Source of the DNA: Miscanthus floridulus
Taxonomy: Eukaryota; Streptophyta; Magnoliopsida; Poales; Poaceae
Direction: 5' to 3'
Length of the DNA stretch: 64,000 nt
Assembly (NCBI RefSeq): GCF_019320115.1
Contig: NC_089584.1
Location: 75,640,791 to 75,704,790 of the forward strand
Numbering within the stretch: position 1 is the stretch's first letter; every line of letters begins with the position of its first letter. Shown here piece by piece: positions 1-64,000 of the stretch. Under the pieces are notes generated by a model that saw nothing but the letters and a program-made list of their open reading frames with translations, did no database searches and had not been told where the DNA came from. The translations under genes and the position numbers were made by a program.

Positions 1-212
1 TCGACTCAACCCTCACCACACACCCAAGACACATGCCGAGATCTCCCCAAGTTATCACCAGTTTTAGCAGCACCATGTGCCTTAGCCACTCACAAACAAT
101 CATCCACCAAGCATCACATCATAGATACAATGCATAGTAGAAGTAAGCAATAAGTAGTAAGCGAGCATCTAGCCTATCAGTGGGTGTGTAGGGGTAAAGG
201 TTGTGTCAAGGT
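1..212 (-). repeat. Left LTR of element C, inner part (U5 side)
   Basis: This stretch is repeated at 58953-59164 with only scattered substitutions. There it is continuous with 58384-58952 and, across the Tat B insertion, with 25913-26661, a sequence that begins at a TG just beyond a tRNA-iMet primer-binding site. I therefore read it as the interior of a Tekay-type LTR whose outer end is at 22849. It has no coding content. The LTR boundary lies left of the window. Confidence 0.55.
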
Positions 213-2850
213 CATAGTTTTTAAGGCATCGCCTAGGTGATGACTAGTCATCCGAGCAGATTTTCAAGCCTAGCATCACTGTCGCCACATCCTCCTAGTG
301 TATGGCATTGCCTCACGATTGAAGTCATCCTTCTTGCTAAGGTGGATGCCGTAGGATGAAAAGGCATGGGAAAAGAGCGGCGTCGCATGCTCAAGGGGGC
401 AGGAAAAGAGCGGCATGATGCCCTCGCATGGGAAAAAGCAGCGGCGCCGCGCCAACACCGCCCGCTAAAGGCTCCCAATCCCCATTGCCTCTGAGAGAGT
501 GAGGGAGGGGAAAGGAAGGAGAAAGCAAGAGAGGAGACAGCAGTTGTGCACCTCAAATCTAGTAGTGGCGGCGGCGTAGGCGACTGCCCCATGCGAGTCT
601 ATCCTAGCCATGTGAGGGCGCCCGTCCACTTGACTCTGCTCCATGTAGCGACTGCTCCATTCAATCGTGAGACTTCGACAGTCTACTCCATTCGTGACTC
701 TATCCCCATCCATGACCAAATCTCACTCCATCCACCACGAGCCATGGCCGATCCAGTGTTGTCCATTTTCACAAATGATTCCAGCCCTGCGACTCTGCTC
801 TACTCCGCACAACTAGCAAGTATATCCTCCCCTCCTCTTTCCTATGTTGCTCACTGTGGCTCTGCTCTTCCTCCCCCTTCTTCCTCTGCTCTTCCTCCCC
901 CTCGTTCTCATGCTCTGCTCCTTCTTGTACCCCTTTGATGTACTTTGCTCTCTCTGTTGTGCTCCTTTCTCCTATTTATTCTATGTAGAGTTTGGTAGTT
1001 GGAATGGATAGCTCACAAGTGTGTTCCTTTCTGTCTGATGTGGTTGCCTAATTGTTGTGAATAATTAATATATGATTGACTTCTTGTTTGTTTGATGTTT
1101 GAACTTTGCTGCATAAGAGAGAATAATTTATTGATCTATGTCGTTGACCCATTGTTATATGTGCCCCTGAGGCTCTGATGGTGAACACTAGTATAAAAAT
1201 GCCTAATTGCCTATGTCTATTACATGTACATGTACTGGTTGTCTGCTAGTATTTTTTCTGACACTTGCCATTGCCAACTTGCTACTTTTCTAATGCTAGA
1301 TTACTATCACTGTTTCACTACTTAGATTAGATTGCTACAAGCTGCATCGAGTACTCAATCTCCTCAATTTTTAATTAATCTTTTGGTTCTTTCTATGCAG
1401 CACAAACCAATAGGAAAGAATGGCAAGTCCACCTTCTATCAATAATGAGAACTATGATCCTAAGGTAGACAAAGCAAGAAAGGCCAACTCAAATTATCTA
1501 GGCTAGAAGTATGGATATTGGGCAAACCTTCAGAAGCTAGATAAGGTGACATGTACTCTTTGTGACACTGAGGTTTCTAGAGGGATAAAAAGGTTGAAGC
1601 AGCATCTGGCAGGTGGATATGGAGATGCAAAAATGTGTCCTAAGACCACCACTGCCATTAGGAAGGAGATGAGAGATTACTTGGAATCCAATAAGAGGAT
1701 GTGGCCATTGTTCAACGAAGAGGGTGATGAGCCACATGAGGAACCAACAGATGTGGTGGTGGTGGATGCAGTAGCAGCCCCAGTAGCTAGAGCTGAATTT
1801 GTTCAAGTTGAAGACACTACACCTGTAGAATCCCAAGCTTCCAAGGTGCAGCCAAGTTTAGGGACTATAGCAAAACAAAGGCATGCAAATTATTTATTCA
1901 AGCCTACTACAGCAAGCAATACAAAGGCAAAGCCAAAGGTTAACAAGTCAATTGTTGAGATGCTTTGGAAAACACCTGAAGAACTTGTTAATGAAAGGCA
2001 TAAAGGATGTTCTTAGCCAACAATTCCAGCCAAGATAAGGACCAAATTGGAGAAGCACTATGTGGATTAGCAGTGGGCCTTGTGGTTCTATGAGTGTGGT
2101 GTGCCATTTAATGCAGCAGCAGCAAGACAATTTGAGATTGTAGTTGAGGCAACTACACAATTTGGTTCAGGTTACAAGCCTCCCACTCCCTATATGTTAG
2201 GTGAACCTTTGCTTAAGGATGCTGAGAAATTGACCAGTTCTATGACGGAGGAACATGAGCAGGCCTAGAAGATGTATGGCTACACACTTATGTCAAATGG
2301 CTAGACTGATAAGAGAGGTCGCCATTTGATCAACTTCCTTGTGAATAGCCTTGTGGGGACTTATTTCTTGGAGTCTGTTGATGCATCAAGAGAGGTACAT
2401 GATGCATTTATGCTTGTTGATTTACTAGAGGAAATACAAGGTGGTTCAAGTTATCACTGATAATGGAGCTAATTACAAGGCAGCTAGTAGAATTCTAATG
2501 GAAAGGATTCCTATGGTGTATTGGAGCCCATGTGTTGCACACTGCTTGGATCTTATGCTGGAAGAGATAGGGAACTTGAAGGAATTTAAGAAGCCCATTG
2601 CAAGAGCCAAACGTGTCACAACTTTCATCTATAGGCATAGAAGAATTCTTAGTTTGATGGGAGAAAAGATAGGGGCTGATCTTGTGAGACCTGCAGCCAC
2701 TCGATTTGCCACCTCTTTCCTCACTTTAAAAAGTTTGCACAAGCATAGAGATGCTTTGAAGGCTTTATTTGTTAGTGAAGAAGGGTTGTGGAACAAATTG
2801 GCAAAAACTATAGCCGATCAAGAAGTGCACAACACTATGCTCTCTATGGA
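213..2850 (+). mobile_element. hAT-family DNA transposon, 3'-truncated (copy 1)
   Basis: The left end begins at CATAGTTTTTAAGGC, followed by a short imperfect palindrome (GCCTAGGTGATGACTAGTCATC), resembling the subterminal ends of grass hAT elements. A CT-rich leader (~800-960), a probable intron ending TTTCTATGCAG at 1400, and a BED/DUF659 transposase frame follow. The transposase stops abruptly near 2850, where an antisense Tat gag begins; the dimerisation domain and right terminal repeat are absent. The same junction occurs near 60549, so it formed before the block was duplicated. The exact left terminus and its 8-bp target duplication are not certain. Confidence 0.65.
1420..2850 (+). pseudogene. 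hAT transposase (BED zinc finger + DUF659), broken
   Basis: The ATG at 1420 follows a good splice acceptor (TTTCTATGCAG at 1387-1400). The frame reads a BED-type finger (C-T-L-C-D then H...C around 1546-1630), a low-complexity linker, then a DUF659 region from about 2075 (GTYFLES, VITDNGANY, WSPCVAHCLDLMLEEIG, TRFATSFLTL). These are hallmarks of plant hAT transposases, which excise and reinsert DNA by a DDE-type RNase-H-fold mechanism. In-frame TAG codons lie near 1504, 2014, 2068, 2266 and 2302. A frameshift near 2437 precedes VVQVITDNG. The hAT C-terminal dimerisation domain is missing because the frame runs into foreign DNA at about 2850. Non-functional. Confidence 0.85.
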
Positions 2851-4142
2851 ACTCCTTAGCCAAGCCAAGGCGGTCCTTCATCTTGTGCTTGGCGTTCTTA
2901 TGGAGAGGGCACAGGCCTTCGAGGATCTTCTTATACTACTCATCGTAGTTGCAATTGGCGCGAGGTTCTTTGACAATGGCAATGATGTGGTTTGGTCAGT
3001 GGTGGCGATATTGATTAGATTTGGACCCTTCTGGCTGATCATGGCCATTGTCCCGATGGTAACTGCGATCGTCATAGCAGCGGTTGGTTTGGCACCGATC
3101 ATCAGGGAGATCATCGTTGTGGCGAGTTGGGCGATGAGTGCCCAGATCCTCATTGAAGTGCACTTTGGCTTCTTTAGTGTCGGCATACTGGTTGGCGGTC
3201 GTAATCATCTCGCCAATCTCTGTGGGTGGCTTGTGGTTGAACTTGGAGTGGAGATCTTTTTGATGGAGTCCTCGAACAAAGGCGGTGATAACCTCAGCTT
3301 CCATGATGTTGGGAATAGAATTCCTCATCTCAAAAAAGTATCTAATGTAGCTACGGAGGAGCTCGGATGGTTTCTAGTAGATGCGGTTCAAGTCATGCTT
3401 GGTGCCCGGCTGAGTACACGTAGCCATGTAGTTGTCGGTGAAGACCTTTTCTAGCTCTTCTCAGGATCCGATGGAGTCCAAGGCAAGGCTTGTGAACTAG
3501 TTCATTGCGGTTGGTGTGAGCATGATGGGAAGATAATTTGCCATGACACTGGTATCTCCTCTAGTGGCGCGCACAGCAGTGGCGTAAGCTTGTAGCCACT
3601 ATGTGTGGTTCATCCATCCCTTGTAGGGCTTGACCCTAGTGATTTTGAAACCACTAGGCCACTAGAGAGTTTGGAGTGCCCTCATGAATGCTAGGGGCCC
3701 TTCAGGATTGTCGGTGCCATGATCTGTAGTGTTGCCGGCATTGAGCGGCTCAAGAGCTGAGTCCGGGTTATCAAACTCTTGCTTGTACTCTTGACAGAGG
3801 CGTACTTCTTCTTCATGATGACTGAAATGGCGCTCATCGATACATCATCGCGTGTCTCAGAGATTGTTGAGGTGCGCTCGAACATCCTGGTTGACCTCCT
3901 GGTCATGTAGGCATGGGTGTTCGATGCGGTTGCCCCTAACTCCCTTGGAGGAGGTGGCTGTTGTCATGGTGCTAGTTGGTGAAATGACTTGGGTGGCGAT
4001 CAGATCTTGGAGCGGCTGCTCAACGAATTGAGCTTGTGGAGTATGAAGGCCTCTGATCCTGGCAAATCTCGTTGACTTGGCAGTACGCCACTTTAAGCAT
4101 GGCAGTGACCTTAGCGACCTCCGATGTCTATGGGAGCCAGAC
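2850..4142 (-). pseudogene. Tat A gag, C-terminal two thirds (copy 1)
   Basis: On the minus strand this reads as the gag polyprotein of a Tat-lineage Ty3/gypsy element: a segment with AFVRGLHQKDLHSKF and TIGEMITTANQYAD-like text (about 3330-3000), then YKKILEGLCPLHKNAKHKMKD near 2930-2860. The N-terminal part (EVAKVAAMLK..., about 4110-3850) is split from the rest of gag at 16961-17940 by Tekay A. Several frameshifts and TAG codons break it. It ends at the hAT junction near 2850, so pol and the 3' LTR of Tat A are lost. Gag would form the virus-like particle. Classification as Tat rests on motif resemblance to grass RIRE2/Retand-type gag. Confidence 0.75.
4138..4142. repeat. Candidate decayed target-site duplication of Tekay A (left)
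   Basis: CAGAC abuts the left LTR. The right LTR is followed by TGGGC (16961-16965), and the duplicated copy has CAGGC at 61833-61837. All three are compatible with an ancestral CGGGC changed by C-to-T or G-to-A transitions. The insertion site is inside Tat A gag, which resumes on the other side. Confidence 0.45.
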
Positions 4143-7100
4143 TGTCGCACTCAATTTTGCATAGCAAAACCAAGTACTCATATATGTGCGCCCAGGATGT
4201 CCAAACACACACATATATCACAAATTGCAATAGTATCAAAGTAAAGTACTTATTACTTCGTATATCTCATCATAAAGTTAATACAAAGTTTGCTCAATGG
4301 CAATATTATTACAATCACAGCGGAATAACTAGCCCAAACTGCCACAGGGACTCCAACTGGTGAACGTCTCCCTAGTAGTCCCGGACATCCTCTGGGACCT
4401 CTTCATATCCATTATTTGTTACCCATTTGGGATTTTCATTGGATGTAAAGCAAGTGTAAGCTCGCCATGCTTAGCAAGTATATCAAAGGGATCTATGAGG
4501 CTCAAAAGGCTTGACACTGTTTGACTATGGTTCACAATTTTAGTTGGTCAAATTTTTGTATCTTGAATCACTACTTTAATGAACAGTCCCAATTCCCAAG
4601 TGATATTAAAGTATAGTCAAATTTATCTCAATTCCCAACCATCCACCACCCACAGTAACCACTAATCTTGAAGGATCCAGACTGCTCGTATCCGTGAGCA
4701 CGGCTGTTATAACAGGTTAAATATTTCTATAGAAATTGTACATCTTTACCCACCGAGCCGTGATTCCCAATGCCAGGGTTCGCGAGGCCCACTGCACCTC
4801 TTCCCAGGAAGTGTGGCAGGGTTTCACTATGAAACCCTTAGCTAGTCGCATTAACAAGTTGTAGCTATTAAGGAGTGGCACACATGGGCATCATAGCACG
4901 GTGCACACATCCTAGCAAAAAAAGGAAAGATACCCTCTTACCCTTACTGGAAGCTACAAATGAGCTAGTACAATCAGTTAATAGGTTCAAGTCAGAGCCA
5001 TATGACACTCGAGGTTGTACGGAACCTCCTAGGTTGCCGCTTCAGGATTAAGTCCTTATGGAGAGGCACTAGAGTACTCGACCCCATACTCTAGCCCCTA
5101 TCTGTTACTACAAAGCTTCATTTTATCACATTGCATATAGCCTTTAGTCATGTTTAACAATTATTTTATGTTAAGCGCTATAGCATCTATCCAAAATGCC
5201 TACCCAAAATCCATAGGTATCAAGGATATGTGGTACAAGTAATCATCTAGGTGAAGTCCTTAAAGGTATTTCAAATTAAACACATGCATGAAAATGAATG
5301 GTAATAGTTCATAGGTAACAAGGGGCCTTTGGTACGCTTGCCTTCCCCAAAGTTGTCCTAGAAGTACTGCTGATCCTGCTGTGGGTCTTCTATCACCTCA
5401 AATGGCTCACCCTCTAATCGTGTTCCAATCACCAATCAAGCATCATTCTAATCATTACATGCATACAAGATAGACTTCTATTAGAACAGTACACCAAACA
5501 GTAAAACATAAGTTGAAAAGCTCATAAATCTATTCTACGTATTGCTCTAAACATGTGAGCGAAAGAATCACTCAAATCAGACTTAAAACGCGAAAGCTAT
5601 GCATGAAATAAGGTGTAATGGCATTCCTGTAAATAAACTGAACCTATTTTTGAATTAAAACAATTAAAAATATGCATATACACGGTTATAGGACTACGGG
5701 TACTAATTCTAGAAAATACAGGGGCCTAACCGAATAAAAACAGGACTAATATGCTATTACTTTGAATTAAAATGGACTGCGGGTTGAATCTATGAAAACA
5801 GAAGGGTCTTTCTGCAAATCTATAAGTGGCTTGACTGTGGGTTGACCGCGGCGCTGACTAGATGACACATGGCGCTCTGGGGTTGGATCGGTGCACCACA
5901 TGGCTTAGTGCATCGACTGACGTGGCTTTGTGGCTGGGGTCTATGGGTCCATGGTGGACCAGTTATGATCCAACTGATATGGTTGGATCTAGACCATCTA
6001 GTGCCGATCAGATGCCATAGGAGGCACAATGAGTCCTACGCCTCTGCATAGGGACACCAGTGAGCATGCCATGGCCGCCAACAAGGCTACCATGGTGGCG
6101 AACTTCTGGTACGGTGGTTCTGACCATTCCTGAGATAACCAAGCGCACCTAAATGATCTACGAGATCCCGCGAACACAACGGATACGCTACCGATGCGAG
6201 GAACACGATGGAGTGTTGAGCCCATGGTGGCGCCATGGCTGGCAAGTCTAGAGGTCACCGGTATGGCATTCCAAGGCATGAAATCATGAATGGAAGGCAT
6301 GGAAAGGTTGGGGAGCTCACCGCGAGTCGGATGAAGGGGTCTGCGACATCTGGAAGGCCTCCGAAGGGGTGGTTCGTCGATGGCGGCGGCTGGAGAGAGA
6401 GTAAGTGGCACGGGTGAGGGAGAATCCAAGAAATCTGTGACCAAGTCATGAAATTGGAGGTACCTAAATGCGTGGGGAAGCATGGTGGATCTCCGGGTGG
6501 CGTCGGCGTCGAGAAGTGGGGCGCTGGTATGGTGAATTTGCCGGCGGTGTGGAATTGGACTGCGAGTAGAGGATGGGAGAGGGAAAGGGTTGGCACGGAG
6601 CTTTATAGGTTGGGCAGTGCATGGAAAAAGGAAGGGGAGCGAGAAGATTTGGGCAGGATTGGTCGCCTGCCATATGTGGGCGATGGCGGTGGCTTTCCAT
6701 GCCGGCAGCGCCAACGGCGGCGGTGGAGAAAGGAAAGTGTGCCGAGAAAAGAAAGGAAATGCTGGGGAAGAAGAAAGGAAAGGTGCTGACACATGGGCCT
6801 AGTGCGCAGCGAGAGAGGGAGAGTAGACGGGCAGCGCGTGTAGGCGATGAAGGCCGAGCGGAGCAGGCTAGGCTAGGCCACGCGGTGTGGTTGCGGTGTG
6901 CGCGTGGGAGAAGAAGGGAGGCGCGCGGAGCAGGCCGACGTGGGCAGGCCATGCGGGAGGAAAGGAAAAGGGAGGAAGGGGAGGTACGGCTGGGCCACCA
7001 GCGTGCCAGTGTAGGAAGGAAGAGAAAAGGGGCTAGGCCAAAACCTAGGGTTGGGCTGAAAATGGAATAAAGGTAAATTTTTCAAAAACAAATCCATTTC

Positions 7101-7345
7101 CAAATCTATTTTTCAATACTAAGCCAAATTCAAATGGAATTTGAATTCAACTTCAAATCAACTAGCCCTACACTCAACCAAAAATAATATGCTTCGGCAT
7201 GAATGCAACAAACATGTTTCTAAACCTTATAGTTTATTTTATTTATCCAATATTTATTATTTGGCCTAAGTTAAAAAATACCTAGAAAATTTAATAAAGG
7301 CTAAGAATTAATTGCTAATTTGTAGTAAAATTTTTGGGTGTTACA
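4143..7345 (-). repeat. Tekay A 3' LTR
   Basis: 3203 bp, bounded TGTCGCAC... and ...GGGTGTTACA on the plus strand (TG...CA). It matches 13762-16960 over its full length and 61838-64000 as far as that copy is visible. In a sampled 90-bp stretch (from ~4321) it is closer to the 61838 copy (about 6 differences) than to its own partner LTR (about 11), which fits duplication of the block after insertion. It holds an AT-rich section at the U5 side and a GC/purine-rich section around 6230-7050. Confidence 0.9.
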
Positions 7346-7362
7346 AACCTACCCCCCTTAAG
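7346..7362 (-). other. Tekay A polypurine tract
   Basis: On the element strand, CTTAAGGGGGGTAGGTT lies immediately before the 3' LTR. This is the primer for plus-strand DNA synthesis. It is preceded by a CTCGAGGACGAGATTCATCTTAAG segment that is conserved at the same place in Tekay B (about 50032-50063) and element C (22850-22885). Confidence 0.85.
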
Positions 7363-10300
7363 ATGAATCTCGTCCTCGAGATTTGGATAGTTCAAAGAGA
7401 TTGGGATAGTCAATTCTCAGATCTTCCTCTCTTTCCTGAGTTGCCTCATCCACAGAGTGTCTGTTCCACTAAACCTTGCACATTCTTATTATCTTGCTCC
7501 TTGTGATTCTCTCCACTGTTTCCAAGATTCTCACTGCATATTTCTTGTATGATAGATCCCCTTGGATATCCAGTTCTTCCAAAGGTAGTTGTTCCTCAGG
7601 TACTCTCAAACATTTCTTAAGTTGCGATGCATGGAAGACATCATGAACACCTAAAAGCTGCTTCGGTAATTCTAGCTAGTAAGCAACTTCTCCTCTCCTA
7701 TTGATGATCTTGAATGGTCCCACATACCTAGGTGACAACTTTCCCTTGGTATGAAATCTCTTAACTCCCTTCATAGGTGATACTTTGAGATAAACAAAGA
7801 CACCAAGTTCACTCCAAATCTCTTCTTCTCATGTCCACATAGCTTTTCTATCGAGACTGTGCAACCTTCAAGTTTTGCCTTATTGTTTGTACTTGTTTTT
7901 CTGCCAGTTGCAAAACATCTGGTCCAAAGACTTGACTTTCCCCCATTTGATTCCAAAACAATGGGGTTCTACACTTTCTGCCATACAATGCCTCAAACAG
8001 TGCCATCTTAAGACTCTTTGGGTAGCTATTATTATTGGAGAATTCGGCATAGGGCAAACTTTTATCCCAACTTGTCCCATACTATAGAGCACAAGCTCTT
8101 AGCATATCCTCTAAGATCTAATTTGTTCTCTTGATCTATCCATCTATTTGAGGATGGTAAGCTGAGCTAAAGTTCAACTTTGTATCCATGGACTCATGCA
8201 ATTTCTGCCAAAAATGTGATGTGAACTATGTACCCCTATCTGAAATAATCTTCTTTGGTACTCCATGTAAACATACAATCCTTTCCATGTATAACTCTAC
8301 CAACTTTGCACCCAAATAAGTTATCTTGACCAGGATGAAGTGTGCCACTTTTGTCAGCTGGTCTACAATTACCCAGATAGAGTCAAATCCTCTCTGTGTA
8401 TGGGTAATCCAACTATAAAGTCCATTCCAACTTCTTCCCATTTCCACTCAGGTATCTTCATAGGTTGTAGCAAACCTGTTGGCCTTTGATGTTCTGCTTT
8501 TACTCTTTGGCACGTGTCACATATGGCCACATGTTCAGCTACATCTCTCTTTAATCCATACCACTAGTATCTCTCTTTAAGATCAAGATACATTTTAGTA
8601 CTCCCTGGGTGTATGGAATAGGTTGAGTCATGAGCTTCCCTCAAAATAGACTCCCTAATAAATTTCACTTCTGGCACACAAATCCTTTTGCCAAACCATA
8701 TTGTCCCATGATCATCCATGTGGAATCCTAGGGCTTTACCATACGTTCCGCAATATCCTTGATCCTCTCATCATTCAGCTGTCCCTTACGAATCTCTTGT
8801 TCCAGAGTAGGTTCTACCTCTAACTCCATGGTGTTAGCCACAATACCCAAATTTAGGTATTTGAACTCCTCACACAACTCTTTAGGTAGTTGAGTTGTAT
8901 AGGCCATGTTCACATAACTCCTACTCAAGGCGTGTGCTACAACATTAGTCTTTCCTAGGTGATAGTGTATATCCAAATCATAATCCTTGATTAACTCTAG
9001 CCATCTGTGCTGCCTCAGATTTAGATATGACTGTGTGAATATGTACTTCAAACTCTTATGGTCCGTATAAATCTCACACTTATGACCAATCAGGTAATGC
9101 CTCCATATCTTGAGAGCATGTACCACAGCTGCTAACTCCAGATCATGAGTTGGATAATTTAACTCATGTTTTCTCAGCTATCTAGATTCATAGGTAACAA
9201 CTCTGCCTTCTTGCATAAGAACGCCGCCTAGACCTTGCCGTGAGGCATCACAATAGATGGAGAAGCTTTTGGTGAGATCAGGTAAGATGAGCACTAGGGC
9301 AGAAGTCAGTCTCTTCTTCAACTCCTCAAAACTGTCCTGACATTGCTTAGTCCATACAAATTTGGCATTCTTCTCTAACAAAGCAGTCATGGGCTTGGCT
9401 AACTTAGAGAATCCCTCGATGAATCTCCTATAGTACCCAGCCATACCCAGAAAACTCCAAATCTCACTCACATCCTTAGGTGGCTTCCAACTCAACACAT
9501 CTCTAACCTTCTTGGGATCTACTGCTACTCCTCCATTAGAGATTATGTGACCAAGGAAAGATACTTCTTTTAGCCAAAACTCACATTTGCTAAACTTGGC
9601 ATAAAGCTGATGTTCTCTAAGCTTCTGCAACACCAACCTCAAATGTTCTTCATGTTCTTCTTCATTCTTAGAGTACACTAATATGTCATCAATGAACACA
9701 ATGACAAACTTGTCAAGGTACTCCATGAACACTTTGTTCATCAGATACATGAAGTAAGCAGGTGCATTTGTTAGACCAAAGAATATGACTGTGAACTCAT
9801 ACAATCCATATTGGGTCACAAAAGTAGTTTTGGGGATGTCAATACGTCTTATTCTCAACTGATGGTATCTAGATCGAAGGTCGATCTTGGAAAACACACA
9901 AGCCCCTTTCAATTGGTCAAATAGGTCATCAATTCTAGGTAGTGGGTACTTGTTCTTAATTGTGACCTCATTAAGTAACCTATAATCTATGCACATTCTT
10001 TGTGTACCATCTTTCTTCTCTACAAACAGTACTGGTGCACCCCAAGGTGAAGAACTAGGTTGAACATGACCCTTATCTTACAATTTCCTTATTTGTTTCT
10101 TAAGTTCTGCTAATTCATTCACTCCCATTCTATAGGGTCTCTTAGCTATGGGTGCAGTTCCGGGTAAAAGTTCAATTATAAACTCAATGTCTCGTTTAGG
10201 TGGCATACCTAGTAATTCCTCAGGGAAGACATCTGGATACTCATTTACTATCCTTATATCCTCTAAGGTTGTGCCCTCCAACTGATTAACCTGGCAGATT

Positions 10301-10722
10301 TCTGCAGCTAACTGTGTTGCCACATACTCAATTTTCTCCCCGGATGGAGTGGTAAGATTCACGGAGCTATTGCCACAATTAATAACTGCCTTCTATAATC
10401 TTAACCAATCCATACCCAAGATGACACCAATACCAGATGAGTTTATGACTACAAGGTTTGCTTGAAATTCTACCCCCCTTATGCTGAGACTAGTAGCTAA
10501 GCATATCCACTCTACTTTCATTTCCCCTCCAGGTGAGCTTACTAACATGTGTTTCTTCATAACACTTACTGGAATACCATGCTTCTTTATAAATGTATAT
10601 GCTATGAAGGAATGTGAAGCACCAGAATCAAAAAGTACTATAGCTAAGTTTAAGTTGACCGGAAACATACCGATCACCGCATCTGGTGCCTCCTGAGCTG
10701 TTTCAGCAGTCACATGATTCAC
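7358..10722 (-). pseudogene. pol: Tekay A pol: protease, RT, RNase H, integrase, chromodomain
   Basis: Domains in order on the minus strand: aspartic protease with LFDSGASHSF (about 10640-10610); RT from about 10150 with [34 protein letters not shown] and the catalytic FIDDILVY (about 9700); RNase H with [17 protein letters not shown] and YTDHKSLKY (to about 9000); integrase with CDTCQRVKAEH (about 8530), WVIVDQLTK and IISDRGT (about 8230), YHPQ; and a C-terminal chromodomain (about 7560-7390). The integrase catalytic Glu after HPQxDGQ reads as Lys (about 8130). At least five in-frame TAG/TAA codons and several frameshifts occur. The family encodes replication and integration functions; this copy is dead. 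Confidence 0.88.
7390..7560 (-). other. Tekay A integrase chromodomain region
   Basis: After an LELPKQLLGVHDVFHASQLKKC segment (the conserved GPY-type/VFHVSxLKK block of chromovirus integrase), the minus strand reads Y-A-V-R-I-L-E-T-V-E-R, then V-stop-W-N-R-H-S-V-D-E-A-T, and ends before L-F-E-L-S-K-S. This is the order expected of a chromovirus chromodomain (first aromatic cage region, W-x-x-H, ATWE-like). Known chromodomains of this type steer integration by binding chromatin, classically methylated H3K9. The TWE position reads T-Q-E and one stop is present. Confidence 0.65.
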
Positions 10723-10739
10723 CTTCCCCCAAACATAAT

Positions 10740-11772
10740 TATGCTATGTGTTAGCCGTCCTCTTGGGGCATCTGTTGGAGTAATGTCCTGGCTCTCCACA
10801 ATTGAAGCATTTATTATCATTAACTGCGTTTGGCGCTTTTGGTGGGCCATTCTTCTGTGGAGCATTTGGGGCATTGTTCCTCATAGGTACATTGTTGGAC
10901 TGCTGCTGACGCTGAGCTAGTGCCTTGTACTATTGCTGCTACTGCTGTGCATGCTGGGGTTGCTGGTTGTGGTTGACTGGACCTGACTGACCTTGATAGC
11001 GCTGCTGAGATTAAGCTTGTTGAGGATTGGCACAGAAGTGAGAGTTGCTCCTAGATTACTGTCCTTAAAACTTCCTCTTTTTGTCCTCCATCTGGCGACG
11101 CTTGTTCTTGATCACTAAAGCCTTATCCACAAGCTGCTGACAGTTAGCAAAAGTATGAGACAACAACTGGTACTGGAGACCATCATTTAGGCCCTCCATA
11201 AACAACTCCTGCCTCTTCTCGTCCTCATCTACCTCAGTTGGTGCATACTATGACAATTGTATGAACTTGTCATGATATTCAGCAACAGTCATGCTCCCCT
11301 GCTTGAGAGCCAAGAACTACTTCTTTAGCTTCATCAGTCCCACAGGCATGCGGTGAGAGCGGAAGGCACTGTGGAACTCGGCCCAAGTGATGGGATTAGC
11401 TTCGGTACGGCCAAAGCGGAATGAGTCCGACCAATCCAGTGCAGCTCCTAGCAACTGTCCAGAAGCATATAGAACCTTCTCCTTATCATCACACCGGGCA
11501 ATCTCCAGTTGCCTCTCAATGGCACATAGCCAGTCATCAGCCTGGAGTGGGTCGGTAGAATGCTTGAATACAGGTGGGTGTCCTTTTAGGAACTCTCCCC
11601 TCTTATCTCTAACATGAGGGGGTGCATTCCCATTCCCTTGACCCATGTTCTGCATATTCTGGGCCATCTACTGAAGCAACTATGTCTGCATCATCATCAG
11701 CTGCTCCTTGGTGACTAGAGGGGGTGGTGGCAGGTCCTCGCCTCTCTAGTTGTTCCTCCTAGTGTTCACCAT
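10740..11772 (-). pseudogene. gag: Tekay A gag
   Basis: Starts at ATG 11772 (M-V-N-T-R-R-N-N), directly after CATCTACAG. A retrotransposon gag core follows: GHPPVFKHSTDPLQADDWL, then LDWSDSF and ITWAEFHSAFRSHRMPVG (about 11590-11330), then Q-rich sequence and a CCHC zinc knuckle CFNCGEPGHYSNRC at 10809-10768. The frame continues into protease, as in single gag-pol chromovirus ORFs. About a dozen in-frame stops are all TAG or TAA, mostly where Q is expected (for instance in the Q-rich run near 10930-10990). Gag packages the RNA; this copy cannot make a full product. Confidence 0.87.
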
Positions 11773-12520
11773 CTGTAGATGCATCATATAAGTCTTACAT
11801 GTCCAAGCATATAACCCTTAAAAGATAATGGTATAACAAGAGTAGGTGTCACAAGATCAAGACAAGAGATATATGTAGGGTATACAAAAAGATATTTGTT
11901 CTGATTTTTCCGGCGAGTTGGACAATAGCAGTGCAGTAAAACAAGCATATCTCACTCTCTGTTTATTATCTGATTACATATTCTATCTTTATGGAAATCT
12001 TATGAAATTATCTACAACTTTCATTTAGAACACTTTTCAGATTCTGACGTTTACTTAGTCAAATACAGACGACAAGCAGTACTGTTCTAGAATTCTGACA
12101 GCACAGAAACCTCAACTTACAACAGCTGTATCTCACAATTTATAATAGTTATTGAGGTGATTCCAGAGCCAAAAGAAAGATGCTGAAGTCTACTTATCTC
12201 CATAAAATTTTCATGACCATTGGACAACTAGAACATGAGATATGAACTAATAAAGATGGACTGCTCAGATTGATCCAGAATGGACAACATGATAAAACGA
12301 AACCCAACTATTTATTCATAATATCCTTAAACCTTAACCTTAACTAAATGACCATGGACATGCCCACAAGTCATCACAATCATATCAAAGATCCAAATTA
12401 AGCATTGTTCATAATGATAAACATCCAACCATGCAAATAACACTTGTTCAACCATTAAAAGAAACTAAACACTCTCACGCGCATCTACGCGTGTTTATTA
12501 CATATTTTTAAGACTTCCTG
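11773..12520. other. Tekay A spacer between ORF0 and gag
   Basis: About 750 bp of AT-rich DNA without a coding frame. On the element strand it ends in ...GATGCATCTACAG directly before the gag ATG, a splice-acceptor-like sequence. A small inverted repeat (ACGCG...CGCGT) sits at 12478-12494. Tekay B has a corresponding 366-bp spacer (45178-45543). Confidence 0.6.
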
Positions 12521-13576
12521 CTATGGGTACGGGTCGACGTTGGTGCTAGTGTTGGGGTCTCCAAACTCTCCTATGTTCCTCGGGGGCGACTAAGTAGGTA
12601 CACCTAGCGCTTCCACATCTGGACCTCCTTGCTGTTGCTTCAGTGTAGCATGCTCATGGGCAAGCTACAGATATGCCTTCCCCATGACATCAAGCTCGTC
12701 CAGGGCCTGATCCAAGTCAGTGTTGGTCTTAGCCAAGCACAACAAGGTAGGCCTCAGCCTCATGTTCGCCTCTCCAAGTGGTGCAGTGATGTTGCATGTA
12801 GACTAGCCGCTCCAACGACGGGGAAGATATCGGTCGTCCCCCCAGGCGATGTCATCGAAGTGGCAGTCGTGGTTGACCATCGATGCCTATTGAGCTACGT
12901 CCCTGATGATGGCCACACGTGTGAGTCGTGCAGTGATGGCACGGTGGATGTAGCGCACCCGAGTCCCCTCTCAGATGTACAGTTCTGTCTCCTAGAAGCC
13001 AGTGTAGTCAGGGTGGGTCCAATGCTTCGTCCTGTACTAAACAGTGCCTCCAGGGTGGTAGCGATGTACAAGTGCAAGAAGCCTAGGGTGGTAGTAGGCA
13101 TCACCCTCCAAGTCGTAGTGGATCTCCACGGTCCACCCCTAGGCCAACAATGCATTGTGATCATCATCACTATCATCACCCCCATTTCCACTGTCTCCTC
13201 AATCATCACCACCATCACCACCATCTCCACCATCATCACCTCCATCAGCATCAGAATCATCAGAGTCATCTCCATCATCGGGGTCACCAGCTCCCTCCTG
13301 GCTACCTTGTTCATTCTCCTCCATAGGATCCTCCTCAGACTCTTCTATCTCAATGGGCTCCTCAAACATGGGCCCCTCTTCTGTTTCTTCATCCATTGGA
13401 TCTTCCAGCATGTCCTCCAGAGGTTCCCCCATGGGCACCTCCATAGGCGGTTCCTCTTCCTGGTTCCTCAGAGCCTCCACCAGATGTGCTGAGACACACT
13501 TGCCCAATGTGAACCTGGTCCTCTTGGTGGGCATCACGATGGTCCTCTTGCACAGGGTCTGCTTGGTACGGGCCAT
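12521..13576 (-). pseudogene. Tekay A ORF0: histone H3 tail-like N terminus, acidic tract, coiled coil
   Basis: ATG at 13576, 171 nt inside the PBS, preceded by ATTCTTATAG. The 351-codon frame starts M-A-R-T-K-Q-T, identical to the start of histone H3 (A1-T6), then L-C-K-R-T-I-V-M-P, with Lys at the H3 K9 position. L-C...K-R...M-P also resembles the end of H3 (NLC-AIHA-KRVTIMP); this second match is short. Residues ~45-125 are extremely acidic (E/D with P, then D/G repeats from a GAT/GGT microsatellite). A globular region and a C-terminal stretch with coiled-coil character follow. Internal stops are TGA at 13199-13201 and several TAG (e.g. about 13140, 13030, 12975), yet the frame is clearly retained to 12521. 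I know no named family for it. Function unknown; chromatin mimicry is my inference. Confidence 0.72.
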
Positions 13577-13761
13577 CTATAAGAATGAAAAGGTTGAGTA
13601 TTAGAACAAAACATTTTTTTGGCAACAGATATAGAACAAAATATAAGCAAAAAAAATTATAGCAAATTAATGGTAGTAAAATAAAGATAATGTGGTCCTA
13701 GAAACGTCCATTTATAACTAGGTTGATCATCCTATAGTCAGTTATAGCTCTAATACCAATT
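13577..13761 (-). other. Tekay A leader with primer-binding site (13747-13758)
   Basis: On the element strand TGGTATTAGAGC starts 3 nt after the 5' LTR and matches the usual initiator-Met tRNA PBS (TGGTATCAGAGC) at 11 of 12 bases. The leader then runs to ORF0 and contains CTAATACTCAACC (branch-point-like CTAAT), a pyrimidine-rich CCTTTTCATTCTTATAG, and the ORF0 ATG. Confidence 0.85.
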
Positions 13762-16700
13762 TGTCGCACCCAATTTTGCATAGCAAAACCAAGTACTCAT
13801 ATATGTGCGCCTAGGATGTCCAAACATACACATATATCACAAATTGCAATAGTATCAAAGTAAAGTACTTATTACATCGCATATCTCATCATAAAGTTAA
13901 TACAAAGTTTGCTCAATGCCAATATTATTACAATCACAGCAGAATAACTAGCCCAAACTACCACAGGGACTCCAACTAGTGAATGTCTCCCTAGTAGTCC
14001 TGAACATCCTTCGAGAACTCTTTATATCCACTATCTGTTACCCATTCAGGATTTTCATTGGATGTAAAGAAAGTGTAAGCTCACCATGCTTAGCAAGTAT
14101 ATCAAAGGGATCTATGAGGCTCAAAAGGCTTGACACTATTTGACTGCGGTTCGCAATTTTAGTTGGTCAAATTTTTGCATCCTGAATCACTACTTTAATG
14201 AACAGTCCCAATTCCCAAGTGATATTAAAGTATAGTCATATTTATCTCAATTCCCAACCATCCACCACCCATAGTAACCACTAATCTTGAAGGATCCAGA
14301 CCGCTCATATCTGTGAGCATGGCTATTATAACAGGTTAAATATTTTTGTAGAAATTGTACATCTTTATCCACCGAGCCATGATTCCTAATGCCGGGGTTC
14401 GCGAGGCCCACTACACCTCTTCCCGGGAAGTGTGGCAGGGTTTCACTATGAAACCCTTAGCTAGTCACACTAACAAGTCGTAGCTATTAAGGAGTGGCAC
14501 ACGTGGGCATCACAGCACGGTGCACACATCCTAGCAGAAAAAGGAAAGATACCCTCTTACCCTTACTGGAAGCTATAGATGAGCTAGTACAATCTAGTTA
14601 ATAGGTTAAAGTCAGAGCCATATGACACTCGGGGTTGTACGGAACCTCCTGGGTTGCTGCTTTAGGATTAAGTCCTTATGGAGAAGCACTAGAGTACTCA
14701 ACCCCATACTCTAGCCCCCTATCTATTACTACAAAGCTTCATTTTATCACATTGCATATAGCCTTTAGTCATGTTTAACAATTATTTTATGTTAAGCGCT
14801 ATAGCATCCATCCAAAATGCCTACCCAAAAACCCTAGGTATCAAGGATATGTGGTACAAGTAATCATCTAGGTAAAGTCCTTAAAGGTATTTCAAATTAA
14901 ACACATGCATGAATATGAATGGTAATAGTTCATAGGTAACAAGGGGCCTTTGGTACACTTGCTTTCCTCAAAGTTGTCTGGGAAGTATTGCTGATCCTGC
15001 TGTGGGTCCTCTATCACCTCAAATGGCTCACCCTCTAATCATGTTCCAATCACCAATCAAGCATCATTCCAATCATTACATGCATACAAGATAGACTTCT
15101 ATTAGAATAGTACACCAAACAGTAAAAACATAAGTTGAAAAGCTCATAAATCTATTCTACGTATTGCTACGAACACGTGAGCGAAAGAATCACTCAAATC
15201 GGACTTAAAACACGAAACTTATGCATGAAATAAGGTGTAATGGCATTCCTATAAATAAACTAAACCTATTTTTGAATTAAAACAATTAAAAATATGATTG
15301 TAAATGGTTATAGGACTGCGGGTACTAATTCTAGAAAATACAGGGGCCTAACTGAATAAAAATAGGACTGATATGCAATTACTTTGAATTAAATGCACTG
15401 CAGGTTGAATCTACGAAAATAGAAGGGTCTTTCTACAAATCTATAAGCGGCTTGACTGCGGGTTGACCGCGGTGCTGACTGGATGACACGTGGCACTCTG
15501 GGGGTGGATCGGTGCACCACGTGGCTCAGTGGACTAGCTGATGTGGCTCTATGGCTGGGGTCTATGGGTCCATGGTGGACCAATTATGATTCAACCGGTA
15601 TGGTTGGATCTAGGCCGTCTAGTGCCGATCGGATGGCACAGGAGGCATGGTGAGTCCTGCACCGCTGCATAGGGATGCCGATGAGCATGCCATGGCTGCC
15701 AGCAAGGCTACCACGGTAGCGAACCTCCAGTACGGTGGTTCCAGCCATTCCCGAGATAACCAAGCACACCTAAATGATCTACGAGATCCCACGAACACAA
15801 CGGAGACGCTACCGATGCGAGGAACACGACAGAGTGCTGAGCCCACGGTGGTGCCATGGCCGGTGGGTCTAGAGGTCACTGGTATGGTGTTCTAGGGCAT
15901 GGAATTGTGAATGGAAGGCATAGGAAGGTTGGGGAGCTCACCCCGAGTCGGATGAAACAGTCTATGGCGTCTAGAAGGCCTCCGAATGGTTGGTTCGTCG
16001 ATGGCGGCAGCTGGAGAGAGAGTAAGTGGCATGGGTGAGGGAGAATCCAAGAAATCCATGACCAAGTCATGAAAATGGAAGTACCTAAATGCGTGGGGAA
16101 GCACAGTTAATCTCCGGGTGGCGTCGGCATCGAGAAGTGGGGCGCTGGTACAGTGAATCATCGGCGGTGGTGGAATTGGACTGCGAGTAGAGGATGGGAG
16201 AGGGAAAGGGTCGGTGTGAAGCTTTATAGGCCAGGCAGTGCGCAAAAAAAGGAAGGGGAGTGAGAAGATTTGGGCGGGATTGGCCGCCTGCCATATGTGG
16301 GCGGTGGCTTTCCATGCCGGCAGCGCCAACGGTGGTGGTGGAGAAAGGAAAGTGCGCTAGGAAAAGAAAGGAAACACTGGGGAAGAAGAAAGGAAAGGCG
16401 CTGACAAGCTGGGCCAGTGTGCAGCGAGAGAGGGAGAGCGGACAAGCAGCATGTGTGGGCGATGAAGGCCAAGCAGAGCAGGCTGAGCTAGGCTGCGCGG
16501 TGCGGTTGCGGTGCACGTGCGGGAGAAGAAGGGAGGCGCGCGGAGCGGGCTGGCGCGGGCAGGCCATGTGGGAGGAAAGGAAAAGGGTGGAAGGGGAGGC
16601 ACAGCTGGGCCTCCAGCAGGCCAGCGTGGGAAGGAAGAAAAAAGGGGCTGGGTTAGAACCTAGGGTTGGGCTAAAAATGGAAGAAAGGTAAATTTTTCAA

Positions 16701-16960
16701 AAACAAATCCTTTTCCAAATCTATTTTTCAATACTAAGCCAAATTCAAATGGAATTTGAATTCAACTTCAAATTAACTAGTCCTACACTCAACCAAAAAC
16801 AATATGCTTTGGCATGAATGCAACAAACATGTTTCTAAACCTTATAGTTTATTTTATTTATCCAATATTTATTATTTGGCCTAAGTAAAAAAATACCTAG
16901 AAAATTTAATAAAGGCTAAGAATTAATTGCTAATTTGTAGTAAAATTTTTGGGTGTTACA
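13762..16960 (-). repeat. Tekay A 5' LTR
   Basis: 3199 bp, TGTCGCACCC... to ...GGGTGTTACA on the plus strand, homologous to 4143-7345 along its length. As the 5' LTR it would hold the element promoter. The LTR pair differs at many positions, mostly transitions, so the insertion is not recent. The GC-rich part (15850-16680) contains open frames on both strands that are composition artefacts. Confidence 0.9.
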
Positions 16961-17920
16961 TGGGCGAGCTCGTTGGCGGCCATGGCCAAGTTGGTGCTTG
17001 GGGCCATGCAGACATCGTGGCCGTCAACATGGACAAATTCATCATCAAGGTTGCGATGGAGTTGGAGTGGCCTTCCTTGCGAGTCAAGGTGAGCCTTGGC
17101 TTGCATAAGGGTGGCCTCGTTTGCTCGGCGCTATGCATGGTTGACATTCCTATTGACACGGGCGGCATGTTCCTCCTTGATTTCCCCATCCCATGGGGGG
17201 CTGTCAATGCTGGCATTGAAAATTCCACCTCCATGAAAAGGCAGGAAAGGAGGTTGCATGGTGGTGGTTTCAGTGATGGTCTCCATAGAGCCCTGGGACT
17301 TGAAGTCCAGATTTTTCTCCAGGATGGTCTAGAGGGATGCTTCGGGGCATCGGCCGATGTGTACCTTGTTGACAGCCGGTGAGAGCTGGTTCACAATCTG
17401 GTCGGTGAGAGGATGGATATCTCCAACCTGGTCGGCGAATTTGCCCCTTAGGGCACCTTGATAGGCAGTGGTGGCGCTAGTGAGCCCAAAGGGTAGGGCC
17501 GTGACCCCTGGAGTTTCGTGATCAACCTCTGATAGATCTAAATCGGAGGGTGGTCGATGCTGAACTAGAGTGGTCAAAGCTGATTCGGTGATGGAGAGGC
17601 AATCGGTGAGCTTCTGGCTGACCTAATCGATGGATGCAATCAGATCGTCATTGTTGATCTGCCTCCTCGGGTAGTGGGGAAGCAGGCGGTGAGTTGTCGA
17701 TGAAGACGGCCTTAGAGGTGGTTCCAAGATCGGATCTACTATCGCAAGTGTTGGGGTGATTGCCATAGTATCGATCTGCACCGGCTCGATGAGCTCTTTG
17801 ACTCCGTTAGCGTTGATGATCCATGAGATCGATCCAACCATGAAGATCTGGCCAGGCTATGGGAGGGATGAAGAGCCTACAAAATGCACCATCTTGTTCA
17901 ACATGGAAACATCATGCACA
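16961..17920 (-). pseudogene. Tat A gag, N-terminal third
   Basis: The minus strand reads from about 17840: MVGSISWIINANGVKELIEP, then a segment around 17640 (NNDDLIASID), TALPFGLTSATTAYQGALRGKFADQVGD (about 17500-17420) and onward to the Tekay A insertion at 16961, beyond which gag resumes at 4142. It begins close to the PBS, as in Tat elements. At least three in-frame TAG codons interrupt it. Its product would be the N-terminal part of a Tat capsid polyprotein. Confidence 0.7.
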
Positions 17921-17940
17921 CCCCTACCTGGCGTGCCAAC
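17921..17940 (-). other. Tat A primer-binding site
   Basis: On the element strand GTTGGCACGCCAGGTAGGGG adjoins the LTR. The same motif stands beside the 5' LTR of Tat B (56565-56585) and is typical of grass Tat-lineage elements. Confidence 0.75.
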
Positions 17941-18410
17941 TATCGATAGAATATCATCGGCAGTCCTCTAAGGGGTATCCCACAAAGGTAGATTGATCGG
18001 CAGAGATGCGTGCAATCAAGAACAAGAAGGCAACAGAGACACATGAGTTAGATAGGTTCAGGCCATCAGTATGACGTAATACCCTACTCCTATGGTCTGT
18101 TGGATTGTATTGGCTATGATATGATATTACGTGTGTTTGGAGGGGGTCCCTGCTAGCCTTATATAGTATGGGGGAAGGGTTACAAGTCGGTTAGATCTAG
18201 GAGATAACCGAAAAGTAATAACAGATTACAGGAATCATGGGATCATACATATCCTAACAGATCTCATAGTATCTTCAGGATATCTTCCTGATGTCTTGCG
18301 GGAGACACCGAGCAGCGTCGTGCCCCATAAGGCTTCATCTTGTGGGCTAGGCCGCCCCTAGGGGCATAGCCCATGTGGTTTGCCATGGGTATCTAGGGTC
18401 GTACCCCCCA
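17941..18410 (-). repeat. Tat A 5' LTR
   Basis: A 470-bp LTR between the PBS and the ...GTACCCCCCA end. On the plus strand it begins TATCGATAGAATATCATCGG, where canonical elements have TG; the A is a probable G-to-A change. TATATAG at about 18160-18166 could be the promoter (minus: CTATATAAGG). The matching 3' LTR is not in the window because the element is truncated at about 2850. It is inserted in a chromovirus LTR, whose sequence resumes at 18411. Confidence 0.7.
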
Positions 18411-21155
18411 TAGGAATAAATTCCTAGCTGGTTGAAATCGATTTGAATCACTGTCTCGCCTAGACAGTGAGAAACTTGGCTAGTCCCAACATCGTAGTAA
18501 CTGTGTTATGGAATATGAAGGTTCGGATGAACATGGAATTACTACACCGGCTATGGTTACTATTTTATGCTACTAAATGATATACCACATGTTTGGCATA
18601 AGTTAGTTGCTAATCTAGAGATGAATAGTTATAATTAACTTGATGACCGAATTATAATTGTACAACAGAATTAGTCGCTTTTTATGCAAAATGTTGTCAA
18701 GCTACCTCCACTTATAAAGCTTTGCATAATCCTTAGAGTCACTTTATTTTTGGTTTATAATGGGTAAGTCTAGCTGAGTACCTTCTCGTACTTAGGGTTT
18801 TATTCCCATTGTTGCAGATGATATAGTTTATCATGGCTATTACAAGAATTGCTTCTGTCCCGCCATGGATGAGGAGTGAGCCCTGAGTAGGCATCTCTTA
18901 TTAATACTTCTCATATGCTTTTGTGGATGTGATCATGAGCTGGCACTATATTTGAACTATGATGGCAGATGTTCGTTTCAAACTTTAATTTGCTTCCGCT
19001 ACTATTTTACTCAAACTTGGTTTGTAATAACCTTAATTCGTACTTTGATGGATGAACTGTATTTGTGAACCTTATGTAACATGTGACATATTGAAAGGTC
19101 CTAATGGCTAGAGGGGGGTGAATAGCCTATTAAAAATTTCTACAACAACACTAAGATGAATGATTAGTCAATAAGATGGCGAAGCAAATTTTGCGCTAAC
19201 ACTATACTTGGGGTTGCAAGCCACCTACCCAATTCTATTTTGTATAGTCTCTATCCACACAATGGCTATGTTGCTACACTAAGTTAGTGTGCTCCCAAAG
19301 GCTAACTAAAGAGCCACACTAACCAAGCTAACAAGCTCTCACGACTAGCTACACTAAAGAGCTTAACAACTAATTTGCGGTAATGTAATGACATAGAGCA
19401 AGATGGATACACCACTGAGTCAAGGAATTAACCAATCAATCACATGGATGAATACCAATGAAAACCAATCACCTCAGAATCAAATGTTGACACAATGATT
19501 TTGTACCGAGGTTCACTTGCTTGCCAACGAGCTACTCCTCATTGTGGCGATACACTCACTTAGAGGTTCATGCGCTAATTGGCAATCACATGCCAAACCC
19601 TCAATAGGGTGCCACACAACCAACACAAGATGAGGATCACACAAGCCATGAGCAATTTACTAAAGTACCTTTTGGCTCTTAGTCAGTGAAAGGTCAAGAA
19701 CCCCTCATAATCACCACGATTAGAGCTGGAGACAATCACCAACCTCCGCTAGACGATCCCTGCTACTCCAAGCCGTCTAGGTGGCGGCAACCACCAAGAG
19801 TAACAAGCAAATCCCATAGCAAAACACAAACACCAAGTGCCTCTAGATGCAAACACTCAAGCAATGCACTTGAATTCTCTCTCAATCTCACAAAGATGAT
19901 GAATCAATGATGGAGATGAGTGGGAGGGCTTTGGCCAAGCTCACAAGGGTGCTATGTCAATGCAAATGGCTAAGAGAGTGAGCTAGAGCCAGCAATGGGG
20001 CTTAAATAGAAGCCTCATAAAATAGAGTCATTGTACCCCTTTACAGGGCATTGCTCAGGGCGACCGAATACTCTAGTTAGATCACAGGACCCCAGCGTCC
20101 GATCACGCGATGCATGCCATGTGGCCCCTGCTTCAAATACTAATCACCCAATCTCAATGGTCATCAGTACACTTAAGTTGTGACTAGACGCTCTATAGTG
20201 TAGGACCAGACACAGGATCCCAGCGTCCAATCACTTCCAGTAAGGTTCTAGAGGTGGAAATTCATGACCAGACGAGTCCAGTCACTCACGGCCCTCTCTG
20301 TGCACTGCCACATTAGCAGGACCAGACGCTGAATAGTATTCAGCTAGAGTCCAATTGCCTATGTCTGATCAAGAGATCGAGGGCGGCCTTCACTGCGCCA
20401 CTGACCGGATGCAGGACCCAACGTCCGGTCACTTCATGACTAGTGTTCGGTGCACTATGTGAAACACTGTCTTTTCTATATAGGGCGCCATTGGCACCGT
20501 CGAACACTCCACCGGTGAAGTTTCAAACCCTTGCTCCTAGGTGCTAAACACAATATGTATCACCTTTGTGCATGTGTGTTAGCATATTTTCACAAATATT
20601 TTCAAGGGTGTTAGCACTCCACTAGATCCTAAATGCATATGCAATGAGTTAGAGCATCTAGTGGCACTTTGATAACCGCATTTAAATATGAGTTTCACCC
20701 TTCTTAATAGTATGGCTATCTATCCTAAATGTGATCACACTCGCTGAGTGTCTCGATCACTAAACAGAAAAGCTCCTATCAATTTCACCTTTGCCTTGAG
20801 CTTTTTGTTTTTCTGTCTTCTTCTCCAAGTCCAAGCACTTGATCATCACCATGGCATCACCATCATCATGTCATGATCTTCATTTGCATCACCACTTGGA
20901 GTAGTGCTACCTATCTCATAATCACTTTGATAAACTAGGTTAGCACTTAGGGTTTCATCAATTCACCAAAATCAATCTAGAGCTTTAACATGTATGTTGA
21001 ATCATGTACGATCTTGGTTGTATGTTGATGGTTAATTGAGACCCTTCGTGGTACTCGATGGACTACTAGGTTTATATGGGCTCAAGTATGACAGTGCGAC
21101 CATTTGCGGGCTGCCATTGTACTTGTGCTCTTATAAATTGGTCGGTTCTACTACA
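18411..21155 (+). repeat. Chromovirus LTR remnant related to the Tekay B LTR
   Basis: 18411-19091 and 20993-21155 align with the last ~840 bp of the Tekay B LTR (42558-43397): GGAATAAATTCCTAGCTGG, the CATCGTAGTAA block, GGGTAAGTCTAGCTGAGTACCTTC, and the end GGTCGGTTCTACTACA. Identity is visibly lower than between the Tekay B LTRs, so it is an older relative. Its 5' part is missing to the left of Tat A. A solo LTR is inserted at 19092-20992. Confidence 0.75.
19092..20992 (-). repeat. SIRE/Maximus-like solo LTR
   Basis: 1901 bp bounded TGAAAGGTCC...GAGCTTTAACA, inserted in the chromovirus LTR remnant. Flanking pentamers are CATAT and TGTAT, explained by one CGTAT duplication in which CpG decayed to CA on one side and TG on the other. 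It has no internal domain, so it is a solo LTR or a small non-autonomous element. It repeats CAGCGTCCGATCAC-like motifs (about 20092, 20218, 20420) and the GGCTAGAGGGGGGTGAATAG start common in grass genomes. Family assignment is from memory of such LTRs and is tentative. Confidence 0.55.
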
Positions 21156-22849
21156 AGGTGGGGCACATCGGTGAAGGAGTCTGATGGTGCAGATGATGAC
21201 ATCGCAGCCTCAGTAGTGGCATGATGGTGGAGCGTGGGTCCTCAGTCATGAGGAGTGGAGGCACGGCTGTTGCTTGAAGACGAAGGTGAGGCATGGCCAG
21301 CCGGACGTGGGTGTCTTAGGGTCATCCAGGGTAGAGGCACGGTGCGCAACATCATAGCCCTAGATGGCGAGGTGTGTTCGCATGGAGGTGGTAATGCGTG
21401 GCTACCATGCCCGTTAGCAAGGTGACCACGTCAAGCTTGGACGAAGGCACGACAAGGTGAGAACATGATTGGCCGCGGCATGGACATGGCGAGGGCATGG
21501 CAATGCACTACCCAGCGTGACATGAAGTTGTGGCGAGGACGATGGAGTGGACGCCATGGGGCTAGAGCAGGAGCTTAGGGTGGTCGATTTGGTGGTGGCT
21601 TGATGAGATGCTTGGCATGTTGGGATCAAGGATGGCAGGTGGCGCCATCGTCGATGCGGGTAGAGGGCAACCATGGCTCCAAGCGACGAGGCATGCCGGT
21701 AGTCGGCCGGGTGGCGCCATGGCTAGGCTGTAGCGGACACGGGTGGCTCAGCAGGTGGGGCAAGGCTGGTGCATGATAGTGAGGCGATGAAGGATGCTAT
21801 CGTTGTTGTTGTCTCCATGGGCGTGCAGGAAGGGAGGGAGAGGGAGTAGGTAGGAGTGGCGATGGCTACAGGGAGAGGCAGGAGCGATAGAGGTGGCCAT
21901 GGCTCTTATAGCAGTGCTAGGCTAGGGTTCTAGGGGATCCATCCATCCTAGGCATACGTGTGGCTCTAGGACATGTGGCGTTCATCCTGCGAGCGGTGGT
22001 AAGGATGCCAAGGCATGGATGGGACAGCTGGCGGCGATGGCGGTCTCCTTGGAGCATGTTCGCGTGATGCTAGGGCTTAGGCATGGGTGCGGTCGTGGCT
22101 TGGGCTAGTTGGGCCGCTGGTGCACGTGTTGGGCCTATAGGTGGTGCTGGTTTTTGGGCTACGCTGCTGGGCTACACGTGGGTGGGGCCTGCTATGACTT
22201 CGAGCTGGTCTGGCGACATGGAGTGGGCCAGAGGTCAGGACTGGTGATGGCGCTAGGCCTATAGATGGAGAGGGAGAGGCGAGCGGGCCTTGCGCCTAGT
22301 GTTGGGCCAGAAGGCTAGTTGGGCCACGCGATGGGGAAAAAGGAGCAGTGGGCTAGTTTTGAAAGGAAGAGGAGAATGGATTTTCCTTTTAGGAATTTTG
22401 ACTTAGGGAATTTGGGGCAAATTGAAAAGGGATTTGGGAGGGAATCAAATGGGGATTAAAGATGGATCTAAGAGAGACTTGAGGGGAATTCAAGGAGATA
22501 AGGAGAAAGGATTTTTCTGCAATTCCTTGCTAGGGAAAAGATAGGAGGTTTCCCATTTATGGTTCAAGTAATTTAAGAGATATTCAAAAAACATTTGAGG
22601 GGAATTCAAATGACATTGAGAGGAAGTTTGCTATGGATTTGTGTACTCCAAACTTCAAAACTCAAGACATGAAAACAACTCAAGAACAAGGGCACTCTCT
22701 ACAAACAAATCTATATGAATGCAACAACTTGTCGGTAAGCACCCCTAGGTTTGACTAGGGTTTGACCTAGAGACTACATGCTCCACACATTGCAGGAAAA
22801 AATTTAAAAAGTTCATATTTTTGGTTGTGCAAAACTCCAAGTTGTTATA
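21156..22849 (-). repeat. Left LTR of element C, outer part (U3 side)
   Basis: GC-rich (21200-22330) then AT-rich (22380-22849), the same composition order as the U3 half of the Tekay A LTR (6230-7345). It ends ...AACTCCAAGTTGTTATA immediately beside a PPT; on the element strand it starts TATAACA where TGTAACA is expected (one G-to-A). No credible gene: the open frames here follow base composition. Confidence 0.6.
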
Positions 22850-22870
22850 GTCCACCCCCTTATAGGAATC
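22850..22870 (-). other. Element C polypurine tract
   Basis: On the element strand CCTATAAGGGGGTGGAC abuts the LTR. The upstream text GGGGATGAGATTCCTATAAG matches the pre-PPT segment of Tekay B (CGGGATGAGATTTTTATAAG) and resembles that of Tekay A. This conservation identifies element C as Tekay-related though it lacks gag-pol. Confidence 0.75.
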
Positions 22871-25800
22871 TCATCCCCAAGATTAAGGGGTTGCTACTCT
22901 TGAAGGATGGCTCGAGGGGTTCATCTAAGGTTGATGGCTATTACCGAATGTTCAACATGCATTAGTGCATTAGGTTTTTGTAAAGGAGCTTTTTTTAAGA
23001 AAGGTTTTGAAAGAAGGGCTTTTTGGAAAATAGTTTGCATAAAACCTTTTGAATGGAGAGAGATATTTTGATAAAAAGGGTGAAGGCACTTTGCTAGATT
23101 AAAGTGGTTTTTGAAGAGAGGTCGTTTCTCAAAAGAGATTTTGAAACTTTCACAAACTAGGATCAAAATTCCTTTTGAATTCATTTTTTTGTAATCCAAG
23201 GTTTTTTGAAGGCAAGTTTATATATGAGTTGAAAACATTTTCATGCACCAAAAATTTGTAAAGCGAGTTCAAAAGTCATTTGGGAAAACTATTTTTTTAA
23301 ACAATGGGTTTTGGATCAAAAGACAATTTTGGAAGTAGTTTTCTTTTTGAAATGAAATCCTTTTTCTTTTTACAAGATAGGCAAGCAACTTGAAATAGGT
23401 TTTCATTGAAAACAAAATCCCTTTTGAAGTCATTTTTGAATTTTGGGTAAAGCCAAAATCTTTTATCAATTTGCAAAGCATTTTGAAGAAGCTTTGAAAA
23501 TGGGTTCTCATAAATCTACTTTTGGGAAATGTTATTTGAAAGAAAAGAGCTTTTCTTAAAATTTTCAAGGACACAAACATTGGTATTGAAGCATGTTTTT
23601 GCATGGCATTTTAAAACAGGAGTAAGGTTTTCAAAATATTTGAAATAGGCCAAGAGTTTTGACGATAAAGGACTTAATGGAAGAAAACTTTTTCTAAATC
23701 CCACTTTTTAAAAGTTGTTTTTAGTTCAAACAAGGGTTTGTTTGGGCAAAGCTTTGGGTTTGAAATCCCTTTGTTAAAACAAGATAGGGTATTTGAATGG
23801 AGATTTTTTAAATCCAAAACTCCCTTTGTTTTAAATAAAACTCTTTCCAAGCGGTTGCTTTTGAAGTAAGATTTTGAAAAGCTAAGCTTAAGATGATGGT
23901 GGTATGCGGGTATTACTTGGAGTGATTACAGTCACATACCTCGATACCAGCGTATGCTCGGTAGCTAGCCATGTGGATGCATCACACATGGGGCCCCAGG
24001 TTTTGTAGCGGCACCGTAGGTTATGATCATGACACACTACCAAATAAGTCACCGTCGACAACTCGATATCCCCAGATTCGAGGGAGAGGGGAGTTTTTAG
24101 AAAAGATGAGGAAAAAGCCTTTATACATTGTTTGGAAGTCCTCTTTTTTGAAAACACAGTTTTAAATCCTTTGTTTTACAAATCTTGCAATGAAGAAGGT
24201 TACAACCTTTGGATTTTGAAATCAACACAAAGTTGTTTGAAATAGGTTGTAACCTGCTTTGGTCTTTGAAACTCAAATCATTGGTTTTGATTTTTGGTCA
24301 AACTAGAATAAACCCCCAAAAGAGATTTTGAAAATGCTTTAAATAGGTTTTCAGTTTATAAAATCAAGACCTTTATAAAATGTTTTTGCTCTCCAAACTT
24401 ATTTTGGAACAATTTTCAAGAATATTTGGGCCTTTTGAAGGGGGACTCTTAGAATTCAAACCATTTTATAAACTTTTCCAAACATGCTTTTTTGGACAAA
24501 AGATGTTTTCAAAATAGTGAGTTCGCGAAGTTTGAAACCATTTTGATGAAAACATTTTGCAAATACCCAAAACTTTTCAAGATGGTTAGTTTTGAAATCT
24601 TTTTTTTGAATAATGGTGGGGAGTTTGCAAAACTTTTGAGATCCAGGATAGATCGAATTTTTGAAAAGGGTTGAAATCGATGCAAGTTTTGCAAACAAAA
24701 TCTTTTGAAGGTCTTTGTTTTCTAAAACAACACACACACATTTTTTGAATGAATTCAAATCAAGAGATTTTGAAAAAGGCAATTTATTTTTGAAACAAGA
24801 GTTGCTTCTTTTTTTTGAACCAAACAAAACCAGTTTTGAAAATGATTGAAATTGTTTTTCATTTTGAAATATAAAGCTTTCGCAACCAAACTTGGTTTTC
24901 AGAAACCCTTTGTCAAAGCATCGGTTTTGAAACCAGATTTTGGAAAGCTCATTTTGGTTTTGCTACGTTTTTTTGAAAGGTTGCAAATAAAATCTTTTCG
25001 CATGGATTTTGTTTAATAAATCAGTTGCAAACCATTTTTTTGAAGGCAAGGTTCATTTTTGAAAAGAATTTAGCTCTCAGGGTAAAATCAAAAGCGTTCA
25101 AAATAAAATCATGCCAAAAGTTCTTTGTTTGAAAACATGAAAACACTTTGTTGATTGAAAAGCAAAATTTTTGTTTTTCGGAAGCAATTTGTAACACATT
25201 TTGAAAGGAGACTGGTTTTCAAACTGTTTCACAAATAGCTTTTGAATTCAAATCAAGTTGAGACAAGAACTAAAACTGTTTTATTTTGAAAAAGGAAGAC
25301 CTTTTTTAAGAAGTTTTGAAACAATTTTCTTTTGAAATAGAATTGCTTTTGTTAAAGAAAGGACTTTTTGCACTAAAAGAAGGAAGGGCAGTTTTGAAAA
25401 TGTGTTTTGTTGGAAGCTAAAAACAGTTTTCAAATGGTTTGGTAAAGATATGATGCATTGATTTTATATTTTTACTCTGCTAGTCGAGGTCACTTATCTA
25501 GTCAGCCTTGGGTTTAGCCTGCTAGGCTATCTAGCGTCCGGAGTCTCATATACATAAAATAGCTTCTATAGTCTACACTCAACATTAAAATACACAAGAA
25601 GCATAACAACACAAGATCCAGGCAATCAAACAACATTACAACTCCTATATGCATAGTGTTGACAGAAGGCGACTCCTAAACCTTCAAGTCTCACACATCT
25701 ACCGAACTAGCATGGGCGGTAATGGTGAATGTTTTCTACAGGTCAACTTTCCACAACAGGGGAGGTCAGTTAGCATTAGTACTCAAGGTGGGGAAGGAAA

Positions 25801-25893
25801 CAAGTGTTACCACCTATAGTCCTACGACGGACCAGATGGTTGGCTTCTATGCTAGTGTTTGGTCCTAAAGGTCTCATCCTAGGGTCAAGTATG
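22871..25893. other. Non-coding interior of element C, TTTTGAAA-rich
   Basis: Three kilobases with no recognisable gag or pol. From about 22970 to 25450 the plus strand is saturated with TTTTGAAA, AAACTTTT and T4-8/A3-5 runs, so the open frames on the minus strand (rich in K, N, F, L) look like composition effects. A 190-bp island of ordinary composition sits at 23889-24085. 25450-25890 is ordinary-looking leader sequence up to the PBS. The element would be non-autonomous, needing proteins from a Tekay relative. I recognise no gene. Confidence 0.6.
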
Positions 25894-25905
25894 GCTTTGA
25901 TACCA
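25894..25905 (-). other. Element C primer-binding site
   Basis: On the element strand TGGTATCAAAGC begins a few bases inside the LTR that starts at 25913, matching the initiator-Met tRNA PBS TGGTATCAGAGC at 11 of 12 positions. Confidence 0.75.
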
Positions 25906-25912
25906 ACTAAAA

Positions 25913-26661
25913 TGTTCCACGATTTCCTCAAAGGGAAATCCACAGATTACACCATAATGTGATAGTCTAGGATGATCAAGCTGTCACATTATCATTATTC
26001 AGTTGATATCACAGTTCATACATCATGGAATTACAAGTTTACAAGATATTACAACACTTCGTAACACACCTAAGTACAATGTTATTCTAGTGGAAACACA
26101 CATAGATCTTCATTAGAGTCGACGTAGTGCGTCATCGGGTGAAGGCTCCTTCATGGGCAATCATCAGAGTCGGCATAGAATGTCAGCGGGCATAGACTTC
26201 ATCTCCTTAACCAAACTTGAGTGCAGGAATGAGACCATCAAATCCTTCTAATCTCCATTGTCGTCGCCGATGATTTCCAAAACCTGCTAAATATCTTTCA
26301 ATACGATTTGTACTAGCCACTAGCTCCCACCCTATGCTTTGCGTTTGCTTTGTGGTAAGTGGAATGCAAGGATAGAGCAAAAGGTCTATATATGGCTATA
26401 GGCTTCCTATGCAAGTTCATTAATATTTTATAATAATTAATCAAGTTTTAACCCATCTCATCCACATGTTCACCCATCCCATCACACACATCTCACCACA
26501 CTCTCACCCTCTAGGCGACAAGGCTGACTCCTCGTGCCTTGCCTCAATGGCCAAAGCCGAAAACCAACACCAAACCTAGGGGAAGAAGAAGAAGAAAGGA
26601 CTCCTCTCACTAATCAAGGGAAGCGTAGGTCATATGAATGTCCTTATCTGACGACTCGGCT
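25913..26661 (-). repeat. Right LTR of element C, first part (U5 end)
   Basis: Begins TGTTCCACG beside the PBS. It continues at 58384 after the Tat B insertion (the host pentamer CGGCT/TGGCT is duplicated). The layout (ATATTACAA near the end, then CACCACC-rich text) parallels the first kilobase of the Tekay A LTR. The hAT block sits 3' of this part, at 59165. Confidence 0.65.
26657..26661. repeat. Target-site duplication of Tat B (left)
   Basis: CGGCT here, TGGCT at 58379-58383. One C-to-T transition separates them. Confidence 0.8.
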
Positions 26662-28538
26662 TGTCGGTGTTTTGTACAAGCACCGGCAAGTAAATTTATA
26701 GTGATGCGCGTTAGGCTCGGATGGTGCACTAAAGGACACAAGATTTATATTGGTTCGGGCTGAATATCCCTATGTCCAGTTTGTTGCTACTCATGTTATT
26801 AGCACCGAAAATGGTTCATAGTAGGGGTACAAATGATCGAGAGAGGGACTAGTCCCAAGTCTCTTATGGAAGGGTTGAAAAGAGGCCAAGAGCTTGGTAG
26901 TAGCTTGACTGTGTGTGTTATGTGTTGTGCCATCAAAAGTCAGTCCCCTATTGGAGGAAGCGCATCCCCTTTTATAGATGAAGGGGACGGTCTTTACAAG
27001 TGTGAGGGCTAGGATGCGTACTCTACCTAGCCTTGTGGCTCACGTCTACCCAGCCTGGTTTCCCATTCTGATGGGTGCGTAAGGATGATAAGCACCTACA
27101 ATACTGTTGATGCCTCTATAGAATGTCAGGATGGTTATAGAGCAGTGCCCCTCGTAGGGTATGGACTGTAGTACAGTGGCTTTGACTTATGAGCCTTGCC
27201 CAGTCTTGCTCCGCACGCCTTCTGGTTCTTATGAATCTTTGTTGGAGGGACGCGGGGTCAGGGTCCAGAGTAGCGCTGTGGGCAAGGTCTTCCGATCGGA
27301 GAGGACATTCGGAGGCTGAAGCGTGTGCTCCAATCTAGTGAACCCGAGGGGGTGATAAGCGGGTGCCGCTCCCTTGGGACCATAACGTGGTGATGGCATA
27401 TCCGTCATTTGTGGAGATCACAAATCCTTTTCTGGAGCATAGTGGTTGTCATATATTTTTGTCGAGTTCCATGTCCCAGAGTTGAAGGCGACGCCTACAA
27501 CTCTATAGGGTGAAGAGCATGCACCTGCAATACTTTTCAGGCTCTGCTACGCTCGAAAGGGTCTAAAGCACCTGTCCCATCATTCCCTAGTGGTACCTTT
27601 CCTACCAGGGTGCAGGGTATGGTCCTTGAAGCCATGGTTGACCTGAATGTATTGTCTTGCCCTGTACCCATCATCATGAGGGAACAGGGAGAAGTTGTCA
27701 GGCAAGACAAAACTAGTCTTTAGACATCGAGCGGGGCGAGGTTCATCCTCAGTCATCGGGTGAGGCAGAGACCAGTCGTTATCCCTTGGGTGAGACCGAG
27801 CCCGCCCCTCGGGGGTCGGGCGAGGCGGAGTCTATCCCTCAGCCCTCAGGTGAGGTGGATCTGGCCCAAAGGCGTTGGGTGAGGAGGAGAGTAGCCCTCA
27901 GCCCTTGGGCGAGGCAGAGCTGGTCTAAAGGCATCAGGCAAGGCAAAGACTAGCCCTTAGCCCTTAGGCGAGGCGGGGCAATCCCAAAGGCGTCAAGCAA
28001 GGCGGAGACTAGCCCCTAGCCCTTGGGTGAGGCAGAGCTGTCCCAAATGCATCGGGCAAGGCTGAGACTAGCCCTTAGCCCTCGGGTGAGGCAGAGCTAT
28101 CCCAAAGGCGTCAGGCGAGGCTGAGACTAGCCCTTAGCCCTCGAGCAAGGTGGAGCTATCCCAAAGGCATCAGGTGAGGCAGAGACTAGCCCCTAGCCCT
28201 CAGGCGAGGCGGAGCTATCCCAAAGGCATCGGGCGAGGCTGAGACTAGCCCTTAGCCCTCGGGCGAGGCGGAGCTATCCCAAAGGTGTTGGGCGAGGCTG
28301 AGACTAGCCCTTAGCCCTCAGGCGAGGTGAGGCTAGCCCCAAGGTGTCGAGTGAGGCAAAGACTAGCCCTTAGCCCTCGAGCGAGGCGGGGCTGGCCCAA
28401 AGGTGTTGGGAAAGGTGGAACCAAACTCCTGTCATTCGGGCAAGGAACGTAGCGGCACCCTTGTCCATCTAGAAGTTTTTAATGTTTGATGGTTATTGGT
28501 TCCACCTTCTGGGGTACCCCGGTATTATTTCCCCGACA
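26662..28538 (-). repeat. Tat B 3' LTR
   Basis: 1877 bp, TGTCGGTGTTTTG... to ...TTCCCCGACA (plus strand). Homologous to 56586-58378 throughout. The second half is occupied by a 59-bp tandem repeat. Confidence 0.88.
27725..28460 (-). repeat. 59-bp tandem repeat in Tat B 3' LTR
   Basis: About 12 degenerate units of the pattern GAGACTAGCCCTTAGCCCTC followed by GGGCGAGGCGGAGCTATCCC and AAAGGCGTCGGGCGAGGC. Successive GAGACTAG starts at 28064 and 28123 give a 59-bp period. Variation is mostly C/T and G/A. Confidence 0.9.
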
Positions 28539-28690
28539 GTAGCCCCTGAGCCTCCGGGTGATTCGGATAGAATTGCCTGGGGGTGTTTTCGATTTCGTCA
28601 GAGTTACATTGCCAGAGGGTGCGCACGAGTGCACCCAATGGGTGTAGCCCCTGAGCCCCTGAGTGATTCGAGTAGAGTTGCCCGGGGGGT
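28539..28690 (-). other. Tat B polypurine tract, duplicated
   Basis: On the element strand a GGAGGCTCAGGGGCTAC purine tract abuts the 3' LTR at 28539. A close copy of the tract and its next ~40 bp starts about 105 bp further in (28644). Either could prime plus-strand synthesis; the one at the LTR edge fits the observed LTR start. Confidence 0.65.
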
Positions 28691-29145
28691 AGTATCGGAC
28701 CCTTCACGGGTAAGGCTGAAAGACTTGGTTTTTCATCAACTGGATATTTTTAAGGGAATCATGGTATTCCATTCGTGGGAATTTTATTCAGTGTCGGCCT
28801 GGCTGGGACCCGACTGCGGATCGAGGCCCTGGTGATGCTTGCATCCTTGAGTCCTAGTAGTTTGCGGGCCTATCCCTCGTTGGGATAGCCCTTTGGCTCT
28901 AGGACCCTAGGTGGGCTGACCTCTGGTCGTTATGGGCCTAGACAGGTTTAGTGAAGAGATTTTTCTAGTCCACGTCCCCTCTGTGGGAAAAGAGTCCGAT
29001 CGCTTCAGAAAAGCGAACTGCCTGGTGCAATTTTGGTGGGAGAGGATAGGGATCATGGGCGTGTGTCCCGCGACGTGATGCAACAGTGCGCATGGCTGGC
29101 TCAGAGATCAAAGCGGATGGTTGCCCTTCTCGCATCTGTCGCCAC
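28691..29145. other. Upstream region of the Tat B antisense gene
   Basis: About 450 bp without a gene between the PPT copies and the TATA box of the plus-strand gene. Presumed promoter-proximal DNA; no further motif recognised. Confidence 0.4.
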
Positions 29146-29152
29146 TATAAAA
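29146..29152 (+). promoter_or_regulatory. TATA box of the Tat B antisense gene
   Basis: CACTATAAAACC contains TATAAAA. Transcription would start near 29177, about 170 bp before the ATG at 29350. It lies on the strand opposite gag-pol, so it would drive an independent antisense transcript. Confidence 0.6.
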
Positions 29153-30258
29153 CCATGGGGTTCACCCCCAGGGTTTCGTACTTCGCTTCCTCACCTTTGC
29201 ATCCGTAGCTTTTGCCACCAATTGCCTTAGCTTCCCACGCCAAGACTATTGCCGCCGTTAGGTTTGCATCCGCATTTACCGCTGCCGTTGAGCTCACGTC
29301 CGCGTCGCCGCCCTCGTTCAGCTCGCACCCACCTTTCCCCGACATTTCGATGGAGCTGTGGGGCAGATCCGGCATTACTTCTTGGCATTTGGAGGGCCTC
29401 ATCCACTATGGCCTCCTCCGCTCACTGTCCGCCATCGTGGAGTGGCTGCCGCCCGGTGGTGAGAGTGAGCCAGTGCCACCCAAAGGGTACGTCATGTCTT
29501 TTGCCATCTTTCATGAGCGGGGATTTGCCGTACCCGCACATAGATTTCTTCAGGGGTTGTTGGATTATTACCAAGTGGAGTTGCAGCATCTTACCCCCAA
29601 TGGTGTCCAACATATGGCGGTGTTTGTTGCCCTATGTGAGGGTTTCCTAGGGATCGATCCCCACTTCGATTTGTGGCGGCACTTTTTCACCATTAGTTTG
29701 TCGAAGAGGAAGATCGGGGGGAAGGATGTGAGCGTGCTGATGGGATGTGCCAGCATTCATCTATGCCCCACCCGGTCGAGGGACTACCCACTGATGTGTC
29801 TATCATCCTCAAATAAGGGGTGGCACTCATAGTGGTTTTACGTCAGGGACGACCTGAGTGCCACATTGCTGAAGTACTCTAGGTGCCATATCGACGAGGC
29901 CCTAGAGTCATGGCAGTGGGGCTGTCTGACTTCAGAGAAGAAACACCTTGCCGACCTTCTCGCCGCCTTTCATGCTCTAAAGGTCCGAGGCATGAAGGGG
30001 TCAGGGATCATTGGTGCCTACCATGCGGGGAGGGTGGCGCCGCTAATGGCGCGCGCGCTTCCCTTATACCGGATGGTTCCTGGAGAGTTGTTCGAAGGAA
30101 CGGTGCTCATTGATGAGGCGCTTGCTCCTTCTAAAGTGGTGCAGCGTATCAGGGAGGTGATGGAGCCTACGAAGGACACCTCTGGCTCCACCCTTGAACA
30201 TGTGTATCTGGTGCCAGGGCATCCCCCAATGTGACCGGAACCCGAGTTCTTTGAATTT

Positions 30259-30331
30259 GTAAGCTTTCCTTCCCCGTGCCCTCCTTTTCGATTGAATTTT
30301 TGATCCTTTAATACCAACCTTGGGATGGCAG
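30259..30331 (+). other. Intron 1 of the Tat B antisense gene
   Basis: GTAAGC...ATGGCAG. Exon frames on both sides are phase-matched: GAATTT|GTAAGC at a codon boundary, then GAC after the AG. The upstream exon motif PEFFEF and the downstream LRKLFFKD are joined by its removal. Confidence 0.65.
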
Positions 30332-30991
30332 GACTAGCTGAGGAAGCTATTCTTCAAGGACTGCCCGGTCCTACTGCCGAAGGATCGGGTCATGGCGGCG
30401 GCAAATCGCATCGCGGCCAAGTGGGAAAAGAGGGCAAGGGAGCAAAAGAAAGCTGAGGAGCGGCAGAAGCAGGAAGCACGGGATCGAGGAGAGGATGTAA
30501 GCAGCGATGACGATGATGATGATGACAATGATGATGTTGATGAGGTTGCTGCTAGTGTGGATTGGGGCATCCTAGAGGACGAGGGCATGCTGACCAATGC
30601 CCCTCCATCTGTGCAAGAACCCCCCTTGTCCCGCGTGGAGGGAAGCGAGTCCGCAAGGTTGGCGGAGGTTGGGGCCGAAGAGTCCACCGCTTCATGCGGG
30701 GTGCCAACAGAAGATTGGTGGGTCACTGGATCCGAGGAGGCCCCCGAGGTGCTGATGGAGGAGGGGGTCCTATTGCTGTGTCCCATGAGAGGATGGAGGT
30801 GAGTGGTCTACCACCCATCCTGAGGTGTTGACCGAGAGGGGTGGCTCTGTAGTCGCACCCTCAGAGACGAGGGAGATGAGCTCCCCTGCCTAGGAGCAGG
30901 GGGTAGGTTCAAAGCGGTCCCATCCCGATGAGTTGGGGCAGGGGTCTGGGGGTTCGTCCCCAAAGCGCTCCCACCGACCGAAGGCATCGGG

Positions 30992-31065
30992 GTAAGCCAC
31001 TGACTCCCCTGTCTTTCTTTTATTTCATTTTTTGTTTTGACTTTATGCCTTTTTCTTTTGTTTAG
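30992..31065 (+). other. Intron 2 of the Tat B antisense gene
   Basis: GTAAGC at 30992 after the coding text PKRSHRPKASG, then a T-rich 3' half ending TTTTGTTTAG at 31065. Confidence 0.6.
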
Positions 31066-31813
31066 ACTTTTGTGGATGGGCCGCCCTCTGGGGATGGCAC
31101 CCAAGAAGATCCTTGCCCGTCAGGCGGGATGGGCGGCGTCGCTCGATGTTGCTCCTGTTTCGGGCAGGAGTGGCGACGATGCTGTGGCTGTGTTGGTTGA
31201 CTCGACGGTGGCCGTGGCGGCACCCGCGCCTTTGGTGGCCGCCGAGCAGGCGGGATCTTCCACAGTGGGTATGGCACCACCGACCAAGGGTCGCGTATCG
31301 CCGGTGGACATGGTCATGACCGCGCCAAGCCAGGATCAGCCGAGCACAGCCATGGTGGTGCTCGAGGGCGTAGTGTAGTCTATGCCACCAGGGGCCCTAG
31401 TGGGGGTGGCTGTGACCGTGCCATGCCAGGAGAAACCGGGCGCAGCCATGGTGGTGTCCGAGGGCACGGTGCAGCCCATGCCATTAGGGCCCAGGTGGAT
31501 CCGCCCATGGTGCTCGAAGCGGCCTAGATGGAGGAGGATCCAGTTGGAGGGTCCTCGGGCGTCATGGCGGTGGTGCGGAGGACCAGGAGGGAGTTGTCCT
31601 CGGCCCTTTGTCGGGAGGTAGCCGCTCCCCCATGTGGGGCGAGCTGTCGCTTCAGTGGATGGCCGCTCAGGACCCAACATCGGCTCTTTTCACGCTCGAC
31701 GACCATGCCGAGAGCATGGAGCGAGAGAGTCTTGACTTTGGGCTTTTGACTATGATGCATGCCCTAGACCAGGTCAGAGGGGCCCTGCGTGAAATTGTCA
31801 TTCCTACTAGCCA

Positions 31814-31898
31814 GGTATCTGCTCGTTCTTCCTCATTTTCCTCCTTCTTCAAGTACCTTTGTGTTTTCGTATTTTTTTTATACCGGTCTTCTTTTTAG
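31814..31898 (+). other. Intron 3 of the Tat B antisense gene
   Basis: GTATCT at 31814, pyrimidine-rich body, TCTTCTTTTTAG ending 31898, followed by IIVAHS-like coding text and the coiled-coil exon. Confidence 0.55.
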
Positions 31899-32734
31899 AT
31901 CATTGTTGCTCATAGTCGGAGCAAATCCTAGTTCCTCTGCAAATAGAAAGCGGAATGGGATCACCTTGCTAAGGAGGCCTAGCTATGAGGAGATGTGGGC
32001 ATGTAGCTTGCTGCTGCCCAGCAGCGGGAGGCCTAGGCATGTCAGGATGCAGAGGAGGCCCATGGGATGTTTGAGGACTTGTCGGTGAGGACAAAGCTGG
32101 ATGAGGAGGAGATCGCTAGGCTTCGAAAGGAGCAAGACGAGCTGCTACAAAAGAATGCCACGACTAGTGAGAGGGCCAGCGAGCTCCTAGCGGAGCTATA
32201 GACGGAGCGGGACCTCAAGCTGAAGGCTGAGGAGAGGTCCGTGACATTGTAGGAGAAGGTGAACTAGGATGCCATGGTGGTCGATTGGACCATCTAAGAG
32301 TGCGCCGGGAGGCCAAGGCACGCCAGGTGGATCTTGGAGTCGAGGTGACCCGACGGCTGGATGCCGAAGAAGGTTCTGTCAGTCTGCGCACCGATCTCAC
32401 CAAGGTGCGGGGGCTTCTCCAAGCTAAAGGTGATGAGTATGATCGCCTATCCCTCGCCGTTCTAGCGGTCTGCGACAACCTGCAGGTGGCACAAGAGGAG
32501 GGGACCAGCTCGCTTGCGGCTCATGCCGCTAGTATCACGGCTCAGGTGGGCTAGCTTGAGGAGAGTGCTTTTCACGCCGGGATCACCCAAGCCTTCACCG
32601 TTGCCCATTCTCATTACGAGAAGGAGATCAACCTAGAGGTGATGAGCGAAGGTTTCCCACCTACTTATGAGGATGATGAGCTAGACGCGATTGAGAAGGT
32701 GGTGGCTCCTCTTGCGAAGAACCTAGGGGGATAA

Positions 32735-35700
32735 TCTGAAAGAAATGGTTCTCCATTTGCAGAAGTAGTTAGTTGAATAAATTTGAACACCACTTATATG
32801 TAATATGTGAACATGTGTCGGTACTTTCGAGTTTGGAAGCAGTTTCATGATTTTGCTTCGTAATTTTGTTTTATTTGTTTTCACCTTCTTCCCTTTTTGC
32901 AATAAAAAAGAGTGTTTATTCGATCCGACCCTTCCCTTTGTCTAAGGCTGCAGGGCCGGTGGTGCTTTTAGGGGAAAAAATTTTGGGTTGTGCTACTTGA
33001 GCAAAACATACCATAGTCGTCTGGTCGTTTGGTTTTTTGCGGTCTTACCAATCTGTTCCCCCGAATCTTGCCGCTAGTCTTGATGCGAGGAGGGAGTCTA
33101 ATGTAATGATTGTTTCGAAAAAAGGAAGGGAGGTAGCCGTACCTTTACCAACCCCTGAGTGAGATCTGACCCCTTGCATTCACTGGGGTTGAGTGTTACT
33201 GGAGACCGAAGCGTTCAGATGGAATCCCATTCCATAGTTTTTGTGATAGGGTCGGCAAAGTCCTCGGATGGTGTTCCACTATTCCCCGCCTTGCCTTCCA
33301 ATAGAATTCCCCAAGTGGGGACTCTATGGGCTTGGCTAGGGGGGCCTTCGAACCTCTGTCCCTATATCGAGTGGCTCGAGCCTCCGATCCTTGTTAGGGT
33401 TTGATAGGGGTCGGCCGTAATTCACGTGTTACCCTGTCCTTGACTTTCATAATCGGAGGGGCCGAGTAGACAACACTTGCCTTGGTGGCTCGAGTATTGT
33501 GCTCAATGAGCTCGCTAATGGGTACGTTCATGTGGAATTTGGGTCCATAATTTGCTGATGGGGTCGGAAGAGCCCTCTAGTGGCATTCCACAACTTCTTA
33601 ACTCACCTCTCGGTAGATGCCTGAGCCGTTCGATAGGCTCAGGTGGCTCGATGGCCCCTCCTCGATGGAGATTCTATGGGTTTGGCTCGAGGTTAGAATC
33701 GAACGAGAAAAGGTTGAGATGTCCCTGTCTGCTTCTGAGCGGGGTTAGGCAGGGCCGCTGGGGCTCATCTCAGTTATTTCTCCCTGGCTCTATTTGGCAC
33801 GAGGTGGCCTTGAGCCCTTCATAGGCCGACCTTCGAACCTTGGTCTGCTGCCACCCATATCGAATGAGACGACGGCCGTTTTGTGATGCGACACGAAGCA
33901 TTGGGATGCAATGTTTTGCATACACAATGTTTGAATGTATAATTTAATCAAAATGAAGGCAGGGTCGGTAACGTTACCTTGGTAGCACGAGTGATGGAAA
34001 GCTCCCACCAGATGTGTTTGAGCCAGGTTTCGGGTCTGATGTTTTCGACGAGGCCAACGTAAACTGCATAAGTATTGCTACTTTTGTTTTTGTGATTGAT
34101 TTTTAAGTGATTTGCTAGCTTCCCCTAAAGGGGGGGGGGGCTCTGTAGGTGGACCCCTCCAAAGTCCTTTTAGGAAGGTGGGAGCTAAGGCTAGCAGTGT
34201 GAGGAACTATGAATGTGATTATGCTGGCAAACCAAAAAGACTTCATAGCCGACGGAGCGTAGGCTCCGGTGGTTCATCCAGTTGTGCTCATCATTGTATT
34301 CCCACACACTGCACTTTTGGTTTCCCAAACGTAAGGAGGGGTCGGGCTAAAAAAGGGGGTTTAAACAAACATGCGCCCTTGGTAGCCCCCGAGCGATGTC
34401 CATGTCCCTGCCGTTGCTGGGGTTGGAAGCTCAGCAAAGAAATCAATACTCAAAGTAAATAAATAGGGGTGCTTATCTTTCAAGCCGACCGATCGACCCA
34501 GGGGGCCCATTGGGCTCCCCCTAGAAGGAGGTTCCATTGTTGGGTCATCCCTGGTCCTGCCTGGGGAAGCAGAGAGTCATCTGTAGGTGAGTGTGCCCCA
34601 GTTCTTGCGTCCAGGGCGCATTAGTGGTGGGCCATGCCCGGGTGACGTTCTGGCTTACCTGGCAGTGTCCCATCGATCAGAGCATGTCCTGTCGTTTTTG
34701 GCGCGTCACCTCAGATTTCTGTTAGCATTGATTTCACATTTGTATTGAATAGGGGAAGGCAGAGAGTTTTTTGTCCAAACCTTTTGCCTTTCCTTAGCTG
34801 CCAAGCCCCCTCTTTAAATAGGGGGGAAGAGTTCTCACTGCACCTCCTCGCCAGCCTTTGAGCCACCACCTCTTCTCCTTCCTTTCCACTGAATGTATTG
34901 GTTCCTAAGTAAGAGAGGGTAATGCTAGGGAGAGATAAACTCACAGGTCCACCCATGATTCTGGAGCTTGATGTTGAGCTAGAGGTTATTCAATGTAGAT
35001 GAGATGGCACGGTTCGCCTGTGTTGAGGAGGGGTCGCCGCTATCGGAGGAGAAGAGGCACCGAAGGGCGATGAGCATTGTTGATTTCACCGCCGCTGGTC
35101 GCGATCTTCCTTCAGCGGGAGGTGCTTTCTACCCCTAACGCCATTATCGGGGTTGGGGCTGATGATGATGGCATAGTCCCTGAACGTCCTGGCAGAGGGG
35201 CACCGTATTCGCTAGCGTGGTTCTTGATGTTGTAGATGACGGTGCCTTCGAAGGTCTCGTGATGCAGTGGGATAACATCCTGGTAGAGGGGCACTGTATT
35301 CACCGGCATGGTGCTCGATGTTGTAGATGACGGTGCCTTCGAAGGTCCCATGATGCGGTGGGATGTTGCCGATGGAGGGCATGGTGCAGCGGCCGCAGTA
35401 GATAAACTGGCTCGTGTACATGCCCCGACGTTGCCAATGGAGAGCTCGGCGTGGCGGCCGCAGTAGTACTCGTAGTAAAGCTAAGCAGAGAATGTAATTG
35501 AATAAGTTAGGGGGAGCCCCCGAGTGAACAGTCCTTTGGGTTTTTAGGAGTACACTAGTCTTTTGCATGATGAAATCATTTTGTAAGTGGTTAATTTGTG
35601 CAAAAAATGAACAAATTTTCATCTTTTGTTACGGCAAATAGCTTTTCAGTTTTCTCTTCTTATAGAAGAGGTTTTGCTGCCCTCCAACCCTTCCCATGGC

Positions 35701-36060
35701 CCAAGTTGTAAGAAACTAGGAGTGCAGGTGAATTAATTCTGATCATGCTAGTGAGCAAAGAGGTTGTAGCCGTTGGGGCGTGGGTCTCCCACAGTCCTAC
35801 CAGTTGTACTCGGAATTTGTTCCCAAAATCTTAGTCCTTAGGACTTGTTTCTGAGAAGATCGAAAAACTTAGATAAAGTTTTCAAAGATAATACAGGAAG
35901 TGTTTGTAAGATAAACGTACTTGTACTTGTATCAGCCCCCGAGTGAGGTCCGGCCCCTTACAAATTGCAGGGGTCGGATGTCACTAAAGATTGGGGTTTT
36001 GTAAAGACAAAGACTGATAAGAAGAAACATGCGTTTATTTAAGGGTAAAAACGATGTAGC
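32735..36060. other. Tat B untranslated spacer between integrase and antisense gene
   Basis: No coding frame recognised. It holds an AATAAA-type signal (about 32901) for the plus-strand gene, PPT-like GCCCCCGAGTGAG motifs at about 33151, 34382, 35514 and 35934, an 11-G run at 34130-34140, and a 91-bp tandem duplication at 35189-35370. Short open frames on both strands look incidental. Confidence 0.55.
35189..35370. repeat. 91-bp tandem duplication in Tat B spacer
   Basis: CTGGCAGAGGGGCACCGTATTC at 35189 recurs as CTGGTAGAGGGGCACTGTATTC at 35280. Both contain TTGTAGATGACGGTGCCTTCGAAGGTC. Two units with a few transitions between them. Confidence 0.85.
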
Positions 36061-37880
36061 TGCTCAATGTTCTAGGCGTTGGTGAAGACATCACCATTGA
36101 TGGTTTTCAACCTGTAGGCGCCTAGGCAAAGTACTTCCGCGATGACATAGGGCCCCTCCCAGGGCAGGGAGAGTTTGTGGCGGTCCTTGTTGCTCTGTAC
36201 AAGGCAGAGGACGAGGTCCCCAACATTGAAGGCTCGACCCTGCACCCATCGGCTGTGGTACCGTTGCAATGCCTGCTAGTACTTAGCTGAACAGAGGAGG
36301 GCGATGTTGCGGGCTTCATCTAGCTGGTCCATGGCATCTTGGTGGGATGCCTTGGCCCCCTATTCGTCGTATGCTCTGATTCTTGGTGCTCCATAGTCAA
36401 GGTCCATTGGGAGAACAGCCTCGGAACCGTAGACCATGAAGAAGGGTGTGTAGCCAGTGGCCTGGCTAGGAGTTGTCCTTAGGCTCCAGAGCATGGCCAA
36501 AAGCTCAGCGAGCTAGCGCACACCAAACTTGTTCAACCGATTGAAAATTCTAGGCTTAAGGCCTTGCAGGAGCATGCCATTTGCGCACTCGACCTGCCCG
36601 TTCATCTGGGGGTGCGTGACGGCTACCCAATCAATCCGAATGTGTTGTACATCATAGAATCGAATGAATTTTCTACCAGTGAACTACGTGCCATTGTTTG
36701 TGATGATGGGGTTCGGTACTCCGAAGCGATGGATGACATCGAGGAAGAATAGCACAGCTTGCTCGGATTTGATCATGGAGATCGATCGAGCTTCAATCCA
36801 TTTTGTAAACTTGTCTATGGTGACAAGTAGGTGGGTGAAGCCCCCGGGTGCCTTTTTGAGTGGCCCAACCAGGTTGAGCCCCTAGGTCATGAAGGGCCAC
36901 GTGATGGGGATCATTTGGAGTGCTTGGGCTAGAAGGTGAATCTGCCGAGCATAGTACTGACACCCTTCATAGGTGCGTACAATTTGCTCGGTGTCAGCCA
37001 CTGCGGTGGGCCAGTAGAAGCCCTGTCGGAATGTGTTCCCAACCAAGGTCCTTGGTGCAGCATGGTGATCGTAGACCCCATCGTGGATATCGCTTAGCAG
37101 AAGTTTTCCCTATTTGCCAGGGATATAGAGCTGTAGGATCCCCATATGGCTCCATTTGTAGAGTTCGCCTTCTACAAGAATGAAGGACTTGGCGCGATGT
37201 GTGAGCCATCAAGCTTCTGTCTTGTCTGCTGGTAGTGTGTCGCAGAGGAGGTAGTTGAGGTAAAGCATTCTTCAGTCATCAGGAGGGTTGGACTTTGCTG
37301 CTAGGTCCTCTTCAAGCTCCATGACCTTAGGGTCAGGAGGAGCAGTTGGCGGATCGGCCCCTAGGGTCAGACTAGATGGGCCATCGTCGACCTGTTCTGA
37401 CCCCACGTAGCGTACCGAAAGTTTATGTTGATCGCTGGAGAAGACACTTGCCTAGACTAGCTCTTGGCCAGATGCTGCTTTTGCGAGTGTGTCGGCTGCT
37501 TCGTTGAGATGCCTTGGGATGTGATTGAGTTCGAGGCCATCGAATCTGTCCTCCATCCATCAGACTTCTTGGTAGTATGCCTCCATCTTGGCGTCATGGC
37601 AGCTTGACTCCTTCATGACCTGGTTGACAACTAGCTAGGAGTCGCCCATGACGTCGAGGCATCAGATGCCCAGCTCGATAGCGATTCATAGGTCGTTGAT
37701 GAGCGCTTTGTATTCTACGTTATTGTTTGATGAGGGGAAATGGAGCCAAACCATGTACCTCATGTGGACCCCGAGGGGAGATACGAAGATTAGTCCCGTG
37801 CCGGCGCCCTTCTTCATTGGCGATCCATCGAAGTACATCGTCCAGTACTCTTGATCGACCACTGCTGGTGGCATCTAGAC
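36060..37880 (-). pseudogene. pol: Tat B pol, 3' part: second RNase H and integrase
   Basis: On the minus strand: archaeal-type RNase H with MYFDGS (about 37830), NNNVEYKALIND (about 37700) and MGDS (about 37645) carrying the D-E-D acids; spacer; integrase zinc-binding region (HDGVYDHHAAP about 37075, then a Tyr where the first Cys of the C-x2-C pair is expected, EGCQYY about 36955); core VTIDKFTKWIEA (about 36815) and IITNNGT (about 36700), where the second catalytic Asp is Asn; C-terminal block ending GAYRLKTINGDVFTNA (36072). Several TAG stops. Two active-site or zinc changes plus stops mean no functional integrase. Confidence 0.85.
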
Positions 37881-37929
37881 CTCGGTCCACTCCACGATGA
37901 AGTCAGCCAGGACCTGGGATTTGATCACT

Positions 37930-39509
37930 ATTCGGGGGGCATAAGTAATGCCCTAATCCATCAGCTTGAGTGCCCACTTTGTGGTTCTTCCTGTAGTGTC
38001 CTGGCTATGGACGACCTTGCCGAGGGGGAACAATGTCACGACTATCATAGGGTGTGACTCAAAGTAGTGGCGTAGCTTCCTCTTGGTGATGAGGATGGTG
38101 TAGAGGAGTTTCTGGATTTGGGAGTAGTAGGTTTTGGAGTCAGATAATACCTCACTGATGAAATATACAGGGCACTATACCTTGAAGGCGTGCCCCTCTT
38201 CTTCTTGCTCAACAACCAAGGTGGCGCTAACCACTTGCATGGTGGCCGCTATATATAGGAGGAGGGATTCTCCGTTGCTTGGAGGGACCAGAATCGGGGG
38301 TTTAGTTAGAAATTGCTTAACCATGTCAAGCGCCTCCTGAGCCTCGGCTGTCCACTCGAAGCAGTCGAACTTCTTCAGGAGTCGATAAAGGGGGAGTCCT
38401 TGTTCGCCGAGGTGCGAAATGAATCGACTGAGGGTGGCAAGGCACCCTGTGATCCGCTAAACCCCCTTTATGTTTTGGATCGGGCCCATCTTTGTGATGG
38501 CTGATATCTTCTCTAGGTTGGCTTCAATCCCGTGCTCGGAGATAATGAAGCCGAGCAGCATGCCCCTCGAAACCCCGAAAACACATTTTTCGGGATTGAG
38601 TTTGATGTCATTTGCTCGGAGTTTCACAAAGGTTTGTTCAAGGTCAGCGACAAGGTGGTCAGCTCCATTGGACTTTACTACGATGTCATCGACGTAGGCC
38701 TCAATGGTTCGCCCGATGAGGTCCTTGAAGCAATTGAGCATACAGCACTGGTAAGTTGCCCCATCGTTCTTCAGACTGAATGACATTGAAATGTAGCAAA
38801 ACGATCCGAAGGGGGTGATAAAAGATGTACTGAGCTGGTCGGACTCTTTCATCATCATCTAGTGGTAGCCGGAGTATGCGTCAAGGAAGCAGAGGGTTTC
38901 ACACCTTGAGCTGGAATCAACTATTTGGTCAATGCGTGGCAAAGGAAACGGGTCCTTTGGGCACGCCTTGTTGAGGCCCATGTAGTCAACACACATCCTC
39001 CATTTCTTGCTCTTCTTTCGTACAAGAACGGGATTTGCTAGCTACTCTAGGTGGTATACTTCCCAAATGAACCCAGTAGCCAACAGCTTTGCTATCTCTT
39101 CACCGATGGCCCTGCGCTTTTCCTCGTCGAAGTGGCGCAGGCGTTGCTTCACCGGCTTGGAGCCTAGGTGGATTTTCAAGGTATGCTTGGTGACTTCCCT
39201 CAGAATGCCTGACATATCCAAGGGTTTCCACGCAAAGATGTCTTTGTTATCGCGGAGGAAGTCGACGAGCACGCTTTCCTATTTGGAGGAGAGTGTAGCA
39301 CCAATGTGTTCTGCCGATTCGAAGGTGAGGGTCCAAGAGGACCTACTTGGAGCCTTCTATCGATTCGAACGACCCAGTCAATTTCTTGGCGTCGGGCGTT
39401 TTTTCGGCAACCTCCTCCCTGAGGGTGGTGAGTTCCTTGGAGGCGATGATTGCGAAGGCGTGACCGTAGCACTCGACTTTGCACTCGTAAGCGCGCTGGA
39501 AGGAGGTGC
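37930..39509 (-). pseudogene. pol: Tat B pol, RT and first RNase H
   Basis: On the minus strand from the Tekay B insertion: LVDFLRDNKDIFAWKPLDMSGI (about 39270), WRMCVDYMGLNKACPKDPFPLP (about 38990), YVDDIVVKSNG catalytic motif (about 38690), LGFIISEHGIEAN (about 38540), then the RNase H segment EWTAEAQEALDMVKQFL onward to ADFIVEW (about 37900). Stops are TAG at Q positions (e.g. near 38860 and 38457) plus a frameshift near 39280-39480. Joined to the protease at 54043-54468 once Tekay B is removed. Confidence 0.87.
39505..39509. repeat. Target-site duplication of Tekay B (left)
   Basis: GGTGC, repeated exactly at 53916-53920. The duplicated bases lie in Tat B pol. Confidence 0.93.
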
Positions 39510-42500
39510 TGTAACACCTCGGTGTTATGCCTGCATTTAGTCACTGCAAATCATACATATCATGCATCATCAAGCATCCAAATCATACATGCCTAATCAT
39601 GTAAATAACAATTGAAACATTGCTTCAAAACATTTGAAACATGTTGTGGGACCTGAATGTTGCATACCTTTGTTAGAATTGTTTTGCCCTAATTTTGCTT
39701 GCTAGGTTAGTAAAACATGTTTGGCTACTATTGTAAATCATCTAGGATTATTTAGTTTAATTTTTGGAGCAAGGTTTGTATTCAAAATAATTCAAAATTT
39801 TGCTTCCAAAGTAATTTCCCGAAAATTAGGGTTTTGAGTTAAACATGGACTTTGATTTTACAATTCAAAATCTAGAAAGAATTTGGCTGTGGTCATAAAA
39901 GCAAAGTTGTAGAGAATTAAATTCTAATCAACTTTCATTTTTGGTACATTTTCAAAAGATGTCATTTTCTTGCTCAAAATAATATTTGAAAGATGGCATT
40001 TAAAAATTCCTTGAAAATATAATTGAAAAATGGCTTTTTCTCCTTGGCGGGCCGCCGCCTCGCTTCTGGCCCATGGCCGAAGCCGGCCCAGCTAGCCTCC
40101 CGCTGCGCCGCGTGCCTCGCCTCGGCCCAGCCTAGCGCCGTGCCGCGCCTGGCCTACCTCCGTGCGCCTGCCCGCTGACGCGCCGCGCCGCGCGCCCGAC
40201 CATGGCAGAGCTTGCCCGCCACGTGGCGGCCATGCGCCGTCGATGCCGCCGCGCGTCGCAGCTAGTCTGCGCCCGCACCCACGCGCCCGCCTATTCCTGC
40301 CATAGCCAGTGCGCTCGCTCGCTCATTCCTGCGCTGCCTCTCCTCTCCGCCAGAGCCGAGCACCCCCAGCTCTGCCTCTCGCCGCGCCACCGCACCCGCC
40401 GGCAAAATCCGCCGCTGCTCCTCCACCTCGGCCAGCAATCACGCGCCCGCAGCTCCGCCTTGCTCTCCTTCAAGTCATGCTTGCGTTTGCGCCGACTGCC
40501 GAGCTTAGGTAGAGCCGTCTCAAGCCTCGCCACCGCCAGCCATGTCGCCGCCGTGCTCGGCCACCATGGAAGGCCCCTTCCTCCTCTTCTCCAACCCCGC
40601 CTAGCTACCCTACCGCATTCGCCAGCTTCTCGCACATCGCGTGCTCTCGCTAACTCACCCTGTCTCGGCCGGAGATGGTCGCCGGCCTCGTGGCCGAGCC
40701 GCGCTGCCGCGACGTCGCAAGCGCCGACGTGGCCTCTACCTCAGCCGAGCCAGGCCAAAAGGCCATGGGCCGACGCCCTATCGGGCGCCTCCCCTTTCCC
40801 CTTCGTTCAGGCCGCGCAGGCCAAAAGTGGCCGTGGGCCAGCTGATTCCAGCGGGCTGGCCCAGTAGCGATTGAAGGAATTGTTTTCAATTTATTCTTTA
40901 TTATTTGAAAATAGAAATGGTTTGCAAAATGTTTGGATACTCAAAGTTGCTCCAAATCTGTTGAAATAAATTTGTCTAGGTTCCTTATCATCAGATCTAC
41001 TTGGGAAAATTTCTGCATGTCATTTTTGAAATACTTTTCTGTAGAACTTTATTTAATCATGTATATTGCTGATAACTTGAAAAATGTGTAGAAAAATCTA
41101 TAGGCTTTAGAAAAATATGATTCCAAGTTTGTTAATCTTCTTATGTCATGTATTTCCTAGGAAAAATATGTTTCATGCATGTGTTGTGGGAAAATTTTGA
41201 GGTGTAGTTCAAGTACCTTTAATGGTTGATTTTTGTTATTTTAGCTAGAGAGCGAACTTTGTATAAAACATGCATGTGATAATTTTTGTACAGTAGTTAT
41301 ATGCTATGAAGAACCTAGGAAAAATACTAACTCTGTTGTTTGACACTTTTCACAGTTCAAAGTATTTTTATGTTCATAATCCTACCATAGCTTGTTATTT
41401 TTGTGTAGGCTAATCCACTCATTCAAATACCATGAAAATCTGATAGTAGACTACTTAGGGTAGTAATGTGCTATAGTAATTTTCTAAGATTTTTCTAAGC
41501 AAGAAAAATAGAGGTTGCTATTCAAACCTATTATTAATTAGGATTTAATTAAGCATTGCTTTATGTGTTTAAGAAATTAGCAAAGCTTTGGTGTATCTTT
41601 GAAGCATTTCATAAGATATGTTGACTTAACATATTAGTAGTAGAAAAGAATGCAGTAGATAACATGTGCTTGTAGTATATTCTCTTGGATGATGTTGACT
41701 ACCTTGCATTTAAACATATCCATTGTATTCATCTCATCCGATGCACCGATTGCATAAGCACTTACGCACATTGCATCATACAGGATCGCAAACTGAGAAC
41801 CCAGTCGTCATACCTGAGGAGCCTAAGGAGCAGTTCGAGGTGCAGCTGCAGGAAGTGCCCGAAGCCGACGAGGAGGACATTGAGGAACTTCCGGAGTGCC
41901 CTGATCACCATTCGAGCTCCTTCGAGAGAGGCAAGCCCCGGAGCATTTTCTCCCGGTTTGCAATTATTAATTAAATGCTTTACTTGATGCATTAAGTTCA
42001 GGAGTTGTTTGCAACCGTTGCTGCATTATACCTTGTTTACCTTTGTTATATTATATCCTTGTTACCCAAGTATCCGCAGTCGAGTCAATGCTTAGCTGGC
42101 TTAGACCGGTAGAAGTCGGGTGATTTCCTGTCACCTGCGAGCTATAGGTGGTTACCTGGATCTGCTTGGATGACTATGAAGTCATGGTATAACTAAGTGT
42201 TAAATGAAGTTGAGACCGGGCGGAGACTTGTAGAGTTTCGGGCTATAGTGTTTCCGTCTGTGTCGATTAAGAACCGATCGTTGTTGGGCCTCGAGTCATG
42301 TTGAATGCATGCCTTACATTTAGCTGGCCAAATAAAGTACCTTCCGACCATGAAGCTGGGAGATTATTCGGGCCGAGTAGATTGCCCACAGCGCACTGTG
42401 CCGGAGCAGGTGTGGTAGGACACGGGGGCGAGATGATAAGACCAAAGTGCAGTTGGTCGGCCCCCGGGTACATGTGGTTCCTGGCAAACTCAAGATTCCT

Positions 42501-43397
42501 AGATAGTTGACTCGGTGATCAATATCTCACTTTAGCGGGTGAGTGAGGTTTGTGTAAGGAATAAATCACCAGCTGGTTAGAAATCGATTCGAATCGCCAT
42601 CGCTCCTGGATAGTGAGCACTTGACTTGAGTTACTTCATCGTAGTAAATGTTTATGGAACACTTGGACAGTTATAATGAATATGACAGTATGGAAGTTGT
42701 TTAATGATCATGGGTTGTCATTATCCTGCTTAATCATGTGTTTGCTCTAGTATAGGTGCAAATCTAGTCGATAGGTTAATAATAATTAAATTGACAATAA
42801 TGCTTTTAGAAAGGTTCTTGAAATGCTAAAAATGCTTCTTTTGCAAATGAGTCAGCTACCCTACTATAAAGCCCTTCATAATCCTTGGTGTCATTTATTT
42901 TCGGTTATGTCGGGTAAGTCTAGCTGAGTACCTTCTCGTACTCAGGGTTTTATTCCCACTTGTTGTAGATGGGTAGATGTATTATGGCTACTATATCAAC
43001 TGCCTTTATCCTGCGATGGGTGATGCTTAGGACCATGGGCATGGTCATTCCTTACGTCTCATCTGATGCTTTTGTTGGAGATGATCATTCGCTGGCACTA
43101 TATTTAAACTCCGTGTGAGTGTGTGTGTGGTTTGAACAAATGACTTCTGCTACTTTTATTCGAACTGGTTTTGTAATAACTATGTTGAAACTCTAATGTA
43201 TCTGAGATTGCAAACTTTTATGTAATATGTGATGGTGACCGCTAAACTTATTACGATCTTGGCTGGAATGGAAGTTGGTTTGAAATCCTTCGTGATTTCA
43301 CGGACTACCGAGTTATACGGGCTTAAGTTTGCTAAATCGTCTGCTCTGGCGGATGATTTTCTTACTTAATTTCATATAATTGGTCGGTTCTATTACA
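39510..43397 (+). repeat. Tekay B 5' LTR
   Basis: 3888 bp, TGTAACACC...ATTACA. It differs from the 3' LTR by few substitutions plus an extra ~35 bp near 40110-40150 (CTGCGCCGCGTGCCTCGCC region). A strongly GC- and CpG-rich segment lies at 40050-40870. No TATA box is obvious immediately around it. Confidence 0.93.
40050..40870. other. CpG-rich segment of Tekay B 5' LTR
   Basis: Sharp rise in GC within otherwise AT-rich LTR, recurring at 50600-51390 in the 3' LTR. Open frames of 100-260 codons appear on both strands (Pro, Ala, Arg and Ser rich), but none has domain content. I read it as a GC-rich promoter-type region rather than a gene. Confidence 0.6.
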
Positions 43398-43399
43398 GC

Positions 43400-43411
43400 T
43401 GGCATCAGAGC
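43400..43411 (+). other. Tekay B primer-binding site
   Basis: TGGCATCAGAGC, 2 nt after the 5' LTR, matches the initiator-Met PBS TGGTATCAGAGC at 11 of 12 positions. Confidence 0.9.
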
Positions 43412-44187
43412 ATGGTTTAGCGTGTTACTGTTCACAAGTGTATTTAAAACAAAAAGGCATTTGAAAAACGTGATTTCCAAACTATAAAGTGTGCCAGTGG
43501 TCATATCCTTTATGCCTAGTTAAGGACTTTAGGTGGCTTAATTAAGTACTGATTGGGGTTCTTGCATCATATTTCTCTTTCGTTGCTCATACGGCGTGCT
43601 ATTGTATGAGTGCCACTTGTTTGAGTGGTAATGTATGGATCAATTGCCTCTACGCCTCGGTAAGTGTGAGTTGTGAGAGCATGATCGGATACACCGCCGA
43701 TCTAGGGTGAATGCTTATATGATGCTGGAGTAATTACATGTTCTACGCATGTTTTACAAAGGTATCTCATGTATGGATCTTCCATCTGTGGAGGCGATGC
43801 CGTCAATAGGACGATGGTTCGGGTAGTTACTACTGTTGTACACGTATCTGGGAATTCGTGTAGAGCGTTTAGATAAAACTTTACTGCTTTTATGCATTCA
43901 TTGGGAATTGGGCTAAAATGAATCTTCTGCAGGTACATAACAACGCTATCGTGTAGAATGTATTAGCTACGTATTTGAGAGATCGTTTGTATGCCACCGA
44001 ATTTGTCATTAGAACTTATTTATTTACTAAGTTTGTGAGAACGTACGACACATACATACATCATGTTACTTGTGCATTTCATTCATGTCATGCATTCCTC
44101 CCCTTATACATTGATTATCTCATTTTGATAAAAGTTGTATCACCTAAAATATGTTTTCCCGAGGTAATAAAAGAACTTTTGCTACAG
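43412..44187 (+). other. Tekay B leader
   Basis: About 780 bp with no coding frame. It ends ...AACTTTTGCTACAG directly before the ORF0 ATG. The acceptor-like end suggests this leader may contain an intron; a donor was not assigned. Confidence 0.6.
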
Positions 44188-45177
44188 ATGGCCTGCACGA
44201 AGCAGACCGCCCGTAAGTCCACCAGAGGAAGAGCACCTCGACGTCCGTTGGCCCTGAGGGAGCACGACACCACGGACACCTTCTTGAGCGAGTTTGGCAT
44301 GCCAACTTTGCTTTGGAGAGTGCTCCATGATGTGGGGTACCCAGAGGGTCAAGAACCAGTGTACTCTTAGAATGAGAGCCAGTTAGCAGAGGATGGACTC
44401 GCAGTGGTGGAGATCACGGTTCCTGCTCTCGGTGATGCTCTAGATTAGGATGGTTGGCATTTGGAGTTTGAGGGTCGCACTCCCACTGAGGGTGCAGAGG
44501 GAGCAGCCTTTCGTGTCATTAGGGACATTATGAGCAGATTTCCTAGTGAGGTTGCAGCAGCTCTAGCTGGCACTTTTCCTAGGGATGATCCTCGTGATGC
44601 CATTTGGGTTCAGCCTTAGGGAAGTGCATTGGTCAGAGGTCCAGCTGAAGGACAGGCTAGCGACAACCAGGCAATGAGTGCTATGTTCACCGCCATCAGA
44701 GCGTATGAGGGTCTTGAGAGTACCTAATGGACTTTGACTGGCCTGCGTGGTTAGGATAAGCTCAAGGGGAGAAAGCAGAAGAAGAGACAGGCATGTGCTA
44801 TAGCTAGCTTGCAGGAGCAGTTGGCTGATATGAACTTACAGCGAGATCAGGCGGTTGAGAGAGGTGATAGAGCTATGTAGCGAGTGCATACGTTGACTCA
44901 AGCCAACAACAATGCAGACCGCATGATTGGACAGTTGGTTCAGGAAAGGAATGAAGCCTAGAATGCAAGAAACCTTCTGCTGTAGAGGGTCAATGAGCTA
45001 GAGGAATACAACAGCAACCTGCATGAGGAGTTTCACGCGCTCTACAATGGGGTTGGCCCATATGCTCCACCAAATGCCGCTGGCATGGATATCGACGACG
45101 ACAACGAGGATGAGCCTGTAGTTTCACCTGGGGGCGATGGTGACGTCTCTGATCCCGATGATGGCCCCGAGGAGTAG
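44188..45177 (+). pseudogene. Tekay B ORF0: histone H3 tail mimic with coiled coil and acidic tail
   Basis: 330 codons from ATG 44188 to TAG 45175-45177. After Met the protein starts A-C-T-K-Q-T-A-R-K-S-T-R-G-R-A-P-R-R-P-L-A. Against the H3 tail (A1 to A21) 16 of 21 residues agree, in register, with K4 and the A7-R8-K9-S10-T11 context intact. C2 (TGC) and R12 (AGA) are each one transition from the H3 residue; positions 14, 18 and 19 also differ. Next comes L-R-E, as in the H3 alpha-N A-L-R-E, but nothing further is clearly histone. The middle is unrecognised. The C-terminal third is coiled-coil (LQEQLADMNLQRDQAVERGD; VNELEEYNSNLHEEFHALY) then acidic (DIDDDNEDEP...DPDDGPEE). Eight internal stops, seven TAG and one TAA. 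Same position as ORF0 of Tekay A. Function unknown. Confidence 0.8.
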
Positions 45178-45543
45178 GCTAGTTGCCTTGCGCTAGTATC
45201 TAGGTCCTATCGCGATGACCTTTCTTTTGTTGGCATGTAACCTATTGTATGTTGCTTCGAACGTATGAGACTTGGCATGTGGTTGGAACTTGATTTCGAA
45301 TGCGATATCTGAACGCATAAAAAGTCCAATGTATGTATACTGGCAAATTTGGTTGTATGGACGCGATGTTTGCCGTTGAAGTAATTTGATTAAGTGTTGT
45401 TGTTTTAATTGAGATGCGATTGTTGTGCCTCTGTTTTATTGTATGAATTTATTCTCTCCAGTAAATTTAGTACGGCATAATTTTTCCTTCACTCGCAATT
45501 ATTGTAGCTTCACTCAATCATTACTTGTTGCTAAAATATGCAG
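45178..45543 (+). other. Tekay B spacer between ORF0 and gag
   Basis: 366 bp, AT-rich, no frame. Ends GTTGCTAAAATATGCAG immediately before the gag ATG, an acceptor-like sequence. Confidence 0.6.
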
Positions 45544-46650
45544 ATGACAAACACTCGCCAAACCACGTATGAGGCTGCTGAGACCGGTGCTAATGGTGCG
45601 GGGACCGGTGGTGGTGGTGGTGGAAACCACGGCAACAACAATGAGCCTCCCCATGAACTACATTTGCCACCTCCTCCCCCGTTTACCCCCGAGATGTTCC
45701 TCGCATAGTTGCTCGGGAGTCAGCGCAACGTGGAACAATCTCAGAAGAACATGGAGGATTTTCTGCGCACCATCGCCAACAACGTTCAATGTGGTAACAA
45801 TCAAGGTGGTGGCATGGGAGTGAACCAATATAGCAGCTTCAAAGATTTCATGGACACCAAGCCGCCAGTATTCAAGGAAGCAACAGAGCCACTCGATGCT
45901 GAGGAATGGATCAACACGATGGAAGATAAATTCCGTGTGTTGAGGTTGACTGAGGTGTTGAAAATGGAGTATGCTGCACTTCAGTTACAAGGACCGGCGG
46001 GAATGTGGTGGAAGCACCATCGCACCACCTTCCCTCCAAATGCTCAGATTTCTTGGAGAGAGTTTGCTGAGGCCTTCTGTGGAGTCTATATTCCACCCGG
46101 GCTGTCCGAAATGAAGTTGGGAGAGTTTCTGGTGTTGAACCAGGGCACCAAGACCGTGACGCAATATCTGCATGCCTTCAACAACTTGTGTCGCTATGCT
46201 CCCGACATGGTTGACACAGATGCTAAAAGGATAGCTAGTTTTAAGAGGGGTCTCAATCCAAAAATGATGAAGCATGTTGGTACCAACAACCGCGTCAGAT
46301 TCAATGACTTCATCAGCGACTGTCTAAAGCAGGAGAAGAATAACAACACCAGCACCGCAGCCAAGACATGCAAGAGAGCCTTTGAAGGTGGGCCATCGCA
46401 AGCTAGAGCACCTATGGGAGGTCGTCCTCCATATCGCCCATCGGCACCTGGCGCTAGATTCCAGCCACCTCAGCAAAGAAGTCAGACTTTCCGTGGACCC
46501 CAGAAGTCATACAAGATGGTAGTACAGTCCAACAAAGCAGCCGCAACTGCGGTATAAGGCAGTTCCAAGGGAGCTATGGGATCTGCCGGGACAGTGAGGG
46601 GACCCTGCTATAACTGTGATCAACCTGGCCATTTTTCGAGGTTTTGTTCA
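45544..46650 (+). pseudogene. gag: Tekay B gag
   Basis: ATG 45544 (M-T-N-T-R-Q-T-T) rather than the later TTG: the upstream 55 codons, broken by one TAG at 45706-45708, are clearly coding (Gly- and Pro-rich). Core: FKDFMDTKPPVFKEATEPLDAEEWI, LQGPAGMWWKHH, ISWREFAEAFCGVYIPPGL, FLVLNQGTKTVTQYLHAFNNLCRYAP (about 45840-46210). Basic tail, then a CCHC knuckle CYNCDQPGHFSRFC at 46606-46647 after a TAA at 46555-46557 that probably was CAA. It continues in frame into protease. The family's Gag forms the particle and binds RNA. Confidence 0.92.
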
Positions 46651-49600
46651 TACCCACCCAAGAAGAAGAAGCAGACTTATAATGCTAGAGTGCATAGTAC
46701 AATAGTGGATGAAATTCCTAAGGGAGAGCCCATCACTGCTGGTAAGTTTCCTATCAACGAAAACCCTGCAGTTGTTTTATTTGATTCTGGATCATCGCAT
46801 TCTTTTATGAGTCAAGCATTTGCACAGAAACATGAACAACTATGCACAGAATTGGGTTATGGTTACCATATAAGTTCAGCAGGGGCTAATGTTTTGACCA
46901 ACCGGATGGTTTGAGGGGCAACCCTTGAATTAGGTAGCAGGAAGTTCTGAGTGAACTTGATAGTTATGCCTGGATTAGTTTTGGATGTCATTATAGGGAT
47001 GAATTGGATGAAGGATTGGGGAGCAGTCATAGATACTGGAAGTCGAGTACTTACCCTTAAGGATCCCCTGGGTGAGGGTACTTTCCAAGTACCATTGCCT
47101 CGAAGAACAGACCTTATAAGTGTTACATGTGCTACGGCAGTCATTCCTATTCATCAGATTCCGATAGTGTGTGAATTTCCAGATGTATTCCCCGATGAGC
47201 TACCTGGTCTTCCGCCGGATTAGGAGATTGAGTTTGGAATTGAGTTAGTCCCCGGAACAGCTCTGATTTCAAGGAGACCCTATCGGATGCCTCCAGATGA
47301 GTTAGCTGAGCTGAAGAAGCAATTAGAAGATTTATCAAAAAGGGGTTTATTCAGCCAAGCAAGTCTGAATGGGGATGTCCCGCCTTGTTTGTGAAGAAAA
47401 AGAAAGAGGGCACATTGAGAATGTGCGTAGATTACAGGCCACTCAATGCTATGACCATAAAGAATAAGTATCCCTTGCCTCATATTGATGTTCTGTTTGA
47501 TCAATTATCCCAGGCCAAGGTGTTCTCAAAAATAGATTTGAGATCCGATTATCATTAGATTAAGATTAGGCCACAGGATATACCGAAAACTGCATTTTCC
47601 ACCAGATATGGGTTGTATGAGTATCTTGTCATGTCCTTTGGCTTGACAAATGCTCCTGCATACTTTATGTTTTTGATGAATACCATTTTCATGCCAGAAT
47701 TGGATAAGTTTGTGGTAGTATTCATCGATGACATTCTGGTGTACTCCGAGAATGAGAAAGATCATGAAGAGCATCTGAGAACTGTCTTGACCAGACTTAG
47801 GGATCATTAATTGTATGCTAAGTTTAGCAAATGTGAATTCTGGTTGAAGGAAGTTCCTTTCCTTGGTCACATTCTATCAAAGAATGGGGTTTCAGTCGAT
47901 CCAAGTAAGGTGCAAGAAGTTATAAATTGGAAAGCACCGACCATAGTTCCTGAGATTAGAAGTTTCTTAGGACTAGCCGGTTATTACCGTCGCTTTATAC
48001 CAGACTTTTCGAAGATTGCCAAACCAATGACAAGTCTCCTACAGAAGGATCATAAGTTTGTGTGGACAGAGGAGTGTGAAGCAGCTTTCCACACTTTACG
48101 GAAACTGTTGACCACTGCTCCTGTTCTAGCACAACCAGATATCGAGAAACCATTTGATGTGTTTTGCGACGCATCGAAGACTGGATTGGGTTGTGTTCTT
48201 ATGCAAGAAAGGAGAGTCATTGCTTATGCATCACGTCAATTGAGAAAGCACGAGGTCAACTATCCAACACATGATCTTGAACTTGCTGCAGTTATACACG
48301 CCCTAAAAATTTGGAGACATTATCTACTTGGTAATGTGTGCAACATTTTCACAGATCACAAGAGTCTTAAGTACATCTTTACCCAACTAGAGTTAAACAT
48401 GAGACAGCACAGATGGTTGGAATTGATCAAGGATTACAACTTGAATGTGCAATATCATCCTGGAAAAGCCAATGTAGTGGCAGATGCTTTAAGCAGAAAG
48501 TCACATTACTTGAATGTGCAGCCATTACTTGAAGATGGGTTCGATCTAATGCATCCTGCTATGTTACATAGTATTTAGATTAGTTGCTCTTTGGAGAGTA
48601 AGATAATAGAAGGCTACAAAACCGACAAGGGGATATTCCACATCAGAGAGAAAATAAAAGAAAAGTCGTCTCAACACTTTAAAGTGGATGAATAGGGCGT
48701 GTTGTGGTTTGACGACCGTCTTGTGATTCCCAAGGATCGAGAGCTTAGGAATAAACTCATGGATGAAGCTCACCTTTCTAAGCTATCTATCCATCCCGGA
48801 AGTAGTAAGATGTATCAAGAACTAAGATCTCGTTATTGGTGGACCAAAATGAAGAAAGAAATTATAGCATATGTTGTCAGATGTGACACATGTTGTCGAG
48901 TGAAAGCCATTCACATGAAACCTACCGGTATGTTGCAACCCTTGTCCGTCCCTAGTTGGAAGTGGGATGATATAAGTATGGATTTTATCACGGGTTTGCC
49001 CACTACTCAAAAAGGACATGATTCGATTTGGGTAATTGTGGACCGTCTTACCAAGACCGCTCATTTCTTGCCTATCAAAACAGATTACCGACCACCTCAA
49101 TATGCCGAGAAGTATATCGTAGAAATTGTGAGGTTGCATGGTATACCAAAGACCATAGTATTTGATAGAGGCTCACAGTTCACGGCTCACTTTTGGGAAC
49201 ATTTACACAAAGGCTTAGGAACTAGTTTGATTTGCAGTACCGCTTATCATCCTCAGACAGATGGTCAGACTGAATGAGTGAATGCTATTTTGGAGGATAT
49301 GTTAAGAGCCTGTGTATTGTCTTCTAAGGGATCATGGGAGTCATGGTTACCGTTAGCTGAGTTTTCTTATAATAATAGTTATCAAGAAAGCATCAAGATG
49401 GCTCCCTTTGAAGCTTTATATGGTAGAAGATGTAGAATACCATTGAATTAGGTCGAGCCTGGAGATAGAAGGTATTATGGCATTGACTTTGTAGAAGAAG
49501 TCGAGAAGAAAGTTCATATTATTTAGTAGAATATGAAAGCTGCCCAATCACGTCAGAAAAGTTATGCAAACAGAAGAAGAAGACCCCTTATGTTTGAAGT

Positions 49601-49835
49601 TGGTGACTATGTTTATCTGAAAGTCACGCCAATGAAGAAGAAAAGGTTTGGAGTCCGAAGAAAGCTTGCCGCGAGATTCGTAGGACCATACAAGATCTTG
49701 GAGCAAAGAGGTCCGGTAGCCAACAAGTTAGAGTTACCTGAGACAATGAGTACCATTTTCCCAGTTTTCCATGTATCACATCTCAAGAAATGTTTGCGTG
49801 TTTCGAAGGAAAGAATAGAACCTCGAGGTATCTAA
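46651..49835 (+). pseudogene. pol: Tekay B pol: protease, RT, RNase H, integrase
   Basis: Protease LFDSGSSHSF (about 46774-46803) and GMNWMKDW; a one-base frameshift near 47345 before RT; RT with [31 protein letters not shown], and FIDDILVYS at about 47725; RNase H with [29 protein letters not shown] (to about 48510); integrase from 48699 with HPGSSKMY, CDTCCRVKAIH, WVIVDRLTKTAHF, VFDRGSQF (catalytic Asp present), HPQTDGQTE (catalytic Glu present) directly followed by TGA at 49275-49277; then FEVGDYVYLKVTP and VFHVSHLKKCL. Nonsense codons near 47556, 47808, 48576, 48693, 49275, 49449 and 49527 are all explained by C-to-T. Catalytic residues are intact. Confidence 0.92.
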
Positions 49836-49990
49836 CTCAAATCAGATTTGGTGTATCATGAGCAACCAGTCCGGGTGTTAGACACTAAGGAATGTGCTAC
49901 TCAGAATAGTGTGGTGAAAACATACAAGATACAGTGGGATCATCATGATGAGGGAGATGCAACTTGGGAAATAGAATAGTATCTACAAAA
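49836..49990 (+). other. Tekay B integrase chromodomain
   Basis: In the integrase frame, after a TAA (49833-49835), the text EQPVRVLDTKECATQNSVVKT-Y-K-I-Q-W-D-H-H-D-E-G-D-A-T-W-E-I-E follows, then a TAG and YLQKAYEDFYN. The YKIQW...ATWE core with a closing helix is a chromovirus chromodomain. In relatives such domains bind chromatin marks and bias integration. This is the natural partner to consider for the H3-like ORF0. Confidence 0.85.
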
Positions 49991-50051
49991 AGCTTATGAA
50001 GATTTCTATAACAAATGGTTCGTAACCCAAATCTCGGGATGAGATTTTTAT

Positions 50052-50063
50052 AAGGGGGAGGGC
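50052..50063 (+). other. Tekay B polypurine tract
   Basis: AAGGGGGAGGGC lies directly before the 3' LTR and is preceded by CTCGGGATGAGATTTTTAT, which is shared with element C. Confidence 0.9.
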
Positions 50064-53000
50064 TGTAACACCTTGGTGTTATGCCTGCATTTAGTCACTG
50101 CAAATCATACATATCATGCATCATCAAGCATCCAAATCATACATGCCTAATCATGTAAATAACAATTGAAACATTGCTTCGAAACATTTGAAACATGTTG
50201 TGGGACCTGAATGTTGCATACCATTGTTAGAATTGTTTTGCCCTAATTTTGCTTGCTAGGTTAGTAAAACATGTTTGGCTACTATTGTAAATCATCTAGG
50301 ATTATTTAGTTCAATTTTTGGAGCAAGGTTTGTATTCAAAATAATTCAAAATTTTGCTTCCAAAGTAATTTCCCGAAAATTGGGGTTTTGAGTTAAACAT
50401 GGACTTTGATTTTACAATTCAAAATCTAGAAAGAATTTGGCTGTGGTCATAAAAGCAAAGTTGTAGAGAATTAAATTCTAATCAACTTTTATTTTTGGTA
50501 CATTTTCAAAAGATGTCATTTTCTTGCTCAAAATAATATTTAAAAGATGGCATTTAAAAATTCCTTGAAAATATAATTGAAAAATGGCTTTTTCTCCTTC
50601 GCGGGCCGCCGCCTCGCTTCTGGCCCACGGCCGAAGCCAGCCCAGCCAGCCTCTCGCCGCGCCGCGCCTGGCCTGCCTCCGTGCGCCTGCCTGCTGACGC
50701 GCCGCGCCGTGCGCCCGACCACGGCAGAGCTTGCCCGCCGCGTGGCGGCCATGCGCCGTCGACGCCGCCGCGCGTCGCAGCCGGTCTGCGCCCGCGCCCA
50801 CGCGCTTGCCTATTCCTGCCGTAGCCGGTGCGCTCGCTCGCTCATTCCTGCGCTGCCTCTCCTCTCCGCCAGAGCCGAGCGCCCCCAGCTCTGCCTCTCG
50901 CCGCGCCACCGTACCCGCCGGCGAAATCCGCCGCTGCTCCTCCACCTCGGCCAGCAATCACGCGCCCGCAGCTCCGCCTTGCTCTCCTTCAAGTCATGCT
51001 TGCGTTTGCGCCGACTGCCGAGCTCAGGTAGAGCCATCTCAAGCCTCGCCACCGCCGGCCATGGCGCCGCCGTGCTCGGGCGCCATGGAAGGCCCCTTCC
51101 TCCTCTTCTCCAACCCCGCCTAGCTACCCTACCACATTCGCCAGCTTCTCACGCATCATGTGCTCCCGCTAACTCGCCCTGTCTCAGCCAGAGATGGCCG
51201 CCGGCCTCGTGGCCGAGCCACGCTACCGCGACGTCGCAAGCGCCGGCATGGCCTCTGCCTCAGCCGAGCCAGGCCGAAAGGCCGTGGGCCGACACCCTAT
51301 CGGGTCACCTCCCCTTTCCCCTTCGCTCGGGCCGCGCAGGCCAAAAGCGGCCGTGGGCCAGCTGATTCCAGCGGGCTGGCCCAGTAGCGATTGAAGGAAT
51401 TGTTTTCAATTTATTCTTTATTATTTAAAAATAGAAATGGTTTGCAAAATGTTTGGATACTCAAAGTTGCTTCAAATCTGTTGAAATAAATTTGTCTAGG
51501 TTCCTTATCATCAGATCTACTTGGGAAAATTTCTGCATGTCATTTTTGAAATACTTTTCTATAGAACTTTATTTAATCATGTATATTGCTGATAACTTGA
51601 AAAATGTGTAGAAAAATCTATAAGCTTCAGAAAAATATGATTCCAAGTTTGTTAATCTTCTTATGTCATGTATTTCCTAGGAAAAATATGTTTCATGCAT
51701 GTGTTGTGGGAAAATTTTGAGGTGTAGTTCAAGTACCTTTAATGGCTGATTTTTGTTATTTTAGCTAGAGAGCGAACTTTGTATAAAACATGCATGTGAT
51801 AATTTTTGTACAGTAGTTGTATGCTATGAAGAACCTAGGAAAAATACTAACTCTGTTGTTTGACACTTTTCACAGTTCAAAGTATTTTTATGTTCATAAT
51901 CCTGCCATAGCTTGTTATTTTTGTGTAGGCTAATCCACTCATTCAAATACCATGAAAATCTGATAGTAGACTACTAGGGTAGTAATGTGCTATGGTAATT
52001 TTCTAAGATTTTTCTAAGCAAGAAAAATAGAGGTTGCTATTCAAACCTATTATTAATTAGGGTTTAATTAAGCAATGCTTTATGTGTTTAAGAAATTAGC
52101 AAAGCTTTGGTGTATCTTTGAAGCATTTCATAAGATATGTTGACTTAACATATTAGTAGTAGAAGAGAATGCAGTAGATAACATATGCTTGTAGTATATT
52201 TTCTTGGATGATGTTGACTACCTTGCATTTAAACATATCCATTGTATTCATCTCATCTGATGCACCGATTGCATAAGCACTTACGCACATTGCATCATAC
52301 AGGATCACAAACCGAGAACCCAGTCGTCATACCCGAGGAGCCCGAGGAGCAGTTCGAGGTGCAGCCGCAGGAAGTGCCCGAAGCCGACGAGGAGGACATT
52401 GAGGAACTTCTGGAGTGCCCTAATCACCGTCCAAGCTCCTTCGAGAGAGGCAAGCCCCAAAGCATTTTCTCCCAGTTTGCAATTATTAATTAAATGCTTT
52501 ACTTGATGCATTAAGTTCAGGAGTTGTTTGCAACCGTTGCTGTATTATACCTTGTTTACCTTTGTTATACTATATCCTTGTTACCCAGGTATCCGTAGTC
52601 GAGTCAATGCTTAGCTGGCTTAGACCGGTAGAAGTCAGGTGATTTCCTATCACCTGTGATCTATAGGTGGTTACCTAGATCTGCTTGGATAACTATGAAG
52701 TCATGGTATAACTAAGTGTTAAATGAAGTTGAGACTGGGCGGAGACTTGCAGAGTTTCAGACTGTAGTGTTTTCGTCTATGTCGATTAAGGACCGATCGT
52801 CGTTGGGCCTCGAGTCATGTTGAACGCATGCCTTACATTTAGCTGGCCGGATAAAGTACCTTTCGACCGTGAAGCTAGGAGATTATTCGGGCCGAGTAGA
52901 TTGCCCGCAGCGCACTGTGCCAGAGCAGGTGTGGTAGGACACGAGGGCGAGATGATAAGACCAAAGTGCAGTCAGTCGGCCCCCGGGTACATATGGTTCC

Positions 53001-53915
53001 TAGCAAACTCGAGATTCCTGGATAGTTGACTCAGTGATCAATATCTCACTTTAGCGGGTGAGTGAGGTTTGTGTAAGGAATAAATCACTAGCTGGTTAGA
53101 AATTGATTCGAATCGCCATCGCTCCTGGGTAGTGAGCACTTGACTTGAGTTACTTCATCGTAGTAAATGTTTATGGAACACTTGGACAGTTATAATGAAT
53201 ATGACAGTATGGAAGTTGTTTAATGATCATGGGTTGTCATTATCCGCTTAATCATGTGTTTGCTCTAGTATAGGTGCAAATCTAGTCGATAGGTTAATAA
53301 TAATTAAATTGACAATAATGCTTCTAGAAAGGTTCTTGAAATGCTAAAAATACTTCTTTTGCAAATGAGTCAGCTACCCTACTATAAAGCCCTTCATAAT
53401 CCTTGGTGTCATTTATTTTCGGTTATGTCGGGTAAGTCTAGCTGAGTACCTTCTCATACTCAGGGTTTTATTCCCACTTGTTGTAGATGGGCAGATGTAT
53501 TATGGCTACTATATCAACTGCCTTTATCCTGTGATGGGTGATGCTTAGGACCATGGGCATGGTCATTCCTTATGTCTCGTCTGATGCTTTTGTTGGAGAT
53601 GATCATTCGCTGGCACTATATTCAAACTCCGCGTGAGTGTGTGTGTGGTTTGAACAAATGACTTCCGCTACTTTTATTCGAACTGGTTTTGTAATAACTA
53701 TGTTGAAACTCTGATGTATCTAAGATTGTGAACTTTTATGTAATATGTGATGGTGACCACTAAACTTATTACGATCTTAGCTGGAATGGAAGTTGGTTTG
53801 AAATCCTTCATGATTTCATGGACTACCGGGTTATACGGGCTTAAGTTTGCTAAATCGTCTGCTCTGGCGGATGATTTTCTTACTTAATTTCGTATAATTG
53901 GTCGGTTCTGTTACA
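50064..53915 (+). repeat. Tekay B 3' LTR
   Basis: 3852 bp, TGTAACACC...GTTACA, nearly collinear with 39510-43397 apart from about 36 bp missing in the GC-rich segment (after 50650). It contains a 262-codon plus-strand open frame (50577-51365) without recognisable domains. Confidence 0.93.
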
Positions 53916-53920
53916 GGTGC
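53916..53920. repeat. Target-site duplication of Tekay B (right)
   Basis: GGTGC, identical to 39505-39509. Confidence 0.93.
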
Positions 53921-54500
53921 CGATGGTGATGACCCCGCGGGGGCCCGACATCTTCAGCTTAAGGTACGTATAGTTGGGGACAGCCATGAACTTCGCGTAG
54001 CATGGTCGTCCTTGGATGGCATGGAAGTTCCTAGGAACCCCACTACTTCGAAGGTGGGGGTCTTAGTCCTATAATTGGACCGAACCCCAAAAGTGACGGA
54101 TAGATCGATCTACCCAGTGGCACGGCCTGCCTACCAGGCACGACACCATGGAAAGGCGCTCGGATGGGGTGGAGGTTCATTCGATCAACGCCCATCTCGT
54201 CAAGCGTCTTGGCGTACATGATGTTGAGGCCGCTGCCTCCATCCATTAGTACTTTTGTGAGCCGCTTTGGGCTGATGATTGGATCAACAACAAGTGGGTA
54301 CCTTCCCAGGTGTGGGATGGCATTTGGATGGTTAGTCTGGTCGAAGGTTATGGCGGATTCTGACCACCGGAGGAAGGTAGCCATGGCCGGTCTGGCCTTA
54401 TAGACCTCGCGGCACGCGACCTTCGGGCGGCGTTTGGAATCATAGGCCGCTGATCCTCCAAAGATCATGAGAGTGCCGTTTGGAGTCGGGAAGATGTCAT
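53921..54500 (-). pseudogene. Tat B protease region
   Basis: The minus strand reads MIFGGSAAYDSKRRPKVACREVY (54468 down), FLRWSESAITFDQTNHPN, YPLVVDPIISPKRLTKVLMDGGSGLNIMYAKTLDEMG with the aspartic protease D-G-G-S motif (about 54240), then FHGVVPG, and after a frameshift GRPCYAKFMAVPNYTYLKLKM up to the Tekay B insertion. This is the PR-to-RT linker of a Tat pol. The protease would process Gag-Pol. Confidence 0.87.
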
Positions 54501-56558
54501 CCTTCTCCTCTATGTCATCTGTGGTGGGGGCAGGTACCTTCCCCTACTCCCCTTTGTTGAGGCCCCGGACAAGTATTTGCGCATGAGGCCACAATCCTTG
54601 TATAGGTGTTTGGCCAGGAAGGCATGGTTTGGGCATGGACCCTTGAGCATTTTTTCAAAGTGGTTCAAAGTGCCCTCCGCAGGCTTCTGGCCACCTCTGT
54701 GGTTGGCAGCGGCCACAAGCGAGTTGTCACACTATTGCTTCTTATTCTTTCTTTTGGTAGGACGGTCGGAGGTGCCCTCGCCGATGTCATCGTCCTGCCT
54801 CGCCTTGCCGTCGGAGCGGTCAAAGATGGCTCCGACCGCCTCCTCTCCTAAGGCATGACTAGTGGCGATGTCCAGGAGTTCCTTGGTAGTCCGCAGGCCC
54901 CTGCGCCCCAGCTTGTGGACCAGGGATTCACATGTTGTCCCAGATAGGAAGGCTCCTATCACATCGGCGTCGGTGACGTTAGGGAGCTCATTGCACTGCC
55001 GAGAGAAGCATCGAATGTACCTGTGGAGGGTTTCATCGGCCTTCTGGTGGTAGTTCTAGAGGTCCCATGGGTTTCTGGGGTGTTTGTACATGCCCTGGAA
55101 GTTCCCCATGAAGATCTCCATCTGATCCGCCCAACTTTGAATGGCATTGGACGGTAGGTGCTCCAACCATGCTCGCGCCGAATCGGCCAAGAACAGTGGG
55201 AGATTGTTAATAATGAAATCGTTATCACTCGCACCACCAGCCTAACATGCAAGCCAATAGTCTTTGAGCCAAAGCCCAGGATTTGTTTCCCCAGAATATT
55301 TAGGGATGTTGGTAGGCGGTCGGTACCTTAGTGGGAATGTAGCGTTGAGGATGTGTCAGTCAAAGGCCTGAGGGCCTAGCAGGCCAGGGCTCAAGCTTCG
55401 TTCCTTGCCGCTATCATAGTATCCACCATGGTGGGGATGGTAGCCATGGTGGGCTGCCTCTCCTACATCGCCGTGGGTGCGCCTATGGGCGTCGATGGTG
55501 ATGCGCACGTCATGGTCGTGGCCGAGACGTTGATGCACCAGGACGGCAGAGGGCTGCCTATCGCCTGGCAGTGTCTGGTGAATGGACGTGTCCTTGGTGG
55601 GGCACACCAAGGGCGTACGCTGGCTGGCGTTGGGCTTGCATCATCAGGACAATGAACTTTCTGCCTGCTGCGCCACCGCACGCTCGAGCAACGTGCGAAT
55701 TTCTCGACGGGCACGGCGATCCTCGAACATCGCGGCCTCCGGTAGGCTGTGAAGCAAGGTGGTTGCTGCAGCGATGTTTTGGCTCGCCCGAGCGAAGTGA
55801 GGAAGGGTCCCATCATTGGTGAGGATCCTTTGGTGTATGGTGCTAGCCATGGCGCGCGCGTGCCCCCCGTCTATGTGGCGTTCAATCTCACGATTGATGT
55901 CTGTGTACTCTCGGACGAGCCCTTGCCTAGCCTCATCGATCTCCAGCTTGTAGGCCCTCAGCTACTCCATCCTTAGGCGAGATGGGGCCACCGCCTCCTC
56001 CCCAGACATGCCGCTAGGGTTGCTTGTTGGGGTGGCCTCTTCCTCGGAGACACTTTTGATGTGCCCCTCGAGGGTCTATGCCATGAAGCATTCTTGGGAA
56101 GGGTGGTGGCTCCCCCCGCTAGAGTCCAAGCTAGAGAATGATCCTAGCTCCTCCATGAGGAGCCTATGGAGAGTCTTCATATCATGTTCAATTGTCCCCA
56201 CGAACTCGCTATCCGTGGGTGGCTGAACCATACATAGTGCCAGAAGGTGGCCAGCGGTCACCGTAGCGTTGCGGAGACCGAACGGAAATGCTACCGGGGC
56301 GCTTCATACGGGGTCTTCGAGGGATAGGGTGATGCAGCGTGGGTCCTCCTGGGATAACTAGGGTCCACGGGAGTCACCTGACTGACCCTCAAGCCTCTAG
56401 TGGCTGAGGCTGATGGAAGGGAGAGACTGCATGGCCATGTGGGCTAGCGCCAGCTCTCCTCCTAGTGTAACGATGAAATCTAGGTTACCGAAATGCATGT
56501 GTGCGCTCGGGACCCAGCTAATTGCGTGGGTGGCCATCTGAGGCCTGATTTGGAACAT
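54500..56558 (-). pseudogene. gag: Tat B gag
   Basis: Begins at ATG 56558, 7 nt past the PBS, reading M-F-Q-I-R-P-Q-M-A. Then a long N-terminal region with helices (VREYTDINREIERHIDGGHARA about 55880), a histidine-rich stretch (about 55480-55420), and the gag core LRYRPPTNIPKYSGETNPGLWLKDY (about 55330), LPLFLADSARAWLEHLPSNAIQSWAD, QGMYKHPRNPWDL, CNELPNVTDADVIGAFLSGTTC, KELLDIATSHALGEEAVGAIFD (to about 54800), and NHFEKMLKGPCPNHAFLAKHLYKDC (about 54640). Multiple TAG codons (56399, 56100, 55360 and others). Typical of grass Tat/Retand-type gag and distinct from the Tat A gag. Confidence 0.87.
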
Positions 56559-56564
56559 GTAAAG

Positions 56565-56585
56565 TCCCCTACCTGGCACGCCAAC
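56565..56585 (-). other. Tat B primer-binding site
   Basis: On the element strand GTTGGCGTGCCAGGTAGGGGA follows the 5' LTR directly. Same motif as Tat A at 17921-17940. Confidence 0.8.
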
Positions 56586-58378
56586 TGTTGGTGTTTCGTA
56601 CAAGCACCGGCAAGTAAATTTATAGTGTGCACGTTAGGCTCGAATGGTGCGCTAAAGGACACAAGATTTATACTAGTTCGGGCTGAATGTCCCTATGTCT
56701 AGTTTGTTGCTGCTCATGTTATTAGCACCAAAAATGGTTCATAGTAGGGGTACAAATGATTGAGAGAGGGACTGGTCCCAAGTCTCTAATGGAAGGGTCG
56801 AAAGGAGGCCAAGAGCTTGGTAGCATCTTGACTGTGTGTGTTATGTGTTGTGCCGTCAAAAGTCAGTCCCCCTGTTGGAGGAAGCGCATCCCCTTTTATA
56901 GATGAAGGGGATGGTCTTTACAAGTGTGAGGGCTAGGATGCGTACTCTACCTAGCCTTGTGGCTCACGTCTACCTAGCCTGGTTTCCCATTCAGATGGGT
57001 GCGTAAGGATAATAAGCGCCTATAATACTGTCGATGCCTCTATAGAATGTCAGGATGGTTATAGAGCACTACCCCTTGCATGGTATGGACTATAGTACAG
57101 TGGCTATGACTTATGAGCCTTGCCCAGTCTTGCTCCACACGCCTTCTGGTTCTTATGAATCTTTGTCGGAGGGACGTGGGGTCGGGGTTCGAAGTAGCGC
57201 TGTGGACAAGGTCTTCTGATCGAAGAGGACGTCCGGAGGCTGAAGCGTGTGCTCTGATCCGATGAACCCAAGGGGGTGGGAAGCGAGCGCCACTCCCTTG
57301 GGACCATAACATGGTGACAGCATATTCGTCATTTGTGGAGATCACAAATCCTTTTCTGGAGCATAGTGGTTGTCATATATTTTCATCGGGTTCCGTGTCC
57401 TAAAGCTGAAGGTGGCGCCTACAACTCTACAGGGTGAAGAGCACGCACCTGCAATACTTTTTAGGCTTTGCTACGCCTAGAAGGGTCTAAAGCACCTATC
57501 CCGTCATTCCCTGGCAGTACCTTTCCTGTTGGGGCGCAGGGTATGGTCCTTGAAGCCATGGTTGACCCATCATCATGAGGGAACAGGGAGAAGTTGTTAG
57601 GTAAGACAAAACTAGTCTTTAGACATCGAGCGGGGCAAGGTTCGTCCTTGGTCATTGGGTGAGGCAGAGACCAGTCCTTATCCCTTGGGCGAGACCAAGC
57701 CCACCCCTCAGGGGTTGGCCGAGGCGGAGTCTATCCCGCAGCCCTCGGGTGAGGCGAAGCTAGCCCAAAGGCGTCGAGCAATGAGGAGACTAGCCCTCAG
57801 CCCTCAGGCAAGGTGGAGCTGGTCCAAAGGCGTTGGGCAAGGCAGAGACTAGCCCTTAGCCTTTGGGTGAGGCAGGGCTATCCCAAAGGCATCGGGCGAG
57901 GCAGAGACTAGCCCCTAGCCCTTGGGAGAGGCGGAGCTATCCCAAAGGCATCGAGCAAGGCTGAGACTAGCCCTTAGCCCTCGGGTGAGGCAGAGCTATC
58001 CCAAAGGCATCGGGTGAGGCTGAGACTAGCCCTTAGCCCTTGGGCGAGGCAAAGCTATCCCAAAGGCATCAGGCGAGGCTAAGACTAGCCCTTAGCCCTT
58101 GGGTGAGGCGGAGCTATCCCAAAGGTGTCGGGCAAGGCTAAGACTAGCCCTTAGCCCTCAGGCGAGGCGAGGCTGGCCCAAAGGCATCGGGCGAGGCGGA
58201 GACTAGCCCTTAGCCCTCGAATGAGGTGGGGCTGGCTCAAAGGCGTCGGGCGAGGCGGAACCAAACTCCCATCATTTGAGCAAGGAACATAGCGGCACCC
58301 TTGTCCGTCTAGAAGTTTTCAACATTCGATGGTTATTGGTTCCACCTTCTAGGGTACCCCAGTATTAGGTCCCCAACA
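56586..58378 (-). repeat. Tat B 5' LTR
   Basis: 1793 bp, TGTTGGTGTTTCG... to ...GGTCCCCAACA (plus strand), homologous to 26662-28538. It would provide the promoter for gag-pol (leftward). A CTATAAAAGGGG on the minus strand (about 56890-56902) is a good TATA candidate, with a counterpart near 26970-26982. Confidence 0.88.
57630..58265 (-). repeat. 59-bp tandem repeat in Tat B 5' LTR
   Basis: About 10-11 units of the same 59-bp GAGACTAGCCCTTAGCCC... pattern seen in the other LTR, with fewer units than there. The copy-number difference explains most of the LTR length difference. Confidence 0.88.
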
Positions 58379-59164
58379 TGGCTATACATATAGATCAATC
58401 AACTCTGCAGAGCTTGTACACTTGGAACCATAAGATCACCATCATCGGTGGTGCCTCACCTTGGCTTATACCGGGCTACCTTCCAACTGGTGCGATCCAC
58501 CCTACCCTCAGCCCTGGGCCACTCTAGAGTCCACCAGCACACGGAGACTGTGAGACATAGTACTAGGCCCCTAGAGGTCACTACGCTATCTTAGGAGAGT
58601 GTGGGTCCCATGCCCATACCTCCCTACACTATCTGCTAACAACCTAGTAGTAGTGGCACCATCCTAGCTAGTCAACATCCATCCCTCACCCGTTTAGGAA
58701 CGAATGGTGTGCACATAGGGTCCTATGATCAGGTTCTCTCAACATACCAGTCATTAGGGGGGACTAGATAGGACATCTTCTCAAAGGGGATACCCAACAC
58801 CCCATGCCTCGATGGCACCTCCATCTGAAGAGTCACATCCTTAGAATATACTCCTCACACATGTACCCGCCATAGGATCATCTTGTAGGAATTGCCCAGG
58901 TCACATCCCCTGGCAAGACTCATCCAAACACTCATCATAGAATCTTGTCCGGTCGACTCAACCCTCACCACACACCCAAGACACACGCCGAGATCTCCCC
59001 AAGTTATCACCAGTTTTAGCGGCACCATGTGCCTTAGCCACTCACAAATAATCATCCACCAAGCATCACATCATAGATACAATGCATAATAGAAGTAAGC
59101 AATAAGTAGTAAGCGAGCATCTAGCCTATCAGTGGGTGTGTAGGGGTAAAGGTTGTGTCAAGGT
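58379..59164 (-). repeat. Right LTR of element C, second part
   Basis: Starts with the Tat B target duplication TGGCT (58379-58383) and continues the LTR interrupted at 26661. The last 212 bp equal window positions 1-212. No coding content; CCACC-rich text with runs like the Tekay A LTR around 4640-5000. It ends where the second hAT copy begins. Confidence 0.6.
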
Positions 59165-60549
59165 CATAGTTTTTAAGGCATCGCCTAGGTGATAACTAGT
59201 CGTCCGAGCGGATTTTCAAACCTGGCATCACTATCACCGCATCATCCTAGCGTATGGCATCGCCTCGCGGTTGAAGTCATCCTTCTCGCTAAGGTGGATG
59301 CCGCAGCATGAAAAGGCACGGGAAAAGAGTGGCGTCGCATGCTCGAGGGGGCAGGAAAAGAGCGGCATGATGCCCTCGCGTGGGAAAAGCAGCGGCGCCG
59401 CGCCTACACTGCCCACCAAAGGCTCCCAATCCCCATTACCTCAGAGAGAGTGAGAGAGGGAGGGGAAAGGAAGGAGAAAGCAAGAGAGGAGAGAGTAGTT
59501 GTGCACCTCAAATCTGGCAGCGGCGGCGGTGTAGGTGACTGCCCCATGTGAGTCTATCCCAGCCATGTGAGGCCGCTTGTCCGCTTGACTCTACTCTGTG
59601 TAGTGACTGCTCCATTTAACCATGAGACTCCGACAGTATGCTCCGTTCGTGACTCTATCCCCATCCATGACCAAATCTCACTCCATCCACCATGAGCCAT
59701 GACTGACTCCAGCATCATCCATTTTCACAAACGATTCCAGCCCCATGACTCTGCTCTATTCCACACGACTAGCAAGTATATCCTCCCCTCCTCTTTCCTC
59801 TGCTGCTCATTGTGGCTCTGCTCTTCCTCCCCATTCTTCCTCTGCTCTTCCTCCCCCTCATTCTCATGCTCTGCTCCTTCTTGTACCCCTTTGATGTACT
59901 TTGCTCTCTCTATTGTGCTCCTTTCTCCTATTTAGTCTATGTAGGAGGAACATGAGTAGGCCTAGAAGATGTATGGCTACACACTTATGTCAGATGGCTG
60001 GACTAATAAGAGAGGTCGCCATTTGATCAACTTCCTTGTGAATAGCCCTATGGGGACTTATTTCTTGGAGTCTGTTGATGCATCAAGTGAGGTACATGAT
60101 GCATTTATGCTTGTTGATTTACTAGAGGAAATACAAGGTGGTTCAAGTTATCACTGATAATGGAGCTAATTACAAGGCAGTTGGTAGAATTCTAATGGAA
60201 AGGATTCCTATGGTGTATTGGAGCCCATGTGTTGCACACTACTTGGATCTTATGCTGGAAGAGATAGGGAATTTGAAGGAATTTAAGAAGCCCATTACAA
60301 GAGCCAAACGTGTCACAACTTTCATGTATAGGCATAGGAGAATTCTTAGTTTGATGAGAGAAAAGACAGGGGTTGATCTTGTGAGACCTATAGACACTCG
60401 ATTTGCCACCTCTTTCCTCACTTTAAAAAGTTTGCACAAGCATAGAGATGCTTTGAAGGCTTTATTTGTTAGTGAAGAAGGGTTGTGGTACAAATTGGCA
60501 AAAACTGTAGCCGATCAAGAAGTGCACAACACTGTGCTCTCTGTGGAAC
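59165..60549 (+). mobile_element. hAT fragment, copy 2, with internal deletion
   Basis: Collinear with 213-2850 but missing about 1.26 kb: copy 1 positions ~989-2247 (second part of the leader, BED finger and linker). The 59,94x junction TCTATGTAG|GAGGAAC lies at a TCTATG direct repeat present at both ends of the missing segment in copy 1 (980-985 and 2239-2244). It ends at the same Tat gag junction. Confidence 0.75.
59951..60549 (+). pseudogene. hAT transposase DUF659 fragment, copy 2
   Basis: Reads MYGYTLMSDGWTNKRGRHLINFLVNS, GTYFLESVDASSEVHDAFMLVDLLEEIQ, frameshift near 60137, then VVQVITDNGANYKAVGRILMERIP and WSPCVAHYLDLMLEEIG to HNTVLSVE. It retains Trp codons (SDGWTN) where copy 1 has a stop, but one conserved Cys-His (AHC) is Tyr. 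The start codon region and BED finger are deleted. Fused in frame to antisense Tat gag (see 60138-61292). Confidence 0.82.
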
Positions 60550-61837
60550 TCCTTAGCCAAGCCGAGGCAGTCCTTCATCTTGTGCTTGGCATTCTTGTGG
60601 AGAGGGCATGGGCCTTCGAGGATCTTCTTCTACTACTCATTGTAGTTGCACTTGGCACAAGGTTCTTTGATGATGGTGATGATGTGGTCTGGTCAGCGAT
60701 GGCGATATTGACCAGATTTGGACCCTTCTGGCCGATCATGGCCACTGTCTCGATGGTAACTGTGATCATCATAGCAGCAGTTGGTGTGGCACCAATCATT
60801 AGGGAGATTGTCATTGTGGCGAGTTGGGCGATGAGTGCCCAGATCCTCATTGAAGCGCACTTCGGTTTCTTTGGTGTTGGCATACTAATTGGCGGTCATA
60901 ATCATCTCGCCAATCTCCGTGGGTGGCTTGTGGTTGAACTTGGAGTGGAGATCATTTTGATGGAGCCCTCGAACAAAGGCGGTGATAACCTCAACTTCTG
61001 TGCTGTTGGGAATAGAATTCCTCATCTCAGAAAAGTATCTAATGTAGCTACGGAGGAGCTCGGACAGTTTCTAGTAGATGCAGTTCATGTCATGCTTGGT
61101 GCCCGGCCGAGTACATGTAGCCATATAGTTGTTGGTGAAGACCTTTTCCAGCTCTTCCTAGGATCCGTTGGAGTTCGAGGCAAGGCTTGTGAACTATTTC
61201 ACCATGGTTGGTGTGAGCATGACGGGAAGATAATTTGCCATGACACTGGTATCTCCTCTGGTGGCACGCACAACAATGGTGTAAGCCTGTAGCCACTATG
61301 TGTGGTTCATCCATCCCTCATAGGGCTCGACCCTAGTGATTTTGAAACCACTAGGCCACTAGAGAGTTTAGAGTGCCCTCATAAATGCTGGGGGCCCTTA
61401 AAGATTGTCGGCACCGTGATCTGCAGTGTTGTCGGCATTGAGCGGCTCGAGAGCTGAGTCTAGATTACCGAACTCTTGCTCGTACCCTTGACAGAGGTGT
61501 ACTTCTTCATGATGACTGAAACGGCGCTCATCGATACATCATCACGTGTCTCAGAGATTGTTGAGGTGCGCTCGGACATCCTGGTTGACCTCCTGGTCAT
61601 GTAGGCATGGGTGTTCAATGTAGTTGCCCCTAACTCCCCCTGGAGGAGGTGTCTATTGTCGTGGTGCTAGTTGGTGAAACGACTTGGGTGGTGATCAAAT
61701 CTTGGCATGGCTGCTCGGTGAATTGAGCTTGTGGAGTATGAAGGCCTCTCATCCTGGTGGATCTCGTTGACTTGGCAGTGCACCGCTTTAAGCATGGCAG
61801 CGACCTTGGCGACCTCTGGTGTCTGCGAGAGCCAGGC
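60549..61837 (-). pseudogene. Tat A gag fragment, copy 2
   Basis: Homologous to 2850-4142 and in the same context. The minus strand shows PEVAKVAAMLKAVHCQVNEIHQ (about 61830-61750), then the AFVRGL/KFNHKPP-type text and KHKMKDCLGLAK near 60560. Broken by frameshifts and stops. Ends at the Tekay LTR at 61838, at the same gag position as in copy 1. Confidence 0.75.
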
Positions 61838-64000
61838 TGTCGCACCTAATTTTGCATAGCAAAACCAAGTACTCATATATGTGCGCCCAGGATGTCCAAA
61901 CACACACATATATCACAAATTGCAATAGTATCAAAGTAAAGTACTTATTACATCACATATCTCATCATAAAGTTAATACAAAGTTTGCTCAATGGCAATA
62001 TTATTACAATCATAGCGGAATAACTAGCCCAAACTGCCACAGGGACTCCAATTGGTGAACGTCTCCCTAGTAGTTCTGGACATCCTCCGGGAACTCTTCA
62101 CATCCATTATTTGTTACCCATTCGAGATTTTCATTGGATGTAAAGCAAGTGTAAGCTCACCATGCTTAGCAAGTATATCAAAGGGTTCTATGAGGCTCAA
62201 AAGGCTTGACACTGTGTTACTGTGGTTTGCAATTTTAGTTGGTCAAATTTTTGTATCTTGAATCACTACTTTAATGAACAGTCCTAATTCCCAAGTGATA
62301 TTAAAGTATAGTCAAATTTATCTCAATTCTCAACCATCCACCACCCATAGTAACCACTAATCTTGAAGGGTCCAGACCGCTCATATCTGTGAGCATGGCT
62401 ATTATAACAGGTTAAATATTTCTATAGAAATTGTACATCTTTACCCACCGAGCCATGATTCCCAATGCCGGGGTTCACGAGGCCCACTACACCTCTTCCG
62501 AGGAAGTGTGGTAGGGTTTCACTATGAAACCCTTAGCTAGTCGCACTAACAAGTCGTAGCTATTAAGGAGTGGCACACGTGGGCATCGCAGCATGGTGCA
62601 CACATCCTAGCAAAAAAAGGAAAGATACCCTCTTACCATTACTGGAAGCTACAAATGAGCTAGTACAATCTAGTTAACAGGTTAAAGTCAAAGCCATATG
62701 ACTCTCGGGGTTGTATGGAACCTCCTGGGTTGCCACTTCAGGATTAAGTCCTTATGGAGAGGCACTAGAGTACTCAACCCCATACTCTAGCCCCCTATCT
62801 GTTACTACAAAGCTTCATTTTATCACATTGCATATAGCCTTTAGTCATGTTTAACAATTATTTTATGTTAAGTGCTGCAGCATCTATCCAAAATGCCTAC
62901 CCAAAAACCCCAGGTATCAAGGATATGTGGTACAAGAAATCATCTAGGTGAAGTCCTTAAAGGTATTTCAAATTAAACACATGCATGAATATGAATGGTA
63001 ATAGTTCATAGGTAACAAGGGGCCTTTGGTACACTTGCCTTCCTCAAAGTTGTCCTGGAAGTACTGCTGATCCTACTATGGGTCTTCTGTCACCTCAAAT
63101 GGCTCACCCTCTAATCGTGTTCCAATCACCAATCAAGCATCATTCCAATTATTACATGCATACAAGATAGACTTCTATTAGAATAGTACACCAAACAGTA
63201 AAACATAAGTTGAAAAGCTCATAAATCTATTCTATGTATTGCTACGAACACGTGAGCGAAAGAATCACTCAAATCGGACATAAAACGCGAAAGCTATGCA
63301 TGAAATAAGGTGTAATGGCATTCCTATAAATAAACTAAACCTATTTTTGAATTAAAACAATTAAAAATATGCATATACACGGTTATAGGACTGCAGGTAC
63401 TAATTCTAGAAAATATAGGGGCCTAACCGAATAAAAACAGGACTGGTATGCTATTACTTTGAATTAAAATGGACTACGAGTTGAATCTATGAAAAGAGAA
63501 GGGTCTTTCTGCAAATCTATAAGTGGCTTGACTATGGGTTGACCGCGGCGCTAACTGGATGACACGTGGTGTTCTGGGGTTGGATCGGTGCACCATGTGG
63601 CTCAGTGGACCGACTGACGCGGCTCTGTGGCTAGGGTCTATGGGTCCATGGTGGACCGGTTATGATCCAACTGGTATGATTGGATCTAGGCCATCCAGTG
63701 CCGATCCGATGGCATAGGAGGCACGATGAGTCCTACACCGCTGCACAGGGACACCGATGAGCATGCCATGGCCGCTAGCAAGTCTACCACGGTGGTGAAC
63801 CTCTGGTACGGTGGTTTCGGCCATTCCCGAGATAACCAAGCGCACCTAAATGATCTACGAGATCCCGCAAACACAATGGATACGCTACCGATGCGAGGAA
63901 CACGACAGAGTGCTGAGCCCACAGTGGCACCATGGCCAGCGGGTCTGGAGGTCATCGGTACGGCATTCTAGGGCATGAAATTGTGAATGGAAGGCACAGG
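61838..64000 (-). repeat. Tekay A-family LTR, duplicated copy, runs off the window
   Basis: Starts TGTCGCACC and matches 4143-6305 throughout. It sits at the identical site in Tat gag (CAGGC on its left). Whether it is a solo LTR or the start of a second full Tekay A cannot be told, as the window ends. Confidence 0.9.

Follow-up and report, generated by a model that had tools for sequence, protein, structure and literature searches.

The window, by which we mean the whole 64-kb stretch of DNA analysed here, contains a 14.4-kb LTR retrotransposon that encloses the frame starting at 44188, called ORF0 in what follows (Table 1). Two LTRs, a 5-bp target duplication (GGTGC, read from the sequence on both outer LTR flanks), gag, RNase H and integrase identify it as a Ty3/gypsy LTR retrotransposon. 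The primer-binding site (PBS) is likely of the tRNA-Met type. The Tekay clade name was assigned in an earlier note, and the chromodomain-like match lies on a broken fragment, scores below the PF00385 cut-off and has the Clr4 chromodomain as its nearest solved chain (E = 0.23). The LTRs differ by a K2P distance of 0.039 (139 transitions, 7 transversions). A rate of 1.3e-8 converts this to an age of about 1.5 million years, likely an upper bound, since such methylation-type decay inflates the LTR-derived age. Both LTRs contain GC-rich open frames (40202-40867, 221 codons, and 50751-51365, 204 codons), perhaps only an effect of composition. Elsewhere in the window, 59-bp tandem repeats form arrays at 57646-58318 and 27698-28419 (about 80% alike to each other), and large direct repeats of 91-92.5% identity (2239-6299 with 59936-63996, and 4143-7345 with 13762-16960) are probably LTRs or parts of other elements. 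The minus strand at 8921-10252 is 66% alike to the element's pol (47163-48496, on the opposite strand) and likely represents another gypsy element.

Table 1. Features of the retrotransposon and of ORF0, with positions in the window.
Feature	Position	Strand	Evidence or remark
5' LTR	39510..43397	+	TG...CA ends; 95.3% alike to 3' LTR
Primer-binding site, TGGCATCAGAGC	43400..43411	+	Sequence
Donor-like GTAAGT in leader (predicted splice donor)	43660..43665	+	Each base kept in 35-36 of 36 rows
CAG directly before ORF0 ATG (predicted splice acceptor)	44185..44187	+	AG conservation
ORF0 frame, 329 codons and end	44188..45177	+	Internal stops break the window copy
Initiator Met and H3-like tail (residues 1-21, H3 numbering)	44188..44253	+	H3 match, copies, selection
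dsRBD-like domain (predicted), residues 38-117	44299..44538	+	P0009 model and structure comparison
Long helices, likely coiled coil (predicted)	44665..45048	+	P0001 model
Acidic end, predicted disordered	45082..45174	+	D/E at 14 of 31 residues; K and R absent
CAG/ATG at gag start (second predicted acceptor)	45541..45546	+	AG in all 29 rows with letters there
gag, open part	45751..46557	+	Retrotrans_gag, E 9.8e-18 (Pfam)
pol, RNase H piece	48027-48578	+	RT_RNaseH, 1.7e-35 (Pfam)
pol, integrase piece	48759-49277	+	Integrase_H2C2, 5.2e-15 (Pfam)
Chromodomain-like fragment, end of integrase	49836..49976	+	PF00385, E 0.0091, 16.3 bits; cut-off 25.1 bits
3' LTR	50064..53915	+	TG...CA ends; purine-rich tract immediately upstream

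ORF0 lies between the PBS and gag, on the same strand as gag. The earlier note held that no gene normally occupies this place, a view that is not supported, since 5' extra frames have been described for Tekay elements; RIRE3, RIRE8, Retrosat-2, maize Tekay and sorghum Sb7 are named in the available part of PMC11728184. In the window copy, 44188-45180 contains eight TAG codons, counting the terminal codon of the frame, and a single TAA. In 36 copies of the same family (family A), pN/pS outside the tail and linker was 0.23 for residues 38-119 and 0.33 for residues 120-325: a long frame between PBS and gag under coding constraint, as befits a 5' extra ORF. Beyond the tail, a dsRBD-like domain is predicted, followed by a coiled coil and, last, by an acidic end. 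Pfam gave only weak matches to ORF0 relatives, all below cut-off. In the model comparison, the best structural matches of the domain include dsRBDs that bind Dicer-type proteins or partners. The lysine-rich motif with which the second helix of a dsRBD binds RNA was not seen, by eye, in the second helix of the predicted domain.

The translation of ORF0 starts with MACTKQTARKSTRGRAPRRPLALREH. Directly after the initiator Met, it is equal to histone H3 at 16 of 21 residues without a gap, just as the earlier note had read it. The first 26 residues alone retrieved histone H3 from the PDB (phmmer; E = 8.3e-6), a profile of 45 relatives matched histone H3 at an E value of 1.2e-7, and a whole-genome search with a histone H3 query returned the host H3 genes first, followed by dozens of ORF0 copies at about 1e-4. 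These matches rule out a chance resemblance. In public relatives, the match spans the first ~28 residues only, and Pfam gave no histone match in P0009, P0001, P0044 and P0069 that would reveal a histone fold after the tail. The residues L-R-E that follow A21 in the window had been proposed to be H3 A47-L-R-E50; this reading, as the far side of a longer capture, was rejected as not supported by other relatives, which have LAPRTRQ, LVPREPR, LAPRRSR or LATRAPR at that place. The mismatches at R2 and G12, also pointed out before, are present in the window copy and not family-wide, R2 being kept in 29 and G12 in 30 of the 36 family A copies.

These 36 copies comprise 30 from a search of the 2.68-Gb genome with 44150-44400 (1597 first-look candidates, best 40 scored) and 6 from the H3 search. 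All 36 have the tail, and 35 the ATG, in a sample biased for the tail, as L002-L030 were chosen for their similarity to 44150-44400 and L051-L056 for their similarity to H3. A tail-free query, P0001, gave 12143 candidates, the best 131 of which were scored (about 60 of these rows had no stop inside the match, as counted from the listing); among the first 20 plus-strand rows, which were cut, 19 carry the tail. The 20th copy, L101, has leader-like sequence at the position of the tail, likely resulting from a deletion. Another subfamily of the same genome, B (8447 first-look candidates, best 150 scored, 30 cut), has the tail in 30 of 30 copies, with the tail contained in the query. None of the tailed sequences read has lost K4 or K9 (both present in 36/36 A, 30/30 B and 17/17 public tailed proteins, see below). 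Residue 14 is R in all A and B copies (36/36 and 30/30) and in 15 of the 17 public proteins (the others have one W and one K), and K18 is mostly replaced by R or H across tailed copies.

The tail peptide of subfamily B is that of A, encoded by different codons. Over residues 1-16, comparison of A with B gave a dS of 0.93 and a dN of 0.016 (pN/pS bootstrap, 0.006-0.085), and with 19 other A copies 0.900 and 0.013, i.e., a dN/dS of 0.014-0.017 at a dS of about 0.9. Over residues 1-21 the ratios were 0.084 and 0.076 in the two A samples, raised by the variable residues 17-19. For the domain, a pN of 0.32 was obtained, with saturation at synonymous sites. At the protein level, A-B identity was 86.8% in the tail versus 53.4% for residues 24-117, and sites sharing no residue between A and B amounted to 0/21 in the tail and 28/80 in the domain (Fisher test, P = 6e-4; 4 A and 8 B rows, leaving out P0034, P0069 and P0077). 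Since the peptide is almost unchanged at a synonymous divergence of about 0.9 per site, the tail, judged from its codons, is under strong purifying selection as a peptide between the two subfamilies. The A-B dN/dS, far below neutral, rules out the neutral drift of residues 1-21 that the earlier note had named as fatal to its proposal. The difference at synonymous sites also led us to reject a recent exchange between the subfamilies as the reason why their tails are alike. Within the tail-biased family A sample, pN/pS was 0.96 for the tail and 1.52 for the linker; the value for the tail carries no weight, since the copies were chosen by this region and the changes are mostly late decay. That the tail is a mere fossil, a piece of H3 picked up accidentally and passed on without use, would agree with the decayed state of the window copy, but we regard it as very improbable given a peptide that stays constant despite synonymous turnover, the dN/dS result and the presence of the tail in 19 of the 20 copies chosen without it.

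Relatives from public assemblies were collected with ORF0, the first 120 residues of P0009 and the domain alone as queries. The domain-only search gave 571 matches, of which the best 120 were used; among these were 12 tailed proteins and all 11 tail-less ones. From 165 relatives, 126 cover the start of the domain, and 28 of them are informative in that they reach at least 12 residues upstream of it (17 with the tail, 11 without it). Many of the remaining proteins say nothing about the tail because they start at an internal Met, likely an effect of the gene caller. In the 17 tailed proteins, R2, T3, K4, K9, P16 and L20 are invariant, S10 is found in 16, and position 18 is occupied by H in 11 proteins, by R in 5 and by Q in 1. 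P0016 and P0017 equal H3 at 19 of the 21 tail residues, ungapped from residue 1. P0125 retains K14 and resembles H3 up to residue 26, followed by CES, which is similar to the CEN or SES found directly before the domain in tail-less relatives. Nothing similar to the H3-like tail was found in the 11 tail-less public relatives.

In a tree of the domain with 36 rows (12 tailed, 11 tail-less and 13 unknown), tailed and tail-less rows are split by a branch with 100/100 support, except for P0069; this takes two changes in total, a value reached by 0 of 500 shuffles. Taken by itself, this split agrees with a gain of the tail or with a loss. P0069 combines a B-type tailed start with a tail-less-type domain, through either subfamily exchange or an assembly join. 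Tail-less copies of the P0097 type occur in the same genome as well (10063 first-look candidates, in which cross-hits may be included; best 150 scored). Eight were cut, seven aligned by script and the eighth, L093, read by eye, and they start with MVQ-MATPVGCEN or close to it. The stretch ATGTTAATGGTGCAG directly before ATGGCA, found in 8 of the 11 B copies with upstream bases, is common to the tail-less copies, give or take two bases; the remaining 3 B copies end upstream in TTGCTACAG, as in A. At the level of sequence, tailed and tail-less copies thus resemble each other at the end of the leader and have related domains. Since the tail-less sister subfamily shares these two features, we think that a single event probably placed the tail on an older ORF0, which persists without it in the sister. 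Relatives without a tail had been named beforehand as evidence against an H3 mimic. Such a sister subfamily does exist, and it speaks for addition of the tail (or its loss there), not for idleness of the tail elsewhere.

From P0125 alone, we infer an ancestral capture of about 26 H3 codons, joined before the domain. Over the first 12 residues, 9 codons are those of a host H3 gene, whereas ORF0 codon use would lead one to expect 4.9 (P = 0.003); for all 21 residues codon identity with H3 gave a P value of 0.05, and no excess is left under H3 codon use. Between tail and H3 genes, synonymous sites are near saturation (pS, 0.67-0.70). The tail could instead have evolved toward H3 from unrelated sequence by convergence, with which the codon identity not exceeding the H3-like expectation, the near saturation and the end of the H3 match by about residue 28 would agree. 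We consider this improbable in view of the ungapped 19/21 match from residue 1 in P0016 and P0017, the K14 and longer match of P0125, and the lack of anything tail-like in the 11 tail-less relatives. The capture reading is based on the length of the ungapped match and on P0125, not on codons. No ORF0 relative was confirmed in viral and genome contig collections.

The leader, of 790 nt (43398-44187), puts 23 ATGs ahead of ORF0, and the spacer between ORF0 and gag (45178-45543) holds 13. The AG before the ORF0 ATG is found in 36/36 A rows, 29/30 B copies and 7/7 aligned tail-less copies. One donor and two acceptors, as predicted, would give ORF0 and gag separate messages. The tail itself contains a GTAAGT, at 44213 in 36/36 A rows, which was considered as a donor and dropped, codon 8 of subfamily B being CGC in 29/30 copies and CAT in 1/30, without the motif. 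Gag, at 45544, starts with MTNTRQT, whose faint likeness to MARTKQT we take as chance.

What might a transposon do with an H3 tail? We favor, with a probability of about 0.4, a reading in which the selection-kept tail of this 5' extra protein works in the nucleus as a decoy, taking up host factors that write or recognise the K4 and K9 marks of H3. The tail would have arisen by one capture of the first codons (about 26) of an H3 gene, onto the older start of ORF0. Removal of the Met would expose residues A1-S10 to host H3K4/K9 factors (candidates are SUVH-type methyltransferases, chromomethylases and K4/K9 readers), by which they might be bound or methylated, and the decoy would thereby draw these factors away from the element's chromatin. 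The dsRBD-like domain may dock on small-RNA machinery or dimerise. The part of the tail that is kept would be the part of H3 written and read at K4 and K9, with acetylation at 14 and 18 lost. The retention of K4 and R8-K9-S10-T11 together with the loss of K14 and K18 fits a K4/K9 mimic, although it is no proof of one. What was found is an H3 N-terminal sequence standing at the start of a protein and kept by selection, as in a mimic of the H3 tail. To this extent, the proposal of the earlier note that the element captured or evolved an H3 mimic has held: the likeness to H3 exceeds chance, opens a constrained frame and is under purifying selection. Its idea of a lost H3 segment before L-R-E has not. 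A bolder version, doubtful to us, would see in ORF0 the two-headed anti-silencing protein of an abundant plant retrotransposon lineage. Its captured H3 tail, lacking the acetylation sites 14 and 18 yet retaining K4 and K9, would occupy H3K9 writers and readers, and its Dicer-docking dsRBD would handle the small-RNA arm. If true, it would be a transposon-encoded, selection-maintained histone mimic working on both arms of RNA-directed DNA methylation.

The decoy has two main rivals, in which the tail serves for nuclear import or as a tether. Histone H3 naturally uses its tail as a nuclear import signal, and the copy in the window has K or R at 7 of its 21 residues and no acidic residue. The element may use the tail as an import signal only, given that the protein, or the complex that it forms, has to reach the nucleus; positions 14 and 18 stay basic in most copies, and nuclear localization is predicted for grass 5' extra frames in the available part of PMC11728184. 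This seems unlikely to us, since a basic signal needs none of T3, Q5-T6-A7, S10-T11, G12-G13, P16 and L20, all of which are kept, with a dN/dS of about 0.015 over residues 1-16. As a tether, the tail would be bound by H3-tail readers or by the chromodomain of the element's own integrase and steer the integration complex toward particular chromatin. A chromodomain-like fragment, with which contact of the tail is putative, is present in the element, and 5' extra frames go along with a different insertion pattern in sunflower Tekay groups (PMC11728184, available part). Against this, the chromodomains of seed-plant Tekay elements lack part of the methyl-lysine cage and have no known partner according to the portions available of PMC6317226 and PMC3350952, and we hold the tether to be similarly unlikely.

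If the tail is a decoy, its target would be close at hand: in plants, H3K9 methylation and DNA methylation are joined in a loop that maintains the latter and keeps transposons silent (PMC9033089), and an element that keeps an H3 tail peptide through codon turnover may answer this loop directly. The replacement of K14 and K18 next to the kept K4 and K9 offers a sharp and cheap peptide test. Moreover, tailed and tail-less sister subfamilies occur in one genome and therefore provide a natural contrast for the benefit of the tail, in insertion sites, age and methylation.

Compared with the tail of histone H3, that of ORF0 also starts at the initiator Met and has the same residues 1-13, 15, 16, 20 and 21 in most copies; it differs by the changes of K14 to R and of K18 to R or H, and by the predicted dsRBD-like domain in place of a histone fold. 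In its predicted fold and order of elements, this domain appears similar to the alpha-beta-beta-beta-alpha arrangement of dsRBDs of the Dicer pathway (TRBP dsRBD3, Staufen dsRBD5, Loquacious dsRBD3, and plant DRB7.2 and DCL4), but sequence identity with the named rows is 11-19% and there is no Pfam match. In H3 mimics like the influenza NS1 tail, G9a and EZHIP, the motifs are short or internal. They share with ORF0 a short H3-like segment on an unrelated protein, whereas here about 21 residues stand at the true N-terminus of a transposon protein. A literature search covering titles, abstract starts and passages returned no report of an H3 tail in a transposon frame. Part of the extra ORFs of Poaceae chromoviruses reportedly resemble the H3 gene, with transduction as the likely origin (said of Steinbauerova et al. 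2011, Genetica 139:1543). Selection on the tail, the loss of K14 and K18, and the existence of tailed and tail-less sisters are described in none of the sources searched; these did not include that article, which may report some of them. The grass Tekay-type 5' extra ORFs are found at the same position between PBS and gag, on the same strand and with a size similar to that of ORF0. For maize Tekay and sorghum Sb7, a DRBM-like fold is reported (TM, 0.35-0.37; E, 0.04-0.25) in the part of PMC11728184 available, corresponding to the dsRBD-like domain predicted here. ORF0 is a member of this known kind of 5' extra frame, to which the present analysis adds evidence on selection, lysine loss and architecture.
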